Shown here piece after piece: positions 1 through 64,000 of a DNA stretch of 64,000 bases. Source of the stretch: Planctomycetota bacterium (lineage in GTDB: Bacteria > Planctomycetota > Uabimicrobiia > Uabimicrobiales > JABWCH01); the NCBI GenBank assembly GCA_017993505.1, contig JAGOMP010000008.1, positions 1-64,000 on the forward strand, in the 5' to 3' direction. Positions within the stretch are counted from its first letter, which is position 1. The number at the start of each line of letters is the position of its first letter. A program made the position numbers and the translations under genes. The notes beneath the pieces were generated by a model, which worked only from the letters and a program-made list of their open reading frames with translations, searched no databases and had not been told where the DNA came from.

Positions 1-410
1 GGGGGGAGAGTTTCTCTGGGGTGGGAATGTTTCTGTGGGGAGGGAAAGTTGCTCGGGGGAGGGAAAGGTGCTGTGGGGAGGGAAAGTTACTCTGGGGAGG
101 GAAAGTTGCTCTGGGGAGGTAATTTTGCTCGGGGGAGGTTGCTTTGGGGTGGAATTTTACTCTGGGACTTGCTCTGGGGAGGTTGCTCTGGGGAGGGAAA
201 GTTACTCTGGGGAGGGAAAGTTGCTCTGGGGAGGTAATTTTGCTCGGGGGAGGTTGCTTTGGGGTGGAATTTTACTCTGGGGACTTGCTCTGGGGAGGTT
301 GCTCTGGGGAGGAGTTATTTTACTCTGGGGAGGCAAAAGTTGCTCTGGGGATTTGTTCTGGGGAGTTGTTCTGGGGAATTAGTTTGCTCTGGGGTAGAAT
401 GTTATATAAA
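1..410. repeat. G-rich minisatellite with a 115-bp higher-order repeat
   Basis: The array is built from 12-19 bp variants that share the core TTGCTCTGGGGAGG, with insertions such as GAAAG or TAATT. A higher-order unit is visible: about 81-195 is repeated almost exactly at 196-311, with one extra G. Several frames stay open only because the repeat has few stop codons. No start with a ribosome site, no conserved protein and no normal codon use is seen, so I do not call a gene. Dense GGG/GGGG runs on the + strand could form G-quadruplexes. The array reaches the window edge and may extend further left. Confidence 0.85.
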
Positions 411-422
411 GAGAATATATTA

Positions 423-473
423 AAAAAAAGATTCAGACAAGGTAATTAAGCTATTGTCTGAATCTTTTTTTTT
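423..473. terminator. Bidirectional terminator after the pilin operon
   Basis: An inverted repeat (AAAAAAAGATTCAGACAA against its complement, arms about 423-440 and 454-472) has A and T tracts on the two sides, so it could end transcription in both directions. It lies downstream of the minus-strand pilin cluster. Between it and the gene end at 618 there is only AT-rich sequence. A 14-nt piece of the hairpin (TAAGCTATTGTCTG) recurs at 598-611. Confidence 0.7.
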
Positions 474-617
474 ATAATTGTAATCTTGAGTTGTTGTTAT
501 ATATTTTTAATTAATTTATTTTATGTTTTTGTTCTAGATTTATAAATGTTAGGTAGATTTTAAGTTTATTTAGTTGCTATTAGAAATTTTAATTTATTAA
601 GCTATTGTCTGTGTTTT

Positions 618-2498
618 TTAATGGATTTTTACAGAAATGCGTTCTAGGGGATTCCAAGTTTTGGGAAGAACCATGTTGAAGCGTTCCCCTGTTTCATTTG
701 TGAGTCGATCGTCATGGCACATAATAATGTAATTCTTAATATTAAATATCACGGCTTCATTTCTACAAATAAAAGCACCATTAAAAGAAACACTTGTAGG
801 GGACACCATATGACCAGCTATAAAATGGTTTGTGTATAAGACACCATCTATCTGAGAAATGTCCGTGGTAGTTCCTGAACCACTAGTTACAGGGTTATTC
901 TGTATTGTATCCCAATTACAGAGTTGACTATAGGAAGTAATATTAATAGGTATGTTTCCGCCCCAATGAGCAGATGTAAGATCATTTGCTTGAAAATTAA
1001 ACATTTGTAATGCTTCATTTTCATTTTTGATCCATCTACTTTCATCAATGCCATCTCCATCAATGTCTTCGCCAGAGCCTGGGATTGGATGTTTATTACC
1101 TTCCGCATCTACAATATATTCTACATCCCATTTGTTATTACCTTCATTTAGATCTCCAGTATTAGGAATGCAATCTTCGCCAGAATCTTCGTGACTTTTA
1201 TTGTCTTCATCGACTAACCATGGGCCTACTCTCTCTCGCCACGTTTGATTCTTAAAGTTCCCAATTATAATATTTTCTTTTACAAATAATCCTAATAAAT
1301 CTTTATCTTTTTCTGATAGTCTCCAAGCTTCTCGGTCAGATTTTTCTGCAGAATATTCTCCATTTTTCATAGGCATATAATTTTTAGGATAATTTTTATA
1401 TATAATTCTTTGAGGAATATAAACATTGTTGCCTACATAGATAGTGCCTTGGCCTTTAACGTAGCCACGAATGATTAAATCACCTCGGATAACATTGACA
1501 CCTTTTATTTCAATAGGATGTTCTTTAGTACCTTCTAAATATAGATGTTGTTTTTCACCAGGATTGTCTCCATATACACCGTCACAATGTGTTATGCCAT
1601 TTATTTTAATATATGCCATAGGGTTATTGTTATTATCTCGTGTGTTATGTTGTTCTTTAGCAATTTTTTCATAGTACGCTAAGTTATTGAGATTTGGCAT
1701 AACAATTTGTTCTACAGCAGATGTCCTGTTTCCTGCATGTTTTTCATTTTGTGTGCTATTTGCACTTAAATTGCCATTTATTTGATTCCAAGCAAATAAA
1801 CCTCCAGATGTTTCTGCACCTGTGAATAGATGTCCATCGCTTTCCTCATAAATAGGTTTTCCATGTAATATAGGGCGATAAGAAGATAAATCAAAAGATC
1901 CATTGGAACGTGAATTCCCATAACAAAGAATTCTACTAGTATACCACCAGCCCCAGTTGTTGATAAAGTATGCATAGTCAAAGACTTTTGAGGGACTACC
2001 ACTGACTTTATAGATGGCTGTGATTGTAGTAGTTTTAGGATGGGAGCCTGGTGTTGTGCCAATAGATGTTGTTCTGATAAATCGAACAGCTTTTGCTTGA
2101 TTTCCTTCTACTGTAAACTTAGCATTGTCTGGTAAGAATACATCGTTTTCTTTTAAAACTTTAATAGAGACTGTATAGTTTCCAGCCAAAGTTTGATTAG
2201 AATCAGGATAGATTAATGGAATATCTTGAAAAATAGTTTTTTCTTCTGCAAGATCTTCATCAATATGGTCGTAATCCATATATCTTTTTTTTAGATAATT
2301 ATCTTCAATGTATTTTTTTACTTTGACTAGTCCTGCTTCTGCAAGGTATTGACTTTGTAAAGTTTTTGTTTTTTCATAGACATACCTTTGTTCTGCGGTG
2401 ACAAGTTGAACAGAAGCAACAGAAAGTGCTGTGATGACAATGCCTGCAATCACAGTGAGCAGTAATGCATTTCCTTTTTGTTCCTTTATTAATTTCAT
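618..2498 (-). CDS. Large PilX-like type IV pilus-associated protein
   Basis: This 626-residue protein starts with a short basic leader and a hydrophobic helix (about residues 11-30, KGNALLLTVIAGI), followed by YLAEAGL. That is the usual N-terminus of PilX/GspK-like minor pilins, which insert in the inner membrane and join the pseudopilus. The rest is a large extracytoplasmic part I do not recognise. A DxDGDGxxD motif near residues 475-485 resembles an EF-hand or dockerin calcium loop. ATG at 2498 has a good AAAGGA site. It is the last of four tightly spaced minus-strand genes. PilX proteins are usually under 250 residues, so this one is unusually long. The pilin-type N-terminus is clear; the function is inferred. 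Confidence 0.75.
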   Translation of the reverse strand: MKLIKEQKGNALLLTVIAGIVITALSVASVQLVTAEQRYVYEKTKTLQSQYLAEAGLVKVKKYIEDNYLKKRYMDYDHIDEDLAEEKTIFQDIPLIYPDSNQTLAGNYTVSIKVLKENDVFLPDNAKFTVEGNQAKAVRFIRTTSIGTTPGSHPKTTTITAIYKVSGSPSKVFDYAYFINNWGWWYTSRILCYGNSRSNGSFDLSSYRPILHGKPIYEESDGHLFTGAETSGGLFAWNQINGNLSANSTQNEKHAGNRTSAVEQIVMPNLNNLAYYEKIAKEQHNTRDNNNNPMAYIKINGITHCDGVYGDNPGEKQHLYLEGTKEHPIEIKGVNVIRGDLIIRGYVKGQGTIYVGNNVYIPQRIIYKNYPKNYMPMKNGEYSAEKSDREAWRLSEKDKDLLGLFVKENIIIGNFKNQTWRERVGPWLVDEDNKSHEDSGEDCIPNTGDLNEGNNKWDVEYIVDAEGNKHPIPGSGEDIDGDGIDESRWIKNENEALQMFNFQANDLTSAHWGGNIPINITSYSQLCNWDTIQNNPVTSGSGTTTDISQIDGVLYTNHFIAGHMVSPTSVSFNGAFICRNEAVIFNIKNYIIMCHDDRLTNETGERFNMVLPKTWNPLERISVKIH

Positions 2499-2514
2499 AT
2501 GTGTTCCTTTCTCT

Positions 2515-3297
2515 TTATTTATATTTTTTTTTATAATATATATAAAACCCTAAAAGGCTAAGTATGATAAGAGGAATCCATATAGTCCAAAAATCATTAT
2601 CTTCAGAAAGTGTTACTCTTTGTCGAGAATATGGTAATGCTAGTTGTCTGGATTCTTCTTTTTCTTCTTCAGATAATTGATAATTTGTATTTCCTTCTCG
2701 AAGATATCTTTGAAATTCTTGATATTCTTCAGGTGTTTGAGTATTTTCAGATATGATTATATCAGTGGAAAGCGGACTTCCGGGAAAATATCTTACCGCT
2801 GTTACTTTGATTTCTTCTGGATACGCATCTTCAATTAAAATGTGATTGATCCAGGTTCTTTCTTCTTTTGTTAAATTTGATTGTACAAATGATTTGATTT
2901 CTTTTGATAAAGGAACATCCTTAAATGTAGTTTCATTATAGATGAGTTCATGGATTATCCAGTAATTTAAGTCACTTACAAGATAGCGTAGTAAAATAAA
3001 TTCAGGGTTGCTACCCTCTTCGTAATCTTCTAATAAATTTCTTGTTTTTGGCAATAATTTTGTATAAAATGTTTGCGAAACAGAGTCTTCTTGATTTAGG
3101 ATTTTTTCTACAAATTGTTTTGGATTTGTAAACGAAGACACTGTAAATCGATATCGAGAATATGTTTCTTGATCTATTGGTAATTGTAAACGGTTTGCTT
3201 GTTGATTTTCTTCGGGGTCTGATGGAACTGGATTTTCTTGAATAATAGCAAACAATGGAGTATATAGTAATATAAGGATGAGTATGAAATGTTTCAT
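2515..3297 (-). CDS. Secreted, membrane-anchored protein in the pilin cluster
   Basis: The start is placed at the ATG at 3297, which begins a signal-peptide-like sequence (MKHFILILILLYTPLFA) and has AAGGGA just upstream. The longer open frame reaches back to 3339 and would overlap the previous gene. The 260-residue product is mostly hydrophilic and Glu/Gln-rich, and ends in one membrane segment (IWIPLIILSLLGFYIYY) followed by a Lys-rich tail, so a periplasmic protein anchored at its C-terminus is likely. No family is recognised. It lies 10 bases after one prepilin gene and 16 bases before the PilX-like gene, so a role in pilus assembly is suggested by position only. Confidence 0.7.
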   Translation of the reverse strand: MKHFILILILLYTPLFAIIQENPVPSDPEENQQANRLQLPIDQETYSRYRFTVSSFTNPKQFVEKILNQEDSVSQTFYTKLLPKTRNLLEDYEEGSNPEFILLRYLVSDLNYWIIHELIYNETTFKDVPLSKEIKSFVQSNLTKEERTWINHILIEDAYPEEIKVTAVRYFPGSPLSTDIIISENTQTPEEYQEFQRYLREGNTNYQLSEEEKEESRQLALPYSRQRVTLSEDNDFWTIWIPLIILSLLGFYIYYKKKYK

Positions 3298-3307
3298 GTT
3301 TTCCCTT

Positions 3308-3964
3308 TTAATATTGTAGTAAGATAGCAGTAGAAACATCTCTTGTTATATCATTGGTACCTATAGATCTCATATAAATTTGATATCTATCTTTCACATC
3401 TTGTGATTTTTTTACAGCAAAATTGAGTTGTTTCCACTGTTCAGATCCTGTTTTAGAAAGATCAAATTCAGGATCTAAATTGACATATAAAACTTTTTCT
3501 TTGGAAAGGATATACGGTTTTGTAGGATCACCAGAGTTAGGATTTGGAATATACAGTTGTCTATATAATTTGAGCTTATCCACTTCCATTCGAACGTTAT
3601 AAATTATATATGCACCTATGATATTGTCAGCACCTAATCCAGAAAGATCTAAGAAATATTTGTTTTCTGTATTTTTTTGAATAATTTCTTGTATTTTTAC
3701 GACAGTATTTAATGGTTGTCCTTGGACTGTAAAAGCAGGATATTCAGCAGGATCCAAAGTAACTGAATGTGCTTTTTTTAAATCTTGCACAAAACAATAA
3801 AATGTATTTTGACGTTGTAGATTATAAGTTACAGCGTCTGAAGTAGTACGCCACATGCTCATGGAGTTGATCGTAGCTCGCACAATAACTATTCCTATAA
3901 TAGAGGTAATAGTCATAGCAAACATTAATTCAAGTAAAGTAAATCCTTTTTTTGTTTGTTTCAC
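3308..3964 (-). CDS. Prepilin, PilW/PilJ-like minor pilin
   Basis: The N-terminus carries a type III (prepilin) signal: a short basic leader, then G/FTLLELM and a hydrophobic stretch with Glu at +5 of the mature protein, as cut and methylated by PilD-type peptidases. I prefer the GTG start at 3964: a GGGGGAG ribosome site sits about 6 bases upstream, and the longer open frame would start with TTG inside that site. The product is about 218 residues with a globular C-terminal domain resembling PilW-like minor pilins or GspJ. It lies between a PilV-like gene (42-base gap) and an unknown secreted protein. Confidence 0.8.
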   Translation of the reverse strand: MKQTKKGFTLLELMFAMTITSIIGIVIVRATINSMSMWRTTSDAVTYNLQRQNTFYCFVQDLKKAHSVTLDPAEYPAFTVQGQPLNTVVKIQEIIQKNTENKYFLDLSGLGADNIIGAYIIYNVRMEVDKLKLYRQLYIPNPNSGDPTKPYILSKEKVLYVNLDPEFDLSKTGSEQWKQLNFAVKKSQDVKDRYQIYMRSIGTNDITRDVSTAILLQY

Positions 3965-4006
3965 GTGAAACTCCCCCAAACTTTAAGACTGTGTGTGTTA
4001 TTATTT

Positions 4007-4402
4007 TTAATGACCACTAACATCTGATAATGTTGTGACGCTGTATGGAGTAATGTTAGGTGCTCCTTTTTCAAATACTGCAACAGTTATTTGAATAATG
4101 TTATTTTCTACTTGTCGTCTATGGACTTTAGCAAAAAAAGGGTATTTTTTATCTACTTCCGAGTCAGAGTTATTTTTTTCGATAATTTGAGGAAGATTTG
4201 CTAAATTTACTTTTTCTGACAAACAGGCTTCCATAACTTCTTGGGCGTATAATACTTTTCCTGCTCTTCGTTGTGAATTCTCTGTAGTAAGGAATCCAAA
4301 AGAAAAAGAACCAAATAATCCTAGAAGTAAAGTAGTGAGCACAGTGGCTGCTACAATTACTTCAACTAAGGATAAACCTTGTTGTTGTTTTATTTTTTTC
4401 AT
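4007..4402 (-). CDS. Prepilin, PilV/GspI-like minor pilin
   Basis: This 131-residue protein has a leader MKKIKQQQ followed by the prepilin cleavage and methylation motif G/LSLVEVIVA and a hydrophobic helix to about residue 31. SLVEVIVA is typical of PilV and GspI, small pilins that help start the pseudopilus. A Gln-rich leader precedes the Gly. ATG at 4402 has GAAGGT upstream. It is the first gene of the minus-strand pilin cluster and diverges from the alarmone hydrolase gene across 63 bases, so the operon promoter should be there. No PilB, PilC, PilQ or PilD is in the window. Confidence 0.82.
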   Translation of the reverse strand: MKKIKQQQGLSLVEVIVAATVLTTLLLGLFGSFSFGFLTTENSQRRAGKVLYAQEVMEACLSEKVNLANLPQIIEKNNSDSEVDKKYPFFAKVHRRQVENNIIQITVAVFEKGAPNITPYSVTTLSDVSGH

Positions 4403-4465
4403 AAATTACCTTCTTTATTTATTTGATGAAAAATATAAAAATATGTACTGTTTTAGGAGATAAGT

Positions 4466-4999
4466 ATGGATGTAAAATATGTTTTGCAAGCTGTTTTATT
4501 TGCTAGTATAAAGCATTCTCAACAAAGACGAAAGGATAAAGCACAGACTCCGTATATTAACCATCCGATTGAAGTAGCAAATTTATTGGTAGAAGTAGGC
4601 AAAGTGGAAGATGCAAATGTTGTAGTCGCAGCCTTATTGCACGATACATTAGAAGATACAGCAACGACTCCTACAGAGATTGAAAATTGTTTTGGCTCTA
4701 AGGTGTTAGAAATTGTGCAACAAGTGACGGATGATAAATCATTACCAAAATTAGAACGAAAACGTTTGCAAATTGTGCATGCACCGTCTTTGTGTACAGA
4801 AGCAAAACTTATAAAATTAGCTGATAAAATTTGCAATGTTAAATCTGTACTTGATGATCCTCCTTATTTTTGGGAAAATCACCAGCGTAGAGACTATCTC
4901 ATTTGGGCTAAAAATGTAGTGCAAGGTTTACGAGGTACAAATCTTCCCTTAGAACAGATGTTTGATCAATTATATGATCGTTTATTAGAAATAAAATAA
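4466..4999 (+). CDS. HD-domain (p)ppGpp hydrolase-like protein (small alarmone hydrolase)
   Basis: The 177-residue protein matches the stand-alone hydrolase half of RelA/SpoT proteins (MESH1-like small alarmone hydrolases), which remove pyrophosphate from ppGpp using Mn2+. Visible signature residues are NHP (His33), the LLHDTLED motif (His59-Asp60, Glu63-Asp64) and LADK (Asp120). There is no synthetase, TGS or ACT domain. ATG at 4466 follows AGGAGA. It faces away from the pilin operon and is followed by a small hairpin. Activity on ppGpp is inferred from family; a related nucleotide substrate is possible. Confidence 0.85.
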   Translation: MDVKYVLQAVLFASIKHSQQRRKDKAQTPYINHPIEVANLLVEVGKVEDANVVVAALLHDTLEDTATTPTEIENCFGSKVLEIVQQVTDDKSLPKLERKRLQIVHAPSLCTEAKLIKLADKICNVKSVLDDPPYFWENHQRRDYLIWAKNVVQGLRGTNLPLEQMFDQLYDRLLEIK

Positions 5000-5012
5000 T
5001 ATAAGTAAGGAA

Positions 5013-5042
5013 TCGCCTACTATGGGGCGACTTTATTTTTAT
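5013..5042. terminator. Small hairpin between convergent genes
   Basis: A 5-bp stem TCGCC/GGCGA (5013-5017 and 5026-5030) with an 8-base loop is followed on the + strand by a T-rich run. It lies between the ends of the convergent alarmone hydrolase and lipoprotein genes. The stem is short. Confidence 0.45.
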
Positions 5043-5329
5043 TTTTCTACATCTATGGTACGACGGTAGAAACTGAATGGACCAATAAAGAAGTTGAGTA
5101 AGCAGTCCCAACCACTGAATTTTGTCGTGATTCTGTAATCCTCAGCTTCTACGAGCAAACCTTCATTCACAGGAGTATTGATTCGCACAAGTCCCCAAAG
5201 TGCGTACCATTGATGTTCTGTATATTCTGTTCCTACGTGTGGACCGCTTCCTACTGTATGTTGGTGTCTAAAACAACCAGTGAAAAATATGCAAAGGCAC
5301 AATATTATCGTAAATACAATTTTTTTCAT
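5039..5329 (-). CDS. Small lipoprotein, Bor/Iss-like in outline
   Basis: The 96-residue product has a signal peptide with a lipobox (FFTGC, Cys19), so it should be lipid-anchored in the envelope. The mature part contains VGTEYTEHQWYALWGLVRIN. The spacing of small lipoprotein, His-Gln and Gly-aromatic segments recalls the Bor/Iss family of phage and serum-resistance lipoproteins, but the similarity is faint and I give no family name with confidence. It is transcribed toward the alarmone hydrolase gene. No partner is evident. Confidence 0.65.
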   Translation of the reverse strand: MKKIVFTIILCLCIFFTGCFRHQHTVGSGPHVGTEYTEHQWYALWGLVRINTPVNEGLLVEAEDYRITTKFSGWDCLLNFFIGPFSFYRRTIDVEK

Positions 5330-5488
5330 AAATTTTCCTTTGTGAAATGAAACCTCTATTTAGTATACGTATTTTTATAAATTTTTCTATAAAAAAATAT
5401 TTATGATATATATTTTTTTTTATACATTGAATTGAGATTAAAAATAATTTTCTGGAGCAAAAAACTAAGATATAAACTAAGATAAATC

Positions 5489-5517
5489 TTGACAGTTTGT
5501 TCTTTGTTTGATAGCAT
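5489..5517 (+). promoter_or_regulatory. Candidate sigma-70 promoter for the MshEN/HU-REC-GHKL/JAMM operon
   Basis: A perfect TTGACA (5489-5494) is followed after 17 bases by TAGCAT (5512-5517). Transcription would start near 5524, about 40 bases before the chosen ATG at 5567. The open frame extends upstream into the -35 box, which argues against the longer protein start. Confidence 0.4.
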
Positions 5518-5566
5518 TACGCATAAGATTATTTTTGTATGTTGTGATTATGAAACGAGGGATTTT

Positions 5567-6169
5567 ATGGATATAAAAAAATTAGGAATGGCATTATTAA
5601 AAGAGAAGAAAATTGATAAAAAACAGTTGCAATCTGCTATCAATATGTATGAAAAGATTGGTGGAAATTTTCCAACTTTATTAGTCAAATTAGGATATGT
5701 ATCTGATGAAGATGTAACTTCTGTCATGGGAAAACTGGCAGGAGTCGGAACAGTAGATATTGGAAATGTTGTAATTCCTAAAAAGTTAATGGAATCTATT
5801 CCTAGAGATGTAATTGAAAAGCATAATGTAATTCCAGTTTCTAAAAAAGAAGATCAAATTACATTAGCAATGACAAATATCAATGATTATTCTGTCATTG
5901 AAGAAATTCAATTTTTAACAAATTGTCGCGTAGAACCTATTTTAGCATCTCGAGAATCTATCCGTCGTGCGATTATCCAATTTTATCATGGTGGTGAATT
6001 ATTAGAAGATCAGAAAAAAATATCTAAACCTACTTTAGATGAAGATTTTCTAAATTTAATATCTGGGAAAAATATATCTCTTATTTTAGCTTTAGTCTTA
6101 ATGGAAAAAGGAATCATTACAAAAGAGGACATTCTCAATAAAATTCAAGGTGCTGCAAAAAAATCATAG
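5567..6169 (+). CDS. Stand-alone MshEN (GspE/PilB N-terminal) domain protein
   Basis: Starting at the ATG at 5567, which has a GAGGGA site, the product is 200 residues. It has the layout of the N-terminal domain of GspE/PilB/MshE secretion ATPases: an opening LGxxLLxxxxIxxxQLxxA helix pair, a LGYVSDEDV segment, then VIPKKLMESIPRDVIEKHNVIPVS and an ALTNxxD-like strand (LAMTNINDYSVIEEI). MshEN domains can bind cyclic di-GMP. No Walker ATPase domain follows, so it is a free-standing sensor or adaptor. The last 40 residues form another helical repeat (EKGIITKEDILNKIQ). It is the first gene of a three-gene operon, 25 bases before the next. Its ligand is not known from sequence. Confidence 0.8.
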   Translation: MDIKKLGMALLKEKKIDKKQLQSAINMYEKIGGNFPTLLVKLGYVSDEDVTSVMGKLAGVGTVDIGNVVIPKKLMESIPRDVIEKHNVIPVSKKEDQITLAMTNINDYSVIEEIQFLTNCRVEPILASRESIRRAIIQFYHGGELLEDQKKISKPTLDEDFLNLISGKNISLILALVLMEKGIITKEDILNKIQGAAKKS

Positions 6170-6194
6170 TTTTAAAAAAAACAGGTGAGGAGTT

Positions 6195-7553
6195 ATGGAG
6201 ATCATTGTTAAAAAAAATATATTAGATGAATTGCAGTCAAAAACGAGTTTGACAAGAAGTGAATCAACGATGTTTTTAGTTTCTTTTGTTCGTGAAATTG
6301 CCTTAGTTTTGGCAGATGGAAAGGAAATGGAACTAAAAAATTTTATTCTCTTATCTCCTCTTCTTTCTCATGCTAAAAAAAATAGAGTTACTACAAATGA
6401 TTTAGCTTGTCAAATTGCAGGGAAAAATAAATGGGATACATCATCTGTTATACAGGCATTAGAAGTGTTTCTTTCTTTTGTTAAAGAGAAAATTCTCAAA
6501 GGAACTGAAGTTCAAATTACACAATTTGCATCTTTTCATTTGAAATTAGAAGAGTCTAGGGTTGTGGAAACGGAAAAAGGCAATAGAATTTTAAGACCCA
6601 CTCATCATATTTTATCTTGGGATATAGAAGATTCGTTTTTAGAATTGTGCAAAAATGAAAAAGTTCAATTGCAAGTCCAATCTGAATTTGAGCAACGTTT
6701 AAAATTATTGCAACGTGATTTTATTCTTTTAGTTTTCCCAGAATTTGATGTTTTTGTAGATATTGTTCAATATCACTTTGAACAATATGGTTGGAAAGTG
6801 AATATTACGAATTCTATTCCAGAAGCAGAATTATATCTAGATGAAATTCGTCCCCATATTGTCATTATTGACACGCGTGTAAAAAACTACCAAGAAATTA
6901 TTGAAAGAATTAAATGTGATATTCATATGAATTTCACGCCGATTCTTTTACTGTATTCAAAAGAAGAACAACGAAACAAAGAAAAGAATTTTTGTATTGT
7001 TCCTGATGATTTTCTTGTAGAACCGTTTGAAATCAAAAGATTTTTAAAAATTACAAATGAGCTTTTAAGACGTGAAATTGAGGGAGACAAAAGTTTTATA
7101 CAAGAAGTGTTGATGGAATTTCCCACAGTAGAAGAACATATAGAACATGCACATAAAATTTGCACAACGTTGTTGGCAGATTCTGGTTTAGATGAGGAAA
7201 CACAAATTACATTGAACGCTGCATTTCGAGAAGCTTTAGCTAATGCTGCACAGCATGGCAATAAACATCGACGCGATAAATTGTTGAAAATTTTGTATTT
7301 GCTCCATGAAACAAAAATTACTATTTCCATTACAGATAGTGGGAAGGGCTTTGATTGGCAAGAATATTTACTTCATGCACAACAGAGTAATGTAATGAAT
7401 CAAGCTAAAGAAAGTTATAATGATGGGCGTTTTGGTGGTCTTGGTATGATGTTAATTTGTAAATGCGTAGATAAACTTGAGTATAATGATCGTGGAAATG
7501 TGATTACTTTAACAAAATATTTACAAAAGGCAGATGCTAAACATGCAGAATGA
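6195..7553 (+). CDS. Fusion: tandem HU-like domains, degenerate receiver, RsbW-like GHKL ATPase
   Basis: Four parts are visible in 452 residues. Residues 1-62 and about 65-150 look like HU/IHF-type DNA-binding folds; the second has the classic order of helix pair, FLSFVKEKILKGTEVQITQFASF, then arm and tail. Residues about 172-295 form a receiver-like fold with VIIDTR, but the acidic pair is replaced (FPEFD) and the conserved Lys is Glu (DFLVEPFE), so phosphorylation is doubtful. Residues about 305-445 are a GHKL/HATPase_c_2 domain with N-box REALANAAQHGN, DSGKGFD and GGLGM, as in anti-sigma kinases of the RsbW/SpoIIAB type. It follows the MshEN gene and overlaps the JAMM gene. The order HU-HU-REC-GHKL is new to me. 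ATG follows GTGAGGAG. Confidence 0.8.
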   Translation: MEIIVKKNILDELQSKTSLTRSESTMFLVSFVREIALVLADGKEMELKNFILLSPLLSHAKKNRVTTNDLACQIAGKNKWDTSSVIQALEVFLSFVKEKILKGTEVQITQFASFHLKLEESRVVETEKGNRILRPTHHILSWDIEDSFLELCKNEKVQLQVQSEFEQRLKLLQRDFILLVFPEFDVFVDIVQYHFEQYGWKVNITNSIPEAELYLDEIRPHIVIIDTRVKNYQEIIERIKCDIHMNFTPILLLYSKEEQRNKEKNFCIVPDDFLVEPFEIKRFLKITNELLRREIEGDKSFIQEVLMEFPTVEEHIEHAHKICTTLLADSGLDEETQITLNAAFREALANAAQHGNKHRRDKLLKILYLLHETKITISITDSGKGFDWQEYLLHAQQSNVMNQAKESYNDGRFGGLGMMLICKCVDKLEYNDRGNVITLTKYLQKADAKHAE

Positions 7554-8031
7554 AGTGTATCCAGTCTATATTTTATCAAGAGTTGTGTTAGAAATTCAGG
7601 AACAATGCAAAAAAGCAGTTCCTAATGAAACATTAGGACGTTTACTAGGCTACCATTGTCAGTATCAAGGAAAACAATATGTCAAAATTGTGGATTGGGT
7701 GGGAGGTGATCTTCATATTAATTCAGGGAATGCTTTTGCTCATTTTACAATGCAAGGTTCTAGAGAATGCGAAATTTATTTAGATGAAAAATATAGAACC
7801 CAAAAGCGTCCTATAGAAGTTGGTTTATTTCATTCTCATCCATTTGGATCTAATCCTTGTTTTTCAAGTACAGATTACAATACTTTTCTTTCTTTCCCTT
7901 ATAATCGTCCTGGTAATGTATTTATTTTACTAGATCCTCTCAGTCAATATTTTAAAACTTTTATAATCTCTTCTGAATATCCATCTTCTTTACAACAAAT
8001 CCCTTGGATACTATATCAACCTAAATGTTGA
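7543..8031 (+). CDS. JAMM/MPN-type metallopeptidase
   Basis: The protein (about 162 residues) has the JAB1/MPN+ zinc-protease signature: a Glu in ETLGRLLGY (near residue 30), then HSHP, seven residues and SSTD. The spacing is one residue longer than the commonest HSHP-x6-S-x2-D. Bacterial JAMM peptidases cut isopeptide bonds of ubiquitin-like tags or act as sulfur-carrier processing enzymes; no E1, E2 or ubiquitin-like gene is visible nearby. The gene overlaps the end of the HU-REC-GHKL gene, so translation is probably coupled. ATG at 7534 is the other possible start; neither has an ideal ribosome site. An inverted repeat covers its end. Confidence 0.8.
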   Translation: MQNEVYPVYILSRVVLEIQEQCKKAVPNETLGRLLGYHCQYQGKQYVKIVDWVGGDLHINSGNAFAHFTMQGSRECEIYLDEKYRTQKRPIEVGLFHSHPFGSNPCFSSTDYNTFLSFPYNRPGNVFILLDPLSQYFKTFIISSEYPSSLQQIPWILYQPKC

Positions 8032-8049
8032 TTGACAAACATTTAGGTT
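8018..8049 (+). terminator. Hairpin at the end of the JAMM gene
   Basis: The perfect 12-bp inverted repeat AACCTAAATGTT/AACATTTAGGTT (8018-8029 and 8038-8049) includes the last codons and stop of the JAMM gene and is followed by a short T run. A third copy of the arm (AACATTTAGG) lies near 8084. It may act as a terminator or stabilise the mRNA end. Confidence 0.5.
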
Positions 8050-8104
8050 TTAGATATTTATCACTCTAAATGTGAAAAAAACAAACATTTAGGACGATAT
8101 ATTT

Positions 8105-8488
8105 TTATTTTTTTTCTTGTTTTGTAATAGAATAGCTTTGATCCAATGCTTGGAATAGGATAACTTTCCAAACATTTGTTGTTTCACCCATCTTTGCTTC
8201 AAATTCTAAATAATAATTCATACCTGCGACAACTTGTGTTGCAGCTAGATTAAGTTTTACTAGAGTTAGACCAGAATTTTCATCTTGTAAAAGAGAAATG
8301 GCTTTATTGGCAGCTTGGATCATTTCAGGAGATTCTACATCTTGCTTTATATAGCCACCTGGAATACCTACTTCAGAAATAGGTGGTGTAATCATAGAGG
8401 TCGCATCCTTTGCATCTTGAACAGTTTCTTTTTGTTCACAAGCAGTGAATAATAAACAAATACAAAAAAATATTGTTAAAATACGCAT
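8105..8488 (-). CDS. Cystatin-like lipoprotein
   Basis: From the ATG at 8488, chosen because AAAGGAGA lies just upstream, the 127-residue product has a lipoprotein signal (LLFTAC, Cys17). The mature domain fits a cystatin: a Gly-Gly near its start (GIPGGYIKQD), a helix with AANKAISLLQ, and the hallmark first loop QVVAG within AATQVVAGMNYYLEFEA, then WKVILFQAL. Cystatins block papain-like cysteine proteases by inserting the Gly segment and QxVxG loop into the active-site cleft. A surface-anchored copy could protect the cell from host or prey proteases or regulate its own. The usual second-loop Pro-Trp is not evident. Inhibitory activity is inferred. Confidence 0.8.
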   Translation of the reverse strand: MRILTIFFCICLLFTACEQKETVQDAKDATSMITPPISEVGIPGGYIKQDVESPEMIQAANKAISLLQDENSGLTLVKLNLAATQVVAGMNYYLEFEAKMGETTNVWKVILFQALDQSYSITKQEKK

Positions 8489-8762
8489 ACTATTTATCTC
8501 CTTTAAAAAATAATAAAAAATAGGTCTAAGAAAATATATCATATCTATGCTTAAAAACATAAAGATATTGAAAACATAAAGATATTTTAACTTTAAAAAA
8601 AATATAATGCAAGTGTTTATTTTGCATTTTTATTCAAGATTTTTATATATAATGCAATGTATATTTATATACAAAGGCAAGATATGAAAAAAAAGTATAT
8701 AAATAAAGACAATGCGTGTAAAAATTATAATACCTTAAATACAAAAGATAGAAAGATATTTT

Positions 8763-9551
8763 ATGCAAGAACTTATTGATATTGGAGTCAATTTAAAAAG
8801 TCCTGATTTCCGAAATGATCTAGATGATATTGTTCAACGTGCTCTCTCAAAAAATGTACGAATTTTGATTGCAACTGGTACAAATTTACGATCTAGCGAA
8901 CAATCCTATCAAATGACACAAAAATATAAGAATGTAGTATATTCCACAGCAGGTGTTCATCCGCATGATGCCCGAAATTGTGATGGCAGTACATTATCGA
9001 AATTAAAAGCATTGTTGTCACATAAAGAAGTAGTAGCTGTGGGAGAATGCGGTCTTGATTTTAATCGAAATTTTTCTCCCCAAGACGTGCAAAAAAAATG
9101 GTTTGCATTGCAAGTGGAACTAGCATGTCAAATTCAAAAGCCACTTTTTTTGCATGATAGAGAAGCATCAGATGCTTTTATATCTATTTTAAAAGAACAT
9201 GCAAATTTACCCCCAGCTGTTGTTCATTGCTTTACAGGAACATATAATGAATTGAAACAATATTTAGATCAGGGCTATTATATTGGAATTACAGGTTGGG
9301 TTTGTGATGAACGAAGAGGAATTCCTTTACAGAAAATTATTCATTATATTCCTCTAGATAGATTGATGCTAGAAACAGATGCACCTTTTTTAATTCCTCG
9401 CAATATATTTCCTCGTCCTAAAACTAATCGCAATGAACCAGCATTTCTTCCTTATGTGTTGAAAAAAGTTGCTCAATGTTACAATAAATCAGCAGATGAA
9501 ATTGCACAAAAAACAACAGAAAATGCTCGAAGATTTTTTCAATTACCTTAA
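8763..9551 (+). CDS. tatD: TatD family metal-dependent deoxyribonuclease
   Basis: The 262-residue protein opens with ELIDIGVNLKSPDF, very close to the start of the TatD branch proper (IGVNL instead of the DxHxH of YcfH/YabD types). Other landmarks are GVHPHDA, VGECGLDF, LFLHDREA, HCFTGT and LETDAPFL, which bind the two metal ions of the TIM barrel. TatD enzymes are Mg2+-dependent 3'-5' DNA exonucleases linked to repair and DNA breakdown. Length fits the family. It stands alone between a divergent lipoprotein and a 290-base AT-rich spacer. The ribosome site is weak. Confidence 0.9.
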   Translation: MQELIDIGVNLKSPDFRNDLDDIVQRALSKNVRILIATGTNLRSSEQSYQMTQKYKNVVYSTAGVHPHDARNCDGSTLSKLKALLSHKEVVAVGECGLDFNRNFSPQDVQKKWFALQVELACQIQKPLFLHDREASDAFISILKEHANLPPAVVHCFTGTYNELKQYLDQGYYIGITGWVCDERRGIPLQKIIHYIPLDRLMLETDAPFLIPRNIFPRPKTNRNEPAFLPYVLKKVAQCYNKSADEIAQKTTENARRFFQLP

Positions 9552-9756
9552 TGAAATGGCTTTAATTGAATTACTTTAATTATATTATATGTAAAGTAAA
9601 ATTATCAAAATTGTCAAAATTATAATTCTATAAAATAATTATAATTCTTAAAATAATTATAATTATTTTATAATTATGTTTATCATTATAATTATATAAT
9701 AAAAAAAATGAAATTATGTTTATAATTTAAAGCAATTCTACATAACACAATGATAA

Positions 9757-9811
9757 ACATAGCTTTTTAAATAAAACATAGCTTTTTAAATAAAACATAG
9801 CTTTTTTGCAA
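9757..9811. repeat. 19-bp tandem repeat in the tatD-methyltransferase spacer
   Basis: Two full and one partial copy of ACATAGCTTTTTAAATAAA are seen, starting near 9757, 9776 and 9795. The rest of the spacer 9552-9843 is AT-rich simple sequence with several ATAATTATAATT-type runs; I see no gene there. Confidence 0.7.
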
Positions 9812-9843
9812 TCACTTTTAATTATTTTTAGGTATAAATAAAT

Positions 9844-10539
9844 ATGGAAAATAGTGATTTTGAATTTGAAAGTCTTAATATTACCACAAATTATCGAAAA
9901 AGCATTATTTGTGAATTTAACAATTTTTTACAAGGCAATGTTGTGGAAATAGGAGCTGGCATTGGTCAAATTACAGAAGTACTTTTAAAAGAATGTTCCC
10001 ATATAAAAACATTGCAAACTGTAGAACCCAGTTCTAAGTTCCATGAACAACTTTGTCAAAAGTTTCCAGAACTTTCTCATCATCTTGGCACATTTCAAAC
10101 GTTAGAAAACATAGAACCTGATACAATTATTTCTGTAAATGTTTTAGAACATATTGAAAATGATGAACAAGAATTGAAAGATTATGCACAAAGACTACGA
10201 CCCAAAAAAGGCATGCTTTGTTTATATGTTCCTGCAAGGCAAGAAGCATATGGTCCCATTGATCGAGATTTTGGACATTATCGACGCTACAATAAAAAAG
10301 ATTTGAAAGAAAAACTAGAACAAAGTGGATTTAACATTAAAAAAATACAATATAGAGGATTTATAGGCTATATAGCATGGTATTTTTTGTTTCATATTCT
10401 GAAAAAACGAAACTTTTCTAGTTCGAATATGTATATTTACGACAAAATTATATTCCCCATTACAAATAAAATAGAACGATATATTTGTTCCCCACCGATT
10501 GGGCAAAGTTTATTGGTGATTGCACAAGTACAATCATGA
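9844..10539 (+). CDS. Class I SAM-dependent methyltransferase
   Basis: The 231-residue protein shows the Rossmann-type SAM site VVEIGAGIGQIT (residues about 34-45), the acidic end of strand 2 (VEPSS) and the post-motif segment IISVNVLEHIENDEQEL, typical of the Methyltransf_11/12/23 group. A segment DRDFGHYRRYNKKDL resembles methyltransferases acting on lipids, quinones or sugars, but the substrate cannot be read. Its stop codon overlaps an in-frame ATG of the gshB reading frame, so the two genes are probably co-transcribed. Confidence 0.8.
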   Translation: MENSDFEFESLNITTNYRKSIICEFNNFLQGNVVEIGAGIGQITEVLLKECSHIKTLQTVEPSSKFHEQLCQKFPELSHHLGTFQTLENIEPDTIISVNVLEHIENDEQELKDYAQRLRPKKGMLCLYVPARQEAYGPIDRDFGHYRRYNKKDLKEKLEQSGFNIKKIQYRGFIGYIAWYFLFHILKKRNFSSSNMYIYDKIIFPITNKIERYICSPPIGQSLLVIAQVQS

Positions 10540-10565
10540 TAAAATTGCAAAGAAAGTTATATTAT

Positions 10566-11510
10566 ATGACCTTAAAACAACTTTTTATTATAGATCCTTG
10601 GGATAAACTGCATATTCAAAACGATACTACGGTTCATATTATGAACCAAGGAATACTACAATCACATACGATCCATACATGTACAGAATATGATTTATAT
10701 GTGAGTAACAAAGGATGTTTTGCATCAGTACAACACCATACAAGTCCGATCAATGAATCTATACGGCAAACTCCATCAAATCAGACTATTGAAAATTTGG
10801 AAACATACGATTACATTCATATTCGTAAAGATCCACCATTTGATGATTCCTACATTTCCTTGCTTTGGTTATTAAAAGACTTACAACATCCTTATATTAT
10901 CAATAATCCCATTAGTTTACTCATTCATAATGAAAAACTTGCTACACTTTTATTCCCAGAGTACGCAATAGATTCGCTAGTTACTTCCAACATAGATACT
11001 ATAGAAAAATTTTTATGTAAATTTAAAAAAGTAGTTTTAAAACCTTTGACATTGTGTAGTGGAAGAGGAATTGAACTTTTAGACATTGCTATGGATTGGA
11101 AACAAATTGCCTTACAATCTACAAATAACCAAACAAAAAAAGTTTTATTGCAACGCTATTTACCTCAAATTCAAGACGGCGAAACACGCGTATTTATGGT
11201 GGATGAAACACCTCTTGCAGTGATGAAAAAAATACCAAAGGCAGGATCTTTCAAGGCCAATTTTGATTTTGGAGCCTCTGGTATACCCTACGAATTAACG
11301 CCTCATGAACAAAAACTTTGTAAAACCATTGGCACCTATTGCAAACAACACAAACTTCACTTTACAGCTTTAGATATTATTGGTGGATATATTTCTGAAA
11401 TTAATATGACTAGTCCTGGTCTTTTAATGGAAACTACAAGGATATACAACTATAACTATGCCCAAGATATCATACAATATTTAGAAGAAAATAGAGAAAA
11501 AAACAAATAG
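10566..11510 (+). CDS. gshB: Glutathione synthetase (GshB-type ATP-grasp)
   Basis: From the ATG at 10566 the product is 314 residues, matching E. coli GshB (316). The start FIIDPWDKL parallels the GshB N-terminus. RKDPPFDDSYI, NNPISLLIHNEKL, VLKPLTLCSGRGI, QRYLPQIQDGETRVFMVDE, LDIIGGYISEINMTSP follow in family order, so it should join gamma-glutamylcysteine and glycine using ATP. The tail after NMTSP departs from the usual sequence. An earlier ATG at 10536 overlaps the methyltransferase stop (ATGA) and would add ten residues. No gshA is in the window. GshB-like ATP-grasp ligases with other substrates exist. Confidence 0.85.
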   Translation: MTLKQLFIIDPWDKLHIQNDTTVHIMNQGILQSHTIHTCTEYDLYVSNKGCFASVQHHTSPINESIRQTPSNQTIENLETYDYIHIRKDPPFDDSYISLLWLLKDLQHPYIINNPISLLIHNEKLATLLFPEYAIDSLVTSNIDTIEKFLCKFKKVVLKPLTLCSGRGIELLDIAMDWKQIALQSTNNQTKKVLLQRYLPQIQDGETRVFMVDETPLAVMKKIPKAGSFKANFDFGASGIPYELTPHEQKLCKTIGTYCKQHKLHFTALDIIGGYISEINMTSPGLLMETTRIYNYNYAQDIIQYLEENREKNK

Positions 11511-11615
11511 TTTGACTTTTTCTTTTAAAATTTGATAAAATTATATACAGAACATAACCTCAGAAAGATGAAAATTAAAAGAGGTGATAAAAATACAAAA
11601 TTAGGAGCAATAGAC

Positions 11616-11906
11616 GTGAGCGAAAGTGTTGAGTATAAATGCGAGTGCGGACGATGCTATATAGTTGCAAAAAAAGATGAAACAGAAACAAAAAAATGCC
11701 CCAACTGTGCTAGAATTATGTATGCTACAGATCAAGAATCTGAACAAGAACCTAATATACAATCAAGAAAGCATCTTCCCAACATAGATGATACCATGGA
11801 ATATGATTATTCTACAGAAAATCAAGGGAGAAAAAGCGATGCGTCAGTAGAATATTTTACATTCCGTAATTTTTGGAAAAAAATATGGTTGCTATTTTCA
11901 TGCTAA
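11616..11906 (+). CDS. Small zinc-ribbon protein
   Basis: The frame contains one zinc ribbon: YKCECGRCYIVAKK then TKKCPNCARIMYA, with two Cys pairs spaced as in ribbons that Planctomycetota-type genomes couple to kinases. The rest is acidic and ends in an aromatic, hydrophobic tail (FRNFWKKIWLLFSC) that could touch the membrane. I prefer GTG at 11616 because AGGAG sits 8 bases upstream; ATG at 11568 and TTG at 11532 are alternatives with weak ribosome sites. The product would be 96 residues. It lies between gshB and a Ser/Thr kinase that also has a ribbon. Function unknown. Confidence 0.55.
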   Translation: MSESVEYKCECGRCYIVAKKDETETKKCPNCARIMYATDQESEQEPNIQSRKHLPNIDDTMEYDYSTENQGRKSDASVEYFTFRNFWKKIWLLFSC

Positions 11907-11944
11907 AAAAATCCAAATCTAACTACACGATAACTCCTATGCTC

Positions 11945-12013
11945 ATTTTCCTAAGAAATTTGACAAAATTTCAGTTTTTATTTTCCTAAGAAATTTGACA
12001 AAATTTCAGTTTT
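11945..12013. repeat. 35-bp direct repeat upstream of the kinase gene
   Basis: ATTTTCCTAAGAAATTTGAC and the following ~14 bases occur twice in tandem, starting at about 11945 and 11980. Each copy contains AAATTTGACAAAATTT, nearly palindromic and including TTGACA, so they could be operator copies or -35 elements; no good -10 box follows. Confidence 0.65.
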
Positions 12014-12056
12014 GTGAGAGATCATTTTACATGAATAAATAGAAAATGGACAAAAT

Positions 12057-13466
12057 ATGAATAGCAAACAAGAACTCATATTAGGAAAACAAGCAGTCGC
12101 AAAAAAATATATCACGCGCGATCAGTTGCGAGCCTGTTTAGAGTTACAGGTGCAAACAAAAACACCTTTACTCCTCATATTTTTAGAAAAACATATTATT
12201 TCAGAACCGCATATTAATAATTTATTACAACATCACTTCAAAAGAAAAGAACTATTAAGCCCTGGCGAAGATCTATGTTTGTGTAAAATTTTAATAAGAG
12301 AAGAACTCATATCAGAAGAAGAATTAGCAGAAATCATACAAAATCAGCAAGAACAAAGTATCGCTGAATTTTTCTTTCAACAAAAACACTTGCCTTTATA
12401 CGAATTTTTGCAAATTTATACACAAACACACAATGAAATTATCTTTTGTCTAGGTTGTCAAAAGGCATTTCGTCTTGCAAATTTAACACCAGGTAAACGA
12501 GTTCGATGTAAATATTGTAAAGAAATTATTCAAATTCCTACCTTATTGGATGTTGTATCAACAGATAAGGACATAGAAATAGAAACGCCTCATACAGAGG
12601 AAGAACATTTTGCTGGCTATGAAATCATTGAAGAAATTGCACAAGGTGGAATGGGAATCATCTATCGAGCACAAAAACAGGCAACTGGACAAATCGTTGC
12701 TTTAAAAGTATTGCGAGAGGCATTTCGAACTTCACCAGAAGCCAAAAAACGATTCGCTCGCGAAGCACAAACACTAAGTCGCTTAAAACATCCTCATATT
12801 GTTCAAATTTTTGATGTTGGAATTGAAAACGAAATACCCTATTTTAGCATGGAATTTGTAGACGGGAGTCCACTTTCCGATTATATTGAAGAGCCAAATT
12901 TACTTCCTATTCCTCAAGTGGTGGACATTGTCTTAAAAATGGCACAAAGTTTATACTATGCCCATCAGGCGGAAGTCATCCATCGAGATATTAAACCATC
13001 TAATATATTGCTAGATAAAAGCGGTGAACCAAGATTAACAGACTTTGGGCTAGCAAAATGTATGGATAGCATGACTCTTGTCACACGCAGTGGAACAACA
13101 CTGGGATCGCCCTATTACATGTCCCCAGAGCAAGCTAAAGGACAACTTGGACTTGTAAGTCCGCGTAGTGACATTTATTCTTTAGGAGTAGTTTTTTACG
13201 AACTTCTCACTGGGGTAAATCCATTCAAAGCTGAAAACACAGTAGATATATATCAAAAAATATTAACTGTAGATCCGCCTGCCCCTAGTACAGTGAGAAA
13301 AGAAATCCCTAAAAAATTGGACAGCATCTGTTTAAAATGTTTAAAAAAAGACTCCTTTCTACGATATAAAAATGCACAATTTCTTGTGAACGATATCATT
13401 CAATATAAAGAAGGAAAACAAGACTCTTGGTTTCAAGCTTTATGGAAAAAAATTTTTAAACGATAA
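12057..13466 (+). CDS. Ser/Thr protein kinase with N-terminal MshEN-like helices and zinc ribbon
   Basis: The 469-residue protein starts with helical repeats like those of PilB N-termini (LGKQAVAKKYITRDQLRACLEL, then IREELISEEELAEII), followed by a zinc ribbon (CLGCQKAF, VRCKYCKE, residues about 131-155). The kinase domain runs from about 187: AQGGMG, VALKVL with the ATP-binding Lys, HRDIKPSN (about 308), DFGLAK (about 328), GSPYYMSPEQA and DIYSLGVVFYELLTG. All catalytic residues are present, so it should be active. No transmembrane segment is seen, so it is probably cytosolic. The caspase-like lipoprotein follows 51 bases later with a small hairpin between. Substrates unknown. Confidence 0.92.
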   Translation: MNSKQELILGKQAVAKKYITRDQLRACLELQVQTKTPLLLIFLEKHIISEPHINNLLQHHFKRKELLSPGEDLCLCKILIREELISEEELAEIIQNQQEQSIAEFFFQQKHLPLYEFLQIYTQTHNEIIFCLGCQKAFRLANLTPGKRVRCKYCKEIIQIPTLLDVVSTDKDIEIETPHTEEEHFAGYEIIEEIAQGGMGIIYRAQKQATGQIVALKVLREAFRTSPEAKKRFAREAQTLSRLKHPHIVQIFDVGIENEIPYFSMEFVDGSPLSDYIEEPNLLPIPQVVDIVLKMAQSLYYAHQAEVIHRDIKPSNILLDKSGEPRLTDFGLAKCMDSMTLVTRSGTTLGSPYYMSPEQAKGQLGLVSPRSDIYSLGVVFYELLTGVNPFKAENTVDIYQKILTVDPPAPSTVRKEIPKKLDSICLKCLKKDSFLRYKNAQFLVNDIIQYKEGKQDSWFQALWKKIFKR

Positions 13467-13517
13467 AAAAGCCTACATAAAATGGGCTTTCATGCCCTAT
13501 AATATAAGGAGAATAAC

Positions 13518-14507
13518 ATGAAAAGCCCAGTACGACATATTTTTCTATATTTTTTATGCTTTTTCTTCATAGGATGTTTAGAAAATAAACAAAATTACAA
13601 GCCAGGAAACATCCACCGTTCTGATCAACTCCATTCACAAACATGGACATATACAGATAATCAAGGTCAAAAAACAGCACATCTACACATAAAAAAAATA
13701 GATAAACAAAAATTATATAGACTCACAGAAAAAACAAATGATCAATTTCAAGATACACAACCTATTCAGGCACTTTTAGTTGCTATTAACCAATACTCTA
13801 CCACACCTCTGTATTATTGCAAACAAGATATGCAACAAGTCAAACAATATTTACAACAACATTTTCAATTTTATGAACAAAAAGTGCATATTATAGAACT
13901 TTATGATACACAAGCTACAAAAAAGAACATACAACAACAACTGCAAAAACAAATACAAAACGCTTCTCTATATTCCACCACTATTTTTGCTTTTTCTGGT
14001 CATGGAACACAACAAGGTCTAAAACTCTATGACCAAGACATTAGCATACAAGAATTATTTCAATATTACCGATGTAATAAAACAAAACGAACTATTTGGA
14101 TTATAGACAGTTGCTATTCTGGCACATTTAGTAATCCTATACAACTTACCCATAACACAAAATTACCTATACAGCTTTCACGCAACATGAAAACTACTGT
14201 CCAACAAAGCATTCCATTATTTCCACAGCCTTCTCCCTATTCTTTTTTACATTGTTTTTTTGGTCAAGGCAAACTTCTTCTTTGCTCGGCAAAATCTAAT
14301 GAAAAAGCCAAAGATGGCATTTTCATTCCTACCTTAATTTCTCATTTGCAAGCTTCAGAACATTCAGTACAATTTCCAGGGATCATCAACAACATCAATC
14401 AATCTATTACGCAATACAATCAAAGTTGTCGTCCAGAAAATATTCTTGCTATGACGCCTTTTTTTCACATGCAAGGTGACATTCAACTTGCTATTATTCC
14501 CTATTAA
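13518..14507 (+). CDS. Caspase-like (C14) lipoprotein
   Basis: The 329-residue product has a lipoprotein signal (FFIGC, Cys20) and then a caspase/metacaspase-type fold: ALLVAINQYS as the first strand, IFAFSGHGTQ with catalytic His162, and TIWIIDSCYSG with catalytic Cys199. Both catalytic residues are intact. Such prokaryotic caspase homologues cut after basic or acidic residues and are tied to stress, development or cell death. Being lipid-anchored outside the cytosol is notable. The ribosome site AAGGAG is strong. It follows the Ser/Thr kinase closely and probably shares its mRNA. The Gln-rich coding strand is strongly A/C-biased. Cleavage specificity is not predictable. Confidence 0.85.
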   Translation: MKSPVRHIFLYFLCFFFIGCLENKQNYKPGNIHRSDQLHSQTWTYTDNQGQKTAHLHIKKIDKQKLYRLTEKTNDQFQDTQPIQALLVAINQYSTTPLYYCKQDMQQVKQYLQQHFQFYEQKVHIIELYDTQATKKNIQQQLQKQIQNASLYSTTIFAFSGHGTQQGLKLYDQDISIQELFQYYRCNKTKRTIWIIDSCYSGTFSNPIQLTHNTKLPIQLSRNMKTTVQQSIPLFPQPSPYSFLHCFFGQGKLLLCSAKSNEKAKDGIFIPTLISHLQASEHSVQFPGIINNINQSITQYNQSCRPENILAMTPFFHMQGDIQLAIIPY

Positions 14508-14725
14508 AATCATTGGTGATCATTTTCAAAAATTTGCTTGGACATGTATCTTGAGAGCACATTTTTTATTATTTGATATAGTGTTTGTTTATTGTATTTT
14601 AGTTTTTTGGGGAGTTTTTTTCACTGTTTTTGTTTTGTTTGTGTTCTTGATTTTTGTTTTGTGTGTGTTATAATAAGATTTACGCTTTATTTTTTTTGTT
14701 GCCTTTGTTTTAAGAAGGGTCTATT
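14508..14725. other. T/G-rich spacer where strand composition flips
   Basis: No gene is supported. The + strand changes here from A/C-rich (13518-14507) to T/G-rich (after about 14580, with runs such as GTTTTTGTTTTGTTTGTGTT). No consensus DnaA boxes are seen. Confidence 0.6.
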
Positions 14726-15526
14726 ATGTCGTATTTTTCTAGTTTTTGGCGTGTGTTGTTGGATTTCGGTTGTATTCGAAAGTGGTTTCAGCAGTCTTTG
14801 TTATGGTTTTTGATTGATAGGCAACAACAAGGAAATTGTTTTTCTGTAAGTCCGTCTGAGGAAAATTGTTGGCAATTGTGGCGCACTCATAAGGATTGGT
14901 TGCAAACAATTGTATATGTAGGTGTTTTTTATTTGGCATTTACCATTTTATTTGCAGAGGGATATCAGATTCCAAGTGGATCGATGGAACCAACGTTTCA
15001 TGGTGATCCTCATATTTTAAAAGGAGATCGCATTTTTGCTTGGAAAGGGATCTCTATGTTGGATGAGTTTAAACGTGGTGATATTATAATTTTTATATCT
15101 GTAGAGGATGAGAAAACATTTATGGTAAAGCGTTTAGTAGGTTTACCAGGTGATATAGTACAGATTAAAAATGGACAAATATATGTGAATGGAAATGTTT
15201 TAGATTGTGTAGATATTTTTAAAACAAATACATATTATGTGCCAAAATTTTATAAAGTGGGAGATGAATTACAGTTTTCAATGTCATCCAAGATTCCTCC
15301 TATTACTCATGTAAAGACGATATATTCTATGCTTCCTACTGGTAAATTTTTACAGTGTTTTGGACAACAGCCTATGTTGGTACCAAAGGACTGTTTTTTT
15401 GTATTAGGAGATAATAGTGAACATAGTAATGATAGTCGATATTGGGGATGTGTGCCTAAGCGAAATGTTTTGGGAAAAGCAGCTTTGATTTGGTGGCCAC
15501 CGTATAGGTCACGTCTTATTCCTTAG
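14726..15526 (+). CDS. lepB: Signal peptidase I
   Basis: The 266-residue protein has the S26 family landmarks: one membrane helix (about residues 61-78), PSGSMEPTF with catalytic Ser86, FMVKRLVGLPGD with the general base Lys135, and the C-terminal GDN-SRYWG box. It removes signal peptides from exported proteins on the outer face of the inner membrane. ATG has AAGGG upstream. The 60-residue N-terminal part before the helix is longer than usual. It begins a + strand run lepB-plsC-hpnJ. Confidence 0.92.
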   Translation: MSYFSSFWRVLLDFGCIRKWFQQSLLWFLIDRQQQGNCFSVSPSEENCWQLWRTHKDWLQTIVYVGVFYLAFTILFAEGYQIPSGSMEPTFHGDPHILKGDRIFAWKGISMLDEFKRGDIIIFISVEDEKTFMVKRLVGLPGDIVQIKNGQIYVNGNVLDCVDIFKTNTYYVPKFYKVGDELQFSMSSKIPPITHVKTIYSMLPTGKFLQCFGQQPMLVPKDCFFVLGDNSEHSNDSRYWGCVPKRNVLGKAALIWWPPYRSRLIP

Positions 15527-15547
15527 TTTTTTTATAAAGGATATTTT

Positions 15548-16303
15548 GTGAAAAAAGTGTTATGTAGGATAGATATGTGTTTGCGTACCTTTTTAGGTGT
15601 TTTTGTATTTGTTGTTGTAGTAACATTATTAATGTTTTTATTTGTGTTACTGTTGCCTTTTAAAAGATTACGAATTCGGGTAGCAAATGAGGTTGGAGCT
15701 GCATTGGCTTTGTTTGTTGTGTGGTTGTTAAATGTGAAAATACAATCTGAGAATAAGCCTTCGCCAGAACAAGAGCCTTGTATTTTTGTGGGGAATCATA
15801 CATCAACTTTAGATCTTTTTTTGCAACTTATTTTAGGAGTGAAACGAAATCTTACGATTGCAAAGTGGGAATTGATTTTTGTTCCGTTTCTGGGACTTGC
15901 TTATTATTTGTCTGGACATGGAATTATAAATCGTCAAAATCGAAAGAGTGCGATTAAATCTATGAATAAGGTTGCTACGTATAGTAAGAAGTATCGTTAT
16001 TCATTATGGATCTGGCCTGAGGGAACTCGTAGTAGGGATGGACGTTTGCAGCCTTTTAAGAAAGGGTTTGCACATTTTGCTTTGCAAACTGGGTTTCCCG
16101 TTGTCCCTGTTGTGATTCATCATGCTTATGAAAAATGGTCAAAGGGTAAGATGTTTAACTTACATCGTTTTGTTTTGCGTGTGTACTATGCAGATCCGAT
16201 TCCAACTACAGATTGGAAATTAGAAACATTGAATGAACATGTTGAATCTGTTCGTCAAGTTTTTATAGAACATTTAGAAGAATCTCAACGTCCTTTACCA
16301 TAG
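15548..16303 (+). CDS. plsC: 1-acyl-sn-glycerol-3-phosphate acyltransferase
   Basis: The 251-residue membrane protein has two N-terminal hydrophobic helices, then the acyltransferase motifs NHTSTLD (His84, Asp89), GIINR and PEGTRS (near residue 158), and VVPVVIHH. This fits PlsC, which adds the second acyl chain to lysophosphatidic acid in phospholipid synthesis. The start is GTG with AAAGGA upstream. Its last codons and stop are included in a 76-bp tandem duplication that fills the spacer to hpnJ. Confidence 0.88.
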   Translation: MKKVLCRIDMCLRTFLGVFVFVVVVTLLMFLFVLLLPFKRLRIRVANEVGAALALFVVWLLNVKIQSENKPSPEQEPCIFVGNHTSTLDLFLQLILGVKRNLTIAKWELIFVPFLGLAYYLSGHGIINRQNRKSAIKSMNKVATYSKKYRYSLWIWPEGTRSRDGRLQPFKKGFAHFALQTGFPVVPVVIHHAYEKWSKGKMFNLHRFVLRVYYADPIPTTDWKLETLNEHVESVRQVFIEHLEESQRPLP

Positions 16304-16492
16304 TTTTTATTGCTATGTTTGCACTGGCAATTTTTGCTAGTCTATTATTATTTTTTTAATGCAACGTCCTTTACCATAGTTTTTTTGCTATGTTCGCACT
16401 TAGCGATTTTTGCTAGTCTATTATTATTTTTTGATTTTCAACATCCTTTGTTTGTCTTAGCAATTGTTGCTAGTTCATTATTATTTTTTGAG
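16286..16492. repeat. 76-bp tandem repeat spanning the 3' end of plsC
   Basis: Three imperfect copies start at about 16286, 16362 and 16439. The first contains the final codons and stop of plsC (CAACGTCCTTTACCATAG); the second repeats that stop and the following spacer; the third has diverged. In the hpnJ frame the array reads as hydrophobic repeats (FVLAIVASSLLFF). Confidence 0.85.
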
Positions 16493-16507
16493 TTAGGTGT
16501 TTACTTT

Positions 16508-17917
16508 ATGAAGAAGGTTTTTTTCTTGAATCCTCCATCGTATGAAGGTTTTGATGGGGGGGCTGGGAGTCGTTATCAAGCCAAAAGAGAGGTATTGTCA
16601 TTTTGGTATCCTACATGGCTTGCGCAAACAGCAGCACTTTGTCTAGGTAGTCGTCTTTTAGATGCACCTGTGGAAAATAAGTCAATAGAAGAGACGGTGA
16701 AGGAGATTCAGGGGTATGATTTGTTGGTGATTTATACAAGTACACCTGGTTTTGTAAATGATGCTCGTCTTGCTGTTCAAGTTCGTGAAGTGTATCCTGA
16801 AATTATGATTTGTATGGTAGGTCCGCATTGTACTGTGTTGCCTCAAGAGACTTTGGAAAATTGCCCTGCCTTAGATTTTGTGACTCGCAAAGAGTTTGAT
16901 TATACGATTGTGGAAGTTGCAGAAGGAAAGGCTTTTTCTGAGATTAAAGGAATTTCATATCGCCATGGTGAGGAGATTGTTCATAATCCTGATCGAGAGC
17001 CAATTGAGGATATGGATGCATTGCCCTCTGTCTTAGATGTGTATAAACGTGATTTGTTAATTGATAGGTATTTTATTGGATATTTGTTGCATCCATATTT
17101 ATCTGTTTATACAGGACGTGGTTGTCCTGCACGTTGTACGTTTTGTTTGTGGCCGCAAACAATTGGGGGACGTACGTATCGAACTCGCAGTGTCCAGAGT
17201 GTTGTTCAGGAGATGGCTCGTGCCAAGGAGATGTTTCCAGAGGTCAAGGAGTTTTTCTTTGATGATGATACATTTACTGCGAATTTTAAGAGAGCAGAGG
17301 AGATTGCACGTGGATTAAAGGATCTTGATATTACTTGGTCTTGTAGTTCTCGTGCTAATGTGCCTGAAGAAACATTAGCTGTGTTAAAGGATTGTGGTTT
17401 GCGTTGCATTATGGTAGGTGTGGAATCTGGTAATGATGAAATTTTGAAGAATATTAAGAAGGGAATTACCACAGACCAAATTCGAAAGTTTATGAAAGCC
17501 TGCCGTAAGTTGGGAATTGTGACGCATGCAACGTTTGCGATTGGACTTCCTGGGGAAACAAAGAAAACATTGGAAAAAACGATTCGTTTTGCTCAAGAAA
17601 TTGATCCAGATACAATACAGGTTTCGATTGCTACTCCCTATCCTGGCACGGAATTATACCAAGAGGCTTTAGAAAAAGGTTGGATGACAGAAGAAAATTT
17701 AGTTTCTGGCGAAGGGGTGCAACAAGCAACTTTGCAATATGAAGATTTTACTCGAGAAGAAATTTTTGATATGGTAGAGGTATTTTATCGTCGATATTAT
17801 TTTCGCTTTAAGCCTATCTGGCGAATTGTGAAAACAATGTTGAAGGATAAGGAAATGATGAAACGAAGGTTGCGAGAAGCCAGAGAGTTTTTTCAGTTTT
17901 TGAAGAAACGAAAGTAG
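16508..17917 (+). CDS. hpnJ: Hopanoid biosynthesis-associated radical SAM protein HpnJ
   Basis: From the ATG at 16508 the 469-residue product begins FFLNPPSYEGFDGGAGSRYQ, the characteristic HpnJ opening, followed by a B12-binding-like region and the radical-SAM cluster motif CPARCTFC (near residues 206-213). FFFDDDTFT, GLPGETKKTLE and PYPGTELY also match. HpnJ has been proposed to rearrange the hopanoid side chain toward cyclitol-ether forms. The open frame extends back to 16310, but the extra 66 residues are repeat-derived hydrophobic sequence and HpnJ does not normally have them. No other hpn genes or squalene-hopene cyclase are in the window. Family assignment is strong. Confidence 0.92.
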   Translation: MKKVFFLNPPSYEGFDGGAGSRYQAKREVLSFWYPTWLAQTAALCLGSRLLDAPVENKSIEETVKEIQGYDLLVIYTSTPGFVNDARLAVQVREVYPEIMICMVGPHCTVLPQETLENCPALDFVTRKEFDYTIVEVAEGKAFSEIKGISYRHGEEIVHNPDREPIEDMDALPSVLDVYKRDLLIDRYFIGYLLHPYLSVYTGRGCPARCTFCLWPQTIGGRTYRTRSVQSVVQEMARAKEMFPEVKEFFFDDDTFTANFKRAEEIARGLKDLDITWSCSSRANVPEETLAVLKDCGLRCIMVGVESGNDEILKNIKKGITTDQIRKFMKACRKLGIVTHATFAIGLPGETKKTLEKTIRFAQEIDPDTIQVSIATPYPGTELYQEALEKGWMTEENLVSGEGVQQATLQYEDFTREEIFDMVEVFYRRYYFRFKPIWRIVKTMLKDKEMMKRRLREAREFFQFLKKRK

Positions 17918-17928
17918 AGGAATGGAGG

Positions 17929-18087
17929 ATGAAACGAATTCCTTTTGGCGTTTTTCTTGTTTTATCTTGTCTTGCTATGTTGATTTTTGCATATTTACAG
18001 GATGAATTGGGGTTTTGGATTGCTGCTTTAGCAGTGTGTTTTGGTTTTGGAGAATGGTTAGCACGACGTAGAAAAAAGTTGCTGTGA
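17929..18087 (+). CDS. 52-residue membrane protein downstream of hpnJ
   Basis: A short frame starts with MKRIPFGVFLVLSCLAMLIF and ends in a basic tail ARRRKKLL. It has two hydrophobic segments (about 5-22 and 27-43) separated by QDELGF, giving a helical hairpin with Arg/Lys at both ends, as expected for a small inner-membrane protein. ATG at 17929 has GAGG at a good distance and lies 11 bases after the hpnJ stop, so co-translation with hpnJ is likely. No family recognised. Confidence 0.65.
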   Translation: MKRIPFGVFLVLSCLAMLIFAYLQDELGFWIAALAVCFGFGEWLARRRKKLL

Positions 18088-18120
18088 AAAGATTATTGTA
18101 TGTAGATTTTTTATGTATTT

Positions 18121-18241
18121 TGATAAGAATTGCATTGCTTGTATGATGAAATGTTTTATTTTGATAAGAATTGCATTGCTTGTATGATGAAATGTTTTAT
18201 TTTGATAAGAATTGCATTGCTTGTATGATGAAATGTTTTTA
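18121..18241. repeat. 41-bp tandem repeat, three copies
   Basis: TGATAAGAATTGCATTGCTT and the next 21 bases are repeated almost perfectly at 18121, 18162 and 18203, in the spacer before the SpoIIE-type phosphatase gene. Copies are directly adjacent with no spacers, so this is not a CRISPR. Confidence 0.9.
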
Positions 18242-18293
18242 TAATGCATACAAGAGATTATTCTTTTGTTTTTTTATTTGGAAAGGCTAGGAT

Positions 18294-20480
18294 ATGGAGC
18301 CAATAGAACAAAAAGCGTTAAATTTTTTAGTTGAGTTAACGCGCATTATCAGCAATATGCAGATGTATAATGATGTGCATCCTATTGTAAAATCAGGCGT
18401 GGAAAAGGCTCATGCTACTTTGACGGAAATTCTTAGAATGCAGCCTGTGCTTAATTTTGGTAAGGGTGAAGATGTTTTATTAATTCAAAATAAGCAAATT
18501 ACAGAGAAGAATCCATCAGCTAATCGTTTTGTACAAATGTTAGCTGAACGAAATATTGGCGGCGTTGTTATTCGCCAAGGTGTTACTTTAGCAGAAGTAG
18601 AACAATTTATCAAGTTAATGTCTACGAAAAGGGATTCTGTTTTAGTAAACGGTGCCATCAATCCTGATCTTTTAGCAGGACTTAATAAGATTTCTGTCAA
18701 TGAAATTAAGTATTTGATGGTAGGTGAGGATGAAGATTTAGAAAGTTTGACAGAAGCACGCAAGTTTTTTAATAATGTTTTCACTGAAGAATTTAAGGGT
18801 TTGAAGGGAACTGAAGCTTTAAGTAAATTAGGTATGATTATTCAAAAAATTATGCCTAAGTTGTCTGAGATGCATTTTGATAATGAGCAAGAAGAGCTGT
18901 GGGACTTTTTTGAAAAGTCGCTCACTATGTTTGGCGGCAATGGCATTCAAGAAACAAAGCAAGGTCTTTTAACTTCTGTAAAGTCTATGCCACCAGATGT
19001 CCAAAAGAAGATGTTTGGGCAAGTAATTCGATCGCCCCAGCAACTAGAAGTTGTTTTGAAGAAATTTTCTGATGATAAAAAAGCAGAAATTATTGCTCAA
19101 GAAGCAGCAAATAATAAAGATATGTCCAATGCTTTAAATACGTTGCTGAAGACAAAGGGCGAGATTGTCAAGGTTGTGGAAACTTTGATGAAAAAATTTG
19201 GCAGTGATGTAGACCAGTCTGAGGAATTTACGAAGATTTACCAGATGATTCAACAGGTTGAGGGTGGAGCAAAATTGCAGAAGCCTCGAGGAACGATCTG
19301 GATTGCAGAGCCTGATGAAGAACGTGCTAAAGAGTATGAAGATTTGTTTTTTAAGTTGAATTTTAAGATCCGTCAAATTCCTGATGGTGCTGAACTTTTA
19401 GAAGAAGCTCGTAAACTCCATGAGAAATCAAGAGACGAAGGATGCCCTGATTTGATTTTAATGGAATTGAAGTTGCCTAATAGATCTGGAATTGAAATTT
19501 TAGGTATATTTGATATAGAAAGAATCCGTATTCCTATTATTATTTGTACTACGCTGGTCAACGAAGAAAAGTCTTTTGAAGTCCAAATGTATTATAAGCA
19601 GAAGTTTTTGGTGAAAGATGAGAAGTTACCAGTTCGTGAGTTGATGGAAGCAGCTGATGAGTTTTGTCCAAGAGAAAAAGATGATGATATTGATCTTTCT
19701 TTGGAAGATGATGATGTAGCAGAACCTGAACTTTCTGAAGAAATGAAAGCAGAACTCAATAAAGCAAAAGAAATTCAACGTAATTTGATGCCAAAACAGT
19801 TTCCAGCTATGCCAGGCTATGAATTACAAGCGTTTTATCAACCATATGATCAAGTAGGCGGTGATTATTATGATGTAATTCCAATTGATAATGATCATGT
19901 TGGTATTTTAGTTGCAGACGTTTCTGGACACGGTATTTCAGGTGCTATGGTTATGGTTATGGTTCGTTCAGCAATTCATATGTATGCAAATTCTACTACT
20001 TCGCCTCGAGCGTTGCTAGAGAAGGTGAACCCACTGATTACACGTGATATTTTGCCAGGTTTGTTTGTGACTGTGTATTATGCAGTGTTGAATATGCCTC
20101 AACGTATATTGACTTGTTCGTGTGCAGGACATAACCCAGCTATTTTTTGGGATTATCAAACGAAGCAGTCAAGGTATACCCAAAAGGGTGGTATGCCATT
20201 AGGTATTCTTTCTGGTCCTGCTTTTACAGCTACGTTGAAGGAAGAAGTCATTCCAATGAAACGTGGCGACCGTATTATTCTGTACACAGATGGTATGGTA
20301 GAAACTATGGATCCCAATGGGGATGAGTTTTCTGAAGAACGTTTTATGGTAGAAGTAAACCGTTCTGCAGGACAACATTCTAGTGTCTGTGTCAAACACT
20401 TGGTTACATCTGTTATTCGGTTTCAAGACACAGCTCCACAACATGATGATTTGACGCTCATAACGCTTCGTAGTATATAG
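18294..20480 (+). CDS. SpoIIE/RsbU-type PP2C phosphatase with receiver-like domain
   Basis: The 728-residue protein has three parts. Residues 1-330 are helical with no clear family (starting LNFLVELTRIISNMQMY). About 340-460 resemble a receiver domain (GTIWIAEPDEERA, LILMELKLPNRSG), but the phosphoacceptor Asp is replaced by Glu (LMELK), so it is probably constitutive or non-phosphorylated. The C-terminal 240 residues are a SpoIIE phosphatase: AKEIQRNLMPKQFP, VGGDYYDV, VADVSGHGISGAM, SCAGHNPA, LYTDGMVE and DDLTLITL. Such enzymes dephosphorylate anti-sigma antagonists in partner switching; the GHKL protein at 6195-7553 is a possible partner type. AAAGG precedes the ATG. Confidence 0.9.
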   Translation: MEPIEQKALNFLVELTRIISNMQMYNDVHPIVKSGVEKAHATLTEILRMQPVLNFGKGEDVLLIQNKQITEKNPSANRFVQMLAERNIGGVVIRQGVTLAEVEQFIKLMSTKRDSVLVNGAINPDLLAGLNKISVNEIKYLMVGEDEDLESLTEARKFFNNVFTEEFKGLKGTEALSKLGMIIQKIMPKLSEMHFDNEQEELWDFFEKSLTMFGGNGIQETKQGLLTSVKSMPPDVQKKMFGQVIRSPQQLEVVLKKFSDDKKAEIIAQEAANNKDMSNALNTLLKTKGEIVKVVETLMKKFGSDVDQSEEFTKIYQMIQQVEGGAKLQKPRGTIWIAEPDEERAKEYEDLFFKLNFKIRQIPDGAELLEEARKLHEKSRDEGCPDLILMELKLPNRSGIEILGIFDIERIRIPIIICTTLVNEEKSFEVQMYYKQKFLVKDEKLPVRELMEAADEFCPREKDDDIDLSLEDDDVAEPELSEEMKAELNKAKEIQRNLMPKQFPAMPGYELQAFYQPYDQVGGDYYDVIPIDNDHVGILVADVSGHGISGAMVMVMVRSAIHMYANSTTSPRALLEKVNPLITRDILPGLFVTVYYAVLNMPQRILTCSCAGHNPAIFWDYQTKQSRYTQKGGMPLGILSGPAFTATLKEEVIPMKRGDRIILYTDGMVETMDPNGDEFSEERFMVEVNRSAGQHSSVCVKHLVTSVIRFQDTAPQHDDLTLITLRSI

Positions 20481-20490
20481 ATTGTTTATA

Positions 20491-20514
20491 AGCGAGTGAG
20501 TTTGGACACTCGCT
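20491..20514 (+). terminator. Hairpin between phosphatase and kinase genes
   Basis: AGCGAGTG/CACTCGCT (20491-20498 and 20507-20514) forms a perfect 8-bp stem followed only by TTCTAA. With the kinase start 20 bases later, it may weaken read-through or protect the upstream mRNA rather than stop transcription fully. Confidence 0.5.
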
Positions 20515-20533
20515 TTCTAATATGGAGTTCACA

Positions 20534-21799
20534 ATGGAGAAATTGGAAACATATCTTGGCACTTTGGCTGTGGAAAAAGGGTTTATTTCGCAGGAATGTT
20601 TAGCAGCTTGTATACAAAGAATGGATGAAGAATCATATGATAAACCAATTGATAATTTTTTAATGGAAAGAAAGCTTATCAATGAAGAACAATTACAAAA
20701 TCTGCAAATGAAACGAAAAATTAATCTACGAAAATTAGAAGAGCAGGCTTTATTAGAGTATCTTCAAAAGATGAAATTAGTTGATTCTAATTTATTAATG
20801 AGATTTACAGCAATTCAACGAAATGCCAGTCAACAGAAAACATATGTTCCTATATCCATGCTTCTTGTATCGCATGGATCTCTTACGCAAGATGAAATTG
20901 ATAAAATGTTGCAGTTACGAGAAGTTCAAAGATATGTACTAGAAGCAATTGGTAGAGATGATCTACGAAGGACTAGCATGATAGGGCGAGTTCTCGGTGG
21001 ATATGAAATTCAATCAAAAATTGCAGCGGGTGGCATGGGAGTTGTGTATAAAGCATTACAACTCGAACTTAATCGAATTGTTGCACTCAAAATTATCTTT
21101 GAAAAATTTGCAAGTACTCCAAGACATCTAAAACAGTTTTTTAGAGAGGCTAAACTTTCTGCAGATCTAAACCATCCTAATTTAGTTCATATTTTTGAAA
21201 TGGGCGATGAACAAGGGTTTTTCTACTATTCGATGGAATTAGTAGAAGGCACAAATTTTGGCGACTATATCAAAGAATATGAAGGAAATAAATTACCACA
21301 AGAAGAAGCTATGGATTACATGTTGCAAGCTGGGAGAGGTCTAGAACATATCCATAATCATGATATTATTCATAATGATATTAAGCCAGCGAATTTTATT
21401 ATACGAAGCGATAAAATTTTGAAAATTATGGACTTGGGATTGGCTCGTCAATCTTATATTCCACAAAAGAAGCGTGCCACTATGGGAACGCCATTTTATA
21501 TGGCACCAGAATTGATTTATAAGCCAGAAGAGGCAGACCATAGAGCAGATATTTATGCTATGGGAGTTTCTTATTATAAGATGCTAACAGGAGAACATCC
21601 TATTACAGGGGACAATGCCAAGGAGATTATTGAGAATATTACGCGTCAACGTCCAAAACCTATTCAGTTTTATACTCCTGAGATTAATCCAGAAATTAAC
21701 CGCGTTGTATTGAAAATGATTGAAAAGGATGTGAAGGAACGATATCAAAGTATGACAGATGTTATCAATGATTTAGATCGTATTCTTTTTATAGATTAA
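20534..21799 (+). CDS. Ser/Thr protein kinase, variant catalytic loop (HND, DLG)
   Basis: The start is placed at the second ATG (20534), which has GGAG 6 bases upstream; the first, at 20522, overlaps that site. The 421-residue protein has an MshEN-like helical N-terminus (LGTLAVEKGFISQECLAACI, then LVSHGSLTQDEIDKML). The kinase domain begins near residue 155 with AAGGMG and VALKII. The catalytic loop reads HNDIKPAN instead of HRD, and the metal motif DLG instead of DFG. The catalytic Asp, Lys and metal Asp are all kept, so activity is plausible; loss of the HRD Arg suggests no activation-loop phosphorylation. The phosphatase gene lies just upstream. Confidence 0.88.
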   Translation: MEKLETYLGTLAVEKGFISQECLAACIQRMDEESYDKPIDNFLMERKLINEEQLQNLQMKRKINLRKLEEQALLEYLQKMKLVDSNLLMRFTAIQRNASQQKTYVPISMLLVSHGSLTQDEIDKMLQLREVQRYVLEAIGRDDLRRTSMIGRVLGGYEIQSKIAAGGMGVVYKALQLELNRIVALKIIFEKFASTPRHLKQFFREAKLSADLNHPNLVHIFEMGDEQGFFYYSMELVEGTNFGDYIKEYEGNKLPQEEAMDYMLQAGRGLEHIHNHDIIHNDIKPANFIIRSDKILKIMDLGLARQSYIPQKKRATMGTPFYMAPELIYKPEEADHRADIYAMGVSYYKMLTGEHPITGDNAKEIIENITRQRPKPIQFYTPEINPEINRVVLKMIEKDVKERYQSMTDVINDLDRILFID

Positions 21800-21957
21800 T
21801 ATTATAAAGAATGTTACAAATAATTTGGTTGTATTCTCTTTGTAGAATCATATTATGAAGGGTGTTACAAATGATTTGGTTCATATTTTCTTTATAGAAT
21901 TATATTATTACAGATATTATAAATAATTTATATCATATTCTTTTTATAGAATCATAT
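21781..21957. repeat. 52-bp tandem repeat spanning the 3' end of the kinase gene
   Basis: Three imperfect copies plus a partial one start near 21781, 21832, 21884 and 21936, each opening with TATTCTTTTTATAGA or a variant. The first contains the last codons and stop of the kinase gene. Confidence 0.8.
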
Positions 21958-21989
21958 AAAAACAGTAGCTCTCAAAAGCTACTGTTTTT
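21958..21989. terminator. Bidirectional terminator between kinase and TolC-like genes
   Basis: AAAAACAGTAGCT and its complement AGCTACTGTTTTT form a 13-bp stem with a 6-base loop, with A and T tracts at the ends, between two convergent genes. Confidence 0.85.
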
Positions 21990-23661
21990 ATATTTTTCCT
22001 AATACTGTTCCTGTGGCAAAAGCAATGTCTACGAGTGATTTTTGGTATTCGATGATGGCATTGAGTTCTGCTGTTTTTGCATCAGAAAGGGATGTGAGAG
22101 CTTGTAGAAGATCGGTAGTGGTTATATGACCGTATTGATATTGAATTTGTTCCATTTTATATGTTTCTTCAGCATGTCGTAGTGCCATTTTATTAGATAG
22201 GATGCGTTGCCAGTTTTGTTCTAATGTGTCGATGGCATTGAGAATTTCTTCTTGGATAGCATCATAGAGTATTTTTTGATTTTCTTTTGTTTTTTGTTGT
22301 GCTAGGAGTGTGGCTTCGAGTCGTTTTGTAGCTGCTTTGTTTCCGAGAGGAATGTCTAGAGTGAGTCCTACAGCGAGTTCATTAAGTTCTGATTGGAATA
22401 TCTGACGGAGGGCTTTTCTAAAGGAGGGTTGTTTTTGACCTGTAGGAAAGTTATTTGTGGTAGCATCAGAACCTAGGGCAGAGTAGGAAAATTCTAGGTT
22501 TAAATTGGGAAGAGTGGCGTTTTTATTAATCAAGACATTTCGTTTGTCTATAAGTTGTTGGATCTCATTTTCAATGAGTTCCATTCTATTTTTTTGTGCG
22601 AGTTCTATAACGGTTTGTCGTTGGAATATGAGTCCTTCAAGATAAGGTGCTGTTTTAGGGATTAAGATTGTTTCTGAATTTAATGGAATATTAGGATGTA
22701 AGATGTATCTTTTTAAGGAACGTTCGATATGACGGCGTGATGTTTCAGCAATGATGATGGCTTCAAATTGACGGGCCACTCCTAGTTCAGCTCTCAATAT
22801 TTCTACTTTTGTTCTCACCCCTTCTTCCACCATTTTTTTTGCTGTTTCTACTTGTTGTTGTGCTAATTTGTATTTGTCTACTTGTATTTTTACTTGTTCG
22901 TAGGCTGCAACGTAGTCCCAATATGTTTTTTCTGTGTTTGCTAGTAGTTGAATAGTAGCAAGTTTTAGTCGAGCATCTGCTTGGTGGACTTGGAGTCCAG
23001 CGATGTCTATAGAAGCATGGTTAACTTCCCAACCAAAGTTTTTTAAGAGAGGTTGTTGTATGTTTAGGTGAATACCTAAGTCTTGGGATTTTTGTAGAAA
23101 GTAGTCATATCTTAGAGTGTTGTGGATCGGATCCATAATATAGTTACCAATGTGATTTCGAGAGAAACCGTAGGACATTCCGACACTTACGTCACCTCCT
23201 ATATGATTAGGAATGCGGATGGAGGGTCCAAAAGATGTCTGAGATTGGGAATTTCCCACTTCGTCTTCATTATATTTGAACTGGGTAGTGGCGGAGAGAA
23301 TGGATTCAAATTTCGCTTTTTCTGCTTGGTACGTTTTTTCAGCGATTTCTGGATTGATTTTTTCTACTTTTAAAGATAAGTTATTTTCTAGGGCGAGTTT
23401 TCTTGCATCTATTAAAGATAGATCGTAGGTAGGTAGAATTTTTTTATTATCTACGATTGTTTGTGCTTTTTGGAAAATTTCTTCTTTGTCTGGATTTTTA
23501 GAGAGTTCTTGGGAATTATCTATTTTTTCAGAAATTTTCATTGGTTCTAGGGTATCGATGGTATGTAGGCTTTTTCGTATTTCTTCGTAGTTTTCTAGGT
23601 TATAGGAACAGGAGGGAAGTAAGATAAAGAAACAAAGGATAGCACAAATACAGAGAAACAT
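21988..23661 (-). CDS. TolC-family outer membrane efflux lipoprotein
   Basis: The 557-residue protein starts with a lipoprotein-like signal (FFILLPSC) and continues as a TolC/OEP channel: DARKLALENNLSLKVEKINPEI, long heptad-type helices, QLLANTEKTYWDYVAAYEQV, and a second repeat with ATLPNLNLEFSY and YQYGHITTTDLLQAL. Such trimers form the outer-membrane exit of tripartite exporters. No membrane fusion protein or pump is adjacent. It lies 97 bases downstream of three RiPP precursor genes on the same strand, but a hairpin with a T run separates them. Export of the RiPP through it is a position-based idea. Confidence 0.88.
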   Translation of the reverse strand: MFLCICAILCFFILLPSCSYNLENYEEIRKSLHTIDTLEPMKISEKIDNSQELSKNPDKEEIFQKAQTIVDNKKILPTYDLSLIDARKLALENNLSLKVEKINPEIAEKTYQAEKAKFESILSATTQFKYNEDEVGNSQSQTSFGPSIRIPNHIGGDVSVGMSYGFSRNHIGNYIMDPIHNTLRYDYFLQKSQDLGIHLNIQQPLLKNFGWEVNHASIDIAGLQVHQADARLKLATIQLLANTEKTYWDYVAAYEQVKIQVDKYKLAQQQVETAKKMVEEGVRTKVEILRAELGVARQFEAIIIAETSRRHIERSLKRYILHPNIPLNSETILIPKTAPYLEGLIFQRQTVIELAQKNRMELIENEIQQLIDKRNVLINKNATLPNLNLEFSYSALGSDATTNNFPTGQKQPSFRKALRQIFQSELNELAVGLTLDIPLGNKAATKRLEATLLAQQKTKENQKILYDAIQEEILNAIDTLEQNWQRILSNKMALRHAEETYKMEQIQYQYGHITTTDLLQALTSLSDAKTAELNAIIEYQKSLVDIAFATGTVLGKI

Positions 23662-23696
23662 TTTCTAAAAATCCTTTAATGAATGTAATAAAGAAT

Positions 23697-23735
23697 AAAA
23701 AAAGCGTTTCCATGCCTTAATGGGGATGAAAACGC
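23697..23735 (-). terminator. Hairpin between RiPP precursors and the TolC-like gene
   Basis: Read on the minus strand, GCGTTT...AAACGC (+ strand 23704-23709 and 23730-23735) with partial inner pairing is followed by seven T. It probably ends most transcripts from the precursor genes. Confidence 0.5.
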
Positions 23736-23758
23736 ACATTTTTAATGATAAAAGAAAA

Positions 23759-24121
23759 TTAGCAACTACAGCAAGGTGTGCAACAACATGATCCTACGGA
23801 CCAACCACCTGCAACAGCTTCGAGTTGTTCTTCAGAAAGTTCACCACTGATGCCTTCTGGTGGATTTTCTGGATATACGAATTGGATTTTGCCGCTTTGT
23901 AGACCTTCGTTCCACATTTTTACTTGGCTTTCTGGAGTGCATTCTGGAGTGGCTTCTTCTTGGGGAGAAATAAGTTCTATAGTTGCATTTCCTGCATCAA
24001 GTCCAAATTCTTTTAATACTTCTGCGGGGTTATTCATAAAACGAGCTTTTAATTCAGCATCGCCCCATGTTTGGACAAGTAGGTTGCCATAAATCTGGAG
24101 AAATTTTTCTTCTGTTACCAT
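23759..24121 (-). CDS. NHLP-type RiPP precursor 3, core WSVGSCCCTPCCSC
   Basis: This 120-residue peptide has a long leader related to the nitrile hydratase alpha-subunit (NHLP family: EEKFLQIYGNLLVQTWGD, then NPAEVLKEFGLDAG). It ends in ELSEEQLEAVAGG, the double-Gly site cut by C39-type export peptidases. The predicted core is 14 residues with six Cys. ATG at 24121 has AAAGGA; the frame extends five codons further without support. Compared with its siblings it has Asn and Lys substitutions in the leader (FMNNPAEVLKEF) and Ile for Val later. It is the last of three near-identical tandem genes. No maturation enzyme is adjacent; the modification is unknown. Confidence 0.88.
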   Translation of the reverse strand: MVTEEKFLQIYGNLLVQTWGDAELKARFMNNPAEVLKEFGLDAGNATIELISPQEEATPECTPESQVKMWNEGLQSGKIQFVYPENPPEGISGELSEEQLEAVAGGWSVGSCCCTPCCSC

Positions 24122-24146
24122 ACAAATTCCTTTCATTCAAAGAAAA

Positions 24147-24512
24147 TTAGCAACAGCAGCAAGGTGTGCAGCAGCAAGAACCAACTTCCCAACCACCACC
24201 TGCTACAGCTTCGAGTTGTTCTTCAGAAAGTTCACCACTGATACCTTCTGGTGGATTTTCTGGATATACGAATTGAATTTTGCCGCTTTGTAGACCTTCG
24301 TTCCACATAGCTACTTGGCTTTCTGGAGTGCATTCTGGTGTGGCTTCGTCTTGGGGAGAAATAAGTTCTACAGTTGCATTTCCTGCGTCAAGTCCAAATT
24401 CTCTTAATACTTCTGCTGGATTAGCCATGAAACGAGCTTTTAATTCAGCATCGCCCCATGTTTGAACAAGTAAGTTGCCATAAATCTGGAGAAATTTTTG
24501 TTCTGTTATCAT
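24147..24512 (-). CDS. NHLP-type RiPP precursor 2, core GWEVGSCCCTPCCCC
   Basis: This 121-residue copy shares almost the whole leader with its neighbours, including the ELSEEQLEAVAGG cleavage motif, but has an extra Gly after it. The core has seven Cys (GSCCCTPCCCC), the most of the three, and Glu in place of Ser after Trp. AAAGGAGT precedes the ATG. The intergenic gaps of 25-26 bases share TTTCTTTGAATAAAAGGA-type sequence, so the array arose by tandem duplication of a unit of about 390 bp. Confidence 0.9.
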   Translation of the reverse strand: MITEQKFLQIYGNLLVQTWGDAELKARFMANPAEVLREFGLDAGNATVELISPQDEATPECTPESQVAMWNEGLQSGKIQFVYPENPPEGISGELSEEQLEAVAGGGWEVGSCCCTPCCCC

Positions 24513-24538
24513 GACGGACTCCTTTTATTCAAAGAAAA

Positions 24539-24901
24539 TTAGCAACAACAACAAGGAGAACAACTGCATGATCCAATGGACCAACCACCGGCAACAGCTT
24601 CGAGTTCTTCTTCTGTAAGTTCGCCACTCAAACCCTCTGGTGGGTTTTCTGGATAGATGAACTTGATGGTGCCAGTTTGTAGACCTTCATTCCACATTCT
24701 TACTTGGCTTTCTGGGGTGCATTCTTCGGTGATTTCTTCTAGGGGAGAATAAAGTTCTACAGTTGCATTTCCTGCATCAAGTCCAAATTCTCTTAATACT
24801 TCTGCTGGATTAGCCATAAAACGAGCTTTTAATTCAGCATCGCCCCATGTTTGGACAAGTAAGTTGCCATAAATTTGGAGAAATTTTTCTTCTGCTACCA
24901 T
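24539..24901 (-). CDS. NHLP-type RiPP precursor 1, core WSIGSCSCSPCCCC
   Basis: First gene of the array, 120 residues, with a near-perfect ribosome site (AAAGGAGG) that suggests high expression. The leader is the same NHLP type, but the middle differs (ELYSPLEEITEECTPESQ) and the cleavage motif reads ELTEEELEAVAGG. The core replaces two positions of the siblings by Ser (SCSCSPCCCC) and keeps six Cys. The shared pattern of the three cores is W-x-[VI]-G-S-C-x-C-x-P-C-C-x-C. NHLP leaders are known to guide thiazole-forming, lanthionine-forming and other enzymes; which applies here cannot be read. Confidence 0.9.
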   Translation of the reverse strand: MVAEEKFLQIYGNLLVQTWGDAELKARFMANPAEVLREFGLDAGNATVELYSPLEEITEECTPESQVRMWNEGLQTGTIKFIYPENPPEGLSGELTEEELEAVAGGWSIGSCSCSPCCCC

Positions 24902-24975
24902 AATTTGACCTCCTTTGTAAAATTTGGTAAGCTATATCATATATTATATTACAATAAATATATATAATTCATTCA

Positions 24976-25003
24976 ATTATATCATGAATTTTCATAAAAT
25001 CAA
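24976..25003 (-). promoter_or_regulatory. Candidate promoter of the RiPP precursor array
   Basis: On the minus strand TTGATT (+ 24998-25003) and TATAAT (+ 24976-24981) are 16 bases apart, giving a leader of about 70 bases before the first precursor. The region is very AT-rich, so chance matches are likely. Confidence 0.35.
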
Positions 25004-25149
25004 TTTTATTTTTTTTAATAAATAAAATTAATTTATGTAAATTTTTGTACCTTATGATCTACTATTGTCTTTATTAAGTATTACGATTATTTTTTGTATT
25101 TTATTAGAAAATAATTTTTTTATATTTTTTATTTTATACTAAAATGTTA

Positions 25150-25177
25150 TTGACATTTAAAAATAATATGGTATAAT
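25150..25177 (+). promoter_or_regulatory. Consensus promoter of tRNA-Phe
   Basis: TTGACA (25150-25155) and TATAAT (25172-25177), both perfect, lie 16 bases apart and end 13 bases before the tRNA. Confidence 0.8.
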
Positions 25178-25190
25178 ATTATCATTTCTA

Positions 25191-25263
25191 GGGCAGGTAG
25201 CTCAGTCGGTAGAGCAGTAGACTGAAAATCTACGTGTCGTTGGTTCGATTCCGATCCTGCCCA
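25191..25263 (+). tRNA. tRNA-Phe (GAA)
   Basis: A full cloverleaf can be folded: acceptor GGGCAGG/CCTGCCC, D arm TAGCTCAGTCGGTAGAGCA, anticodon stem GTAGA/TCTAC around CTGAAAA with anticodon GAA at 25224-25226, and T arm GTTGGTTCGATTCCGAT with wobble pairs. Discriminator A; CCA is not encoded. Confidence 0.96.
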
Positions 25264-25279
25264 AAATAGAATGAGAAGT

Positions 25280-25307
25280 GCGGGTTGTATTTCAATCCGC
25301 TTTTTTT
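25280..25307 (+). terminator. Terminator after tRNA-Phe
   Basis: The GCGGGTTG/CAATCCGC stem (25280-25287 and 25293-25300) is followed directly by seven T. Confidence 0.85.
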
Positions 25308-25338
25308 ATGTCTAAAGAAAATAAGGCAAAGTTTAAGA

Positions 25339-25414
25339 TAATATTGATTTGTAAGAAATGTTGATGATCAGTTGTATAATATTGATTTGTAAGAAAGGTT
25401 GATGATCAGTTGTG
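25339..25414. repeat. 38-bp direct repeat between the two tRNA genes
   Basis: TAATATTGATTTGTAAGAAA and the following 18 bases occur twice in tandem with one or two differences, starting near 25339 and 25377. Each ends in GTTGATGATCAGTTG. No gene is seen here. Confidence 0.75.
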
Positions 25415-25462
25415 CAAGATGGGTTTGTATAATATAAGAATTATAAAATGTGATAATTTTAT

Positions 25463-25506
25463 AAAAAAACTCTGAAATAGATTTTGTCTATTTCAGAGTT
25501 TTTTTT
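25463..25506. terminator. Strong hairpin after tRNA-Pro
   Basis: AAACTCTGAAATAG and its exact complement form a long stem with a 7-base loop, flanked by A7 and T8 tracts, just 3' of the minus-strand tRNA-Pro. Confidence 0.85.
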
Positions 25507-25509
25507 GAA

Positions 25510-25585
25510 TCGGGGCGACTGGATTCGAACCAGCGACCTCTTGAACCCCATTCAAGCACGCTAAGCCAAACTGCGCCACGCCCCG
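25510..25585 (-). tRNA. tRNA-Pro (GGG)
   Basis: On the minus strand the acceptor stem CGGGGCG/CGCCCCG, the D arm with GCGCAGTTTGGCTTAGCG, the anticodon stem CTTGA/TCAAG around ATGGGGT (anticodon GGG, + 25547-25549) and T arm GCTGGTTCGAATCCAGT are all intact. CCA is not encoded. Confidence 0.95.
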
Positions 25586-25800
25586 TCCATCCATGTAAGG
25601 ATAATCTTATTATATTAGTTTTTGTGGGAAAAGCAAGTAAAATTTTTTTTTTTTGTAAATTTTTTGTAAGGTACTTGTTTTTTTATGTTTATGGTTTATT
25701 TTTTTGTAAAAAAATAAAAAAGTGTTGTTTGTTTTTAATAAGATACAATAGAATAGAGTAGAATAAATTTCTTTTTAAGATTTTTTTAGTGGTGGAATAT

Positions 25801-27699
25801 ATGGAACTTCGTTATTCAAATTTTCAATTAGAATATAATAAACATGATATTGTGGTTCATCCTTTAGGATTGCATTTAAAAAAAGGAGATAGAATAGGAA
25901 TTATTGGCGAATCAGGTGCTGGTAAGTCTACGCTTGTGAAAGGACTTTTTGGAAATATTTCTGGAAATTTTTATCATTCTGGAAATGTTGATGTAGAAGG
26001 GAAAGTCAGAGATATAGCGAATTGTCGTTCTTTATTTCATCGATGGTGGGGCAGGAAAGTCAGTTTTGTTTTTCAAGAGCCAGTATCTTCTTTAGCAGAG
26101 CAATATACTATTCGTCAGCAGTTGCAGCATGTTTTGGAATATAAAGGTACATCTTCAGAAAAGATGAAGGAGCAGGTTCAATATTATTTGCAATTGGCTT
26201 GTTTTCCTTTAGAGCGTCAGAATGCATATGCTAAGGAGTTAAGTGGTGGAGAAAATCAACGTGCTTGCATTGCTTTAGCTATGGCTGCACAGCCAGAAAT
26301 TTTAATTGCAGATGAGCCTACAACAAGTCTAGATTTAATTAAACAGAAAAAAATTATTGAAACTTTAAAAAATATTTTAAAACAGTATCCAGATTTAATT
26401 TTGATTTTTGTAACGCATAGTTTAGAAATATTGCAGGAGCTTTTTGAAGATAATGGTTGGATTTATATTTTTTATAGAGGTTTTTTATTTGAGAAATTTC
26501 ATCTTTCTCAAATACAAAAAAAAGTCCATCATCCGTATACAAGGCAGTTATTTTATAATTTTTTGAATGATTATAGACCTATTACGTTGCATTTTTCTTT
26601 TCAAGAAAGTATGCCTGCTGTAGAACAAAGTAAGTTGATAGAGCCATGTCCTTATCTTTCGCAGTGTAGTTTATATGCTTTTATGCAAAAGGAGAAGATT
26701 AGGACATCTTGTAGTGTTCAGAAACCAAAATTAGTAAAATTCGGAGAACAACAAGAGGTAGCATGTCATTTTTTGCCTTTTTTTGAGACAATGAAGGAGA
26801 ATGCTTGTGTACTTCCTTTTGTTTTAGAGACGCCACAAAAAAATCAAGTTCTTTTGCAAGTAAATGATTTGTCAGTAGGATATGAACAAAATCCAAATGT
26901 ATTGAAAGTATCAGATTATATGATTTATCATAAACAGCATGTTGGCATTTTAGGAGAAACAGGGTCTGGGAAAACAACTTTGGCGAAAGTTTTTAGCCTA
27001 TTAAACCCTTATGGAATAGAAAAATCAGGGAAGATATGGCGTTATTTTGAAGGGAAGTTACAAGAAGAAGATTGCATTGAGATGCCACAACATTATCATA
27101 ATTTAAATATTTTGACGTGGCAACACCCTTGGGAAGTGTTTCCTCCTAATGAAACTATGGAGACTATATTAAAGGATGCGTGTCAGATTTGGTCTCGTCT
27201 TTGGAACAAAAAGGAAAATAGAAAAGAGCAAAAGGAGAGAATTCAATATGTATTGAATCAATTAGGGTTTGAAAAGAATTTTTCCTTGCAAGTTTCACCA
27301 CAAAATTATAGTGGTGGGCAGAGAAAACGTCTTTTATTAGCTCGTTCGTTTCTTGCTTGTGGTTATCCTAATGAAGAGGATAAGAAAATTCCAAGGATAC
27401 TGTATTTAGATGAACCTCTTAGCGGTATTGATGCTGTGAATAAAAGTAAAGTTTTGCATTGTATTCAGAATGCTGGTAAGGTATTAAATGCTACTCTTGT
27501 TGTGATTACACATGATCCTCGAGTGGCGTATTATCTTTGTCAAGAATTTATTTTTATGAAACAAGGAGAAATTATTGAAGCTGGTAGTCGAGAAAAAATT
27601 TTGTCGTATTCCTCTACTTTAAATCCTCACCCTTATGTGATGGAACTTTTACAAGCTACGCCATCACTCAATGGTTTTCATTCAAGTTTTTTTTCATAG
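25801..27699 (+). CDS. Fused double ATPase of a peptide-type ABC transporter (OppDF/YejF-like)
   Basis: Two complete ATP-binding halves are fused in about 632 residues: Walker A GESGAGKST (near 36), LSGGENQR and ADEPTTS in the first; GETGSGKTT (near 385), YSGGQRKR and YLDEPLSGID in the second. Between them is a Cys-bearing segment (CPYLSQC, TSC, VACHF) as in the C-terminal oligo_HPY part of OppD/DppD. Such proteins power import of oligopeptides or nickel. I use ATG at 25801, which has GGTGG upstream, rather than GTG at 25789. No permease or binding protein gene is adjacent. Its end overlaps the end of the convergent tamB-like gene by 22 bases. Confidence 0.87.
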   Translation: MELRYSNFQLEYNKHDIVVHPLGLHLKKGDRIGIIGESGAGKSTLVKGLFGNISGNFYHSGNVDVEGKVRDIANCRSLFHRWWGRKVSFVFQEPVSSLAEQYTIRQQLQHVLEYKGTSSEKMKEQVQYYLQLACFPLERQNAYAKELSGGENQRACIALAMAAQPEILIADEPTTSLDLIKQKKIIETLKNILKQYPDLILIFVTHSLEILQELFEDNGWIYIFYRGFLFEKFHLSQIQKKVHHPYTRQLFYNFLNDYRPITLHFSFQESMPAVEQSKLIEPCPYLSQCSLYAFMQKEKIRTSCSVQKPKLVKFGEQQEVACHFLPFFETMKENACVLPFVLETPQKNQVLLQVNDLSVGYEQNPNVLKVSDYMIYHKQHVGILGETGSGKTTLAKVFSLLNPYGIEKSGKIWRYFEGKLQEEDCIEMPQHYHNLNILTWQHPWEVFPPNETMETILKDACQIWSRLWNKKENRKEQKERIQYVLNQLGFEKNFSLQVSPQNYSGGQRKRLLLARSFLACGYPNEEDKKIPRILYLDEPLSGIDAVNKSKVLHCIQNAGKVLNATLVVITHDPRVAYYLCQEFIFMKQGEIIEAGSREKILSYSSTLNPHPYVMELLQATPSLNGFHSSFFS

Positions 27700-29657
27700 T
27701 GATTTGGTGTGTCTTGACTGGAAAATTCAAAACGAAAGAGAATTTGCAAGCCGACTTTGCCATTTTGTTCTGTAATAGTTCGAATGGCAAATCCATTCCA
27801 TTCTGGTGGCATGATGGTGATCGTGGCTTTTTCTTCTGTGATTTGTGCAGATACGTAAGCACCAATGCCAATGTAATTGAGTAGTTGTTGCATTAGAATA
27901 AAGGATCCTGTTTCTTTCATCTTTTTGTCTGCACCATTTTGTAGTTCGCTACGGGTAGCTCCTGTGAGTAGGATGGCAAGGACGTCTTCTTGCTCTAGGG
28001 GAGGTATAGATTTGAATTCTAGACTAAATTTGTCGTCTTTTTTTTCTAGGTTGGCGAAAATTTTATAGTTTTGAATTCTTGTTTCTGCTCTAAGGGAGAT
28101 GTCAGGAGCTAATGGATTTTCTGGTTGGATTCGAACTATGCATTCTCTGATTTCCATTACTCCTTGAGGCATATAAAGTTGTCCTCCTTGGCTTTGAAAA
28201 GTGCCTTGGATGAGGGGATGGGCTAGTGTTTCTTGGATAGTGATATTGCCTTGTGTTGTTAATTGTATGAATTGGTTTTTGATGGGAATTTTTGGTGTGT
28301 GTATTTGTATGTCTAGCTCAACGTCGTGATTAGGAATTTCCCATCCGATTTGTATAGTTTCTTGTTCTATTTTTGGTTGGCGAAGCGAGTCTAACGTCAT
28401 TTGTGCCTTGATTCTGCAATCTGTTAAGTTGATTTTCCCTTGTATTTTGCTATTCCATTTATCGTGTTGTTTTTTTGTTTGGATTTGTATATCAGCATCT
28501 GTTCGAAGGTAGATAGTTTTATTTCGTATAATGAGTATGTTGTCGCCTTGAATGTTAGTAGTTATAATATTGTTATTTGTGCTGATATTCCAAGTTAGAG
28601 GGGCACCACCTAAAAGTGTACTGCCTTGTGCTTGTATGTTTTTATTTTGAATATTTATGTTACATTGAAAATCTCGAATGTTCATGGATTGGTCTGTCAT
28701 GGTGATTTTGAAAATTTCTATGTTTGTTTTGCTTTGTATATTGATTTCGTTGTCATATTGTAAATGGATGTCTGCAAAGAATCCATTATTTTTTTTGCCT
28801 TGAATGAAAAAATATGGGTGTGTGATGTTAAAGGGTTGATGGGTAGCTATCCAAGGAGAGTTGCACTGTATGTGCCAGTGTATATTTTTTGTTTGCCAAT
28901 TGTTTGTGCCTGTGATTTTGCATGTTAAGGGCCATTCGCCTGTGATTTTGCATTTTTGGTCAAAGTAGGAAAAGAAAATTGACAATATTTCATGGATCAA
29001 GATTTTAAATTGAATATCAGTTTGTTGTTCTTGTAGATTCCCTTGTAATTGCAATAGTGTTTGTTCGTTGTTTGCAATCAGGTTGCATAGTTTGATTTGG
29101 ATGTTTTTTGCATAGTTTTGGAGGAGTAAATGGCTTTGGAGTGTGAGAGGCGGCAATGTTTTATGTTGGTTTTTAGGAGCTTGTAGGTGTGAGGTAATGT
29201 TACAAGTGGCGAGTTCTGCAAAATTTCCTTGGCTCTGAATATTTGTTGTGAATGTACCTTGGATTGTGTCTTTAGGAATACTAGGAAAGTTTTGTATGTC
29301 GTGAATTTGTAGGTTGCATGTTGCTTGATATGTTGTTGTTTTTAAATGGATATTGCCTTGGGTAGTTATGTTGCCTTGGGGAAAGGTTAGGTCACATTGA
29401 GTTTGGATGTAATGGTCGTCATAATTTAAGTTTGCTTGTAGGTCAAGGTCTCGGTATGTGATTTTCCCTATATGTAAGGTAGGAAATTGGCAAGAAATGT
29501 TTGTGTTGTTTTTTGTAAATGTTCCTTGACTTTGAAGATGGACTGCACAAGTGCCTTGGATAGTGTTCTGGGAAATATAGGGAATGTCTTGTATATGGGG
29601 GATGTGAATGTGTATGTTTGTTTTGTATTGTTTTTTTTGTGAGGTGTATGTTTGCAT
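27678..29657 (-). CDS. tamB: TamB-like protein, C-terminal part (frame-shifted from the upstream part)
   Basis: This frame encodes the conserved TamB C-terminus: beta-rich repeats, QGTFQSQGGQLYMPQGV, ITLRA-like strands, LEQEDVLAILLTGATRSE and a final aromatic strand. TamB spans the periplasm and carries phospholipids or helps outer-membrane protein assembly. The nominal start at 29657 has no convincing ribosome site and lies inside the end of the upstream reading frame; the two frames meet at an eight-A tract (29631-29638). It is better read as the second half of one broken or slippage-expressed gene than as a separate protein. The coding strand is A/C-rich. Confidence 0.8.
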   Translation of the reverse strand: MQTYTSQKKQYKTNIHIHIPHIQDIPYISQNTIQGTCAVHLQSQGTFTKNNTNISCQFPTLHIGKITYRDLDLQANLNYDDHYIQTQCDLTFPQGNITTQGNIHLKTTTYQATCNLQIHDIQNFPSIPKDTIQGTFTTNIQSQGNFAELATCNITSHLQAPKNQHKTLPPLTLQSHLLLQNYAKNIQIKLCNLIANNEQTLLQLQGNLQEQQTDIQFKILIHEILSIFFSYFDQKCKITGEWPLTCKITGTNNWQTKNIHWHIQCNSPWIATHQPFNITHPYFFIQGKKNNGFFADIHLQYDNEINIQSKTNIEIFKITMTDQSMNIRDFQCNINIQNKNIQAQGSTLLGGAPLTWNISTNNNIITTNIQGDNILIIRNKTIYLRTDADIQIQTKKQHDKWNSKIQGKINLTDCRIKAQMTLDSLRQPKIEQETIQIGWEIPNHDVELDIQIHTPKIPIKNQFIQLTTQGNITIQETLAHPLIQGTFQSQGGQLYMPQGVMEIRECIVRIQPENPLAPDISLRAETRIQNYKIFANLEKKDDKFSLEFKSIPPLEQEDVLAILLTGATRSELQNGADKKMKETGSFILMQQLLNYIGIGAYVSAQITEEKATITIMPPEWNGFAIRTITEQNGKVGLQILFRFEFSSQDTPNHYEKKLE

Positions 29658-31986
29658 TTCCTTTGATTTGTATGCTTCCTATGTGAATTTGGAGTCTGTT
29701 TTTGATTTGTTTATTTTTCCATGTTGTATAGATTTGTAGGCGGATATTATCTATGTTTTTTTGTTCGAAAATAATGTTTTTTAAAAGCAAAGAAAGAGTG
29801 GATCTCCCTTGTTTTAAGTTGCCTTTGCTGTTGATTTTTGTTTGTAGGTCAGCATGTACTTGCAAAGGAATTTGTAGTTTTTGTAAGTAGTTGCCAATGT
29901 TTTGTATTTTACATTGTACGTGGCTATCCCAATCGTTATTTTGGAATGTTGTTTTGCTTGTGCAACATTTTTTATTGTCTATGTGCAAGGATTTTATGTG
30001 TAGGGTGATGGGATTGTTTAGGAAGTGGATTTGGGAAGAAATTGTGTTATAAAGTGTACCATTTCCTTTTAGATTTATATGGATAAGAGTTTGTAGATTC
30101 TGGAAGTTGCCTTGCATTTTAAAGTGGATAGTACCATCTATAGGTAGAATGTCTCTATATTGTGGCAAATGTTTTTGAATATGTGGTAAAATGTTGGCAA
30201 GGTGTATAGTACCTGTGAGTTGTAGTTTTTGAAATGTGCCTTGACCTTTGATTCGTAGTATGTCTTTGATTTGTAGCCAATGTATTTTCCATTTTTTAGG
30301 AGTTAAGAAAAATTTCCCTCGTGCATGCAATGTAGGAAGAGTGAAAAAGGGACAGAGTATTTGCGAAAGTTGCATATTCCAGTTGATGTTGACATTTGTT
30401 TTTTGTATGTCTGTGGGATAGTATTGGTACGTACCGTGCCATGTTTGTTTCATGGCAGTATTCCAAGAATTGTTGTGTATTGTAGGGGATAAGAAGGAAA
30501 GGTTTGGAAAAGAAAGTTCACCTTGAAATGTGCCGTTTCGTTGTTCATTTTGTTTTGTCATAGTAGCTTTGCATTGAAATAGTAAGTTCATGAGGCGAAT
30601 GTATAAGGAGTCAATGTTGATTTGTTGACCATCAAAGGTAGAAGATATTTGACCATTCGTTTGTAGAGAATGGGCTTGTAAAAAAGGATATGCAAAGTTT
30701 TTAAGTTGGCTTTGGAAAGTGCCTTGTATTTTGTCATCTGTGATTTTTCCAAAAGTTTGTATCCAAAATTTGCTTTGTAGAAGTTCATGAGGAATAGATA
30801 TGTTGTTTTTTTTGAGAATGTTTTGTAAGTAGGATATGTTTTGGATACCAATTTCGCATGTTAAGTCGTTTTGAGGGGAAATGGAAGATAATGTGTTGAG
30901 TTCATTTTTTTCACCTAAATAACAGCGAATATTCCCACCTAATTGAGTGAAGTCCCATTCTGGAAGTTGAATGCGAATGTCCATTCGTAAAAAGCAAGGT
31001 AGAGAAAATTCTTGCCATAAAAAGGCAGACCATGGTTTGATATTTTTTAGATCTAAGAGTAAGTTTCCAATATTTAGAAAGATACCTTGTTTCAGATCGC
31101 AACTCCCTTCTATGAATCCATTTTCTGAAAGGTCAAAGCGAAATTCTTTTAAATTGATGTTGGGAGAAGAAATGTCAAAAAGTAGACTATTCGGAAGAGT
31201 GATGATTCCTGGGATGCCTGTAATTTGTACTTGTGCGTCGGTAATTTTGCATTTGCTTTTCTTTAAAGACCATGATAGGGAAAAATTTGACAGTTGTTGT
31301 TTTTTGTCTGTCTCTATATGAAGTTGTTGAAATTGAATGATACCACCTTGTGTGCTACATTCTAAAGAGAGGTTTTCACATTGTATTTTTTGGTTGCTTT
31401 GTTGAAAATGAATGCAACTTTCTATGATTTTAATTTTAGGCATATTTTCCCAAAGAGGTCGTAGGTCAATATCAGATATATTTGGTATATTTGATGGAAT
31501 ATGGCTACAGTCTTTGCTGTCTGATGGAATATGATTGGAGTCATTGCTTTCTGGTAGAATCAAGTGAATACATGGATTTTCTAGGGTAATGCTTTGTAGT
31601 ATTTTTTTACCTACTAGGGGAGCAAAAATATTGTAGGAAATTTTCAAGGATTTTATGCTAACATTATTTATGCTAACATTATTTTCGTTAACATTATTTA
31701 TGCTAACATTATTTTCGTTAATATTATTTTCGTTTTGTTTTTGTGTAAGTTGTATGTCATGAAAAGAAAATCCAAAAATATAACTTCCTTGGAAGCTTCC
31801 AATTTTTGTTTCCCATCCAGCGAGTTCGCCTTGTCGTTGGACTATTTGTATAATGTAGTTTGAAAATAAATAGGAGCGAAATATATATACTAAGATAAGA
31901 AGTATCCACCAAAAACGAATAAAATAACGCCAAATAACACCTAATAATTTATGCGGACAAAATAAGTATGTAAAGAAAGTACCCAT
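29443..31986 (-). CDS. tamB: TamB-like protein, N-terminal part
   Basis: From the ATG at 31986, chosen for GAGG upstream (the frame itself reaches 32148 inside the MATE gene), the product has one N-terminal membrane anchor (WWILLILVYIF) then an AsmA/TamB-type opening (GSFQGSYIFGFSFHDIQL) and long beta-helical repeats. Residues about 85-110 are a low-complexity NENNVSINN repeat. The last ~65 codons before its stop at 29443 lie after the A8 tract and read as unrelated His/Pro/Ser-rich sequence, so the genuine protein continues in the other frame. It follows the MATE gene by 41 bases. Confidence 0.8.
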   Translation of the reverse strand: MGTFFTYLFCPHKLLGVIWRYFIRFWWILLILVYIFRSYLFSNYIIQIVQRQGELAGWETKIGSFQGSYIFGFSFHDIQLTQKQNENNINENNVSINNVNENNVSINNVSIKSLKISYNIFAPLVGKKILQSITLENPCIHLILPESNDSNHIPSDSKDCSHIPSNIPNISDIDLRPLWENMPKIKIIESCIHFQQSNQKIQCENLSLECSTQGGIIQFQQLHIETDKKQQLSNFSLSWSLKKSKCKITDAQVQITGIPGIITLPNSLLFDISSPNINLKEFRFDLSENGFIEGSCDLKQGIFLNIGNLLLDLKNIKPWSAFLWQEFSLPCFLRMDIRIQLPEWDFTQLGGNIRCYLGEKNELNTLSSISPQNDLTCEIGIQNISYLQNILKKNNISIPHELLQSKFWIQTFGKITDDKIQGTFQSQLKNFAYPFLQAHSLQTNGQISSTFDGQQINIDSLYIRLMNLLFQCKATMTKQNEQRNGTFQGELSFPNLSFLSPTIHNNSWNTAMKQTWHGTYQYYPTDIQKTNVNINWNMQLSQILCPFFTLPTLHARGKFFLTPKKWKIHWLQIKDILRIKGQGTFQKLQLTGTIHLANILPHIQKHLPQYRDILPIDGTIHFKMQGNFQNLQTLIHINLKGNGTLYNTISSQIHFLNNPITLHIKSLHIDNKKCCTSKTTFQNNDWDSHVQCKIQNIGNYLQKLQIPLQVHADLQTKINSKGNLKQGRSTLSLLLKNIIFEQKNIDNIRLQIYTTWKNKQIKNRLQIHIGSIQIKGNANIHLTKKTIQNKHTHSHPPYTRHSLYFPEHYPRHLCSPSSKSRNIYKKQHKHFLPISYLTYRENHIPRP
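29631..29638 (-). other. A8 slippery tract joining the two tamB reading frames
   Basis: The coding strand reads CACCTCACA7CAATAC. Dropping one A gives IHLTKKQYKT, which aligns without gaps to the next internal repeat of the same protein (IHLKTTTYQA), with the same spacing to DTIQGT/NTIQGT and QSQG further on. Confidence 0.75.
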
Positions 31987-32027
31987 GCCAACCTCTAGGA
32001 AAATAAAACTTGTTGTGTGCTTGTTTT

Positions 32028-33485
32028 TTATGTTTTGTGTTGTTCTTCGATAATGCACATGGTTTTCCATGCACCGCCTCGATAGCGTAAATAAAAGAAA
32101 ATGGCAAGTAGTATAATATAAAAGAGCGAGATAGTCCACAATCCCCAAACGTTTCCACCTAAGTATTGATATATGATGCTAGGAATGGCAAAACAGCCCC
32201 AAGCAACTACTATGTGTGTTATCATAACAAATTTTGTGTCTCCTGCACCTTTGATTGCAGCAGCATAGATAACTCCAATTCCGTCAAATAGAATATAGGC
32301 AGTAATAAAGTAAAGAAATTTTCGAGCGTATTCCATAGCTTCTATTTGTGCTATGTCGTTTTTACGTGCAAATAAGGATAAGATGTTGTCAGGATATACA
32401 AGAAAAATAAAAAGCATGAAACAGGAGTATAATACTACTAAAAAACGAGTGCTTCGAATGGATTGCTTGGCAAGTTTAATATTGCGAGCACCAATAGCTT
32501 GGCCAACTAAAACAGAAGCAGTCTGACCAAGTCCAATCATAGGTTGAAAGGAAAGGGAGTTTAAGGCAAATACAATGCTTGCTGCTTCTTGCACTGGGAC
32601 GCTGATTAAACCTAAAAGGATGGCGAATACATTAAATGCTGCTACATCTAAGAAAAGTTGAATTCCATTGGGAGAACCATAGTAAAGTATTCTTTTTAAT
32701 AAGAACCAGTCAAAAACATGTTCACAACTTCCATATGTTTTTCTGTTTATTTTTGATAAGAAGAAGATACACGCTAAAAAAAGAGTTCCTGCTCCCCCAG
32801 AAAGGACAGTACCCCATGCTGCACCTGCAATTCCCATTTCTGGAAATGAAATGCAATAGCCTCTTCCCAAGTTTATTGTTTTTCCAAAGATCAAAAGATA
32901 ATTGAATAGTATGTTTAGAAATGTTACGAGAAAATTTGTGAACATAATGATCACTGTTCTTCCACGACCGCTCCAGAAGGCAGATAAAGCATTGGTTAAA
33001 AGAGGAAAAGCAGCACCTAATGATAAAATTTGAAAATATATGACTTCTAATTCTTGCACTTTAGGATCATGCCCAAATGATGCAAATAAGGGTTTAGCCC
33101 AGAAATATCCTGTAGATAGGAGTAAACCACCAACTAGACCGATAAAAATACCTTGCCAAACAGCTGTGCCAACTCGTTTTAAATTTTTAGCACCATAATA
33201 TTGAGCAACAAAGACATTGGTATAGCTAGTTACACCAAAGAAAAAGCAGTCTAATGTGAATGAAGTTAATCCAGCTGGAAAGGATGCACTAACAGCTTCT
33301 TGAGAATAATTAGCCAACATAGCACGATCTACGAATAAAGATAAAGCATGTCCAGTCGAGGCTAAAATTAATGGAATAGAAACACGAAGTACTTCTCGGA
33401 TATTTCCACCAGTGACACGATGCATAAATTGCTGGAAATTTAGTGGATTTTGAGTGTAGTGACTTGAAAATCTAGATTCAAACAT
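32028..33485 (-). CDS. MATE-family multidrug/Na+ antiporter
   Basis: About 485 residues with twelve predicted membrane helices in two related halves. The start region LRVSIPLILASTGHALSLFVDRAMLA and later SFQPMIGLGQTASVLVGQAIGARN are typical MATE signatures. These exporters use Na+ or H+ gradients to expel cationic compounds. ATG at 33485 is preferred over a TTG at 33506, though its ribosome site is weak. It is the first of two minus-strand genes with tamB downstream. No local regulator is seen. Confidence 0.88.
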   Translation of the reverse strand: MFESRFSSHYTQNPLNFQQFMHRVTGGNIREVLRVSIPLILASTGHALSLFVDRAMLANYSQEAVSASFPAGLTSFTLDCFFFGVTSYTNVFVAQYYGAKNLKRVGTAVWQGIFIGLVGGLLLSTGYFWAKPLFASFGHDPKVQELEVIYFQILSLGAAFPLLTNALSAFWSGRGRTVIIMFTNFLVTFLNILFNYLLIFGKTINLGRGYCISFPEMGIAGAAWGTVLSGGAGTLFLACIFFLSKINRKTYGSCEHVFDWFLLKRILYYGSPNGIQLFLDVAAFNVFAILLGLISVPVQEAASIVFALNSLSFQPMIGLGQTASVLVGQAIGARNIKLAKQSIRSTRFLVVLYSCFMLFIFLVYPDNILSLFARKNDIAQIEAMEYARKFLYFITAYILFDGIGVIYAAAIKGAGDTKFVMITHIVVAWGCFAIPSIIYQYLGGNVWGLWTISLFYIILLAIFFYLRYRGGAWKTMCIIEEQHKT

Positions 33486-33660
33486 AAAACGATCCAAACG
33501 ATACAAAAAATTTGTATCTTATCCTAAAATAAAATGTATAATAATGCATAATAATATAGACAAATAGTCCCAATATATTATATCATATCCCATTTTAATT
33601 GCTAGGTAAAATAAAATACACTCACTTTGTCTTGCAATTGTTTATGTTTAAGGAAAGTTC

Positions 33661-34917
33661 ATGAGAATCAACATGAAAATTAATGCTATTTCCAAAAAGA
33701 TTATTTCTTATTTACCAGAATTATTTCTTGTATTTTTAGGAATGTTCTTTTTTTCTCCTACCTCTAAAATATGTAATTCTTTTTATTATGCAATCATCAT
33801 TCCTGCCACTATATTCGCATTACTGAACATTGATTTTCAACCATTAAAAAAACAGCCAATAATTTATATTACTTTGTTGTATTTTTTATATGCTATATGC
33901 AGTGTTTTATGGAGTGAAAATCTAACTGCACATTCTATGATAAAAATTATAAAACATTCGTTCTATGTAATTACTTTTGGCTTGTTTATTTATGCAACGT
34001 TACAAAAACATGGTTGGAAATTTAAAAAAATTTTATACTATGCAACGATTTTAGCCAGCTTTTCTGCGTTTGTATCTATATGTTATTGGTATGGGTATAA
34101 AGGAAATTCATTTCATGAACGTTTAGTAGGATGTTTTCGAAATTATAACACGGCTGCTTCCAATTTAGCATATGGTTCTTGTTTTTTATTTGTTCTTTAT
34201 AATATAATTTATACAAGAAGAAATTTACTTATAAATGTTTTGATTAGCCTACCGCTGTTTGCTTTTATTGTATTGACACAAAGTCGTAGTACAGCAGGTA
34301 TTATGTTTCTTTTTTCTATAATTTTTGTTATGTATTATTATAGAAAAAACATCAAATTGTTTATAGTGTCTACATCCATTGTATGTTTTGTTGCCTTGTT
34401 GTATTATCATACTATATTGAATTGGCGTTATGAATCTATTAATCAAGAAATGATGACTATTGAACAGACAAATAGTGAGTTAAAACAAAATGAACTGTCA
34501 AGATATTGTCCTTTTCGTCCTTATATTTGGAAGTTTTTCTTTCAAAAAGTATTAGAACGACCGATTTTTGGACATGGTTTTAGTGCTAAAAATAAGTTTA
34601 TCATTCAAGAAGATAATTTACAGCGACCTTTTGAACATCCACATTCTTTGTATTTATCTCAATTATATTATGGTGGAATTGTTGCTTTTTGTATTTTTGT
34701 AATTATGATTTGTATGTTTTTTTATATTGTGATGCAACATCATTGTAGACCTATGGTACCTATTTTGACTATTTTTATTTTATTTACTTTATTAATATAT
34801 ATATTAGATGGAGATTCTTTGATTAAGCAACCAAGAGAGTTTTGGTTTAGTTTCTGGATGCCTTATTTTTCTATTCTTTCTATTGTTTTTCTTGATATAA
34901 AATATCCTGAGGAATAA
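33661..34917 (+). CDS. O-antigen ligase/polymerase-like membrane protein (Wzy_C)
   Basis: The 418-residue protein has about ten hydrophobic helices and the large loop typical of the O-antigen ligase family: LTQSRSTAG, RPYIWKFFFQKVLERPIFGHGF and HPHSLYLSQLYYGGI, with the conserved Arg and His residues. Members join O-antigen or other glycans to a lipid or protein acceptor, or polymerise them. No glycosyltransferases are nearby, so the glycan is unknown. AAGGA precedes the ATG. The next gene starts 17 bases downstream. Confidence 0.83.
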   Translation: MRINMKINAISKKIISYLPELFLVFLGMFFFSPTSKICNSFYYAIIIPATIFALLNIDFQPLKKQPIIYITLLYFLYAICSVLWSENLTAHSMIKIIKHSFYVITFGLFIYATLQKHGWKFKKILYYATILASFSAFVSICYWYGYKGNSFHERLVGCFRNYNTAASNLAYGSCFLFVLYNIIYTRRNLLINVLISLPLFAFIVLTQSRSTAGIMFLFSIIFVMYYYRKNIKLFIVSTSIVCFVALLYYHTILNWRYESINQEMMTIEQTNSELKQNELSRYCPFRPYIWKFFFQKVLERPIFGHGFSAKNKFIIQEDNLQRPFEHPHSLYLSQLYYGGIVAFCIFVIMICMFFYIVMQHHCRPMVPILTIFILFTLLIYILDGDSLIKQPREFWFSFWMPYFSILSIVFLDIKYPEE

Positions 34918-34934
34918 AAACTTACAGAATTATT

Positions 34935-37900
34935 ATGAGTATAATAGAACAGCAAATGCAAAATGATAATTTATTGCGAGAACAGCAGATACAAGAAGAT
35001 AACTTGTCGCGTCAAAAAATTGAAGGGAAAGTGGACGAATCCACTTTAGACCAAACATATTTAGTTGAAGCGGGAGCTGGTACAGGGAAAACTACGTTGA
35101 TGGTGCAACGTATTTTGCAACTCGTTTTGCAAAATAAAGCACATTTAACAGAGATTGTTGCAATTACATTTACAGATAAAGCTGCACAAGAGTTAAAAAT
35201 GCGTTTGAAAGATAAATTGCAAACCATGGTTCAACAAGATCCACAACAATACCAGAACGCACTTTGGGACTTGGAAAGAGCACCGATTTCTACGATTCAT
35301 AGTTTTTGTACTACGTTATTAAAAGCAAAACCTATTGAAGCAAATATTGATCCTGATTTTGAAGTAGCTACAGAGTATGCACAAAAACAGTTTTTTAATA
35401 ATAACTGGGAAGAATGGATAGCACATAAAGTCTATGCTAAAGATCCGTTTTTACGTAAAATACTTCGCATTGGAATAGATATTGAAAAGTTAAAGGAAAT
35501 TTCCAATCTTTTGCTAGTCCATCAAGAGAGTTTGCAAAATGCACCTTTTCATACTATGCCATCTTATAATCCAGAAATATATCGCCAACGCCACCACAAA
35601 TGGGCTATAAAGTTCCAATCTTTGCAAGAGGATTGCAAAAATAAAGAAGACGAAGGATATAAGAAAATTCAAAGCATTCTTCAACATGATGAAATATTGC
35701 AAACGCTACCAGTACAAGATATTGAAAAATATATTTTGGCAAATATTGTTCAAAATGCTACGAAAGGCAATCAAAAAAATTGGTATAAAAGTCAAAGCCT
35801 TCGTTCCTTTAAAACAGAATATATGCCAGAATATTATCAAGAAATTTTGACAGATTTAAAAAATAAGTTGCGTGATCAACTTTTTCAATGGTTGCAAGGA
35901 TTTTTAAAATATCATCAATATAATAAACAGTATCAAAATATGTTTAATTTTGATGATTTATTGATATATACAAGAGATTTACTAAAATCGAATAAATTAA
36001 TTCGAGGTGAGTTTCAACAACAATATAAATATATTTTGGTAGATGAATTTCAGGATACAGATCCTCTACAAACAGAGATTCTTTTTTTCCTAGCTGAAGA
36101 GTTCCCGAAAGCAGATTCTTGGAAAGAAGTTTCCATTAAAAATGGAAAGCTTTTTATCGTAGGAGATCCAAAACAATCTATTTATCGATTTCGTAAAGCT
36201 GATATTGAAATTTACGAAACTGTGAAACAACATCTTGGCTCAAATCATTATCTTACCATTACAAAAAATTTTCGTTCGCAATCAAATATTATTGATTGGA
36301 TAAACCATATTTTTCAAAAACTTATTGTACCACCTGACAATGAATATAAGTACCAACCAGAATATATTCCTTTGTTTGCACATAAACAGAGTACTATGTC
36401 GAATGTTCATTTATTAACATATAATTTACCTGAACAGGAGAACAATGCGGAATATCTGAAAGAAGGATGTGAATTTTCTTGTTTAGAACAAGAGGTAAGC
36501 GATAGTGGTGAGCAAGAGGATGGTATAGAAAGAGAAGAAGGAAATTCTCAAAAAGTAGCAGAGAAAAGTAAATCATGGGATGAAAAAAAACAAGATAGAG
36601 AAGAAGATTTAAATACAAAACAAGTTATACAACAAGAAGCAAATATTATTGCACAAACTATACAAAATATTTTTCAAGAACAGTGGAAGATAGCATCTAC
36701 AGAACAATCTATTCAATATAAAGATATCGCGATTTTACTATATCGTTTTTCTTATATTGATATTTTTGAACAAACATTGGCACAATATAATATTCCTTAT
36801 CAAGTGATTGGGAGTAAATCGTATTATAGTTGTTTAGAAATTAAAAGTTTGTCTAATCTTTTGCAAGCTTTAGAACAACCATTTAATCCAATTCCTGTGA
36901 TTGCCACTTTGCGTTCTCCTATTTTTACAGTATCTGACCAAGATATTTTTCATTATAAATTTATCAACCATACGTTAGATTATCGTGTTAAAATAGAAGA
37001 TGGTGGTTCGTATATTGCAAAAATTTTTCAAATTTTATATGAATTGCATAAAAAAGTTCATACATATACGTTAGCACAACTTTTGGATGAAATTTATACA
37101 AAAACAGGGTTGCCCTTTACGTTTCAAAATATGCCACGAGGCCAACAACGTCTTTTAAATTTAAAAAAGATACAAGAAAAAGCATATCAAAATAGCCATA
37201 AGCAAAATGAAAATATACATACGTTTATTGAGTGGCTAGAAACAATGACATTGGAACAGGAAAATGAAGAAGAAACAATGCTAACTTTTGATGACCAACA
37301 GAAAATTAGCATTTTGTCGATTCATAAGTCAAAAGGACTAGAATACCCGTGCATTTTTTTAGGTGATCTTGTTGCAGATCCCGTTTCCACTAGTTCTCTA
37401 AAGCCACAATTGTATTATGATGCCAATAAGAGAGAACTGGCTTTTCAATGTTCAGGAACTCCATTTGATATTCCTAAGTTGGATTCTATAAAAGAATTAG
37501 AAAAAGAAAAAGCTCGCACAGAAACGATTCGTCTTTTATATGTTGCTACTACTCGTGCTAAAGACCATCTTTTTATTCCAACGATTGCAGAAAATAAAAC
37601 AAAAGGTTTATTTCAACTTTTGAAACCCTATCTTGCAGATAATCCTTATCATACTGTGCATGTTTTAGATAAAATAGCGATTCCCAAGCAACAAGGTATG
37701 CAGAAATTGTCAATGACTTTAGAGATTATGCAAGAACGGTCTTTATGGATGCAACAACAAAAACAAAGAGTATATAGAGAACAAATAGTGGAAATGGTGG
37801 ATTCTTCTGTATTGTCTCTTTGTCAAAGTCTTTTATCTCAATTTGTATATATACCTTTTCCTATTTCGAATTCTACGCTAGAAGAAAAATTTCATATATA

Positions 37901-38234
37901 TACACAGGAACACTATCTCATACCAGAAAAAAGTCAACAAGCTTTTCAAATCATGTATACTACTCTGCAATCTATATTTTGGAAAAATCTTGTACAATGT
38001 AATCCAAAACAACATAATGTTCCTTTGTATTTTCAATGGAATCAAAGGAATCAAGAGTATGTTTTGGATCTTTTGTATAATGATCACAATACAATCACTG
38101 CATTGTTCTATGTATGTCAACAACCCTCCTCAGACATGTTGCAATATTGGCAATATGTCAAGCAAATCTATAGTTTACCCATTAAAACGTATATTTTTTA
38201 TGATATTTGCTCACAAACTCCTTATTATGTATAA
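34935..38234 (+). CDS. AddA/UvrD-like superfamily 1 helicase
   Basis: The 1099-residue protein carries all SF1A helicase motifs: AGAGTGKTT (near 46-54), AITFTDKAA, VDEFQDTD (near 370), VGDPKQSIYRFRKAD, NFRSQ, SIHKSKGLEYP (near 795) and LLYVATTRAKD (near 865). Size and order fit AddA or RecB, which resect double-strand breaks. The C-terminal ~200 residues sit where the RecB-type nuclease should be, but only a weak YVLDLLY...ALFYV remains and the Asp-Glu-x-Lys set is not evident, so the nuclease may be lost. An acidic, Glu/Gln-rich insert lies at about 500-560. No AddB gene is adjacent. Two direct 3'-end repeats follow. Confidence 0.87.
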   Translation: MSIIEQQMQNDNLLREQQIQEDNLSRQKIEGKVDESTLDQTYLVEAGAGTGKTTLMVQRILQLVLQNKAHLTEIVAITFTDKAAQELKMRLKDKLQTMVQQDPQQYQNALWDLERAPISTIHSFCTTLLKAKPIEANIDPDFEVATEYAQKQFFNNNWEEWIAHKVYAKDPFLRKILRIGIDIEKLKEISNLLLVHQESLQNAPFHTMPSYNPEIYRQRHHKWAIKFQSLQEDCKNKEDEGYKKIQSILQHDEILQTLPVQDIEKYILANIVQNATKGNQKNWYKSQSLRSFKTEYMPEYYQEILTDLKNKLRDQLFQWLQGFLKYHQYNKQYQNMFNFDDLLIYTRDLLKSNKLIRGEFQQQYKYILVDEFQDTDPLQTEILFFLAEEFPKADSWKEVSIKNGKLFIVGDPKQSIYRFRKADIEIYETVKQHLGSNHYLTITKNFRSQSNIIDWINHIFQKLIVPPDNEYKYQPEYIPLFAHKQSTMSNVHLLTYNLPEQENNAEYLKEGCEFSCLEQEVSDSGEQEDGIEREEGNSQKVAEKSKSWDEKKQDREEDLNTKQVIQQEANIIAQTIQNIFQEQWKIASTEQSIQYKDIAILLYRFSYIDIFEQTLAQYNIPYQVIGSKSYYSCLEIKSLSNLLQALEQPFNPIPVIATLRSPIFTVSDQDIFHYKFINHTLDYRVKIEDGGSYIAKIFQILYELHKKVHTYTLAQLLDEIYTKTGLPFTFQNMPRGQQRLLNLKKIQEKAYQNSHKQNENIHTFIEWLETMTLEQENEEETMLTFDDQQKISILSIHKSKGLEYPCIFLGDLVADPVSTSSLKPQLYYDANKRELAFQCSGTPFDIPKLDSIKELEKEKARTETIRLLYVATTRAKDHLFIPTIAENKTKGLFQLLKPYLADNPYHTVHVLDKIAIPKQQGMQKLSMTLEIMQERSLWMQQQKQRVYREQIVEMVDSSVLSLCQSLLSQFVYIPFPISNSTLEEKFHIYTQEHYLIPEKSQQAFQIMYTTLQSIFWKNLVQCNPKQHNVPLYFQWNQRNQEYVLDLLYNDHNTITALFYVCQQPSSDMLQYWQYVKQIYSLPIKTYIFYDICSQTPYYV

Positions 38235-38334
38235 AAATTGCCATACTTTTGTGGTATATATTTTTTTATGATGATTGCTTGAAAACTCCTTTTGATATAT
38301 AAAAATTGCCACACTTGGTATATATTTTTATAAT
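38189..38334. repeat. 65-bp tandem repeat spanning the 3' end of the helicase gene
   Basis: Two copies (about 38189-38253 and 38254-38317) and a partial third share TATATTTTTTATGAT, then ACTCCTT and TATAAAAATTGCCA. The first includes the last fifteen codons and stop of the helicase gene. Confidence 0.8.
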
Positions 38335-41300
38335 TTATGGTACGATAATACAAACTTTCCAGATATTGTTATTTTTTGTTTTAATAGTTTCCAGAAGAAA
38401 TTCTTTTTTTTCAGGAGAATGAATTCGAATTTTTTGTAATATATTTTGTAAAGATTGTTTCTGTAAAGAATAGTAGTATACAGTGGGTGTTTTTTGTATT
38501 ATTTTAGGACCTATGGAGCAAGTTTCGTTGCTAGGTTTTGTTTCAATTACTAAAGGAATTCTAAGTTTACTATATCCTTTTGTATGTTTATACATAGAAT
38601 TTTTGGCAAATTTATAAGCCTCATCCACTGCTTCTTCATATTGTTCTAATTTAGTATATTGTTTTATTTTTTGTATGATAATTTTTGCTTTTTTTTCTGT
38701 TGCATTGATTTTCTGTTGGTATTTTTGTAAATGTACTGTTAAGGTTTCTTGGTATTGTAAATTTTGAAATACAGATTTTGCTTCTTTTGATAGTTTATAG
38801 GCTGCTGGATAGTTATGTTGTAATTCTAAAAATTTTACTTCTTCTATGTAAGCATCCCAGATAATTTTTTCAAATAATTCGTATTGTTCTTGATCAAATT
38901 TGATTTGTTTTGATTTTAATTGTTTGAAATATTGGTTTACTTTATTCCATAAAAACGGAGAATGGATTCCTTCTGCGACGTGATACATTTTTTTATATAT
39001 TTTTTTTATATTGTCTTTGTTTGTTTGATTCATGTATTTATACATAAGTCGTCCAATGGAAGTTTCATATATAAAAATTGTGATACATAAAATCAATGTA
39101 AAAAGTAGTCGAAAGAATATTTTTTTTCGTTTTTTAAAATTGATTACATCAGATGCTTTTTCATATCCTAATAAATTCAGTTGTTTTAAGATGTCTGTGC
39201 GGTTTTTATCTAAATACAATATATGTGCCATGATTTCTGCTTTGGCTTGAACATCGTTCATGCGTTCGTAAATTTTTAATGATTCTTCGCATTGTTTAAT
39301 CGCAGATTTAAAGTCTTTACGTTTTTCATATATTAGGACTAAGGCTTTAGAACATTCTATTAAACTTCTGTCTAATTTTAATAATAATAAACAAATTCGT
39401 TCAATGTATTGTTCATTTTTTTTAGGATGGATTAAAATTTTTTGAAAGAATTTTAATCCTAATGTTTTTGCTTTTTCATATGATTGTGCTTGAACATAGA
39501 GTTCAATCAATTGCATGCTTATATCTAAGTCAGCATCAAAAAGTTCTAATGCTTTTTCAAAATATACCATTGTATAGCCACATTGTCCCATTTGCTGATA
39601 GATGTTTCCTAGTTTTATATAAAATTGAGAGGCTACTTCATAATTTTGTTTTTGTTCGTAAAATATGGCGACAGTTTTACAAATCTGAGGATCTTCTGGA
39701 ACTAGGTTGTGTGTAGTTAATAATACGGTTTCTATGTTTTTACTATTCCATTTTTTTAAGTTTTTTGTGGCGAGTTCTTGTAGATATAATGCAATTTCTA
39801 GAATTTTTTCACGAATGATGCTAATGATTAAAAAATGACAAGGGAGAGAAGCCCAATTCGTAGTTTGAATAAGGTCTGGTGTTGACAATGATTGCATTAA
39901 TTGTTTCCCCAAAAAGGAAACAATTTTGTAAGGATCATTACCACCTTCTAGAAATTTTCCTGTGTGAGAGTCTATTTTTACAATTGAATTGATATCTGGT
40001 AAAAATTTTGTCCAAACGCTCCAATCGTGCATTTGGAAGATAATTTCTAAAAAACTTTCATACTCAAAAGGCAATTGTACATCTAGTTCAGGTAAAGATA
40101 GCCAATGGCGATATTGAATAAATGAATAGGAAGGTTTTGAAATGTTTGAAAATAGTTGTAGGGCATTTTTATAGTTATTGATTAAGCGTGTGATTTCTTG
40201 TTTTTGATTGTTGATAGAAAATAATAAAACTTTATTTTTTAGAAAATATAGACCGATCTGTTCTTTTTTCCCTTGAAAAGAAATGCCGCCTGAGGAGATC
40301 ATGATGCGAAGAATTTGCAATGTATTGGCAAAATTCATTAAAAAAACGCTTGGATGTTTTATAATCTGGGCTCGTTGTTCAAAATCATTTCCTATATTTT
40401 CTTGACTTCTATTGTCTAAAAATTCAAAATCACATATTGGAATACTTAAAAGATCTACTAAATACATACGAAAAATTGCTTCTGCTCTTTCCGTCTCCTC
40501 TATTCTGTTGATTTCTTCTGCTCTATTTGTGCAAATATAATTGGAGTATAATGAAACGCCTGCTTCAGATAAAATAATTTCTAGGCGTTTTTCTTTTTTA
40601 CCAATCTCTAAAATACCAAGGCGACCTGTATAGGCAACGTTTAGTAGGGTATTAATGAGACGTTGCCAATCAGCATCTACTATTGTGGGTTGATATAAAT
40701 CTGAATACTGAGAATTCTCATTAGAACAACGAATACAACAATTTTTTTCTGGTATAAAATGTTCAAAACATAGATTTTCTACACGACATTTTTGACATTG
40801 AAATGTCTGACTAGCAATGTTGTTTTTTCCACATTGTGGACAAAGCAATAGAGAAGCATATAAAGTAATTTGCTCCATCTCTTTTAAAACTTCAGAAGCA
40901 TCCATAAATCGTTTTTGATATTCTGGGGCTAACATTCCACTGAGAAAATTAACAATAGAAGTGGGAAATTTTTTGGGAGAGTTTAATATTTGTTCTGGAA
41001 TTTCAATTTTTCGTTCTTGTTTTGCCATACGAAAACTATTTGTGCGTTTATTACCTTTAGAATAGGGATTTGCATATGTTCTTCTCGTTTTTGCTGTATG
41101 TTCTGTTTTATATTCTTTTTCATATAGTAAGCGAAATAATATTGCACCTATTTGGTAAACATCTGTTTCTTTTTGTAGTATATTAGTATGATACTGTTCA
41201 GGAGCTAAATATGAACAAGATGTTTGGTCTAATTCATCACCATGGCTGATTCGTATTCCAAAACCACGAAGATAAGATTTCCCCGAGTGATCTATACAAA

Positions 41301-41736
41301 TACAACTTGGGGTTATTCCACCATGAATAATGTTATTTTCATGTCCTAAAGCAATAACTTCCACAATGCTTTTCAAAATTGTCATGGATTCTTTTAAAGA
41401 AAAAGAACGATTATTCTCTAACATAGAGGCCAAAGAATCCCCGTCGATCCACTGTTCTACTACATATGGAATTTTAAATTGTTCTTCAAATCCAAAATTA
41501 TAGAGGGTAATTAAGTTTTCATGCTCCAGTGCTGAAATACTATGAAAATTTTCTTGTAATCCATCTGTTTCATAAGGAGGTAATAAAAGTTTTATAGAAG
41601 CAGGGCGATCTAAAGCTTCATGAATGCCTTGAAAAATTAATATGTATGGTTCTTTTTTTACAAAGGAAACAATTTTAAATTTTCCAAATGTTTTGCCAAT
41701 AAAAGAATCTATATCAAACGGACCATTATGATTCAT
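38335..41736 (-). CDS. Membrane pseudokinase with zinc ribbon and TPRs
   Basis: From the ATG at 41736 (the frame reaches a TTG at 41760) the product is 1133 residues. Residues about 15-270 follow a Ser/Thr kinase fold, with SIKLL in the Lys position, but the catalytic loop reads HGGITPS instead of HRDIKPxN and GFG replaces DFG, so catalysis is very unlikely. Next come a zinc ribbon (CPQCG, CQKC and further Cys pairs, about 298-340), a region like DUF4388 output domains (GILEIGKKEKRLEIILSEAG), TPR-type helices (about 640-840), one membrane helix (about 870) and a periplasmic tail. It diverges from the double kinase gene; between them lies a 26-bp palindrome. Probably a scaffold. Confidence 0.85.
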   Translation of the reverse strand: MNHNGPFDIDSFIGKTFGKFKIVSFVKKEPYILIFQGIHEALDRPASIKLLLPPYETDGLQENFHSISALEHENLITLYNFGFEEQFKIPYVVEQWIDGDSLASMLENNRSFSLKESMTILKSIVEVIALGHENNIIHGGITPSCICIDHSGKSYLRGFGIRISHGDELDQTSCSYLAPEQYHTNILQKETDVYQIGAILFRLLYEKEYKTEHTAKTRRTYANPYSKGNKRTNSFRMAKQERKIEIPEQILNSPKKFPTSIVNFLSGMLAPEYQKRFMDASEVLKEMEQITLYASLLLCPQCGKNNIASQTFQCQKCRVENLCFEHFIPEKNCCIRCSNENSQYSDLYQPTIVDADWQRLINTLLNVAYTGRLGILEIGKKEKRLEIILSEAGVSLYSNYICTNRAEEINRIEETERAEAIFRMYLVDLLSIPICDFEFLDNRSQENIGNDFEQRAQIIKHPSVFLMNFANTLQILRIMISSGGISFQGKKEQIGLYFLKNKVLLFSINNQKQEITRLINNYKNALQLFSNISKPSYSFIQYRHWLSLPELDVQLPFEYESFLEIIFQMHDWSVWTKFLPDINSIVKIDSHTGKFLEGGNDPYKIVSFLGKQLMQSLSTPDLIQTTNWASLPCHFLIISIIREKILEIALYLQELATKNLKKWNSKNIETVLLTTHNLVPEDPQICKTVAIFYEQKQNYEVASQFYIKLGNIYQQMGQCGYTMVYFEKALELFDADLDISMQLIELYVQAQSYEKAKTLGLKFFQKILIHPKKNEQYIERICLLLLKLDRSLIECSKALVLIYEKRKDFKSAIKQCEESLKIYERMNDVQAKAEIMAHILYLDKNRTDILKQLNLLGYEKASDVINFKKRKKIFFRLLFTLILCITIFIYETSIGRLMYKYMNQTNKDNIKKIYKKMYHVAEGIHSPFLWNKVNQYFKQLKSKQIKFDQEQYELFEKIIWDAYIEEVKFLELQHNYPAAYKLSKEAKSVFQNLQYQETLTVHLQKYQQKINATEKKAKIIIQKIKQYTKLEQYEEAVDEAYKFAKNSMYKHTKGYSKLRIPLVIETKPSNETCSIGPKIIQKTPTVYYYSLQKQSLQNILQKIRIHSPEKKEFLLETIKTKNNNIWKVCIIVP

Positions 41737-41754
41737 ATTACACACTCTTAGATA

Positions 41755-41780
41755 TTGCAAAATTTAGCTAAATTTTGCAA
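41755..41780. promoter_or_regulatory. 26-bp perfect palindrome between divergent kinase genes
   Basis: The half-site TTGCAAAATTTAG is followed at once by its exact complement. It sits 19 bases upstream of the pseudokinase start and about 190 bases before the double-kinase gene, as expected of an operator for a dimeric regulator. A cruciform or RNA hairpin is the alternative. Confidence 0.65.
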
Positions 41781-41973
41781 AATTGTATTTTTTTGAAGAA
41801 ATGAGTTTTGGTCAACATATATATAACTATTTTACCATGAAAATACATACTGTCAAATTTTATACATCTAAGCATTGTTTTTTCTATTGAGTTTTATTAA
41901 AAAATAGTATAAAATTGAAAATAATGTGATAAAAAAATATAATTTCAACATCTAAGCGATTAGGGTAGCTATT

Positions 41974-44900
41974 ATGAATAAGGAAATTGGGGAAAAAGAC
42001 ATTCTATTCATAGAAAAAAGCTTAAAAGGTGTCCAAGTAAAACGACATATTGGACAAAGCCAAGTAGGTAATTTATATTTAATTAATCATGATGAATATG
42101 GTGTCGTTGCATTAAAACAATTTAAAGGCATTATCGCTACAAATGAACGTTTCATGAAAAGATTAATGCTAGAAGTGAAAGAAATGCAGAAAATACTTCA
42201 TCCTTATTGTGGTCGTATTTTTAAAGCAAATTATGAACCATTTTCTTATATTATTCGAGAATGGGTAAATGGTATAAGTCTTCATGAACATTTAAAATTC
42301 GGTGCTATGCGTTCTTTAGACGCTACTCAACTTATGATTGACGTTGCTCTTGGTATTCAAGTTGCATATAATTATCGAATTCGCCATAAAAATATAAAAC
42401 CACACAATATTATATTAGATGAAGAATATAACATTAAACTTGTTGACTTTTTTGTGCCTCCTTCAGTTCCCTATTATATTGCTCCAGAACAATTTAGTGA
42501 GAGTAAAGTAGATATTCGCACAGACATTTATTCTTTAGGAATTCTTTATTATAAAATTTTAACTGGTCGTGTTCCTTTTGGTGGTAAAATGAAAGAGATC
42601 ATTCAAAAACACAAAAAAGAACCATATCCTCCTATTCCCGATTTACCTATTGAAATTAAAACAGTCTTAGATAATTGTCTTGCAAAAAAACCAGATGATC
42701 GATACAACAATCCTTTAGAATTGATACAAGATTTACGAAAAGTACAGTATCGATTACTCCACGATACTCACTTACATGACCCTAATACACAAGAAAGCAT
42801 TATTTTTTCTTTACAATATAGAGATAAAATTTTACCTTCTCAACAACAGAAGACTACTAACTATCCCGCTACTAGTATGCTTGTGATTCAACAAAGAGAA
42901 GCTTTAGAAATGAACCAAGAAATTATTCCAGAACTTTCTAAAGATTCGTTAAATGAACAACAGCCAGATCTTGACCAAGAAGAACAACAAGAAGAATACG
43001 AACAAGAAGATGAAGATAAACAACTAGAAGATAAAATTACTGATGAAGAATTGCTTCAATCTATGGAAGATTCTATGACGGATGTTGAAATTATGGACGA
43101 ACCAAATGACTTGTTGCCAGATTATGAATCTATTCCCGATGAAATTCCTGAAAGCATACAAAAACGTCTTCTTCTTGCAACAGAAGTACGTCCTATTAAG
43201 AAAAAAGGAAAGATTTTAAGTTCGTTAAATATTACGATTCCCAATGAATATAAAGAATCTGTTACAGAGTATCTTCGAACTGTTTTAAAACGAGAATGTT
43301 GGGTATGGAAAGATTCGGCTCTTCCAGATAGTTCCGATATTGTCATTGATTTAGAATTGGCTAAAACTTTGCGCTATTTTCATTATTTTGAGGATCTTAT
43401 CCAAAGTGCATTAGCAAAACTTCCACAAAAAAGTACTTTTAATACTCGTGTAATAACACGAGTACAATCTATAGATGAATCTGAATTGCCAAAAATTATG
43501 GAAGATGATGAAGGACCTAAAAAAGAAGATGCTCTTTGCTCTGCTATCGACACATTAATGGGTATTTCTAAAAATATAACTTCTGATAATGAAGGTGTCA
43601 TTCAATTACAAGATGAAGACCAGCCTTTACAAGATGAAGACCAGTTTTTACAAGAAGGTGACAACGCCTTGCAAGAAGATGACAACGCCTTACAAGAAGG
43701 TGACAACGCCTTACAAGAAGGTGACAACGCCTTGCAAGAAGGTGACAACGCCTTACAAGAAGATGATAACGCCTTACAAGAAGGTGACAACGCCTTACAA
43801 GAAGATGATCAAGCCTTACAAGAAGATGATCAAAAAAAAGAAGCACTAGAAGATAAGGAAAATATTAATTATGCAGAACATTCTACAGTTTTTATCGGGG
43901 AAAATGGAGAATGCAAAACAAGTGTAGAGTCTGATGAATACAATCTAGCTTTCAAAGCACCTGTGCAAGAATATTTAGATCTCATTGTAAATTTTCAAAA
44001 TCCTTGTCAAACAAGAGCATGGTTTAAACTTGTAAAAGAACATGATTGGGAGCAAGAAAAACACTTTGAATTAAAAAAAACAAGTCGACATGATTTAAAA
44101 AATTTATGCTTTCGAATTAATTTATTAGAATTGCAAGACTATGAGAGAAAAAAAATTGGTGTTTCTAGTGTCAAAGAATTTTTTCAAGGCGACTATGATA
44201 TTAGTCGATTTGATCACGGTGGTATGGCTGCAGTTCTAAAACTTACTACAAAAGAAGAAACGATTATTTTTTTACGACCAGAAAATATATGGGCTCGAAA
44301 TTATTTTGGTCAGTACTTGTGCGTGCGACCTGGATTTGATGGAAAAGAATGTGTATATGCAACTGTTCCTAAAGGCACAGAATTTGTGATTAAAGTTGCT
44401 TTTGAAGGTCGTGAAGAAGCATTAATTTATGAATCTAGGTTGTTATCAGAACTTTCTCAGAATCCCAATATTAACAAACATATTATTGGAATGGTACAAC
44501 AAGGAAGTTTTTTAGCATCTTCTGAAACTACTGATCATGAAGAAGAACGCATTGGATATTATATTATGATGGAATACGCATCATGGGGAAATATAGAACA
44601 ATTTTGCCAGAGGTTTCCCAGACATCGTCTTCCTTGTAATATTGCTATCTTTATTTTATATTCTATGATTTTGACGTTGGAACAACTTAAAATTAAGGGT
44701 ATTATTCATAGAGATATCAAACCACAAAATATTCTAATGACATCTGATGGTCTTCCTAAACTTTCTGATTTTGGACTTGCCATTACTGTAGAAAAAGCTA
44801 CTGCTAAATTGAATGAAGAACGACGAAGGTTATTGCGTTTAGTGGATAAGGAATTCATGATCATTTGCAACAAAAAAGAGCAGACAGAAGCAAGAATTAA

Positions 44901-45777
44901 AAAATTTCATGAAAAACTTAAACAACTTTCATGGGAGCCCAATGATTTTAAAAAAACATTAGTAGAATTTGAAAAAATTTCTACCCAAGTTAACAGACTC
45001 ATTTCTGAAGTAGAAGATCTAACAACTCAGGAAAAACTTCGTGCTGAAGGATTGAAACAAAAATATCGTCCTATGAGTGCAGAAGAAATTGCTCTTAAGG
45101 GGGAATTTGCAGGTTCTATTTACTACGCAGCACCAGAACAATTTTCACCTACTAAAATATTAACATGTCAATGCGATATATGCCAACTAGGTTCAGTAGC
45201 TTATGCTATGCTCACTAGTAAGCCACCAGTTAAAGGGAAAAATATTGCTGAAGTTATGGGAAAAATTGTGTTAGGGAAACGCCCTCACATCGTTGAAATC
45301 TTAAAAAGAACGCCTCTACACAATGATCTTGGAGAACTCATTTTTCAAATGATGGACCAAGACCCTGAATTTCGCCCTACTGCTGAAGAATCAAGAGCAA
45401 AATTAGAAGATATTATTATAGAACACCACGAAGAATTACTTAGAGAATACAAATGCAAAATTCCTGCTAATTTGACATCAGAGATCGAACAGAAAAAATG
45501 GCAAGAACAAGTGGAGTATGCTCATAAAGTATATACAACGATCTATCCATATCTTGAAAAAATTGCAAATGATCTCCTAAAAAAACGAAGGGAAGAGCAA
45601 GAAAATCACATTGAAGTTATCCATCTTTGGAAAGGTTCCAATAAAGAAGCACAAATTTTTCATTTTCGCTGTTCTAGTTGCAAACAAAGACTTCAAATTT
45701 CTCAAAACATAGTGGGGCGAGCTATTCGTTGTCCCAAATGCCAACAAAAACTTATAGCACAATATCTTAATATGTAG
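41974..45777 (+). CDS. Double Ser/Thr kinase protein with heptad repeats and zinc ribbon
   Basis: The 1267-residue protein has two kinase-like domains. The first (about 15-260) keeps VALKQF but reads HKNIKPHN and DFF where HRD and DFG belong, so it is probably inactive. An acidic linker with eleven LQEGDNA-type heptads (545-621) follows. The second (about 740-1160) has VIKVAF, HRDIKPQN (near 911), DFGLA (near 932) and AAPEQ and should be active. About 110 residues of charged coiled coil are inserted between DFG and APE, in the activation segment. A zinc ribbon (CSSCKQRL, CPKCQQKL) closes the protein. No membrane helix. It diverges from the pseudokinase gene. Confidence 0.9.
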   Translation: MNKEIGEKDILFIEKSLKGVQVKRHIGQSQVGNLYLINHDEYGVVALKQFKGIIATNERFMKRLMLEVKEMQKILHPYCGRIFKANYEPFSYIIREWVNGISLHEHLKFGAMRSLDATQLMIDVALGIQVAYNYRIRHKNIKPHNIILDEEYNIKLVDFFVPPSVPYYIAPEQFSESKVDIRTDIYSLGILYYKILTGRVPFGGKMKEIIQKHKKEPYPPIPDLPIEIKTVLDNCLAKKPDDRYNNPLELIQDLRKVQYRLLHDTHLHDPNTQESIIFSLQYRDKILPSQQQKTTNYPATSMLVIQQREALEMNQEIIPELSKDSLNEQQPDLDQEEQQEEYEQEDEDKQLEDKITDEELLQSMEDSMTDVEIMDEPNDLLPDYESIPDEIPESIQKRLLLATEVRPIKKKGKILSSLNITIPNEYKESVTEYLRTVLKRECWVWKDSALPDSSDIVIDLELAKTLRYFHYFEDLIQSALAKLPQKSTFNTRVITRVQSIDESELPKIMEDDEGPKKEDALCSAIDTLMGISKNITSDNEGVIQLQDEDQPLQDEDQFLQEGDNALQEDDNALQEGDNALQEGDNALQEGDNALQEDDNALQEGDNALQEDDQALQEDDQKKEALEDKENINYAEHSTVFIGENGECKTSVESDEYNLAFKAPVQEYLDLIVNFQNPCQTRAWFKLVKEHDWEQEKHFELKKTSRHDLKNLCFRINLLELQDYERKKIGVSSVKEFFQGDYDISRFDHGGMAAVLKLTTKEETIIFLRPENIWARNYFGQYLCVRPGFDGKECVYATVPKGTEFVIKVAFEGREEALIYESRLLSELSQNPNINKHIIGMVQQGSFLASSETTDHEEERIGYYIMMEYASWGNIEQFCQRFPRHRLPCNIAIFILYSMILTLEQLKIKGIIHRDIKPQNILMTSDGLPKLSDFGLAITVEKATAKLNEERRRLLRLVDKEFMIICNKKEQTEARIKKFHEKLKQLSWEPNDFKKTLVEFEKISTQVNRLISEVEDLTTQEKLRAEGLKQKYRPMSAEEIALKGEFAGSIYYAAPEQFSPTKILTCQCDICQLGSVAYAMLTSKPPVKGKNIAEVMGKIVLGKRPHIVEILKRTPLHNDLGELIFQMMDQDPEFRPTAEESRAKLEDIIIEHHEELLREYKCKIPANLTSEIEQKKWQEQVEYAHKVYTTIYPYLEKIANDLLKKRREEQENHIEVIHLWKGSNKEAQIFHFRCSSCKQRLQISQNIVGRAIRCPKCQQKLIAQYLNM
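43606..43836 (+). repeat. 21-bp coding minisatellite (heptapeptide repeat)
   Basis: Eleven in-frame 21-bp units encode LQ[ED][GDE]D[NQ]x. The central units are almost identical in DNA (TTACAAGAAGGTGACAACGCC and single-base variants), so copy number can change without breaking the frame. Confidence 0.92.
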
Positions 45778-45857
45778 TGCAATATCCTTAGCACACAATA
45801 TTAGTGCATATCTTAATGAAAGATTGCATGAAATGTAAGATAATTTCTATTTATTAG

Positions 45858-45910
45858 AAAAAAATTGATGAATGGAATATATTCATAAAATTCCATTCAT
45901 CAATTTTTTT
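45858..45910. terminator. Strong bidirectional terminator between kinase genes
   Basis: A perfect 21-bp stem (45858-45878 with 45890-45910), containing ATTGATGAATGGAAT, has an 11-base loop and A/T tracts at both ends. It lies between two convergent kinase genes. Confidence 0.9.
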
Positions 45911-45964
45911 TGCTTTAGAAATCTTAAGCACGATATTTAGAATATTTTTTTGTTCATCATAGTA

Positions 45965-48454
45965 TTAGAATATTTTTTCTTCCAGTGATTTTCCACATTT
46001 GAGTTCTTTTATTTTTTGACGGATCATTTCATGTGTTTGTTGTATGTCGTTAGGATGAAAATATTTTTCTTTTTTTAGATTTGCTTCTTGTCTTTGTATG
46101 GTTCGTTGTTCTGAAATACTGTAAATACAGTCTTTGATTACATTTAGAAATTGTTCTTGATAGGACTGGACTTGTTTGATGTATTCTAAAATTTCTTGGG
46201 CTTGGTATTGATAAATATTATTTTTATTTTTATCTTTCCAATGTCGCCAATGTTTAATTTTTTCTTCAGGTGTATAGTATTGCGTAGCTTGTATATTTTT
46301 TTGGAAATCTTTTCGATCTGCATCTTCCTGAGGGTTATAGAGTTGTCGAATTTTCCAAAATTCTGTGTCCATATTTTGATAATCTTTTTGTATTGTTTGT
46401 GCTTTTAAATATTCATATATCTTTATTTGAAATTTTTGGTTAATGCCTCCCAAGTGCTTGCTAAAATTTTCTGGACTTTGTTTACGTTGTTCTTCATACT
46501 CTGACCAAAAATGTTTGATTGCACTTCGAAGTTTATCTGAAGCAAGTTCTTGTAAATGTTGATAAAATTTCTCGCCATCAATATTGGGAAGTGTACTAAG
46601 TAGATAATATTGAGAAATGGGACTATGATTTGTATAGCATCCCCAATAAACCGTTAAATTTTTAGCATCATTGGGATATTTAACTTTGATATGAATCATT
46701 TGATCTTGCACAACATATTCAATGAGTTCTTTAGACACTACTTGATCATCTATATGGATTTCTAGGTTATCACTTTTTTCAAAATCATATGTTGGTATAG
46801 AAAAATGCAATGGCATATTTTCCCAAGGTCGTAAATATGTTTGATATTGATAGGGTTTCGTAGAGGGTTCAATCATAATTTCTTGGTTGATTTCTTGATA
46901 TTGAGAAAATGTGGCATGCAATTTATATTTTCCAGGTTTGATTTGAATATTATCACTATCAATAACAGTATCACCAATCTTATAATAGAGAGGCATTTCT
47001 GGACTTCCTCCTATATTTTGAATGGTAGATGAAATTTTCCTAGCAATGGCTGTAAAATGAATAGGAATCATGTATGCTTTTTGTGCTGGGATGTGAACAT
47101 ATTTACTATTTTGTGGTGAAGTATAGCCTTCTAAAATAATGACAATTTTATATGTATCAGGTCGAAGTGTTTTTGGAGATTGATATGTTTGATTGTCTGT
47201 TTGAGAAATAAAAAGTAATTGATAATGAGATGGATTTTTACTGGATAAATCAGGATCAAAAGTAGGCACAATATTAATATTGACTTGAATTTGTGCATTA
47301 TTGTTTATTTTAGGAACAGTTACAGGTGGTTTGGGTTGTTGCACTGGTTTGTTCTTTGATTTAAAAAATAAAATTGATATAAGAAACACTGTTACAAATA
47401 CAACTGAAAAAACAATAAACATTCTCATATATGTTTTTTTAGTGAGAGCTTGAATATCTGTATGTATCGTTGGCATATTTGATATGCGGAGTTTTTCTTC
47501 ATCAAATAAAAGATTTCGATTAGTAGCTGGTTTTGAATCGTCATCAGCTTTCACTGCATATATACGTGATGAATTTGTTGTTGCCATTTCAATTTCTACA
47601 TTCGCAATCGCTTCTAGAAGTTCATCATCTGTAGCAAATCGATTGTCACGTTTTTTTTCCATCATTCTATTCAATAACCACTCTAAACTATTCGGGATAT
47701 TAGAGATATATTTAGAAATGGGAATAGGTGGTTTGTCTATTGTTTTGACCATTTCAATAAGGTTCGTAGCCTCAAAAGGTAATTTTCCTGTGATCATTTC
47801 ATAAAAAACAATACCTAAAGAATATTGATCTGTGCGTCCATCAATATCATAATCAGGGTCACGATCTTTTTCGTACCATTTCATTTGTTCTGGGGAAGAA
47901 TATAAAAACGTGCCAACCATAGATTGCGATTGTGTAATATGTACGCTTTTTTCTAATCGTGCAATACCAAAATCTGCAATTTTTAAACTGCGATAATTGC
48001 GATTAAATAATAAATTGTCTGGTTTGATATCGCGATGAATCCAGCCCGATTCATGTAAATAAGCAAGGGCATCTGCAATTTGTTTAACATGACGAATCGC
48101 AACATTAGGTGGGAGTTTTCCATAATCATGGAGGTATTGTTTGAGGGAGCCTCCTTCTAATAGTTCCATACTATAATATAGCGTTGGGCTAGAAGAATCA
48201 TCGAATTTACCACGTTGATGAATGGCAACAATATTAGGATGGCATATATTGGCCATTGCAGCGATTTCCGCTTCAAATCTTTGAGCTTCTTCGGAAGACA
48301 AGTCAAATGTTGGCATGAGTTTTAATGCTACTTGGCGATTCATTGAAATTTGTTCAGCAACGAAAACAGTACCCATTCCACCTCTTCCGAGTATAGATAG
48401 AATTTTATAATCATCAGCAATTGTTTTACCAATGAGTGGATGTTTGTGAAACAT
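45965..48454 (-). CDS. Membrane Ser/Thr protein kinase with PEGA-like extracytoplasmic repeats
   Basis: I use ATG at 48454 with GGAG upstream; the longer frame begins with a TTG inside that site. The 829-residue protein has a complete kinase domain (LGRGGMGTV, VALKLM, HRDIKPDN near 140, DFGIAR near 160, SSPEQ, DQYSLGIVFYEMITG). One membrane helix lies near 350 (FIVFSVVFVTVFLISILFF). The outer part contains beta-sandwich segments resembling PEGA repeats (LRPDTYKIVIILEGY, IKPGKYKLHATFSQY) and a helical tail. This is the one-pass receptor-kinase plan; the signal is unknown. It is preceded on the same strand by an unknown membrane protein gene 34 bases away. Confidence 0.9.
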   Translation of the reverse strand: MFHKHPLIGKTIADDYKILSILGRGGMGTVFVAEQISMNRQVALKLMPTFDLSSEEAQRFEAEIAAMANICHPNIVAIHQRGKFDDSSSPTLYYSMELLEGGSLKQYLHDYGKLPPNVAIRHVKQIADALAYLHESGWIHRDIKPDNLLFNRNYRSLKIADFGIARLEKSVHITQSQSMVGTFLYSSPEQMKWYEKDRDPDYDIDGRTDQYSLGIVFYEMITGKLPFEATNLIEMVKTIDKPPIPISKYISNIPNSLEWLLNRMMEKKRDNRFATDDELLEAIANVEIEMATTNSSRIYAVKADDDSKPATNRNLLFDEEKLRISNMPTIHTDIQALTKKTYMRMFIVFSVVFVTVFLISILFFKSKNKPVQQPKPPVTVPKINNNAQIQVNINIVPTFDPDLSSKNPSHYQLLFISQTDNQTYQSPKTLRPDTYKIVIILEGYTSPQNSKYVHIPAQKAYMIPIHFTAIARKISSTIQNIGGSPEMPLYYKIGDTVIDSDNIQIKPGKYKLHATFSQYQEINQEIMIEPSTKPYQYQTYLRPWENMPLHFSIPTYDFEKSDNLEIHIDDQVVSKELIEYVVQDQMIHIKVKYPNDAKNLTVYWGCYTNHSPISQYYLLSTLPNIDGEKFYQHLQELASDKLRSAIKHFWSEYEEQRKQSPENFSKHLGGINQKFQIKIYEYLKAQTIQKDYQNMDTEFWKIRQLYNPQEDADRKDFQKNIQATQYYTPEEKIKHWRHWKDKNKNNIYQYQAQEILEYIKQVQSYQEQFLNVIKDCIYSISEQRTIQRQEANLKKEKYFHPNDIQQTHEMIRQKIKELKCGKSLEEKIF

Positions 48455-48487
48455 TTCGGAAAACTCCAAATGTTGAGATTGTTTGTT

Positions 48488-49126
48488 TTATTGACAGATT
48501 TCTACGTCCATGAAACAATGTGGATTTTCTGTGAGTTGTTGTTTTAATGTACGAAGTGTTTGTAGACGTGTAGTATGTTTTTCTTGCTCTAAAACAATAT
48601 CATGATTGTCTGGGAAATTTTTAAGTAAATTCTTTTGAATAAGAAGAACACGAACTTTTTGCATTCTGATGCCACCTTCTTTTTCAAATGTGAAACAGAA
48701 AGTATACAATTGAGAAGTAACAGGAATGCCCATGTCTTTTTTCAATGTACCTTGGGTAAAGTGACTGATAATTTGATTTAAAGTTGCATTCAGAACATAC
48801 CAAGCTTCATCTTCTGGGAAAATAAGAAGAGGATTATCTTCTGTTGATGCTTTGATGGCTTTTTTTACAATCTTCACCATAGTTTTATCTTGTAAAAGTT
48901 CATATAAGTCAGTTTCAAAAATTGTACGAAGTAAAAGTTTTTGTTTGTCGCCTTCTCGGTGAAGAGTATTCAGCCCTAAAACAACTCTATCTTCAAATTT
49001 TTTAGTACGCCACACTTGAATCGATTTCCATCGACCCCATAGAGTCCCAATTCCCATCATGATAGCACCACCTAGAAGTTCAGGAATAATGTTGAAAATC
49101 GACCAAAGAGATTCGGTTGCGAACAT
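48488..49126 (-). CDS. Unknown membrane-associated protein next to the receptor kinase
   Basis: The 212-residue protein has one hydrophobic segment near the N-terminus (IIPELLGGAIMMGIGTLWG) followed by a soluble part with FEDRVVLGLNTL, EDEAWYVLNATLNQII and a strand-rich end (YTFCFTFEKEGGIRMQKVRVLLIQ). I recognise no family. AAGGAG precedes the ATG. It lies directly upstream of the membrane kinase on the same strand and could be its partner or substrate. Confidence 0.75.
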   Translation of the reverse strand: MFATESLWSIFNIIPELLGGAIMMGIGTLWGRWKSIQVWRTKKFEDRVVLGLNTLHREGDKQKLLLRTIFETDLYELLQDKTMVKIVKKAIKASTEDNPLLIFPEDEAWYVLNATLNQIISHFTQGTLKKDMGIPVTSQLYTFCFTFEKEGGIRMQKVRVLLIQKNLLKNFPDNHDIVLEQEKHTTRLQTLRTLKQQLTENPHCFMDVEICQ

Positions 49127-49179
49127 ACAAAGCTCCTTTGTATAATTGTTTGTTTTTTCGTTTATTTTAAATTGTTTTT

Positions 49180-49320
49180 TTATTGCTTTTCAGTATAATT
49201 ATTTTGAGGAATGCTTCCTGGCAAATAAGGAATGACCATTTTAAAAAGAATGCCTGAAAATATTCCTAATAAACAAGCAATGCAAGCAATAATACTAATT
49301 TCTTGGATTGTTTTTTTCAT
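49180..49320 (-). CDS. 46-residue single-pass membrane peptide
   Basis: The frame reads MKKTIQEISIIACIACLLGI, continues FSGILFKMVIPYLPGSIP and ends with a polar tail NNYTEKQ. It has one hydrophobic helix (about 8-30) after a basic start. It lies 53 bases upstream of the 212-residue membrane protein on the same strand. Its ribosome site is weak (AAGAAC). A 64-residue frame on the other strand overlaps it but is less protein-like. Evidence is composition and position only. Confidence 0.4.
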   Translation of the reverse strand: MKKTIQEISIIACIACLLGIFSGILFKMVIPYLPGSIPQNNYTEKQ

Positions 49321-49429
49321 TTTTTTGTTCTTATATAGATGTAAAAAACAGATGATTTTATTTTCTGTTAAAAAAATATATTTTTTTTCATTATATAATT
49401 ATTTTATTGTACCAAAAAAAGGATAGAAT

Positions 49430-51376
49430 ATGCAAATAAATTTACCTATTTCAGAAAAATTTGAACAACCAACCCTTACTAATGAGCAAATTTTAGCATT
49501 AGATGAATGGCGTAGACTATGTTCAGGCTATACTATTCTAGCAACAACAGTAGCGAAAAGTGGGCATCCTGGTGGTTCACTTTCTACTATCCCTTTATTG
49601 TTAGCAGCATACGCAGGCATTGCTAATCAAGCACCAGATAATGTGGAACGAGATCGAATCATTGTTAGCCATGGTCATGTTGCACCAGCTGTATATTCCA
49701 TTTTAGCTGGTAAAGGGTACTTTCCCATTCGTGATGTTATTTTACAATTAAGGCGAGCTGGTTCTCGATATGCAGGACACGTGGAAGTAGATGTGCCAGG
49801 AATAGAATGGGGCACAGGAAATTTAGGACAAGGTCTTTCCGTTGGCACAGCAAGTGCTTTTGCTGGCAAAAAACAAAATCTTCCTCATCGTACGTTTGTA
49901 TTTATGGGTGATGGTGAACATCAAAAAGGGCAAATTTCAGAAGCAAGACGTTTTGCAGTAAAAGAACATTTGAATAACCTTATTGGTGTGTTAGATTACA
50001 ATGAACTACAGATTGGTGGATCTATCCATGAAATCATGCCACAAAACATTATCGAAGAATATAAGGCTGATGGTTGGAACGTACTTGAGGTTGATGGCAA
50101 AGATCTTGGTGCATTATACAAAGCAATGGCAGATGCATATCACTCACGCACAGAAAAAAAAGATATGCCTACATTGATTTTTGCTAGAACTGTTATGGGG
50201 AATGGCATTTCCTTTATGGAAAATAAACATGAATACCATGGTAAACCATTGACTCGCGACCAAGCAGTGCAAGCTATGCAAGAATTAAATGTAGCAATCG
50301 ACGTTGATTATTGGCTAAATGAACGAAAAAATTTTCAAGAATCTCTATTGTATAAACATATTACAAAGCCTTATCCTAAGATCCAAACTGGAACTCCTCG
50401 CCTCTATCCTGCAGATGATAAAACAGAAAACAGAGCAGCATATGGCAATGCACTCTATGATTTAGCAACAGCCAATCAAAGCAATATACCAAAAATTTTT
50501 GGAATCACGTGCGATGTAATTTCCTCAGTAAAAATGGACATGCTGGCAAACAAATTGCCACAAAATTTTATAGAATGCGGAATCCAAGAACATCATGCAG
50601 CTACGATGGCAGGACGTTTATCTACAGAAGGAGTGGCAGTTTTCTTTTCCACATTCGGAGTTTTTGGTGCGGGAGAAACGTATAATCAACTTCGTTTAAA
50701 TACCATGAACAATGCCAATGTTAAAGTTGTATGCACGCACGTTGGATTGAATGTTGGGGAAGATGGACCTACCCACCAAGCCATTGACTATATTGGTCTT
50801 GTATCCAATACATTTGGAATACGAATTGGTGTTCCAGCAGATGCCAATCAAACAGATCGCATGATACGAAAAATTGCTACTCTTTCAGGATGCGATTTTG
50901 TTGCCATTGGACGTTCTCGCACTCCCATTATTTTAGATGAACAAGGAAAGATTTTTTACGGCTCTGATTTTGAATACATCCCTGGAAAAGCAGACTGGAT
51001 TCGTTGTGGAAAAGACGCTACTATCATTGCTATTGGACCTATGGTTCATGTAGCACTACAAGCACGTGAACTTCTATTGCAAAAAAATATTGAAGTTGGT
51101 GTGCTTAATATGGCATCTGTTCTACCTCTAGACAGAGACGCACTGAGAAAAGCCGCAAGTTATGGACCTATTGTTACTATAGAAGACCACCACATACAAA
51201 CAGGATTAGGAAGCATAGTTGCCAATGCCATGGCAGAAGAATCTCTATTTGTTCCGTTTGCTAAATTGGGAGTCACACGATATCAAAGCTCGGGTCTACC
51301 CGATGCTCTCTACCAAATTCAAGGGCTTACACCAGAAAATACAGCAAAGACTATTCAACAACTTCTTACAAAATAG
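49430..51376 (+). CDS. tkt: Transketolase
   Basis: The 648-residue protein has the thiamine-diphosphate enzyme layout: KSGHPGGSLS, SHGHVAPA, WGTGNLGQGLSVG, the TPP/metal motif GDGEHQKGQ...NELQIGG, then the pyrimidine-binding part FIECGIQEHHAATMAGRLS and TFGVFGAG, and GEDGPTHQAIDYIG. It moves two-carbon units between pentose and hexose phosphates. Full length in one chain matches bacterial and archaeal transketolases of this size. AAAGGA precedes the ATG. A perfect terminator follows. 1-deoxyxylulose-5-phosphate synthase is a relative, but the pattern fits transketolase better. Confidence 0.9.
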   Translation: MQINLPISEKFEQPTLTNEQILALDEWRRLCSGYTILATTVAKSGHPGGSLSTIPLLLAAYAGIANQAPDNVERDRIIVSHGHVAPAVYSILAGKGYFPIRDVILQLRRAGSRYAGHVEVDVPGIEWGTGNLGQGLSVGTASAFAGKKQNLPHRTFVFMGDGEHQKGQISEARRFAVKEHLNNLIGVLDYNELQIGGSIHEIMPQNIIEEYKADGWNVLEVDGKDLGALYKAMADAYHSRTEKKDMPTLIFARTVMGNGISFMENKHEYHGKPLTRDQAVQAMQELNVAIDVDYWLNERKNFQESLLYKHITKPYPKIQTGTPRLYPADDKTENRAAYGNALYDLATANQSNIPKIFGITCDVISSVKMDMLANKLPQNFIECGIQEHHAATMAGRLSTEGVAVFFSTFGVFGAGETYNQLRLNTMNNANVKVVCTHVGLNVGEDGPTHQAIDYIGLVSNTFGIRIGVPADANQTDRMIRKIATLSGCDFVAIGRSRTPIILDEQGKIFYGSDFEYIPGKADWIRCGKDATIIAIGPMVHVALQARELLLQKNIEVGVLNMASVLPLDRDALRKAASYGPIVTIEDHHIQTGLGSIVANAMAEESLFVPFAKLGVTRYQSSGLPDALYQIQGLTPENTAKTIQQLLTK

Positions 51377-51468
51377 ATGCTAGGTATTGGTAACATAGTT
51401 TTAACGTGAGAGTTTTCTTTATATGTAGAAAATTCTCGTCAATTTTTTTTAATAAATAATATCTAGAC

Positions 51469-51507
51469 AAAAAAGAAGTAGCTATGTTTCATAGCTACTT
51501 CTTTTTT
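51469..51507. terminator. Bidirectional terminator between tkt and htpG
   Basis: An 18-bp perfect stem (51469-51486 with 51490-51507, GAAGTAGCTATG in the arm) has a 3-base loop and A6/T7 ends, between convergent genes. Confidence 0.92.
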
Positions 51508-51556
51508 TACCACTAGCTACGCAGGCAATGATCCTAAGAGAATAGAGAAAGGATGA

Positions 51557-53593
51557 TTAGCATATTCTATTCATGAGTTCTTGGATACGAGGTACCATGC
51601 CTCTAGCGTCGAGTGGTGAGCCTTCTAAAATAAGAAGATTATCGAGTAATTGATGGCAGCAAATAGTAAGGATATTGTCTCTGGGATTGTCAGCGTAGAT
51701 TTTTGCCATGCGTCTGATAAGGGGATGCTTTTTATTGATTTCCATAGTTCTTTTTGCCATTTGGTAATCAGCTTGCATGAGCTTAAATAGTTTTTGCATT
51801 CCGACATTGGGATCATTTTTACCAGATACTAGGCAACTAGGACTATCAATAAGTCTTTGGGAAAATTTGACTTCTGTAACTCGATCTTTAAGAGTTTCTT
51901 GGAAAAAATTTCTAAAATCTTCCCAATTTTTTTCAGAGATTTCTAATGTGTCTTCTTCTTCGTCTTGTTTTTCCTCTTCTGTTTTGTCTGTTTCCTCTGT
52001 TTTGATGTCGTCTAAAGATACGTCTTCGCGGTCGATAGCAACAAAGGGTTTTCCTTGAAATTCGTTCATGTCTGACATTAAAAAGTCGTCAATAGTGTCT
52101 GTGAGATAAAGGACTTCGATGTCTTTTTTATGGAAAACTTCCAAGTGAGGGCTTGTTTCAATTGCATTTCTATCTTCGCCCGAGATATAATAGATATCTT
52201 TTTGTCCTTCTTTCATTCTAGATACGTAATCTTCTAATGAAGTGAGTTCCTCTGACTTGGAAGATGTGAATCTGAATAAAAGGGCAGTTTTATCTTTGTT
52301 TTCGTAATCTAAACGATAGCCATCTTTGAGGTATACGCCAAAAGTATTCCAGAATGTTTTATAATCTTCTGGTTTTTCTTCTGCCATCTTACTTAGGGTG
52401 TCTAAAATTTTTCTGACTAAGTTTTTGCGAATTTTTGAAATGATTTTGTTTTCTTGTAGTGTTTCTCGTGAAATATTTAGTGGAATGTCATCGGAGTCTA
52501 CTACGCCTCGTACAAATTGTAGGTGTTTGGGCAGTAAATTTTCGCAATCTGATTGAATGAATACTCTACGTGCATAAAGATGGATGCCACGCCATTTTTC
52601 TGGAATTTGGTATTTCATGTCCCAAGGTAGTGTTCTGGGAATGTATAGGATGCTACTAAATTGAATGGGAGCGTCATAAGACATATGAATGTGAGCAAGT
52701 GGTGTTTCAGGAGAGTGTGTTAGATACTTATAGTATTCATCGTATTGTTCTTGTGTGACTTCAGAAGGTGATTTTCGCCAAATTGCTGAAAGTTGATTGA
52801 TTTGTCTAGTAGCGTTTTTTTCATCTTTTAAGATAATAGGATAGGAAATAAAGTCAGAGTATTTTTTGACAATATTTTCTAGGCGATAGGTTTCTAAAAA
52901 TTCAAATTCATTGTCATTGAGATAAATTCTAATTTCTGTACCACGTTGTTCTTTTTTGATTTCAGCAATGCTATATTCGCCTTTCCCTGTAGATGTCCAC
53001 ATATATGCTTTGCTGTCTGCCAATGCTGAAAGTGTGCAAACTTCTACTTTTTGAGCAACCATAAATACAGAATAAAAACCAACTCCAAATTGACCAATGA
53101 GTTGTAGATCTGTTTGGCTTTCTTTTGATTCTGCTAATTTGCTAATAAATGCGGAAGAACCAGAATGAGCAATAGTGCCTAAATTTTCAATGAGTTCTTG
53201 TCTTGTCATTCCAATTCCATTGTCTGATAGAATGATGCAATGTTTATCTTTATTTACAGACAATGTCATTTCTAAAGGTAAGTCTTGGTCGCGAAGAGTT
53301 TTGTCTGTTAGCATTTTATAACGGACTTTGTCCAATGCATCAGCAGCGTTTGAAATGAGTTCTCGAAGGAAAATTTCTTTTTGTGTATATAAAGAATGGA
53401 TGAAAATTTCTAGCAATTTATTGATTTCTGTAGTAAATGTAAAATTTTCTCCTTCTGATATAATTTCTGTTTCTTTTATTTCTTCTTTGGATTCTATTTC
53501 ATCTATTTTTTGTTCCACTGTTTCTTGTTCATCTATTTTTTGTTCAGTTTTTACTTTTTCTTCTTCCATTTTTTCTACTTTTTCTTCATTCAT
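51557..53593 (-). CDS. htpG: Hsp90-family chaperone HtpG with acidic N-terminal extension
   Basis: After an unusual ~50-residue acidic extension (EQKIDEQETVEQKIDE repeats), the Hsp90 ATPase domain starts at FTTEINKLLEIFIHSLYTQKEIFLRELISNA. DNGIGMT, GTIAHSG and GQFGVGFYS bind ATP; FVRGVVDSDDIPLNISRE belongs to the middle domain. A Glu-rich insert (EETDKTEEEKQDEEEDTLE) lies before the C-terminal dimerisation domain. The extension and insert are not usual for bacterial HtpG. ATG at 53593 is used; the ribosome site is distant (GAGG about 14 bases away). A 22-bp direct repeat lies upstream. Confidence 0.92.
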   Translation of the reverse strand: MNEEKVEKMEEEKVKTEQKIDEQETVEQKIDEIESKEEIKETEIISEGENFTFTTEINKLLEIFIHSLYTQKEIFLRELISNAADALDKVRYKMLTDKTLRDQDLPLEMTLSVNKDKHCIILSDNGIGMTRQELIENLGTIAHSGSSAFISKLAESKESQTDLQLIGQFGVGFYSVFMVAQKVEVCTLSALADSKAYMWTSTGKGEYSIAEIKKEQRGTEIRIYLNDNEFEFLETYRLENIVKKYSDFISYPIILKDEKNATRQINQLSAIWRKSPSEVTQEQYDEYYKYLTHSPETPLAHIHMSYDAPIQFSSILYIPRTLPWDMKYQIPEKWRGIHLYARRVFIQSDCENLLPKHLQFVRGVVDSDDIPLNISRETLQENKIISKIRKNLVRKILDTLSKMAEEKPEDYKTFWNTFGVYLKDGYRLDYENKDKTALLFRFTSSKSEELTSLEDYVSRMKEGQKDIYYISGEDRNAIETSPHLEVFHKKDIEVLYLTDTIDDFLMSDMNEFQGKPFVAIDREDVSLDDIKTEETDKTEEEKQDEEEDTLEISEKNWEDFRNFFQETLKDRVTEVKFSQRLIDSPSCLVSGKNDPNVGMQKLFKLMQADYQMAKRTMEINKKHPLIRRMAKIYADNPRDNILTICCHQLLDNLLILEGSPLDARGMVPRIQELMNRIC

Positions 53594-53618
53594 AATGAAA
53601 CGTTGTAACCTCAAATTT

Positions 53619-53662
53619 AAATATTAAAGTTTCACTTTACAAATATTAAAGTTTCACTTTAC
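53619..53662. repeat. 22-bp perfect direct repeat upstream of htpG
   Basis: AAATATTAAAGTTTCACTTT plus AC occurs twice without a gap, 26 bases before the htpG start. It could be a duplicated regulator site. Confidence 0.85.
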
Positions 53663-53772
53663 AAATAAAATCAATATGTTATAATAATATTCAAGCAATT
53701 ATTTCTTGCAATTGCAGGATAGTTTTTTTGAGCTTTTTCAAAAAAGAATATATAATTATTTTCTTTTATTGT

Positions 53773-53804
53773 CAAGAGTCAATATAAAAAATTCACGACT
53801 CTTG
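53773..53804 (+). promoter_or_regulatory. Inverted repeat in the leader of the OB-fold protein gene
   Basis: CAAGAGTC (53773-53780) pairs with GACTCTTG (53797-53804); the latter also pairs locally with GAGTC just after it, giving two exclusive hairpins directly before the GAGGAG ribosome site. Confidence 0.4.
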
Positions 53805-53831
53805 AGTCCTATAGAGGAGTAAAAAATTTTT

Positions 53832-55706
53832 ATGGAATCTGTTAAAAACGATGCAACACCCGTTGAAAAAAAACATCAAGTTGATGAAATAGTATGTCCT
53901 GCTTGTGGTCATTTTACTGGTGTTTATGAAAGATGTCCTCGTTGTGGAACATATCTTCCCAAACGTGCTTCGTTGAAATTTTTCAAGTTTTTTTCCCTTG
54001 CATTGGCCATTTTTGGTCTATTCTTTTTATATTTATGGGCTCGCAATCAAGAACTCACTCCCATTAAAATTAATAGCATCACTGAAACCATGAATTTTGC
54101 TTATGTTCGCATTAGTGGTGTTGTGACCCGAGATGCAAGAGTAACTTATGATGAGTTTACCAATGTAAAACGTCCTTCCTATGTTACTTTTAATGTAAGC
54201 GATGATACAGGAGATATTAGAGTAACTGCATATAAAAAAGTAGTAGAAGAGCTTATTAAAGAAGATCTATTGCCTTGTGTTGGGGATTTAGTAGAGATGG
54301 ATGGACAGTTGCGCGTGCGAGGCACGAATATTTCCATTACATTACAAACTATTAAACAATATAAACTTACAAAAGCTCCTGCAGAGCCAATAGAACTTGA
54401 AGACCTTGGGGAAGAATATGTAGATAAAAATGTTCAAATTAAAGGCAAAATTGTGAACATTCTTGAACCTCGCGAAGGTTCTCGAGCTCCTCATACACTT
54501 GTGATAAAAGATGATACAACAAGTGCTAGTATGGTTTTTTGGAATGATGTAGCAGATGCTTTGAAAGCACAAGCTAGTTTCAAGGTTGGTGCAGCCATTG
54601 TTGCTAAAGTTACAGTGGGAGAGCATCGAAATCAAATTCAGCTTTCTTTGAAAAATGCATCAGATATTGAATTTAAAGATGAACCTACAACAACAGAGAC
54701 ACCAGTTCAAGCCATGACTATTTCAGAAGTGGGAAAACAAGCACAAAATGCTATTGTTAAGTTAGATGGCAATGTTGTTAGTTTACGAGATTTTAATGGT
54801 GGACGTAAAGGTTTTTTTAGAGATGAAACAGGTTCTGTGGAAATTGTGTTTTGGAATAATGAATTTCAAGAGGATCTTTCATTTTTAGAAAAAATTATGC
54901 CAGGAAAACGATTACAAGTTACTGCAAAAGTGAATTTCTATCGTGATAAAGTGCAAGTGCATCCTTTAGGCATAAAAAATACAAAAATTGTTGAAAGAAA
55001 GATTACAGAAAAAAAATTAAGTGAAGTGAATAAAGATGATATTAATCAAGTAGTTATTATCACAGGAACTATTCTCAATAAAATTCACTTACAACCTGGC
55101 ATTAAGCTTATTTTAAAAGATGAAGAAAACCATAAAATGGGTGTCATGCTTTTTAATCGCATTTTCCAAAATAGTCAAGTTGCCATGGAAATGAAAGAAA
55201 ATGACATTGTGTACATTAAAGGTATTGTGCAAGAGCATAAAGAATTACTTCAAGTACAACCAGAAACAATTCATGATATTCGTATTGTTGGTCATGAAAC
55301 AGTAAAGCCTGTAGAAATTGTTCCAGATATACCTAAAGTAGATGAATCTGCTCCTGCAGTTCCATCTACAAAAGAACTCAAGAGTGAAGTGACTACTGCT
55401 CCCACAGATTCCGTTGATCTTTCTAATGTGGATCAAGTGAAAGACCACATTGGAAAACAAGTTACAGTCCAAGCCATTGTTGTAAGTCAGGATATTTTAC
55501 CAAATGGCTTAATTGCTTTGTCTTTATACGGTGAAACTTCAAATATTCTTTTGATTATCAGTGATGAACTTTTTCACCAAAATGTAGAAAAAGTTGCACA
55601 ATGTATGGAAGGTGTTGAAATTAAAGTCACAGGAAGAGTCACTGTTTATAATGATATGCCACAAATTACATTAGAAAATATAGATCATTTAGTTGTTCTT
55701 CCTTAA
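53832..55706 (+). CDS. Zinc-ribbon, membrane-anchored protein with multiple OB folds
   Basis: In 624 residues: a zinc ribbon (CPACG, CPRCG, residues 22-39), one membrane helix (about 50-68), then roughly five repeats with the rhythm of OB-fold nucleic-acid-binding domains (tRNA_anti type): VRISGVV...GDIRVTAYKKV, VQIKGKI...TSASMVFWNDV, VKLDGNVV...GSVEIVFWNNE, and two more to the C-terminus. Such folds bind single-stranded DNA or RNA, but here they would lie on the far side of the inner membrane unless the anchor is oriented the other way. GAGGAG precedes the ATG. The next gene follows after a strong terminator. No family name is known to me. Confidence 0.8.
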   Translation: MESVKNDATPVEKKHQVDEIVCPACGHFTGVYERCPRCGTYLPKRASLKFFKFFSLALAIFGLFFLYLWARNQELTPIKINSITETMNFAYVRISGVVTRDARVTYDEFTNVKRPSYVTFNVSDDTGDIRVTAYKKVVEELIKEDLLPCVGDLVEMDGQLRVRGTNISITLQTIKQYKLTKAPAEPIELEDLGEEYVDKNVQIKGKIVNILEPREGSRAPHTLVIKDDTTSASMVFWNDVADALKAQASFKVGAAIVAKVTVGEHRNQIQLSLKNASDIEFKDEPTTTETPVQAMTISEVGKQAQNAIVKLDGNVVSLRDFNGGRKGFFRDETGSVEIVFWNNEFQEDLSFLEKIMPGKRLQVTAKVNFYRDKVQVHPLGIKNTKIVERKITEKKLSEVNKDDINQVVIITGTILNKIHLQPGIKLILKDEENHKMGVMLFNRIFQNSQVAMEMKENDIVYIKGIVQEHKELLQVQPETIHDIRIVGHETVKPVEIVPDIPKVDESAPAVPSTKELKSEVTTAPTDSVDLSNVDQVKDHIGKQVTVQAIVVSQDILPNGLIALSLYGETSNILLIISDELFHQNVEKVAQCMEGVEIKVTGRVTVYNDMPQITLENIDHLVVLP

Positions 55707-55733
55707 GAGCACTTGTAAGTTTCTATGTTTTAA

Positions 55734-55777
55734 AAAGAGATAAGTAGTAAATCCACTACTTATCTCTTTATTTTTTT
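55734..55777 (+). terminator. Terminator after the OB-fold protein gene
   Basis: AAAGAGATAAGTAGT and its exact complement form a 15-bp stem (55734-55748 with 55755-55769) and a 6-base loop, followed by ATTTTTTT. Confidence 0.9.
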
Positions 55778-55797
55778 ATCAAGAAAAGGAATCGAAC

Positions 55798-58215
55798 ATG
55801 GCTCTTTCTCTTTTAACAAGGAAACTTCAAAAAATACATCGGACGATTCGTAAATTAGTTTTCATTTTAGGGGTGAACCAAGTTTTTTTAGCAAGTTTTA
55901 TATTTTTTAGTATTCATTTTGTTTTAGATTATTATTTGCGTTATCCATGGTTTTTGCGTTTTTTGCTATTGATTGCTATTGTTTGGATTCTTATTTTACT
56001 AGTATATCGAAATCTGTGGAGTCCTTATAAAAAATCAATATCAAATGAGGATATATTGCATATTATTGAAAAACGAAATCCTCATTTGCAAGAAAAGTTA
56101 ATTTCAGCGTATCAATTGGAAGTTCTTTTACATACTGATGATTATAAGGATTCGAGAGAGCTTACTCAAAAGATTATTGAAGATGCCAATGAATTGATTC
56201 CAAAAACGAACTTTCATTGTGTTGTATCTTATAAATACCCTATATTGGCTACGTTTTTTTCTATTCTAAGTATATGTTGTTTATTGATGATACTTCTTAC
56301 AGTTGCAGGATCTAGGGATATTTTAGCTTTAGCAATGCAACGAAATATGTTTTTACAAAATAAAGAGTGGCCTAGGAAAACACATATTTTTTTATTACAA
56401 GATACATACAATGTTCCTATTAATGCATCGATTCCTTTAAAGATTACTTCTCATTCATTGTATTCTTCAATTATTTTATGGCAACGTCCTGAAAATGCCA
56501 AGTGGACATTGTGGCAACAAGTCCATTTGTATCCTGAAAATAATCAATATACATATACATTTTCCTCTGTTGCAGAGCCTATGTTATTTTATTTACAAAC
56601 AGGCGATATCACTACAAGTGTATTTAAATTAGTTCCAGTGGAAAATTCTTCTGTAGAATCGATTCAAATGGAGTATCCTTTTCACACTATAAAAAAGGCT
56701 CGTGGAGAGAGTTTGGCGATCCGTGCATATATTTTTGGAAAACCGCCAAGAAAGGCACAAATTCATTATACTATTCATGAAAAGCAGTATACTAGAAATT
56801 TAATTGACCAAGATCAGAGAATATATAAATATGATTTTCAGACTTTAACAGAAGACTTTACTTTTTATTTAACAGCAGGCGATGATGACGATCAAATTCC
56901 TTTATATCGTGTTCGAGTTTTGATTCCACCTACGATTGAAACATTGAAAATATGGACATTGCCACCGAGTTATACTACTCCTAATCCTACGTGGATTGAA
57001 AATACTACATTAGGCAATATTCATGCTTTGATTGGAACAAAAGCATTGTTTCAAATTAAAACAAATATTCCTTTACAAAGTGCACAATTGGCTTTTTTAA
57101 CTAAGGAATCGATTCCGTCCGTGTCATTTCAATCAAAAGCACCACTAGAAACGCTACCAGAATCGCCTTTACATTATTATGCTCAATGTGTTGTGGAACA
57201 AAATACTCGATATCAAATTCAACTCATAAGCCATGAAAATTTAGAAGACCCCATGCCCACGAGTTTTCATATTCATGCCATTTCAGACAAAGCACCTACC
57301 ATTCAATTTATATATCCTAAAGAAAAAAATATGAACATGACTACAAAAGGGCAATTTGTCACAACTGCCAATATTCAAGATGATTATGGAATTACACAAA
57401 GTGTTGTTCATTATAAAATTAATCAACAAGAATGGCAGCAAAAAATACTTTCTACATATGAACCAGCTGTAAAAGAAGTGAGCGTTGCCCATGCAGTTCA
57501 ATGTGAAACATTAGATAAACAACCATTAAAGCCAGGAGACTCTATCACATATAAACTACAAGCAATAGATAATAAACAGCCCATTCCCAATATGCAGGAG
57601 AGTCAAACATTAGTGATTGATATTTTAGACAATAATCAATTTAATAGCATTCTCAAGGAACGAATTCAAGAATTTAAGCAACAATTAAAACGAATCCAAG
57701 AGTACCAAAAGGACAAGCAAAGCACTTTACAAGATTATCAATCCCTTTCTACGTTTCAACTAGGTGAAATTGCACAATTTTTGCAATTGCGATTTGCTCA
57801 ACAAACGATTACAAGGGATTTATCCCAACAAACAATAAATTTAGACCAGATAATGCAATCTATTCAAGAAAATCAATTATGGAAATTGTATGACCAAGCA
57901 CGTTTCATAGAGATTCAAAATTTACAAAAGAAACTTGCACATCAAATAGATGCAAAAACATATGCTGGACAGTCATATGAAATTGAACAACAATATTTAC
58001 AAGCGTATTCTCAAATGCAACAAAAAAATTCTGAAGCTTCTCGAACAATTCTTTGGATTGACAATAATCAACAACAAATCATTGATACGATTCAAATAAT
58101 TTTACATCGCCTTGACCAATGGGAAGATTTAACAGAAATTATTCATGATTTAGATATGATTTTACAATGGCAAAAGCAAATGACAGAAAACTTAAAACAA
58201 CAAATCAATAAATAA
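55798..58215 (+). CDS. Large membrane protein, DUF4175-like
   Basis: The 805-residue protein has two N-terminal membrane helices (about 18-70), a cytoplasmic helical segment (ISNEDILHIIEKRNPHLQEKLISAYQLE), a third helix (about 140-175), then a long strand-rich extracytoplasmic region and a Gln-rich coiled-coil end. The EKRNPHLQEKLISA motif and this layout recall the DUF4175-type proteins often found near MoxR/BatA operons of Planctomycetota, but none of those genes is here. AAGGA precedes the ATG. Function unknown; a role at the envelope is likely. Confidence 0.75.
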   Translation: MALSLLTRKLQKIHRTIRKLVFILGVNQVFLASFIFFSIHFVLDYYLRYPWFLRFLLLIAIVWILILLVYRNLWSPYKKSISNEDILHIIEKRNPHLQEKLISAYQLEVLLHTDDYKDSRELTQKIIEDANELIPKTNFHCVVSYKYPILATFFSILSICCLLMILLTVAGSRDILALAMQRNMFLQNKEWPRKTHIFLLQDTYNVPINASIPLKITSHSLYSSIILWQRPENAKWTLWQQVHLYPENNQYTYTFSSVAEPMLFYLQTGDITTSVFKLVPVENSSVESIQMEYPFHTIKKARGESLAIRAYIFGKPPRKAQIHYTIHEKQYTRNLIDQDQRIYKYDFQTLTEDFTFYLTAGDDDDQIPLYRVRVLIPPTIETLKIWTLPPSYTTPNPTWIENTTLGNIHALIGTKALFQIKTNIPLQSAQLAFLTKESIPSVSFQSKAPLETLPESPLHYYAQCVVEQNTRYQIQLISHENLEDPMPTSFHIHAISDKAPTIQFIYPKEKNMNMTTKGQFVTTANIQDDYGITQSVVHYKINQQEWQQKILSTYEPAVKEVSVAHAVQCETLDKQPLKPGDSITYKLQAIDNKQPIPNMQESQTLVIDILDNNQFNSILKERIQEFKQQLKRIQEYQKDKQSTLQDYQSLSTFQLGEIAQFLQLRFAQQTITRDLSQQTINLDQIMQSIQENQLWKLYDQARFIEIQNLQKKLAHQIDAKTYAGQSYEIEQQYLQAYSQMQQKNSEASRTILWIDNNQQQIIDTIQIILHRLDQWEDLTEIIHDLDMILQWQKQMTENLKQQINK

Positions 58216-58254
58216 AAATGTGAATTTTCATTTGAGTTTTTTTATTTATAAAAA

Positions 58255-58295
58255 AAAGATATAAATGCATTTTTTATGCGTTTATATCTTTGTTT
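58255..58295 (+). terminator. Terminator-like hairpin after the DUF4175-like gene
   Basis: AAAGATATAAATGCA pairs with TGCGTTTATATCTTT (one wobble) around a 7-base loop (58255-58269 with 58277-58291). Confidence 0.65.
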
Positions 58296-58297
58296 TA

Positions 58298-58395
58298 TAA
58301 ACCATGATTATTATGAATGAATTATTATGACAATAATTATTATGAATAAACCATGATTATTATGAATAAATTATTATGACAATAATTATTATGAA
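58298..58395. repeat. 49-bp tandem repeat before the obgE end
   Basis: Two nearly identical 49-bp copies starting TAAACCATGATTATTATGAA lie between convergent genes. Inside each, ATTATTATGA-type words recur, and the same words continue toward the obgE stop at 58432. Confidence 0.8.
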
Positions 58396-58431
58396 TGAAT
58401 TATTACTTATTACATAACTATTGTTCATATT

Positions 58432-59439
58432 TTATGAATAATAATTTTGCTCATCTAAATTGTCTAATGTTTTCACAATGGCTTGAATAAGTTGAGGAAT
58501 TCCTTTTCCAGTAACACCAGAAATGGGATAAATAGGCAAGTTGGTTTCTTTTCGAAATTCTTCTAAGTTTTTTTCTGCATCTGTTAAATCCATTTTATTG
58601 GCTGCAATGAGAAATTTTTTTTCTTTCATAACATTGCTATATTTTACAATTTCATTTTGTAAAATTTTTAAAGTTTCCAAAGGATCTTGTTGATCTAAAG
58701 GTGCAATATCTATGATATAGAGCAAAATGCGAGTTCGTTCAATGTGACGCAAAAATTTATCTCCCAAACCAACTCCTTTGTGAGCACCTTCTATAATTCC
58801 AGGAATATCTGCAATGACAATAGTGCGAAAAGTAGGAAGTTCAACGATTCCTAAATTAGGCTCTAGTGTTGTGAAAGGATAATCTGCAATTTTAGGGCGA
58901 GCTGCCGAGACTTTAGAAATGAAGGTAGATTTTCCTGCATTGGGGAATCCTACGAGGCCTACATCAGCAATCAATTTTAATTCTAAAAAAATTTTCCTTT
59001 CTTCGCCTGTTTCTCCAAGTTCAAATTTTCTAGGCGTTTGATGTGTAGGTGTTGCAAAATGAACATTACCTCGACCGCCTTTCCCTCCTTTTGCAATGAT
59101 TATTTCTTGATTTTCTTCTTCTAAGTCGCATAATTGGCGTTTTTGATCATCGTAAATACAAGTGCCTGGAGGAACAGGAATGACAAGGGGAGTCCCAGAT
59201 TTCCCTGTGCATTTGTTTCTTCCACCTTGTTGACCATTTTTGGCAATAAATTTTCGGTTTCTAGATAAATGAAAAAGTGTATTGCAATTGGGGGTAGCAC
59301 GAATAATTATATCTCCACCATTTCCGCCATCTCCTCCATCAGGACCTCCGCGTTGTACGTATTTTTCACGGCGGAAGGAAGCACAACCATTTCCACCATC
59401 TCCTGCCTTTACATAAATTTCTGCTTCATCTTTGAACAT
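58432..59439 (-). CDS. obgE: Obg-family GTPase
   Basis: The 335-residue protein has the glycine-rich Obg fold at its start (KAGDGGNGCASFRREKYVQRGGPDGGDGGNGGD would be its hallmark, residues 11-43), then a GTPase domain: GFPNAGKST, DYPFTTLEPNLGIV, DIPGIIEGAHKGVGLG, NKMDL and the GKGI end. Obg proteins bind the large ribosomal subunit and link growth to ppGpp. The C-terminal OCT domain of some members is absent. AAAGGAAC precedes the ATG. It is transcribed toward the DUF4175-like gene. Confidence 0.94.
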   Translation of the reverse strand: MFKDEAEIYVKAGDGGNGCASFRREKYVQRGGPDGGDGGNGGDIIIRATPNCNTLFHLSRNRKFIAKNGQQGGRNKCTGKSGTPLVIPVPPGTCIYDDQKRQLCDLEEENQEIIIAKGGKGGRGNVHFATPTHQTPRKFELGETGEERKIFLELKLIADVGLVGFPNAGKSTFISKVSAARPKIADYPFTTLEPNLGIVELPTFRTIVIADIPGIIEGAHKGVGLGDKFLRHIERTRILLYIIDIAPLDQQDPLETLKILQNEIVKYSNVMKEKKFLIAANKMDLTDAEKNLEEFRKETNLPIYPISGVTGKGIPQLIQAIVKTLDNLDEQNYYS

Positions 59440-59505
59440 GTTTGTTCCTTTTTGTTTTTCTGAAAATAACCTAGACCTATATAGTGGAAAGTATCAATCA
59501 TATAT

Positions 59506-59697
59506 AAGTTTAAAAATTAAGTGTGAATTTTCCTTTGTAATAATGAAATGTTTAGTTTATATGTTTTTTTATTGTATTTTATAAGTAAGTTCGTATATTT
59601 TTTATTATATTTTGTAAGTAAAATATATTAAGTTTAAAAATTAAGTGGAAATTTTTTTTTATAAAATGTTTAGTTTACATGTTTTTATTGTATTTTT
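59506..59697. repeat. Imperfect repeat spanning the 3' end of the TPR-peptidase gene
   Basis: About 75 bp at 59506-59580 (AAGTTTAAAAATTAAGTG through TTTTATTGTATTTT) is repeated at 59630-59697, where it contains the last codons and stop of the minus-strand gene ending at 59685. A shorter third piece lies near 59597-59623. Confidence 0.75.
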
Positions 59698-62537
59698 ATT
59701 AAGAATTGGCGTGCTTTTTCAAATTGTGGATTGATTTCTAAAGATGTTTTTGCATGTTCGATTGCTTTTTGTCTGTTATTTTTGGAATAATAAAGTAGAG
59801 CAAGTTCATAATGAGTAGGTGCTAATTCTGTATCTTGCTCTAGGGCAGAACCATGATGGTGATGATGGTGTTTAGTCTGAGTATTATATAGAGTAATGCT
59901 TTTTTCGTAATGCTCAATGGCCTTGTCATTATTTTCTAAAGCTTGGTTTGTTTGTCCGAGTTGTTTTTGTAAAATGTAATGGATAGGGTTGATTTCTTGG
60001 CAATATGTGAGTATTTCAAGTGCGTTTTGGTACTGTTTTTTACCAATTAAAGCTTCTGTATATACTAAGCGTGTGTGAAGATCAGTTCCATCTTTTTGAA
60101 TGTATTGTTCAATTTCTTCTTGGTAGCTACTAAAGTTTTCTTGTTCTTTGTAAAGATGAGCAAGAGCTAAATAAGGATTATGGGGACCAACGTAGTTGGG
60201 AAAGCTTTCTTTTGCTTGTTGCCACGTTCGTATAGCTTTGTCAAAATTTTTTGTCTGGTAGTACATTTGTCCAAGAACAATGTATGTATAAAAGTTTTTT
60301 GATTGCAAATGAACAGCAGTCTCGAATGTTTGTATGGCTTGATGATGTTGTTTTTGTTTACTGTAAATTTGTCCAAGGATATCATACGCGTCTGGCTTGT
60401 TAGGGAATTTTTTTTGTAATTTATTAGCATACATTTCTGCATCTATGAATTTACCTCGTTCTAAATAGCCTTGAGCAAGTCTTTGGATGTATTTTTCATT
60501 ATCTGGTTCATCTAAGATTAAGTCTTGTAATTCGCTCATTTCGTAGTTGTCTACACTAGGAAATATGTTTACGTCTTGGAATATATTTTCTTCCAGCCAT
60601 TGTTGAAAATTTTTATCAAATTCTTCTAATGTCATTTTAAGAGCAATTTGAAATACTTCTTTATCTTTTTTGCCTTCTTTGTAAAGTTGTAGCATGTGTA
60701 AGATGGTGTTAAATCCTTTTGTTTTAGTGATGTATTGGCAGATTAAATTAGCTTGAAAGTAGCAAATACTTGTTTCTAACGGATAATTCGGGCGTGTGAA
60801 TCCAGCATTGAAATTTTGCATGTTTCGCATTCTGTTTGCTGTGTAGATAGTATAAAGCTCTTGTTCGTGTTTTCTTTGTACTTTAGGATTGCGAGTGGCT
60901 TCTGTAAATTCTGATAGTCCTTCTGTGAACCACCTCGGAATATTGTAATTTGTCATTTGGAGTGTGATGACGTGAGCAAATTCATGCCAAGCTACAGAAA
61001 GCCAGTTGAAATTGCCAATGCGATTCGTTCGTGGGGAAACGCCTGTAATAACAGTTCCAAAACATGCACCAGCAGCACCAAAAGAATCTAGACCTGTGGT
61101 ACGTACAGAAAAATCTTCGTGAGTCTGAAACATTTCAAAGATAACTGGCGTTTTAGGTGTGAATTGGTATCGTTTTGTAAGTGTTTCAAATGCATTTTCT
61201 AGGCTTGGAATGAGTAGCGGTTCTAAAAATTCACAATCGTCTTGGTGGATTCGAAATAAAAAGTTTTTTGTTTTGATAACTTTAAATTCTTTATATTTTT
61301 CCTGCAATAAAAGAAGCATATTATAGGTTTGTGTATGAAAGTTGTATTCATCATACACAACTTGGAAGCAACTTTCAGCCTCTTTAATTTCGCCTGTGTG
61401 CATTAATGCAGTGCCTAAGTTAATATAGGCTTGCCAAAGAAATGGGTCTTTTTTAATGGCTTGTCGCAACATAATTACGCTTTCATCGTATTTTCGTAGG
61501 TGCGTAATCATATCAGATACAATGAGGTCAAATTCACCGTATTGTTTGTTGATTCGTTCAACTTTATCTTTGACTTCATTGTATTTTGTCATATTGTCGT
61601 TCATATAGAAGTAGCTAGCTTGAAATGCAAGAGTAATTAAATCGTTTGGATTTCGTTGCAATGCTTTTTCTATATATTTATAGGCTATTTCATATTCTTC
61701 GTCAATCAATGCTATTTTGATTAACAAATGTAGTGTGGGAAGATGTATTTCATATGTGTCTAGTAATTGTGTGAAGGTAGTTTGTGCTTGGATGCTCTCG
61801 CCTTTTAACAATTGTAGTATGCCTTGGTAGTATTTTAAGTCTGGATGGTTTGTGTTGAGTTTTAAGGCTTCTTCTATGTAATATTTTGCATCGATATTGT
61901 TGTACGCGTCGCTAAATATTTGAATGAGTAAAAGGTAGGCAGGAAAATAATAAGGATTAATTTGAATGGCTTCGGGGAGCATGTCTTGTACAATTGTTTT
62001 TAATGTGTCGCTACGATCCACTTCATCATATTTCATGGCATAGAGATAGCAAGCTTTGGAAATGCAAGTCCATTCTTCGGGAGTATATGTTTCATCTGCA
62101 TCAAAATTGTCGAAAATATCACTTAAATATTGCTCTGCGTTTTCTTTGTTGCCTGTATTATAGTAATAATAGGCAAGTTCTGTTTGAATGGGAATGTTGT
62201 CTGGTTCTTGTTTATGTGCTTTGAATAATGTTTGAAAAGCTTGTTTGTTTTGTCCTAAAGCAATTTGTATTTGTGCTGTGTATAGGTGTCCTCTGATGTT
62301 GTTTTTTTTGATCAATTGATTGGCATATTCTAAAGCTGTATTGTATTTTTCTTGCACAAAATATATTTGAAATCCTATGTCTAATGTGGAAATAGTATGA
62401 TTTTCTATTTTAGACAAGGCTTTTTCAGCCATGTCATAATTACCTTTATCATAGAGTTCTTGTATTTTATCAATGTTTTGTGAAAAAACTGAGAGAGAGA
62501 AGGTGTAAAATAGGAAAATAAGGAACCATTTTCTCAT
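59685..62537 (-). CDS. TPR protein with a gluzincin-type metallopeptidase domain
   Basis: After a signal peptide (MRKWFLIFLFYTFSLSVFS) the 950-residue protein has TPR repeats (about 20-420), a peptidase_MA-like domain with WHEFAHVITLQ (HExxH near 515) and a downstream Glu in EGLSEFTEA, then more TPRs (about 690-950). This is the gluzincin zinc-site plan, so it should be an exported protease; targets unknown. A natural run of six His lies near residue 890 between the last TPRs, within KHHHHHHGSALEQ. AGGAG precedes the ATG. A terminator separates it from the pentapeptide gene upstream. Confidence 0.88.
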   Translation of the reverse strand: MRKWFLIFLFYTFSLSVFSQNIDKIQELYDKGNYDMAEKALSKIENHTISTLDIGFQIYFVQEKYNTALEYANQLIKKNNIRGHLYTAQIQIALGQNKQAFQTLFKAHKQEPDNIPIQTELAYYYYNTGNKENAEQYLSDIFDNFDADETYTPEEWTCISKACYLYAMKYDEVDRSDTLKTIVQDMLPEAIQINPYYFPAYLLLIQIFSDAYNNIDAKYYIEEALKLNTNHPDLKYYQGILQLLKGESIQAQTTFTQLLDTYEIHLPTLHLLIKIALIDEEYEIAYKYIEKALQRNPNDLITLAFQASYFYMNDNMTKYNEVKDKVERINKQYGEFDLIVSDMITHLRKYDESVIMLRQAIKKDPFLWQAYINLGTALMHTGEIKEAESCFQVVYDEYNFHTQTYNMLLLLQEKYKEFKVIKTKNFLFRIHQDDCEFLEPLLIPSLENAFETLTKRYQFTPKTPVIFEMFQTHEDFSVRTTGLDSFGAAGACFGTVITGVSPRTNRIGNFNWLSVAWHEFAHVITLQMTNYNIPRWFTEGLSEFTEATRNPKVQRKHEQELYTIYTANRMRNMQNFNAGFTRPNYPLETSICYFQANLICQYITKTKGFNTILHMLQLYKEGKKDKEVFQIALKMTLEEFDKNFQQWLEENIFQDVNIFPSVDNYEMSELQDLILDEPDNEKYIQRLAQGYLERGKFIDAEMYANKLQKKFPNKPDAYDILGQIYSKQKQHHQAIQTFETAVHLQSKNFYTYIVLGQMYYQTKNFDKAIRTWQQAKESFPNYVGPHNPYLALAHLYKEQENFSSYQEEIEQYIQKDGTDLHTRLVYTEALIGKKQYQNALEILTYCQEINPIHYILQKQLGQTNQALENNDKAIEHYEKSITLYNTQTKHHHHHHGSALEQDTELAPTHYELALLYYSKNNRQKAIEHAKTSLEINPQFEKARQFLIKIQ

Positions 62538-62555
62538 GGAATGCTCCTATTACAA

Positions 62556-62584
62556 AAAGAAAGCCGTCTAAATCGGCTTTCTTT
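62556..62584 (-). terminator. Terminator after the pentapeptide-repeat gene
   Basis: AAAGAAAGCCG and its exact complement form an 11-bp stem with a 7-base loop; read on the minus strand it ends in TTTCTTTTTG. Confidence 0.85.
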
Positions 62585-62596
62585 GCTGTTCTTAGT

Positions 62597-62702
62597 TATT
62601 GAATAACTTTTCTAATATTTTTTTTTACTAGATATCAAATGATTATCTAATATTTTTTTTGCTAGATGTCAAATGATTATCTAATAACTTTTCTACTAAA
62701 TG
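62597..62702. repeat. 35-bp tandem repeat spanning the 3' end of the pentapeptide gene
   Basis: Two copies (about 62612-62646 and 62647-62680) of CTAATATTTTTTTT...TCAAATGATTAT run into the gene's last codons and stop (62677-62702), with a further fragment at 62597. Confidence 0.75.
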
Positions 62703-64000
62703 TAACAACAACGACCGACATGGTGAAAAGTCCAAAGAAAGATTCTATCATCATAATGTAATTGAGACAACTTTGAGGATGTGGAATCCAAGTAGTGAGA
62801 GATGCGTTTGTAAAAATGCTGAAGGAAACTTGGAATGCATCTGCAAGTGAAATGGATGTTACATTAGGCAATTCTACTGGTATTAGGAAGTGTGTGCCAA
62901 AAATATAATAAATAAAGGCAAAGATAAAAATAACGATTAGAGCTGTGGCTAAAATATTAAGGGGTTTTGTTCCATATCCACACGATAGATCGAGTGTAGT
63001 CCAGTCTAGAAATTTTTTGATTTTATTGAGAATGCCAGTATTAGGAATCGTGTAGCGGGCTGTTCGTTTTTCCCATAAATACGCCCAGTCTTCTTGTCCA
63101 TATTCATTAATTTCTCGAAAGTTGTTTTTTAGAAGACCATATTCTTTTTGAGCTTGTCGGTAATGTTGTTTAATATGGCTATCTATATGTCCTTCCAGTT
63201 GTTCTGAAGTGAGAAAAAGTCGACCAAAATATGCATCTAAAAATCGAAATTTTGCTTCTTCACCTATTTTAGAGTCTTTAAAGTTAATGTTTTTTTCTGC
63301 ACAAATATGAGAAAGGTCAAATAGGCTGTTAATTTCTGATTCAAGGAATGTTAAGTCTTGGGTTATGGTAGCACCATTAAAGTAACATTCATCATGAAAT
63401 TTTGCATAATTAAAACTACACCATGCTGAAAATTGTGTGCCTTTGCATTTAAGGATATTGAAAAATTCTGATCCGCTAAAATCAACAATGTTTTGAAAAT
63501 GGGAATTGCTGAAGCTTGTTTCTTTTTGAAATATGCAGTTATTGAGATAGAATCTATGGTCGCAATATACGTCATTAAAGCTGGCAGAATCGTTAAAGTC
63601 TACTTCATTAAATTTAGCACCACGCTCAAAATAAGCATAGGAAAAAATGGCTTTTTTTTCAAATCTGGAACGGTTAAAAGAAGCGTATTTTTTAAATTTT
63701 GTTGTATTGAATCTTGTATCTTCTTGGAATATTGTTTTTGTAAAGTCAACTCCGTCTACAAAAGTTGCTTTATTGAATTGAGCATTTTTTTGAAAATGTG
63801 TTCCTTTAAAAGAGGCTTTCCCTAAGAAAATTGTGTTTGTAAAATCCACGTTTTCTAGAATATAGGAGTCTTGGAATGTGATATTTTCTAGAACACAATC
63901 TTGTAGTAAAATAGGAAAATCTATGTTGCTTTCTTTTTCATAAATATCTTGAATATAAGCATTTTGAATGGATTCACCTTCTTTTAAATAGGAAATGGCT
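62677..64000 (-). CDS. Pentapeptide-repeat protein with C-terminal channel-like domain (5' end beyond window)
   Basis: The frame stays open to the window edge, so the start is missing; the GTG at 63849 is inside the repeat region and is not a credible start. The visible ~440 residues begin with LKEGESIQNAYIQ, then about 38 pentapeptide-type repeats (F-[NK]-x-[AS]-x-F rhythm, e.g. KASFKGTHFQKNAQFNKATF), which form a square beta-helix. The end has two membrane helices (LATALIVIFIFAFIYYIF and YIMMIESFFGLFTMSVVVVTF) around SIFTNASLTTWIP, the plan of two-helix ion channels (Ion_trans_2), but no GYG filter is seen. Function unknown; sensing or channel role inferred. Confidence 0.82.
   Translation of the reverse strand, partial: AISYLKEGESIQNAYIQDIYEKESNIDFPILLQDCVLENITFQDSYILENVDFTNTIFLGKASFKGTHFQKNAQFNKATFVDGVDFTKTIFQEDTRFNTTKFKKYASFNRSRFEKKAIFSYAYFERGAKFNEVDFNDSASFNDVYCDHRFYLNNCIFQKETSFSNSHFQNIVDFSGSEFFNILKCKGTQFSAWCSFNYAKFHDECYFNGATITQDLTFLESEINSLFDLSHICAEKNINFKDSKIGEEAKFRFLDAYFGRLFLTSEQLEGHIDSHIKQHYRQAQKEYGLLKNNFREINEYGQEDWAYLWEKRTARYTIPNTGILNKIKKFLDWTTLDLSCGYGTKPLNILATALIVIFIFAFIYYIFGTHFLIPVELPNVTSISLADAFQVSFSIFTNASLTTWIPHPQSCLNYIMMIESFFGLFTMSVVVVTFSRKVIR

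Follow-up and report, generated by a model that had tools for sequence, protein, structure and literature searches.

The window, that is, the whole 64,000-nucleotide stretch of DNA analysed here, carries three tandem genes encoding NHLP-type RiPP precursors of 120, 121 and 120 residues. They are located on the minus strand, 24 kb inside a 71 kb contig (C102), and the open reading frames agree with what was originally predicted for this place. As also predicted, all three copies possess a Gly-Gly site followed by a short core with 6–7 Cys, 14 residues long in each. The features of the region are the following:

24976..25003, minus strand: candidate sigma-70-like promoter, TTGATT-16-TATAAT with extended TG (10/12), a weak call
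24909..24914, minus strand: Shine-Dalgarno-like AGGAGG 5' of copy 1, predicted from the sequence
24542..24901, minus strand: precursor copy 1, 120 aa, with an NHLP-type leader in residues 1–106 and core WSIGSCSCSPCCCC (6 Cys); the leader scores 36.3 bits for TIGR03793 (cut-off 50.9) and 31.7 bits for TIGR04351 (cut-off 65)
24542..24583, minus strand: core of copy 1, 14 codons 3' of Gly-Gly
24519..24523, minus strand: Shine-Dalgarno-like AGGAG 5' of copy 2, likewise predicted
24150..24512, minus strand: precursor copy 2, 121 aa, with AGGG in the leader and core WEVGSCCCTPCCCC (7 Cys); TIGR03793 37.7 bits, TIGR04351 31.7 bits
24150..24191, minus strand: core of copy 2, 14 codons 3' of Gly-Gly-Gly (one Gly extra)
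24128..24132, minus strand: Shine-Dalgarno-like AAGGA 5' of copy 3, favouring a start at 24121
23762..24121, minus strand: precursor copy 3, 120 aa, with core WSVGSCCCTPCCSC (6 Cys); TIGR03793 39.1 bits, TIGR04351 33.9 bits
23762..23803, minus strand: core of copy 3, 14 codons 3' of Gly-Gly
23697..23735, minus strand: intrinsic terminator, GCGTTTTCAT stem and U-run, 3' of copy 3

The three copies are 83–93% identical to one another and are separated by stop-to-start gaps of 25–26 nt. The longest frame of copy 3 has 125 aa, and its Shine-Dalgarno-like site indicates the ATG at 24121 as the start. The region has 8 promoter-like sites where 6.0 are expected, no excess over chance, which is why the promoter at 24976..25003 is considered a weak call. 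The terminator hairpin has a folding energy of −14.7 kcal/mol (z −4.3), and none of 200 shuffles was equally stable. Given this hairpin and the U-run 3' of copy 3, the precursors form a small three-gene transcription unit that closes ahead of the downstream TolC-like gene (21988–23661). The latter has the same direction and was rejected as part of the unit, since it lies beyond the terminator. Moreover, a pairwise pN/pS of 0.28–0.35 between the leaders and a ribosome-binding-like site at each start make the three open reading frames look like real genes.

For all three precursors, the top two families were TIGR03793 (NHLP leader; 36–39 bits, E 5e-10 to 4e-9) and TIGR04351 (TOMM_nitrile_2; 32–34 bits), neither of which reached its curated cut-off. 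Since the best family scores below its cut-off, the precursors are, as far as profiles can tell, divergent NHLP relatives and not typical members. NHLP motif 1 (..AW.D.EF...L), with its similarity to nitrile hydratase alpha, is present as VQTWGDAELKARFMANP. Motif 2 (ELSDEQLDAVAGG) is found as ELSEEQLEAVAGG and ELTEEELEAVAGG, and a variable core rich in Cys, Ser and Thr comes after it.

The nitrile hydratase metal motif CxxCSC is absent from all three copies, as expected of NHLP precursors, and that metal site lies in the portion of the enzyme that NHLPs do not have (PMC2887384). The end of copy 3 had been likened to the nitrile hydratase site CTLCSC; CTPCCSC, however, allows no placement of CxxCSC. 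The resemblance fails on position too, as the core starts past the end of the nitrile hydratase-like region.

The best solved relatives of the leader were 8tb1 (E 6e-6) and 1v29 (E 2e-5), nitrile hydratase alpha chains being also matched. Entry 8tb1 is the one given for the NHLP leader MprE7, a YcaO substrate (PMC12455567), and Wakeel et al. (2025) reported that an NHLP leader docks on its YcaO via an L(X)4L motif and helix alpha-1 (PMC12455567). In our alignment, L95 and L100 fall on L70 and L75 of MprE7, W19 on W17 and Q9 on Q7. Within alpha-1, G12, N13 and V16 replace S10, Q11 and A14, and these three differences could reflect a different YcaO partner surface. Relative to MprE7, the leader also contains an insert, CTPESQVxMWNEGLQSGK, with a predicted helix at 63–76. 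A Foldseek search of the PDB with an AlphaFold model of the leader (pLDDT 69, three-row alignment) gave no significant fold match.

The cores are built of Cys runs (CCC and CCCC) linked via Thr-Pro, with 2–4 Ser/Thr versus 6–7 Cys in each. Divergence at their synonymous sites greatly exceeds that in the leaders (pS 0.61–0.96 at ~8 sites versus 0.16–0.27), an excess that is significant in two of the three pairs (Fisher p 0.012, 0.0015 and 0.15), and their pN is low (0.10–0.16). The core pN/pS of 0.13–0.19 lies below that of the leaders, albeit over few sites. Since synonymous divergence is so much higher while pN stays low, the core residues are held without drift, so far as these few sites indicate. 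Thus, of the proposed leader conservation with core drift, the conserved Cys-rich core stands and the drift does not. Gene conversion among the leaders, which would have made them uniform, is a possible cause, as inferred from a core synonymous divergence so far above theirs. Five core positions vary (S/E, I/V, S/C, S/T and C/S), and three of these swap only Cys, Ser and Thr, the residues cyclisable by YcaO.

A search of other genomes for the core consensus, suggested as a check of the original prediction, brought no second example: no close relative of the precursor was found by the pattern method in the GTDB genome collection or in viral contigs, and a phylum-wide profile search with the precursor (392 genomes) gave, outside its own genome, weak generic matches only.

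A scan of the window proteins, covering all but a few ORFs, revealed no modification enzyme. Two other genes of the window were considered and rejected as RiPP components: the B12 radical SAM protein at 16310–17917 belongs to hopanoid synthesis as HpnJ (734 bits against a cut-off of 578), and the ABC protein at 25789–27699 is an ATPase of the oligopeptide/nickel-import type. The window also holds an acyltransferase together with the HpnJ radical SAM protein (15548–17917; hopanoid synthesis), a caspase-domain (Peptidase_C14) protein with a lipoprotein-like N-terminus adjoining a Ser/Thr kinase (13518–14507), and many Ser/Thr kinase (PknB-type) and phosphatase-like signalling proteins (18294–21799 and 38335–48469), three of them large (834–1267 aa).

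We therefore surveyed the genome of the same organism, a 3.08 Mb draft (85.6% complete, 1.6% contamination), by targeted searches and fetched stretches. Two fused YcaO cyclodehydratases were found, on contigs C44 and C99 (TIGR03604 254 and 257 bits, cut-off 219; TIGR03882 150 and 122 bits, cut-off 36.9). In both, the match to LynD runs almost end to end and takes in the N-terminal leader-binding region (E 1.9e-171 and 1e-164); MusD and TruD are matched too, and LynD and TruD prefer Cys. By eye, the motifs CWEC...CSIC, EAIERYSG and EEAILQG..E.VERDA are intact in both. A cyclic-nucleotide-binding, bacteriocin-transport-associated protein adjoins the YcaO on C44, and a phylum-wide search for this cyclodehydratase at E 1e-20 returned matches in its own genome only. 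Adjoining the same locus, two large proteins of repeated formylglycine-enzyme-like segments were recognised by eye, one of them with an N-terminal kinase (L043, 2–6919).

Contig C98 encodes a SagB-type FMN dehydrogenase (TIGR03605 166 bits, cut-off 78.4), whose best PDB match is the thiazoline oxidase CyaGox (1.4e-68). Exporters lie on two further contigs: C16 carries an NHLM ABC1 protein with a C39 peptidase (1009 bits, cut-off 853) and an HlyD protein (286 bits, cut-off 156), and C82 carries an NHLM ABC2 protein (854 bits, cut-off 709) plus an HlyD-like adaptor. With the precursors on C102 and the cyclodehydratases and dehydrogenase on C44, C98 and C99, the genes do not form a single cluster; clustering is not a requirement for a TOMM, since split NHLP systems are on record (PMC2887384).

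Could the enzyme contigs have been misbinned? A short repeat, TTGCTCTGGGGA, forms an array at 49–395 of the window, at the start of the contig, and has 19 matches in the window versus 0.2 expected. It recurs on at least four other contigs (C44, C16, C98 and C82), and five loci from four relatives lack it, so that it is probably a genome-specific dispersed repeat; the part of C99 that was read contains no linking repeat. The GC contents of the contigs agree (0.32–0.35). Because of the common repeat and the agreeing GC, which count against misbinning, the enzyme contigs most likely belong to the organism of the window. The assembly may break at these arrays, so that the spread over contigs need not reflect the true distances between these genes, although the precursors lie well inside their own contig.

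Given that precursors and enzymes lie apart and that the genome is a draft, one might regard the precursors as relicts or orphans whose processing has been lost. This is hardly credible for three copies that are all intact, evolve under purifying selection and have both ribosome-binding-like sites and a terminator, in a genome that holds the full machinery.

We propose instead, with a probability of roughly 0.83, that the precursors are modified in trans to thiazoline/thiazole (azoline/azole) peptides, cut after Gly-Gly and exported. The parts of this scheme that can be read from the genes themselves are the precursors, their Gly-Gly site and L(X)4L motif, the two fused YcaOs, the SagB-type oxidase and the NHLM exporters with a Cys protease domain. 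The pairing of enzyme and substrate rests on genome content and not on linkage, as no cyclodehydratase lies beside the precursors. Fused YcaO cyclodehydratases classically act on just such cores, dense in Cys, Ser and Thr and preceded by an NHLP leader (PMC2887384), and the Cys-run core after the NHLP-type leader is best read in this way.

According to this proposal, the folded leader would dock on the leader-binding region (RRE) of a YcaO via L95-X4-L100 and its first helix. Most of the Cys in the core would then be turned into azolines by the YcaO, each with a loss of 18 Da, and the Ser within Gly-Ser-Cys may be turned likewise. Some azolines would be oxidised further by the SagB enzyme, which brings the total loss to 20 Da for each azole. 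The calculated [M+H]+ of the unmodified core is 1438.44 for copies 1 and 3 and 1496.43 for copy 2; at −18.011 per azoline and −20.026 per azole, it would fall to 1318.28 and 1356.24 with all Cys as thiazole. Cleavage after Gly-Gly would fall to the C39 domain of the NHLM ABC transporter, and the ABC/HlyD system would export a 14-residue oligo-azole peptide. The two YcaOs would thus work in trans on one small precursor transcription unit, in a compact system of a 14-residue core, two YcaOs and one SagB enzyme. By analogy with the class, an antagonistic or signalling role of the product would be usual.

It had been objected that such a core does not fit thiazole peptides for want of Ser/Thr ring partners. 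This objection falls because each azole ring closes onto the preceding backbone amide, partners being of importance for lanthipeptides; moreover, two fused YcaOs are found in the same genome. A bolder version, which we regard as rather unlikely, is that the CCC and CCCC runs are fully cyclised in trans, so that three to four thiazoles, joined directly to one another, make up a C-terminal block next to a second one. Such a peptide would be an oligothiazole of unusual density, possibly binding metal via its ring nitrogens, and each of the two YcaOs would perhaps serve different positions or copies.

Alternatively, the core could stay in the thiol form: no rings would form, and the exported peptide, rich in Cys, would bind metal (Cu, Zn) or be folded by disulfides. 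Such a peptide would agree with 6–7 Cys within 14 residues, with a core held at the protein level despite diverged synonymous sites and with no modification enzyme having been found adjoining the precursors. It would, however, leave two TOMM cyclodehydratases, a SagB oxidase and NHLM exporters in a genome where the window precursors are the sole NHLP/Nif11-type substrates found: our searches of this genome yielded no NHLP precursor outside the window and no Nif11 precursor. MNIO enzymes, which also commonly modify Cys in metallophore RiPPs (bufferin or methanobactin type), were looked for, and none (PF05114) was found in this genome. With the CxxCSC spacing of nitrile hydratase also lacking, the metal-binding, disulfide or polysulfide product offered in the original prediction found no specific support, and we consider a thiol core improbable.

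Radical SAM chemistry (thioether crosslinks or C-methylation), alone or together with the YcaOs, was weighed as well. On C16, a gap of 72 bp separates the NHLM HlyD gene from a co-directional gene for a B12-type radical SAM protein (L045, 5681–7315), which is a possible extra tailoring enzyme. One SPASM protein exists elsewhere in the genome, and the conserved Trp of the core is a possible target. The C16 protein nevertheless remains below the cut-offs of all families (PhpK-like 181/600, rSAM_ocin_1 83/282), nothing connects it to the precursors, and the leader indicates docking of the YcaO type; we hold modification by this route to be of low probability.

As for a lanthipeptide, in which Ser/Thr are dehydrated and Cys added, a genome of the same order (G004) does have NHLP precursors adjoining a LanC-domain (LanM-type) synthetase and an NHLM exporter. 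In the 85.6% complete genome studied here, no LANC_like domain was found, and Ser/Thr are outnumbered by Cys in each core, which makes a lanthipeptide very improbable.

The azoline/azole system proposed here is of a kind already known. Haft, Basu and Mitchell (2010) defined NHLP-TOMM by a TIGR03793 precursor, a fused cyclodehydratase (TIGR03882) and NHLM exporters, and NHLPs far from the cyclodehydratase were already reported in Microscilla marina and Methylobacterium sp. 4-46 (PMC2887384). Leader motifs 1 and 2, Gly-Gly, the Cys/Ser/Thr-rich core, the fused CD and B enzymes and NHLM ABC1, ABC2 and HlyD are common to both. In contrast to that family, the leader here scores below the TIGR03793 cut-off and has an extra helix-forming insert ahead of the PxxP stretch, the core consists of contiguous Cys runs, and the machinery is spread over five other contigs.

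The Mpr system comprises precursors MprE1-10, the YcaO MprC and the oxidase MprD (PMC12455567). It has in common with the present one an NHLP leader with L(X)4L, the alpha-1 Gln and Trp docking residues, a Cys core, several precursors and a flavin oxidase. It differs in having one YcaO instead of two, identity at the alpha-1 contacts is limited to two of five residues, and the core here is very Cys-dense. Burkholderia NHLP-Burk precursors (TIGR03795) are likewise tandem, with an insert N-terminal to the PxxP motif, and one member per pair has a C-terminal Cys (PMC2887384); they are without motif 2 and NHLM exporters, both of which are present here. In G004, contigs C62 and C51 (L019, L020, L021) hold at least seven NHLP precursors of ~170–190 aa around the LanM-type synthetase, with NHLM exporters on C62 and two more LanC-domain frames on C51; there, the same leader family goes with lanthipeptide chemistry and variable cores.

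The same set of parts occurs on plasmid p057_G of Nostoc sp. C057 (NZ_CP040288.1), where one cluster contains an NHLP precursor, YcaO, SagB, cNMP protein, HlyD and ABC1. The identities to the genome studied here are 42% for YcaO (to that on C44), 41% for SagB, 32% for HlyD and 51% for ABC1. Those genes are clustered, whereas ours are dispersed; the Nostoc NHLP core (IIRQPIGLVLDSLS) is without Cys, and Nif11 precursors are also present there. The nearest relative found of the precursors, and the only one found in the plasmid collection, is encoded on a Streptomyces cadmiisoli plasmid (NZ_CP030074.1, 791069–791482; 33% identity, E 4e-7). It shares the WNxGLQxG insert; the NHLM genes for HlyD, ABC1 and ABC2 come immediately after it, and that locus also contains a YcaO gene. 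Its core, VKINCQIL, has one Cys, unlike the 6–7 found here. What sets the present system apart is its divergent leader, unusually Cys-dense core and dispersed genes. Precursors can stand alone with their enzymes and exporters elsewhere, and such cases would be missed by cluster-based RiPP mining.
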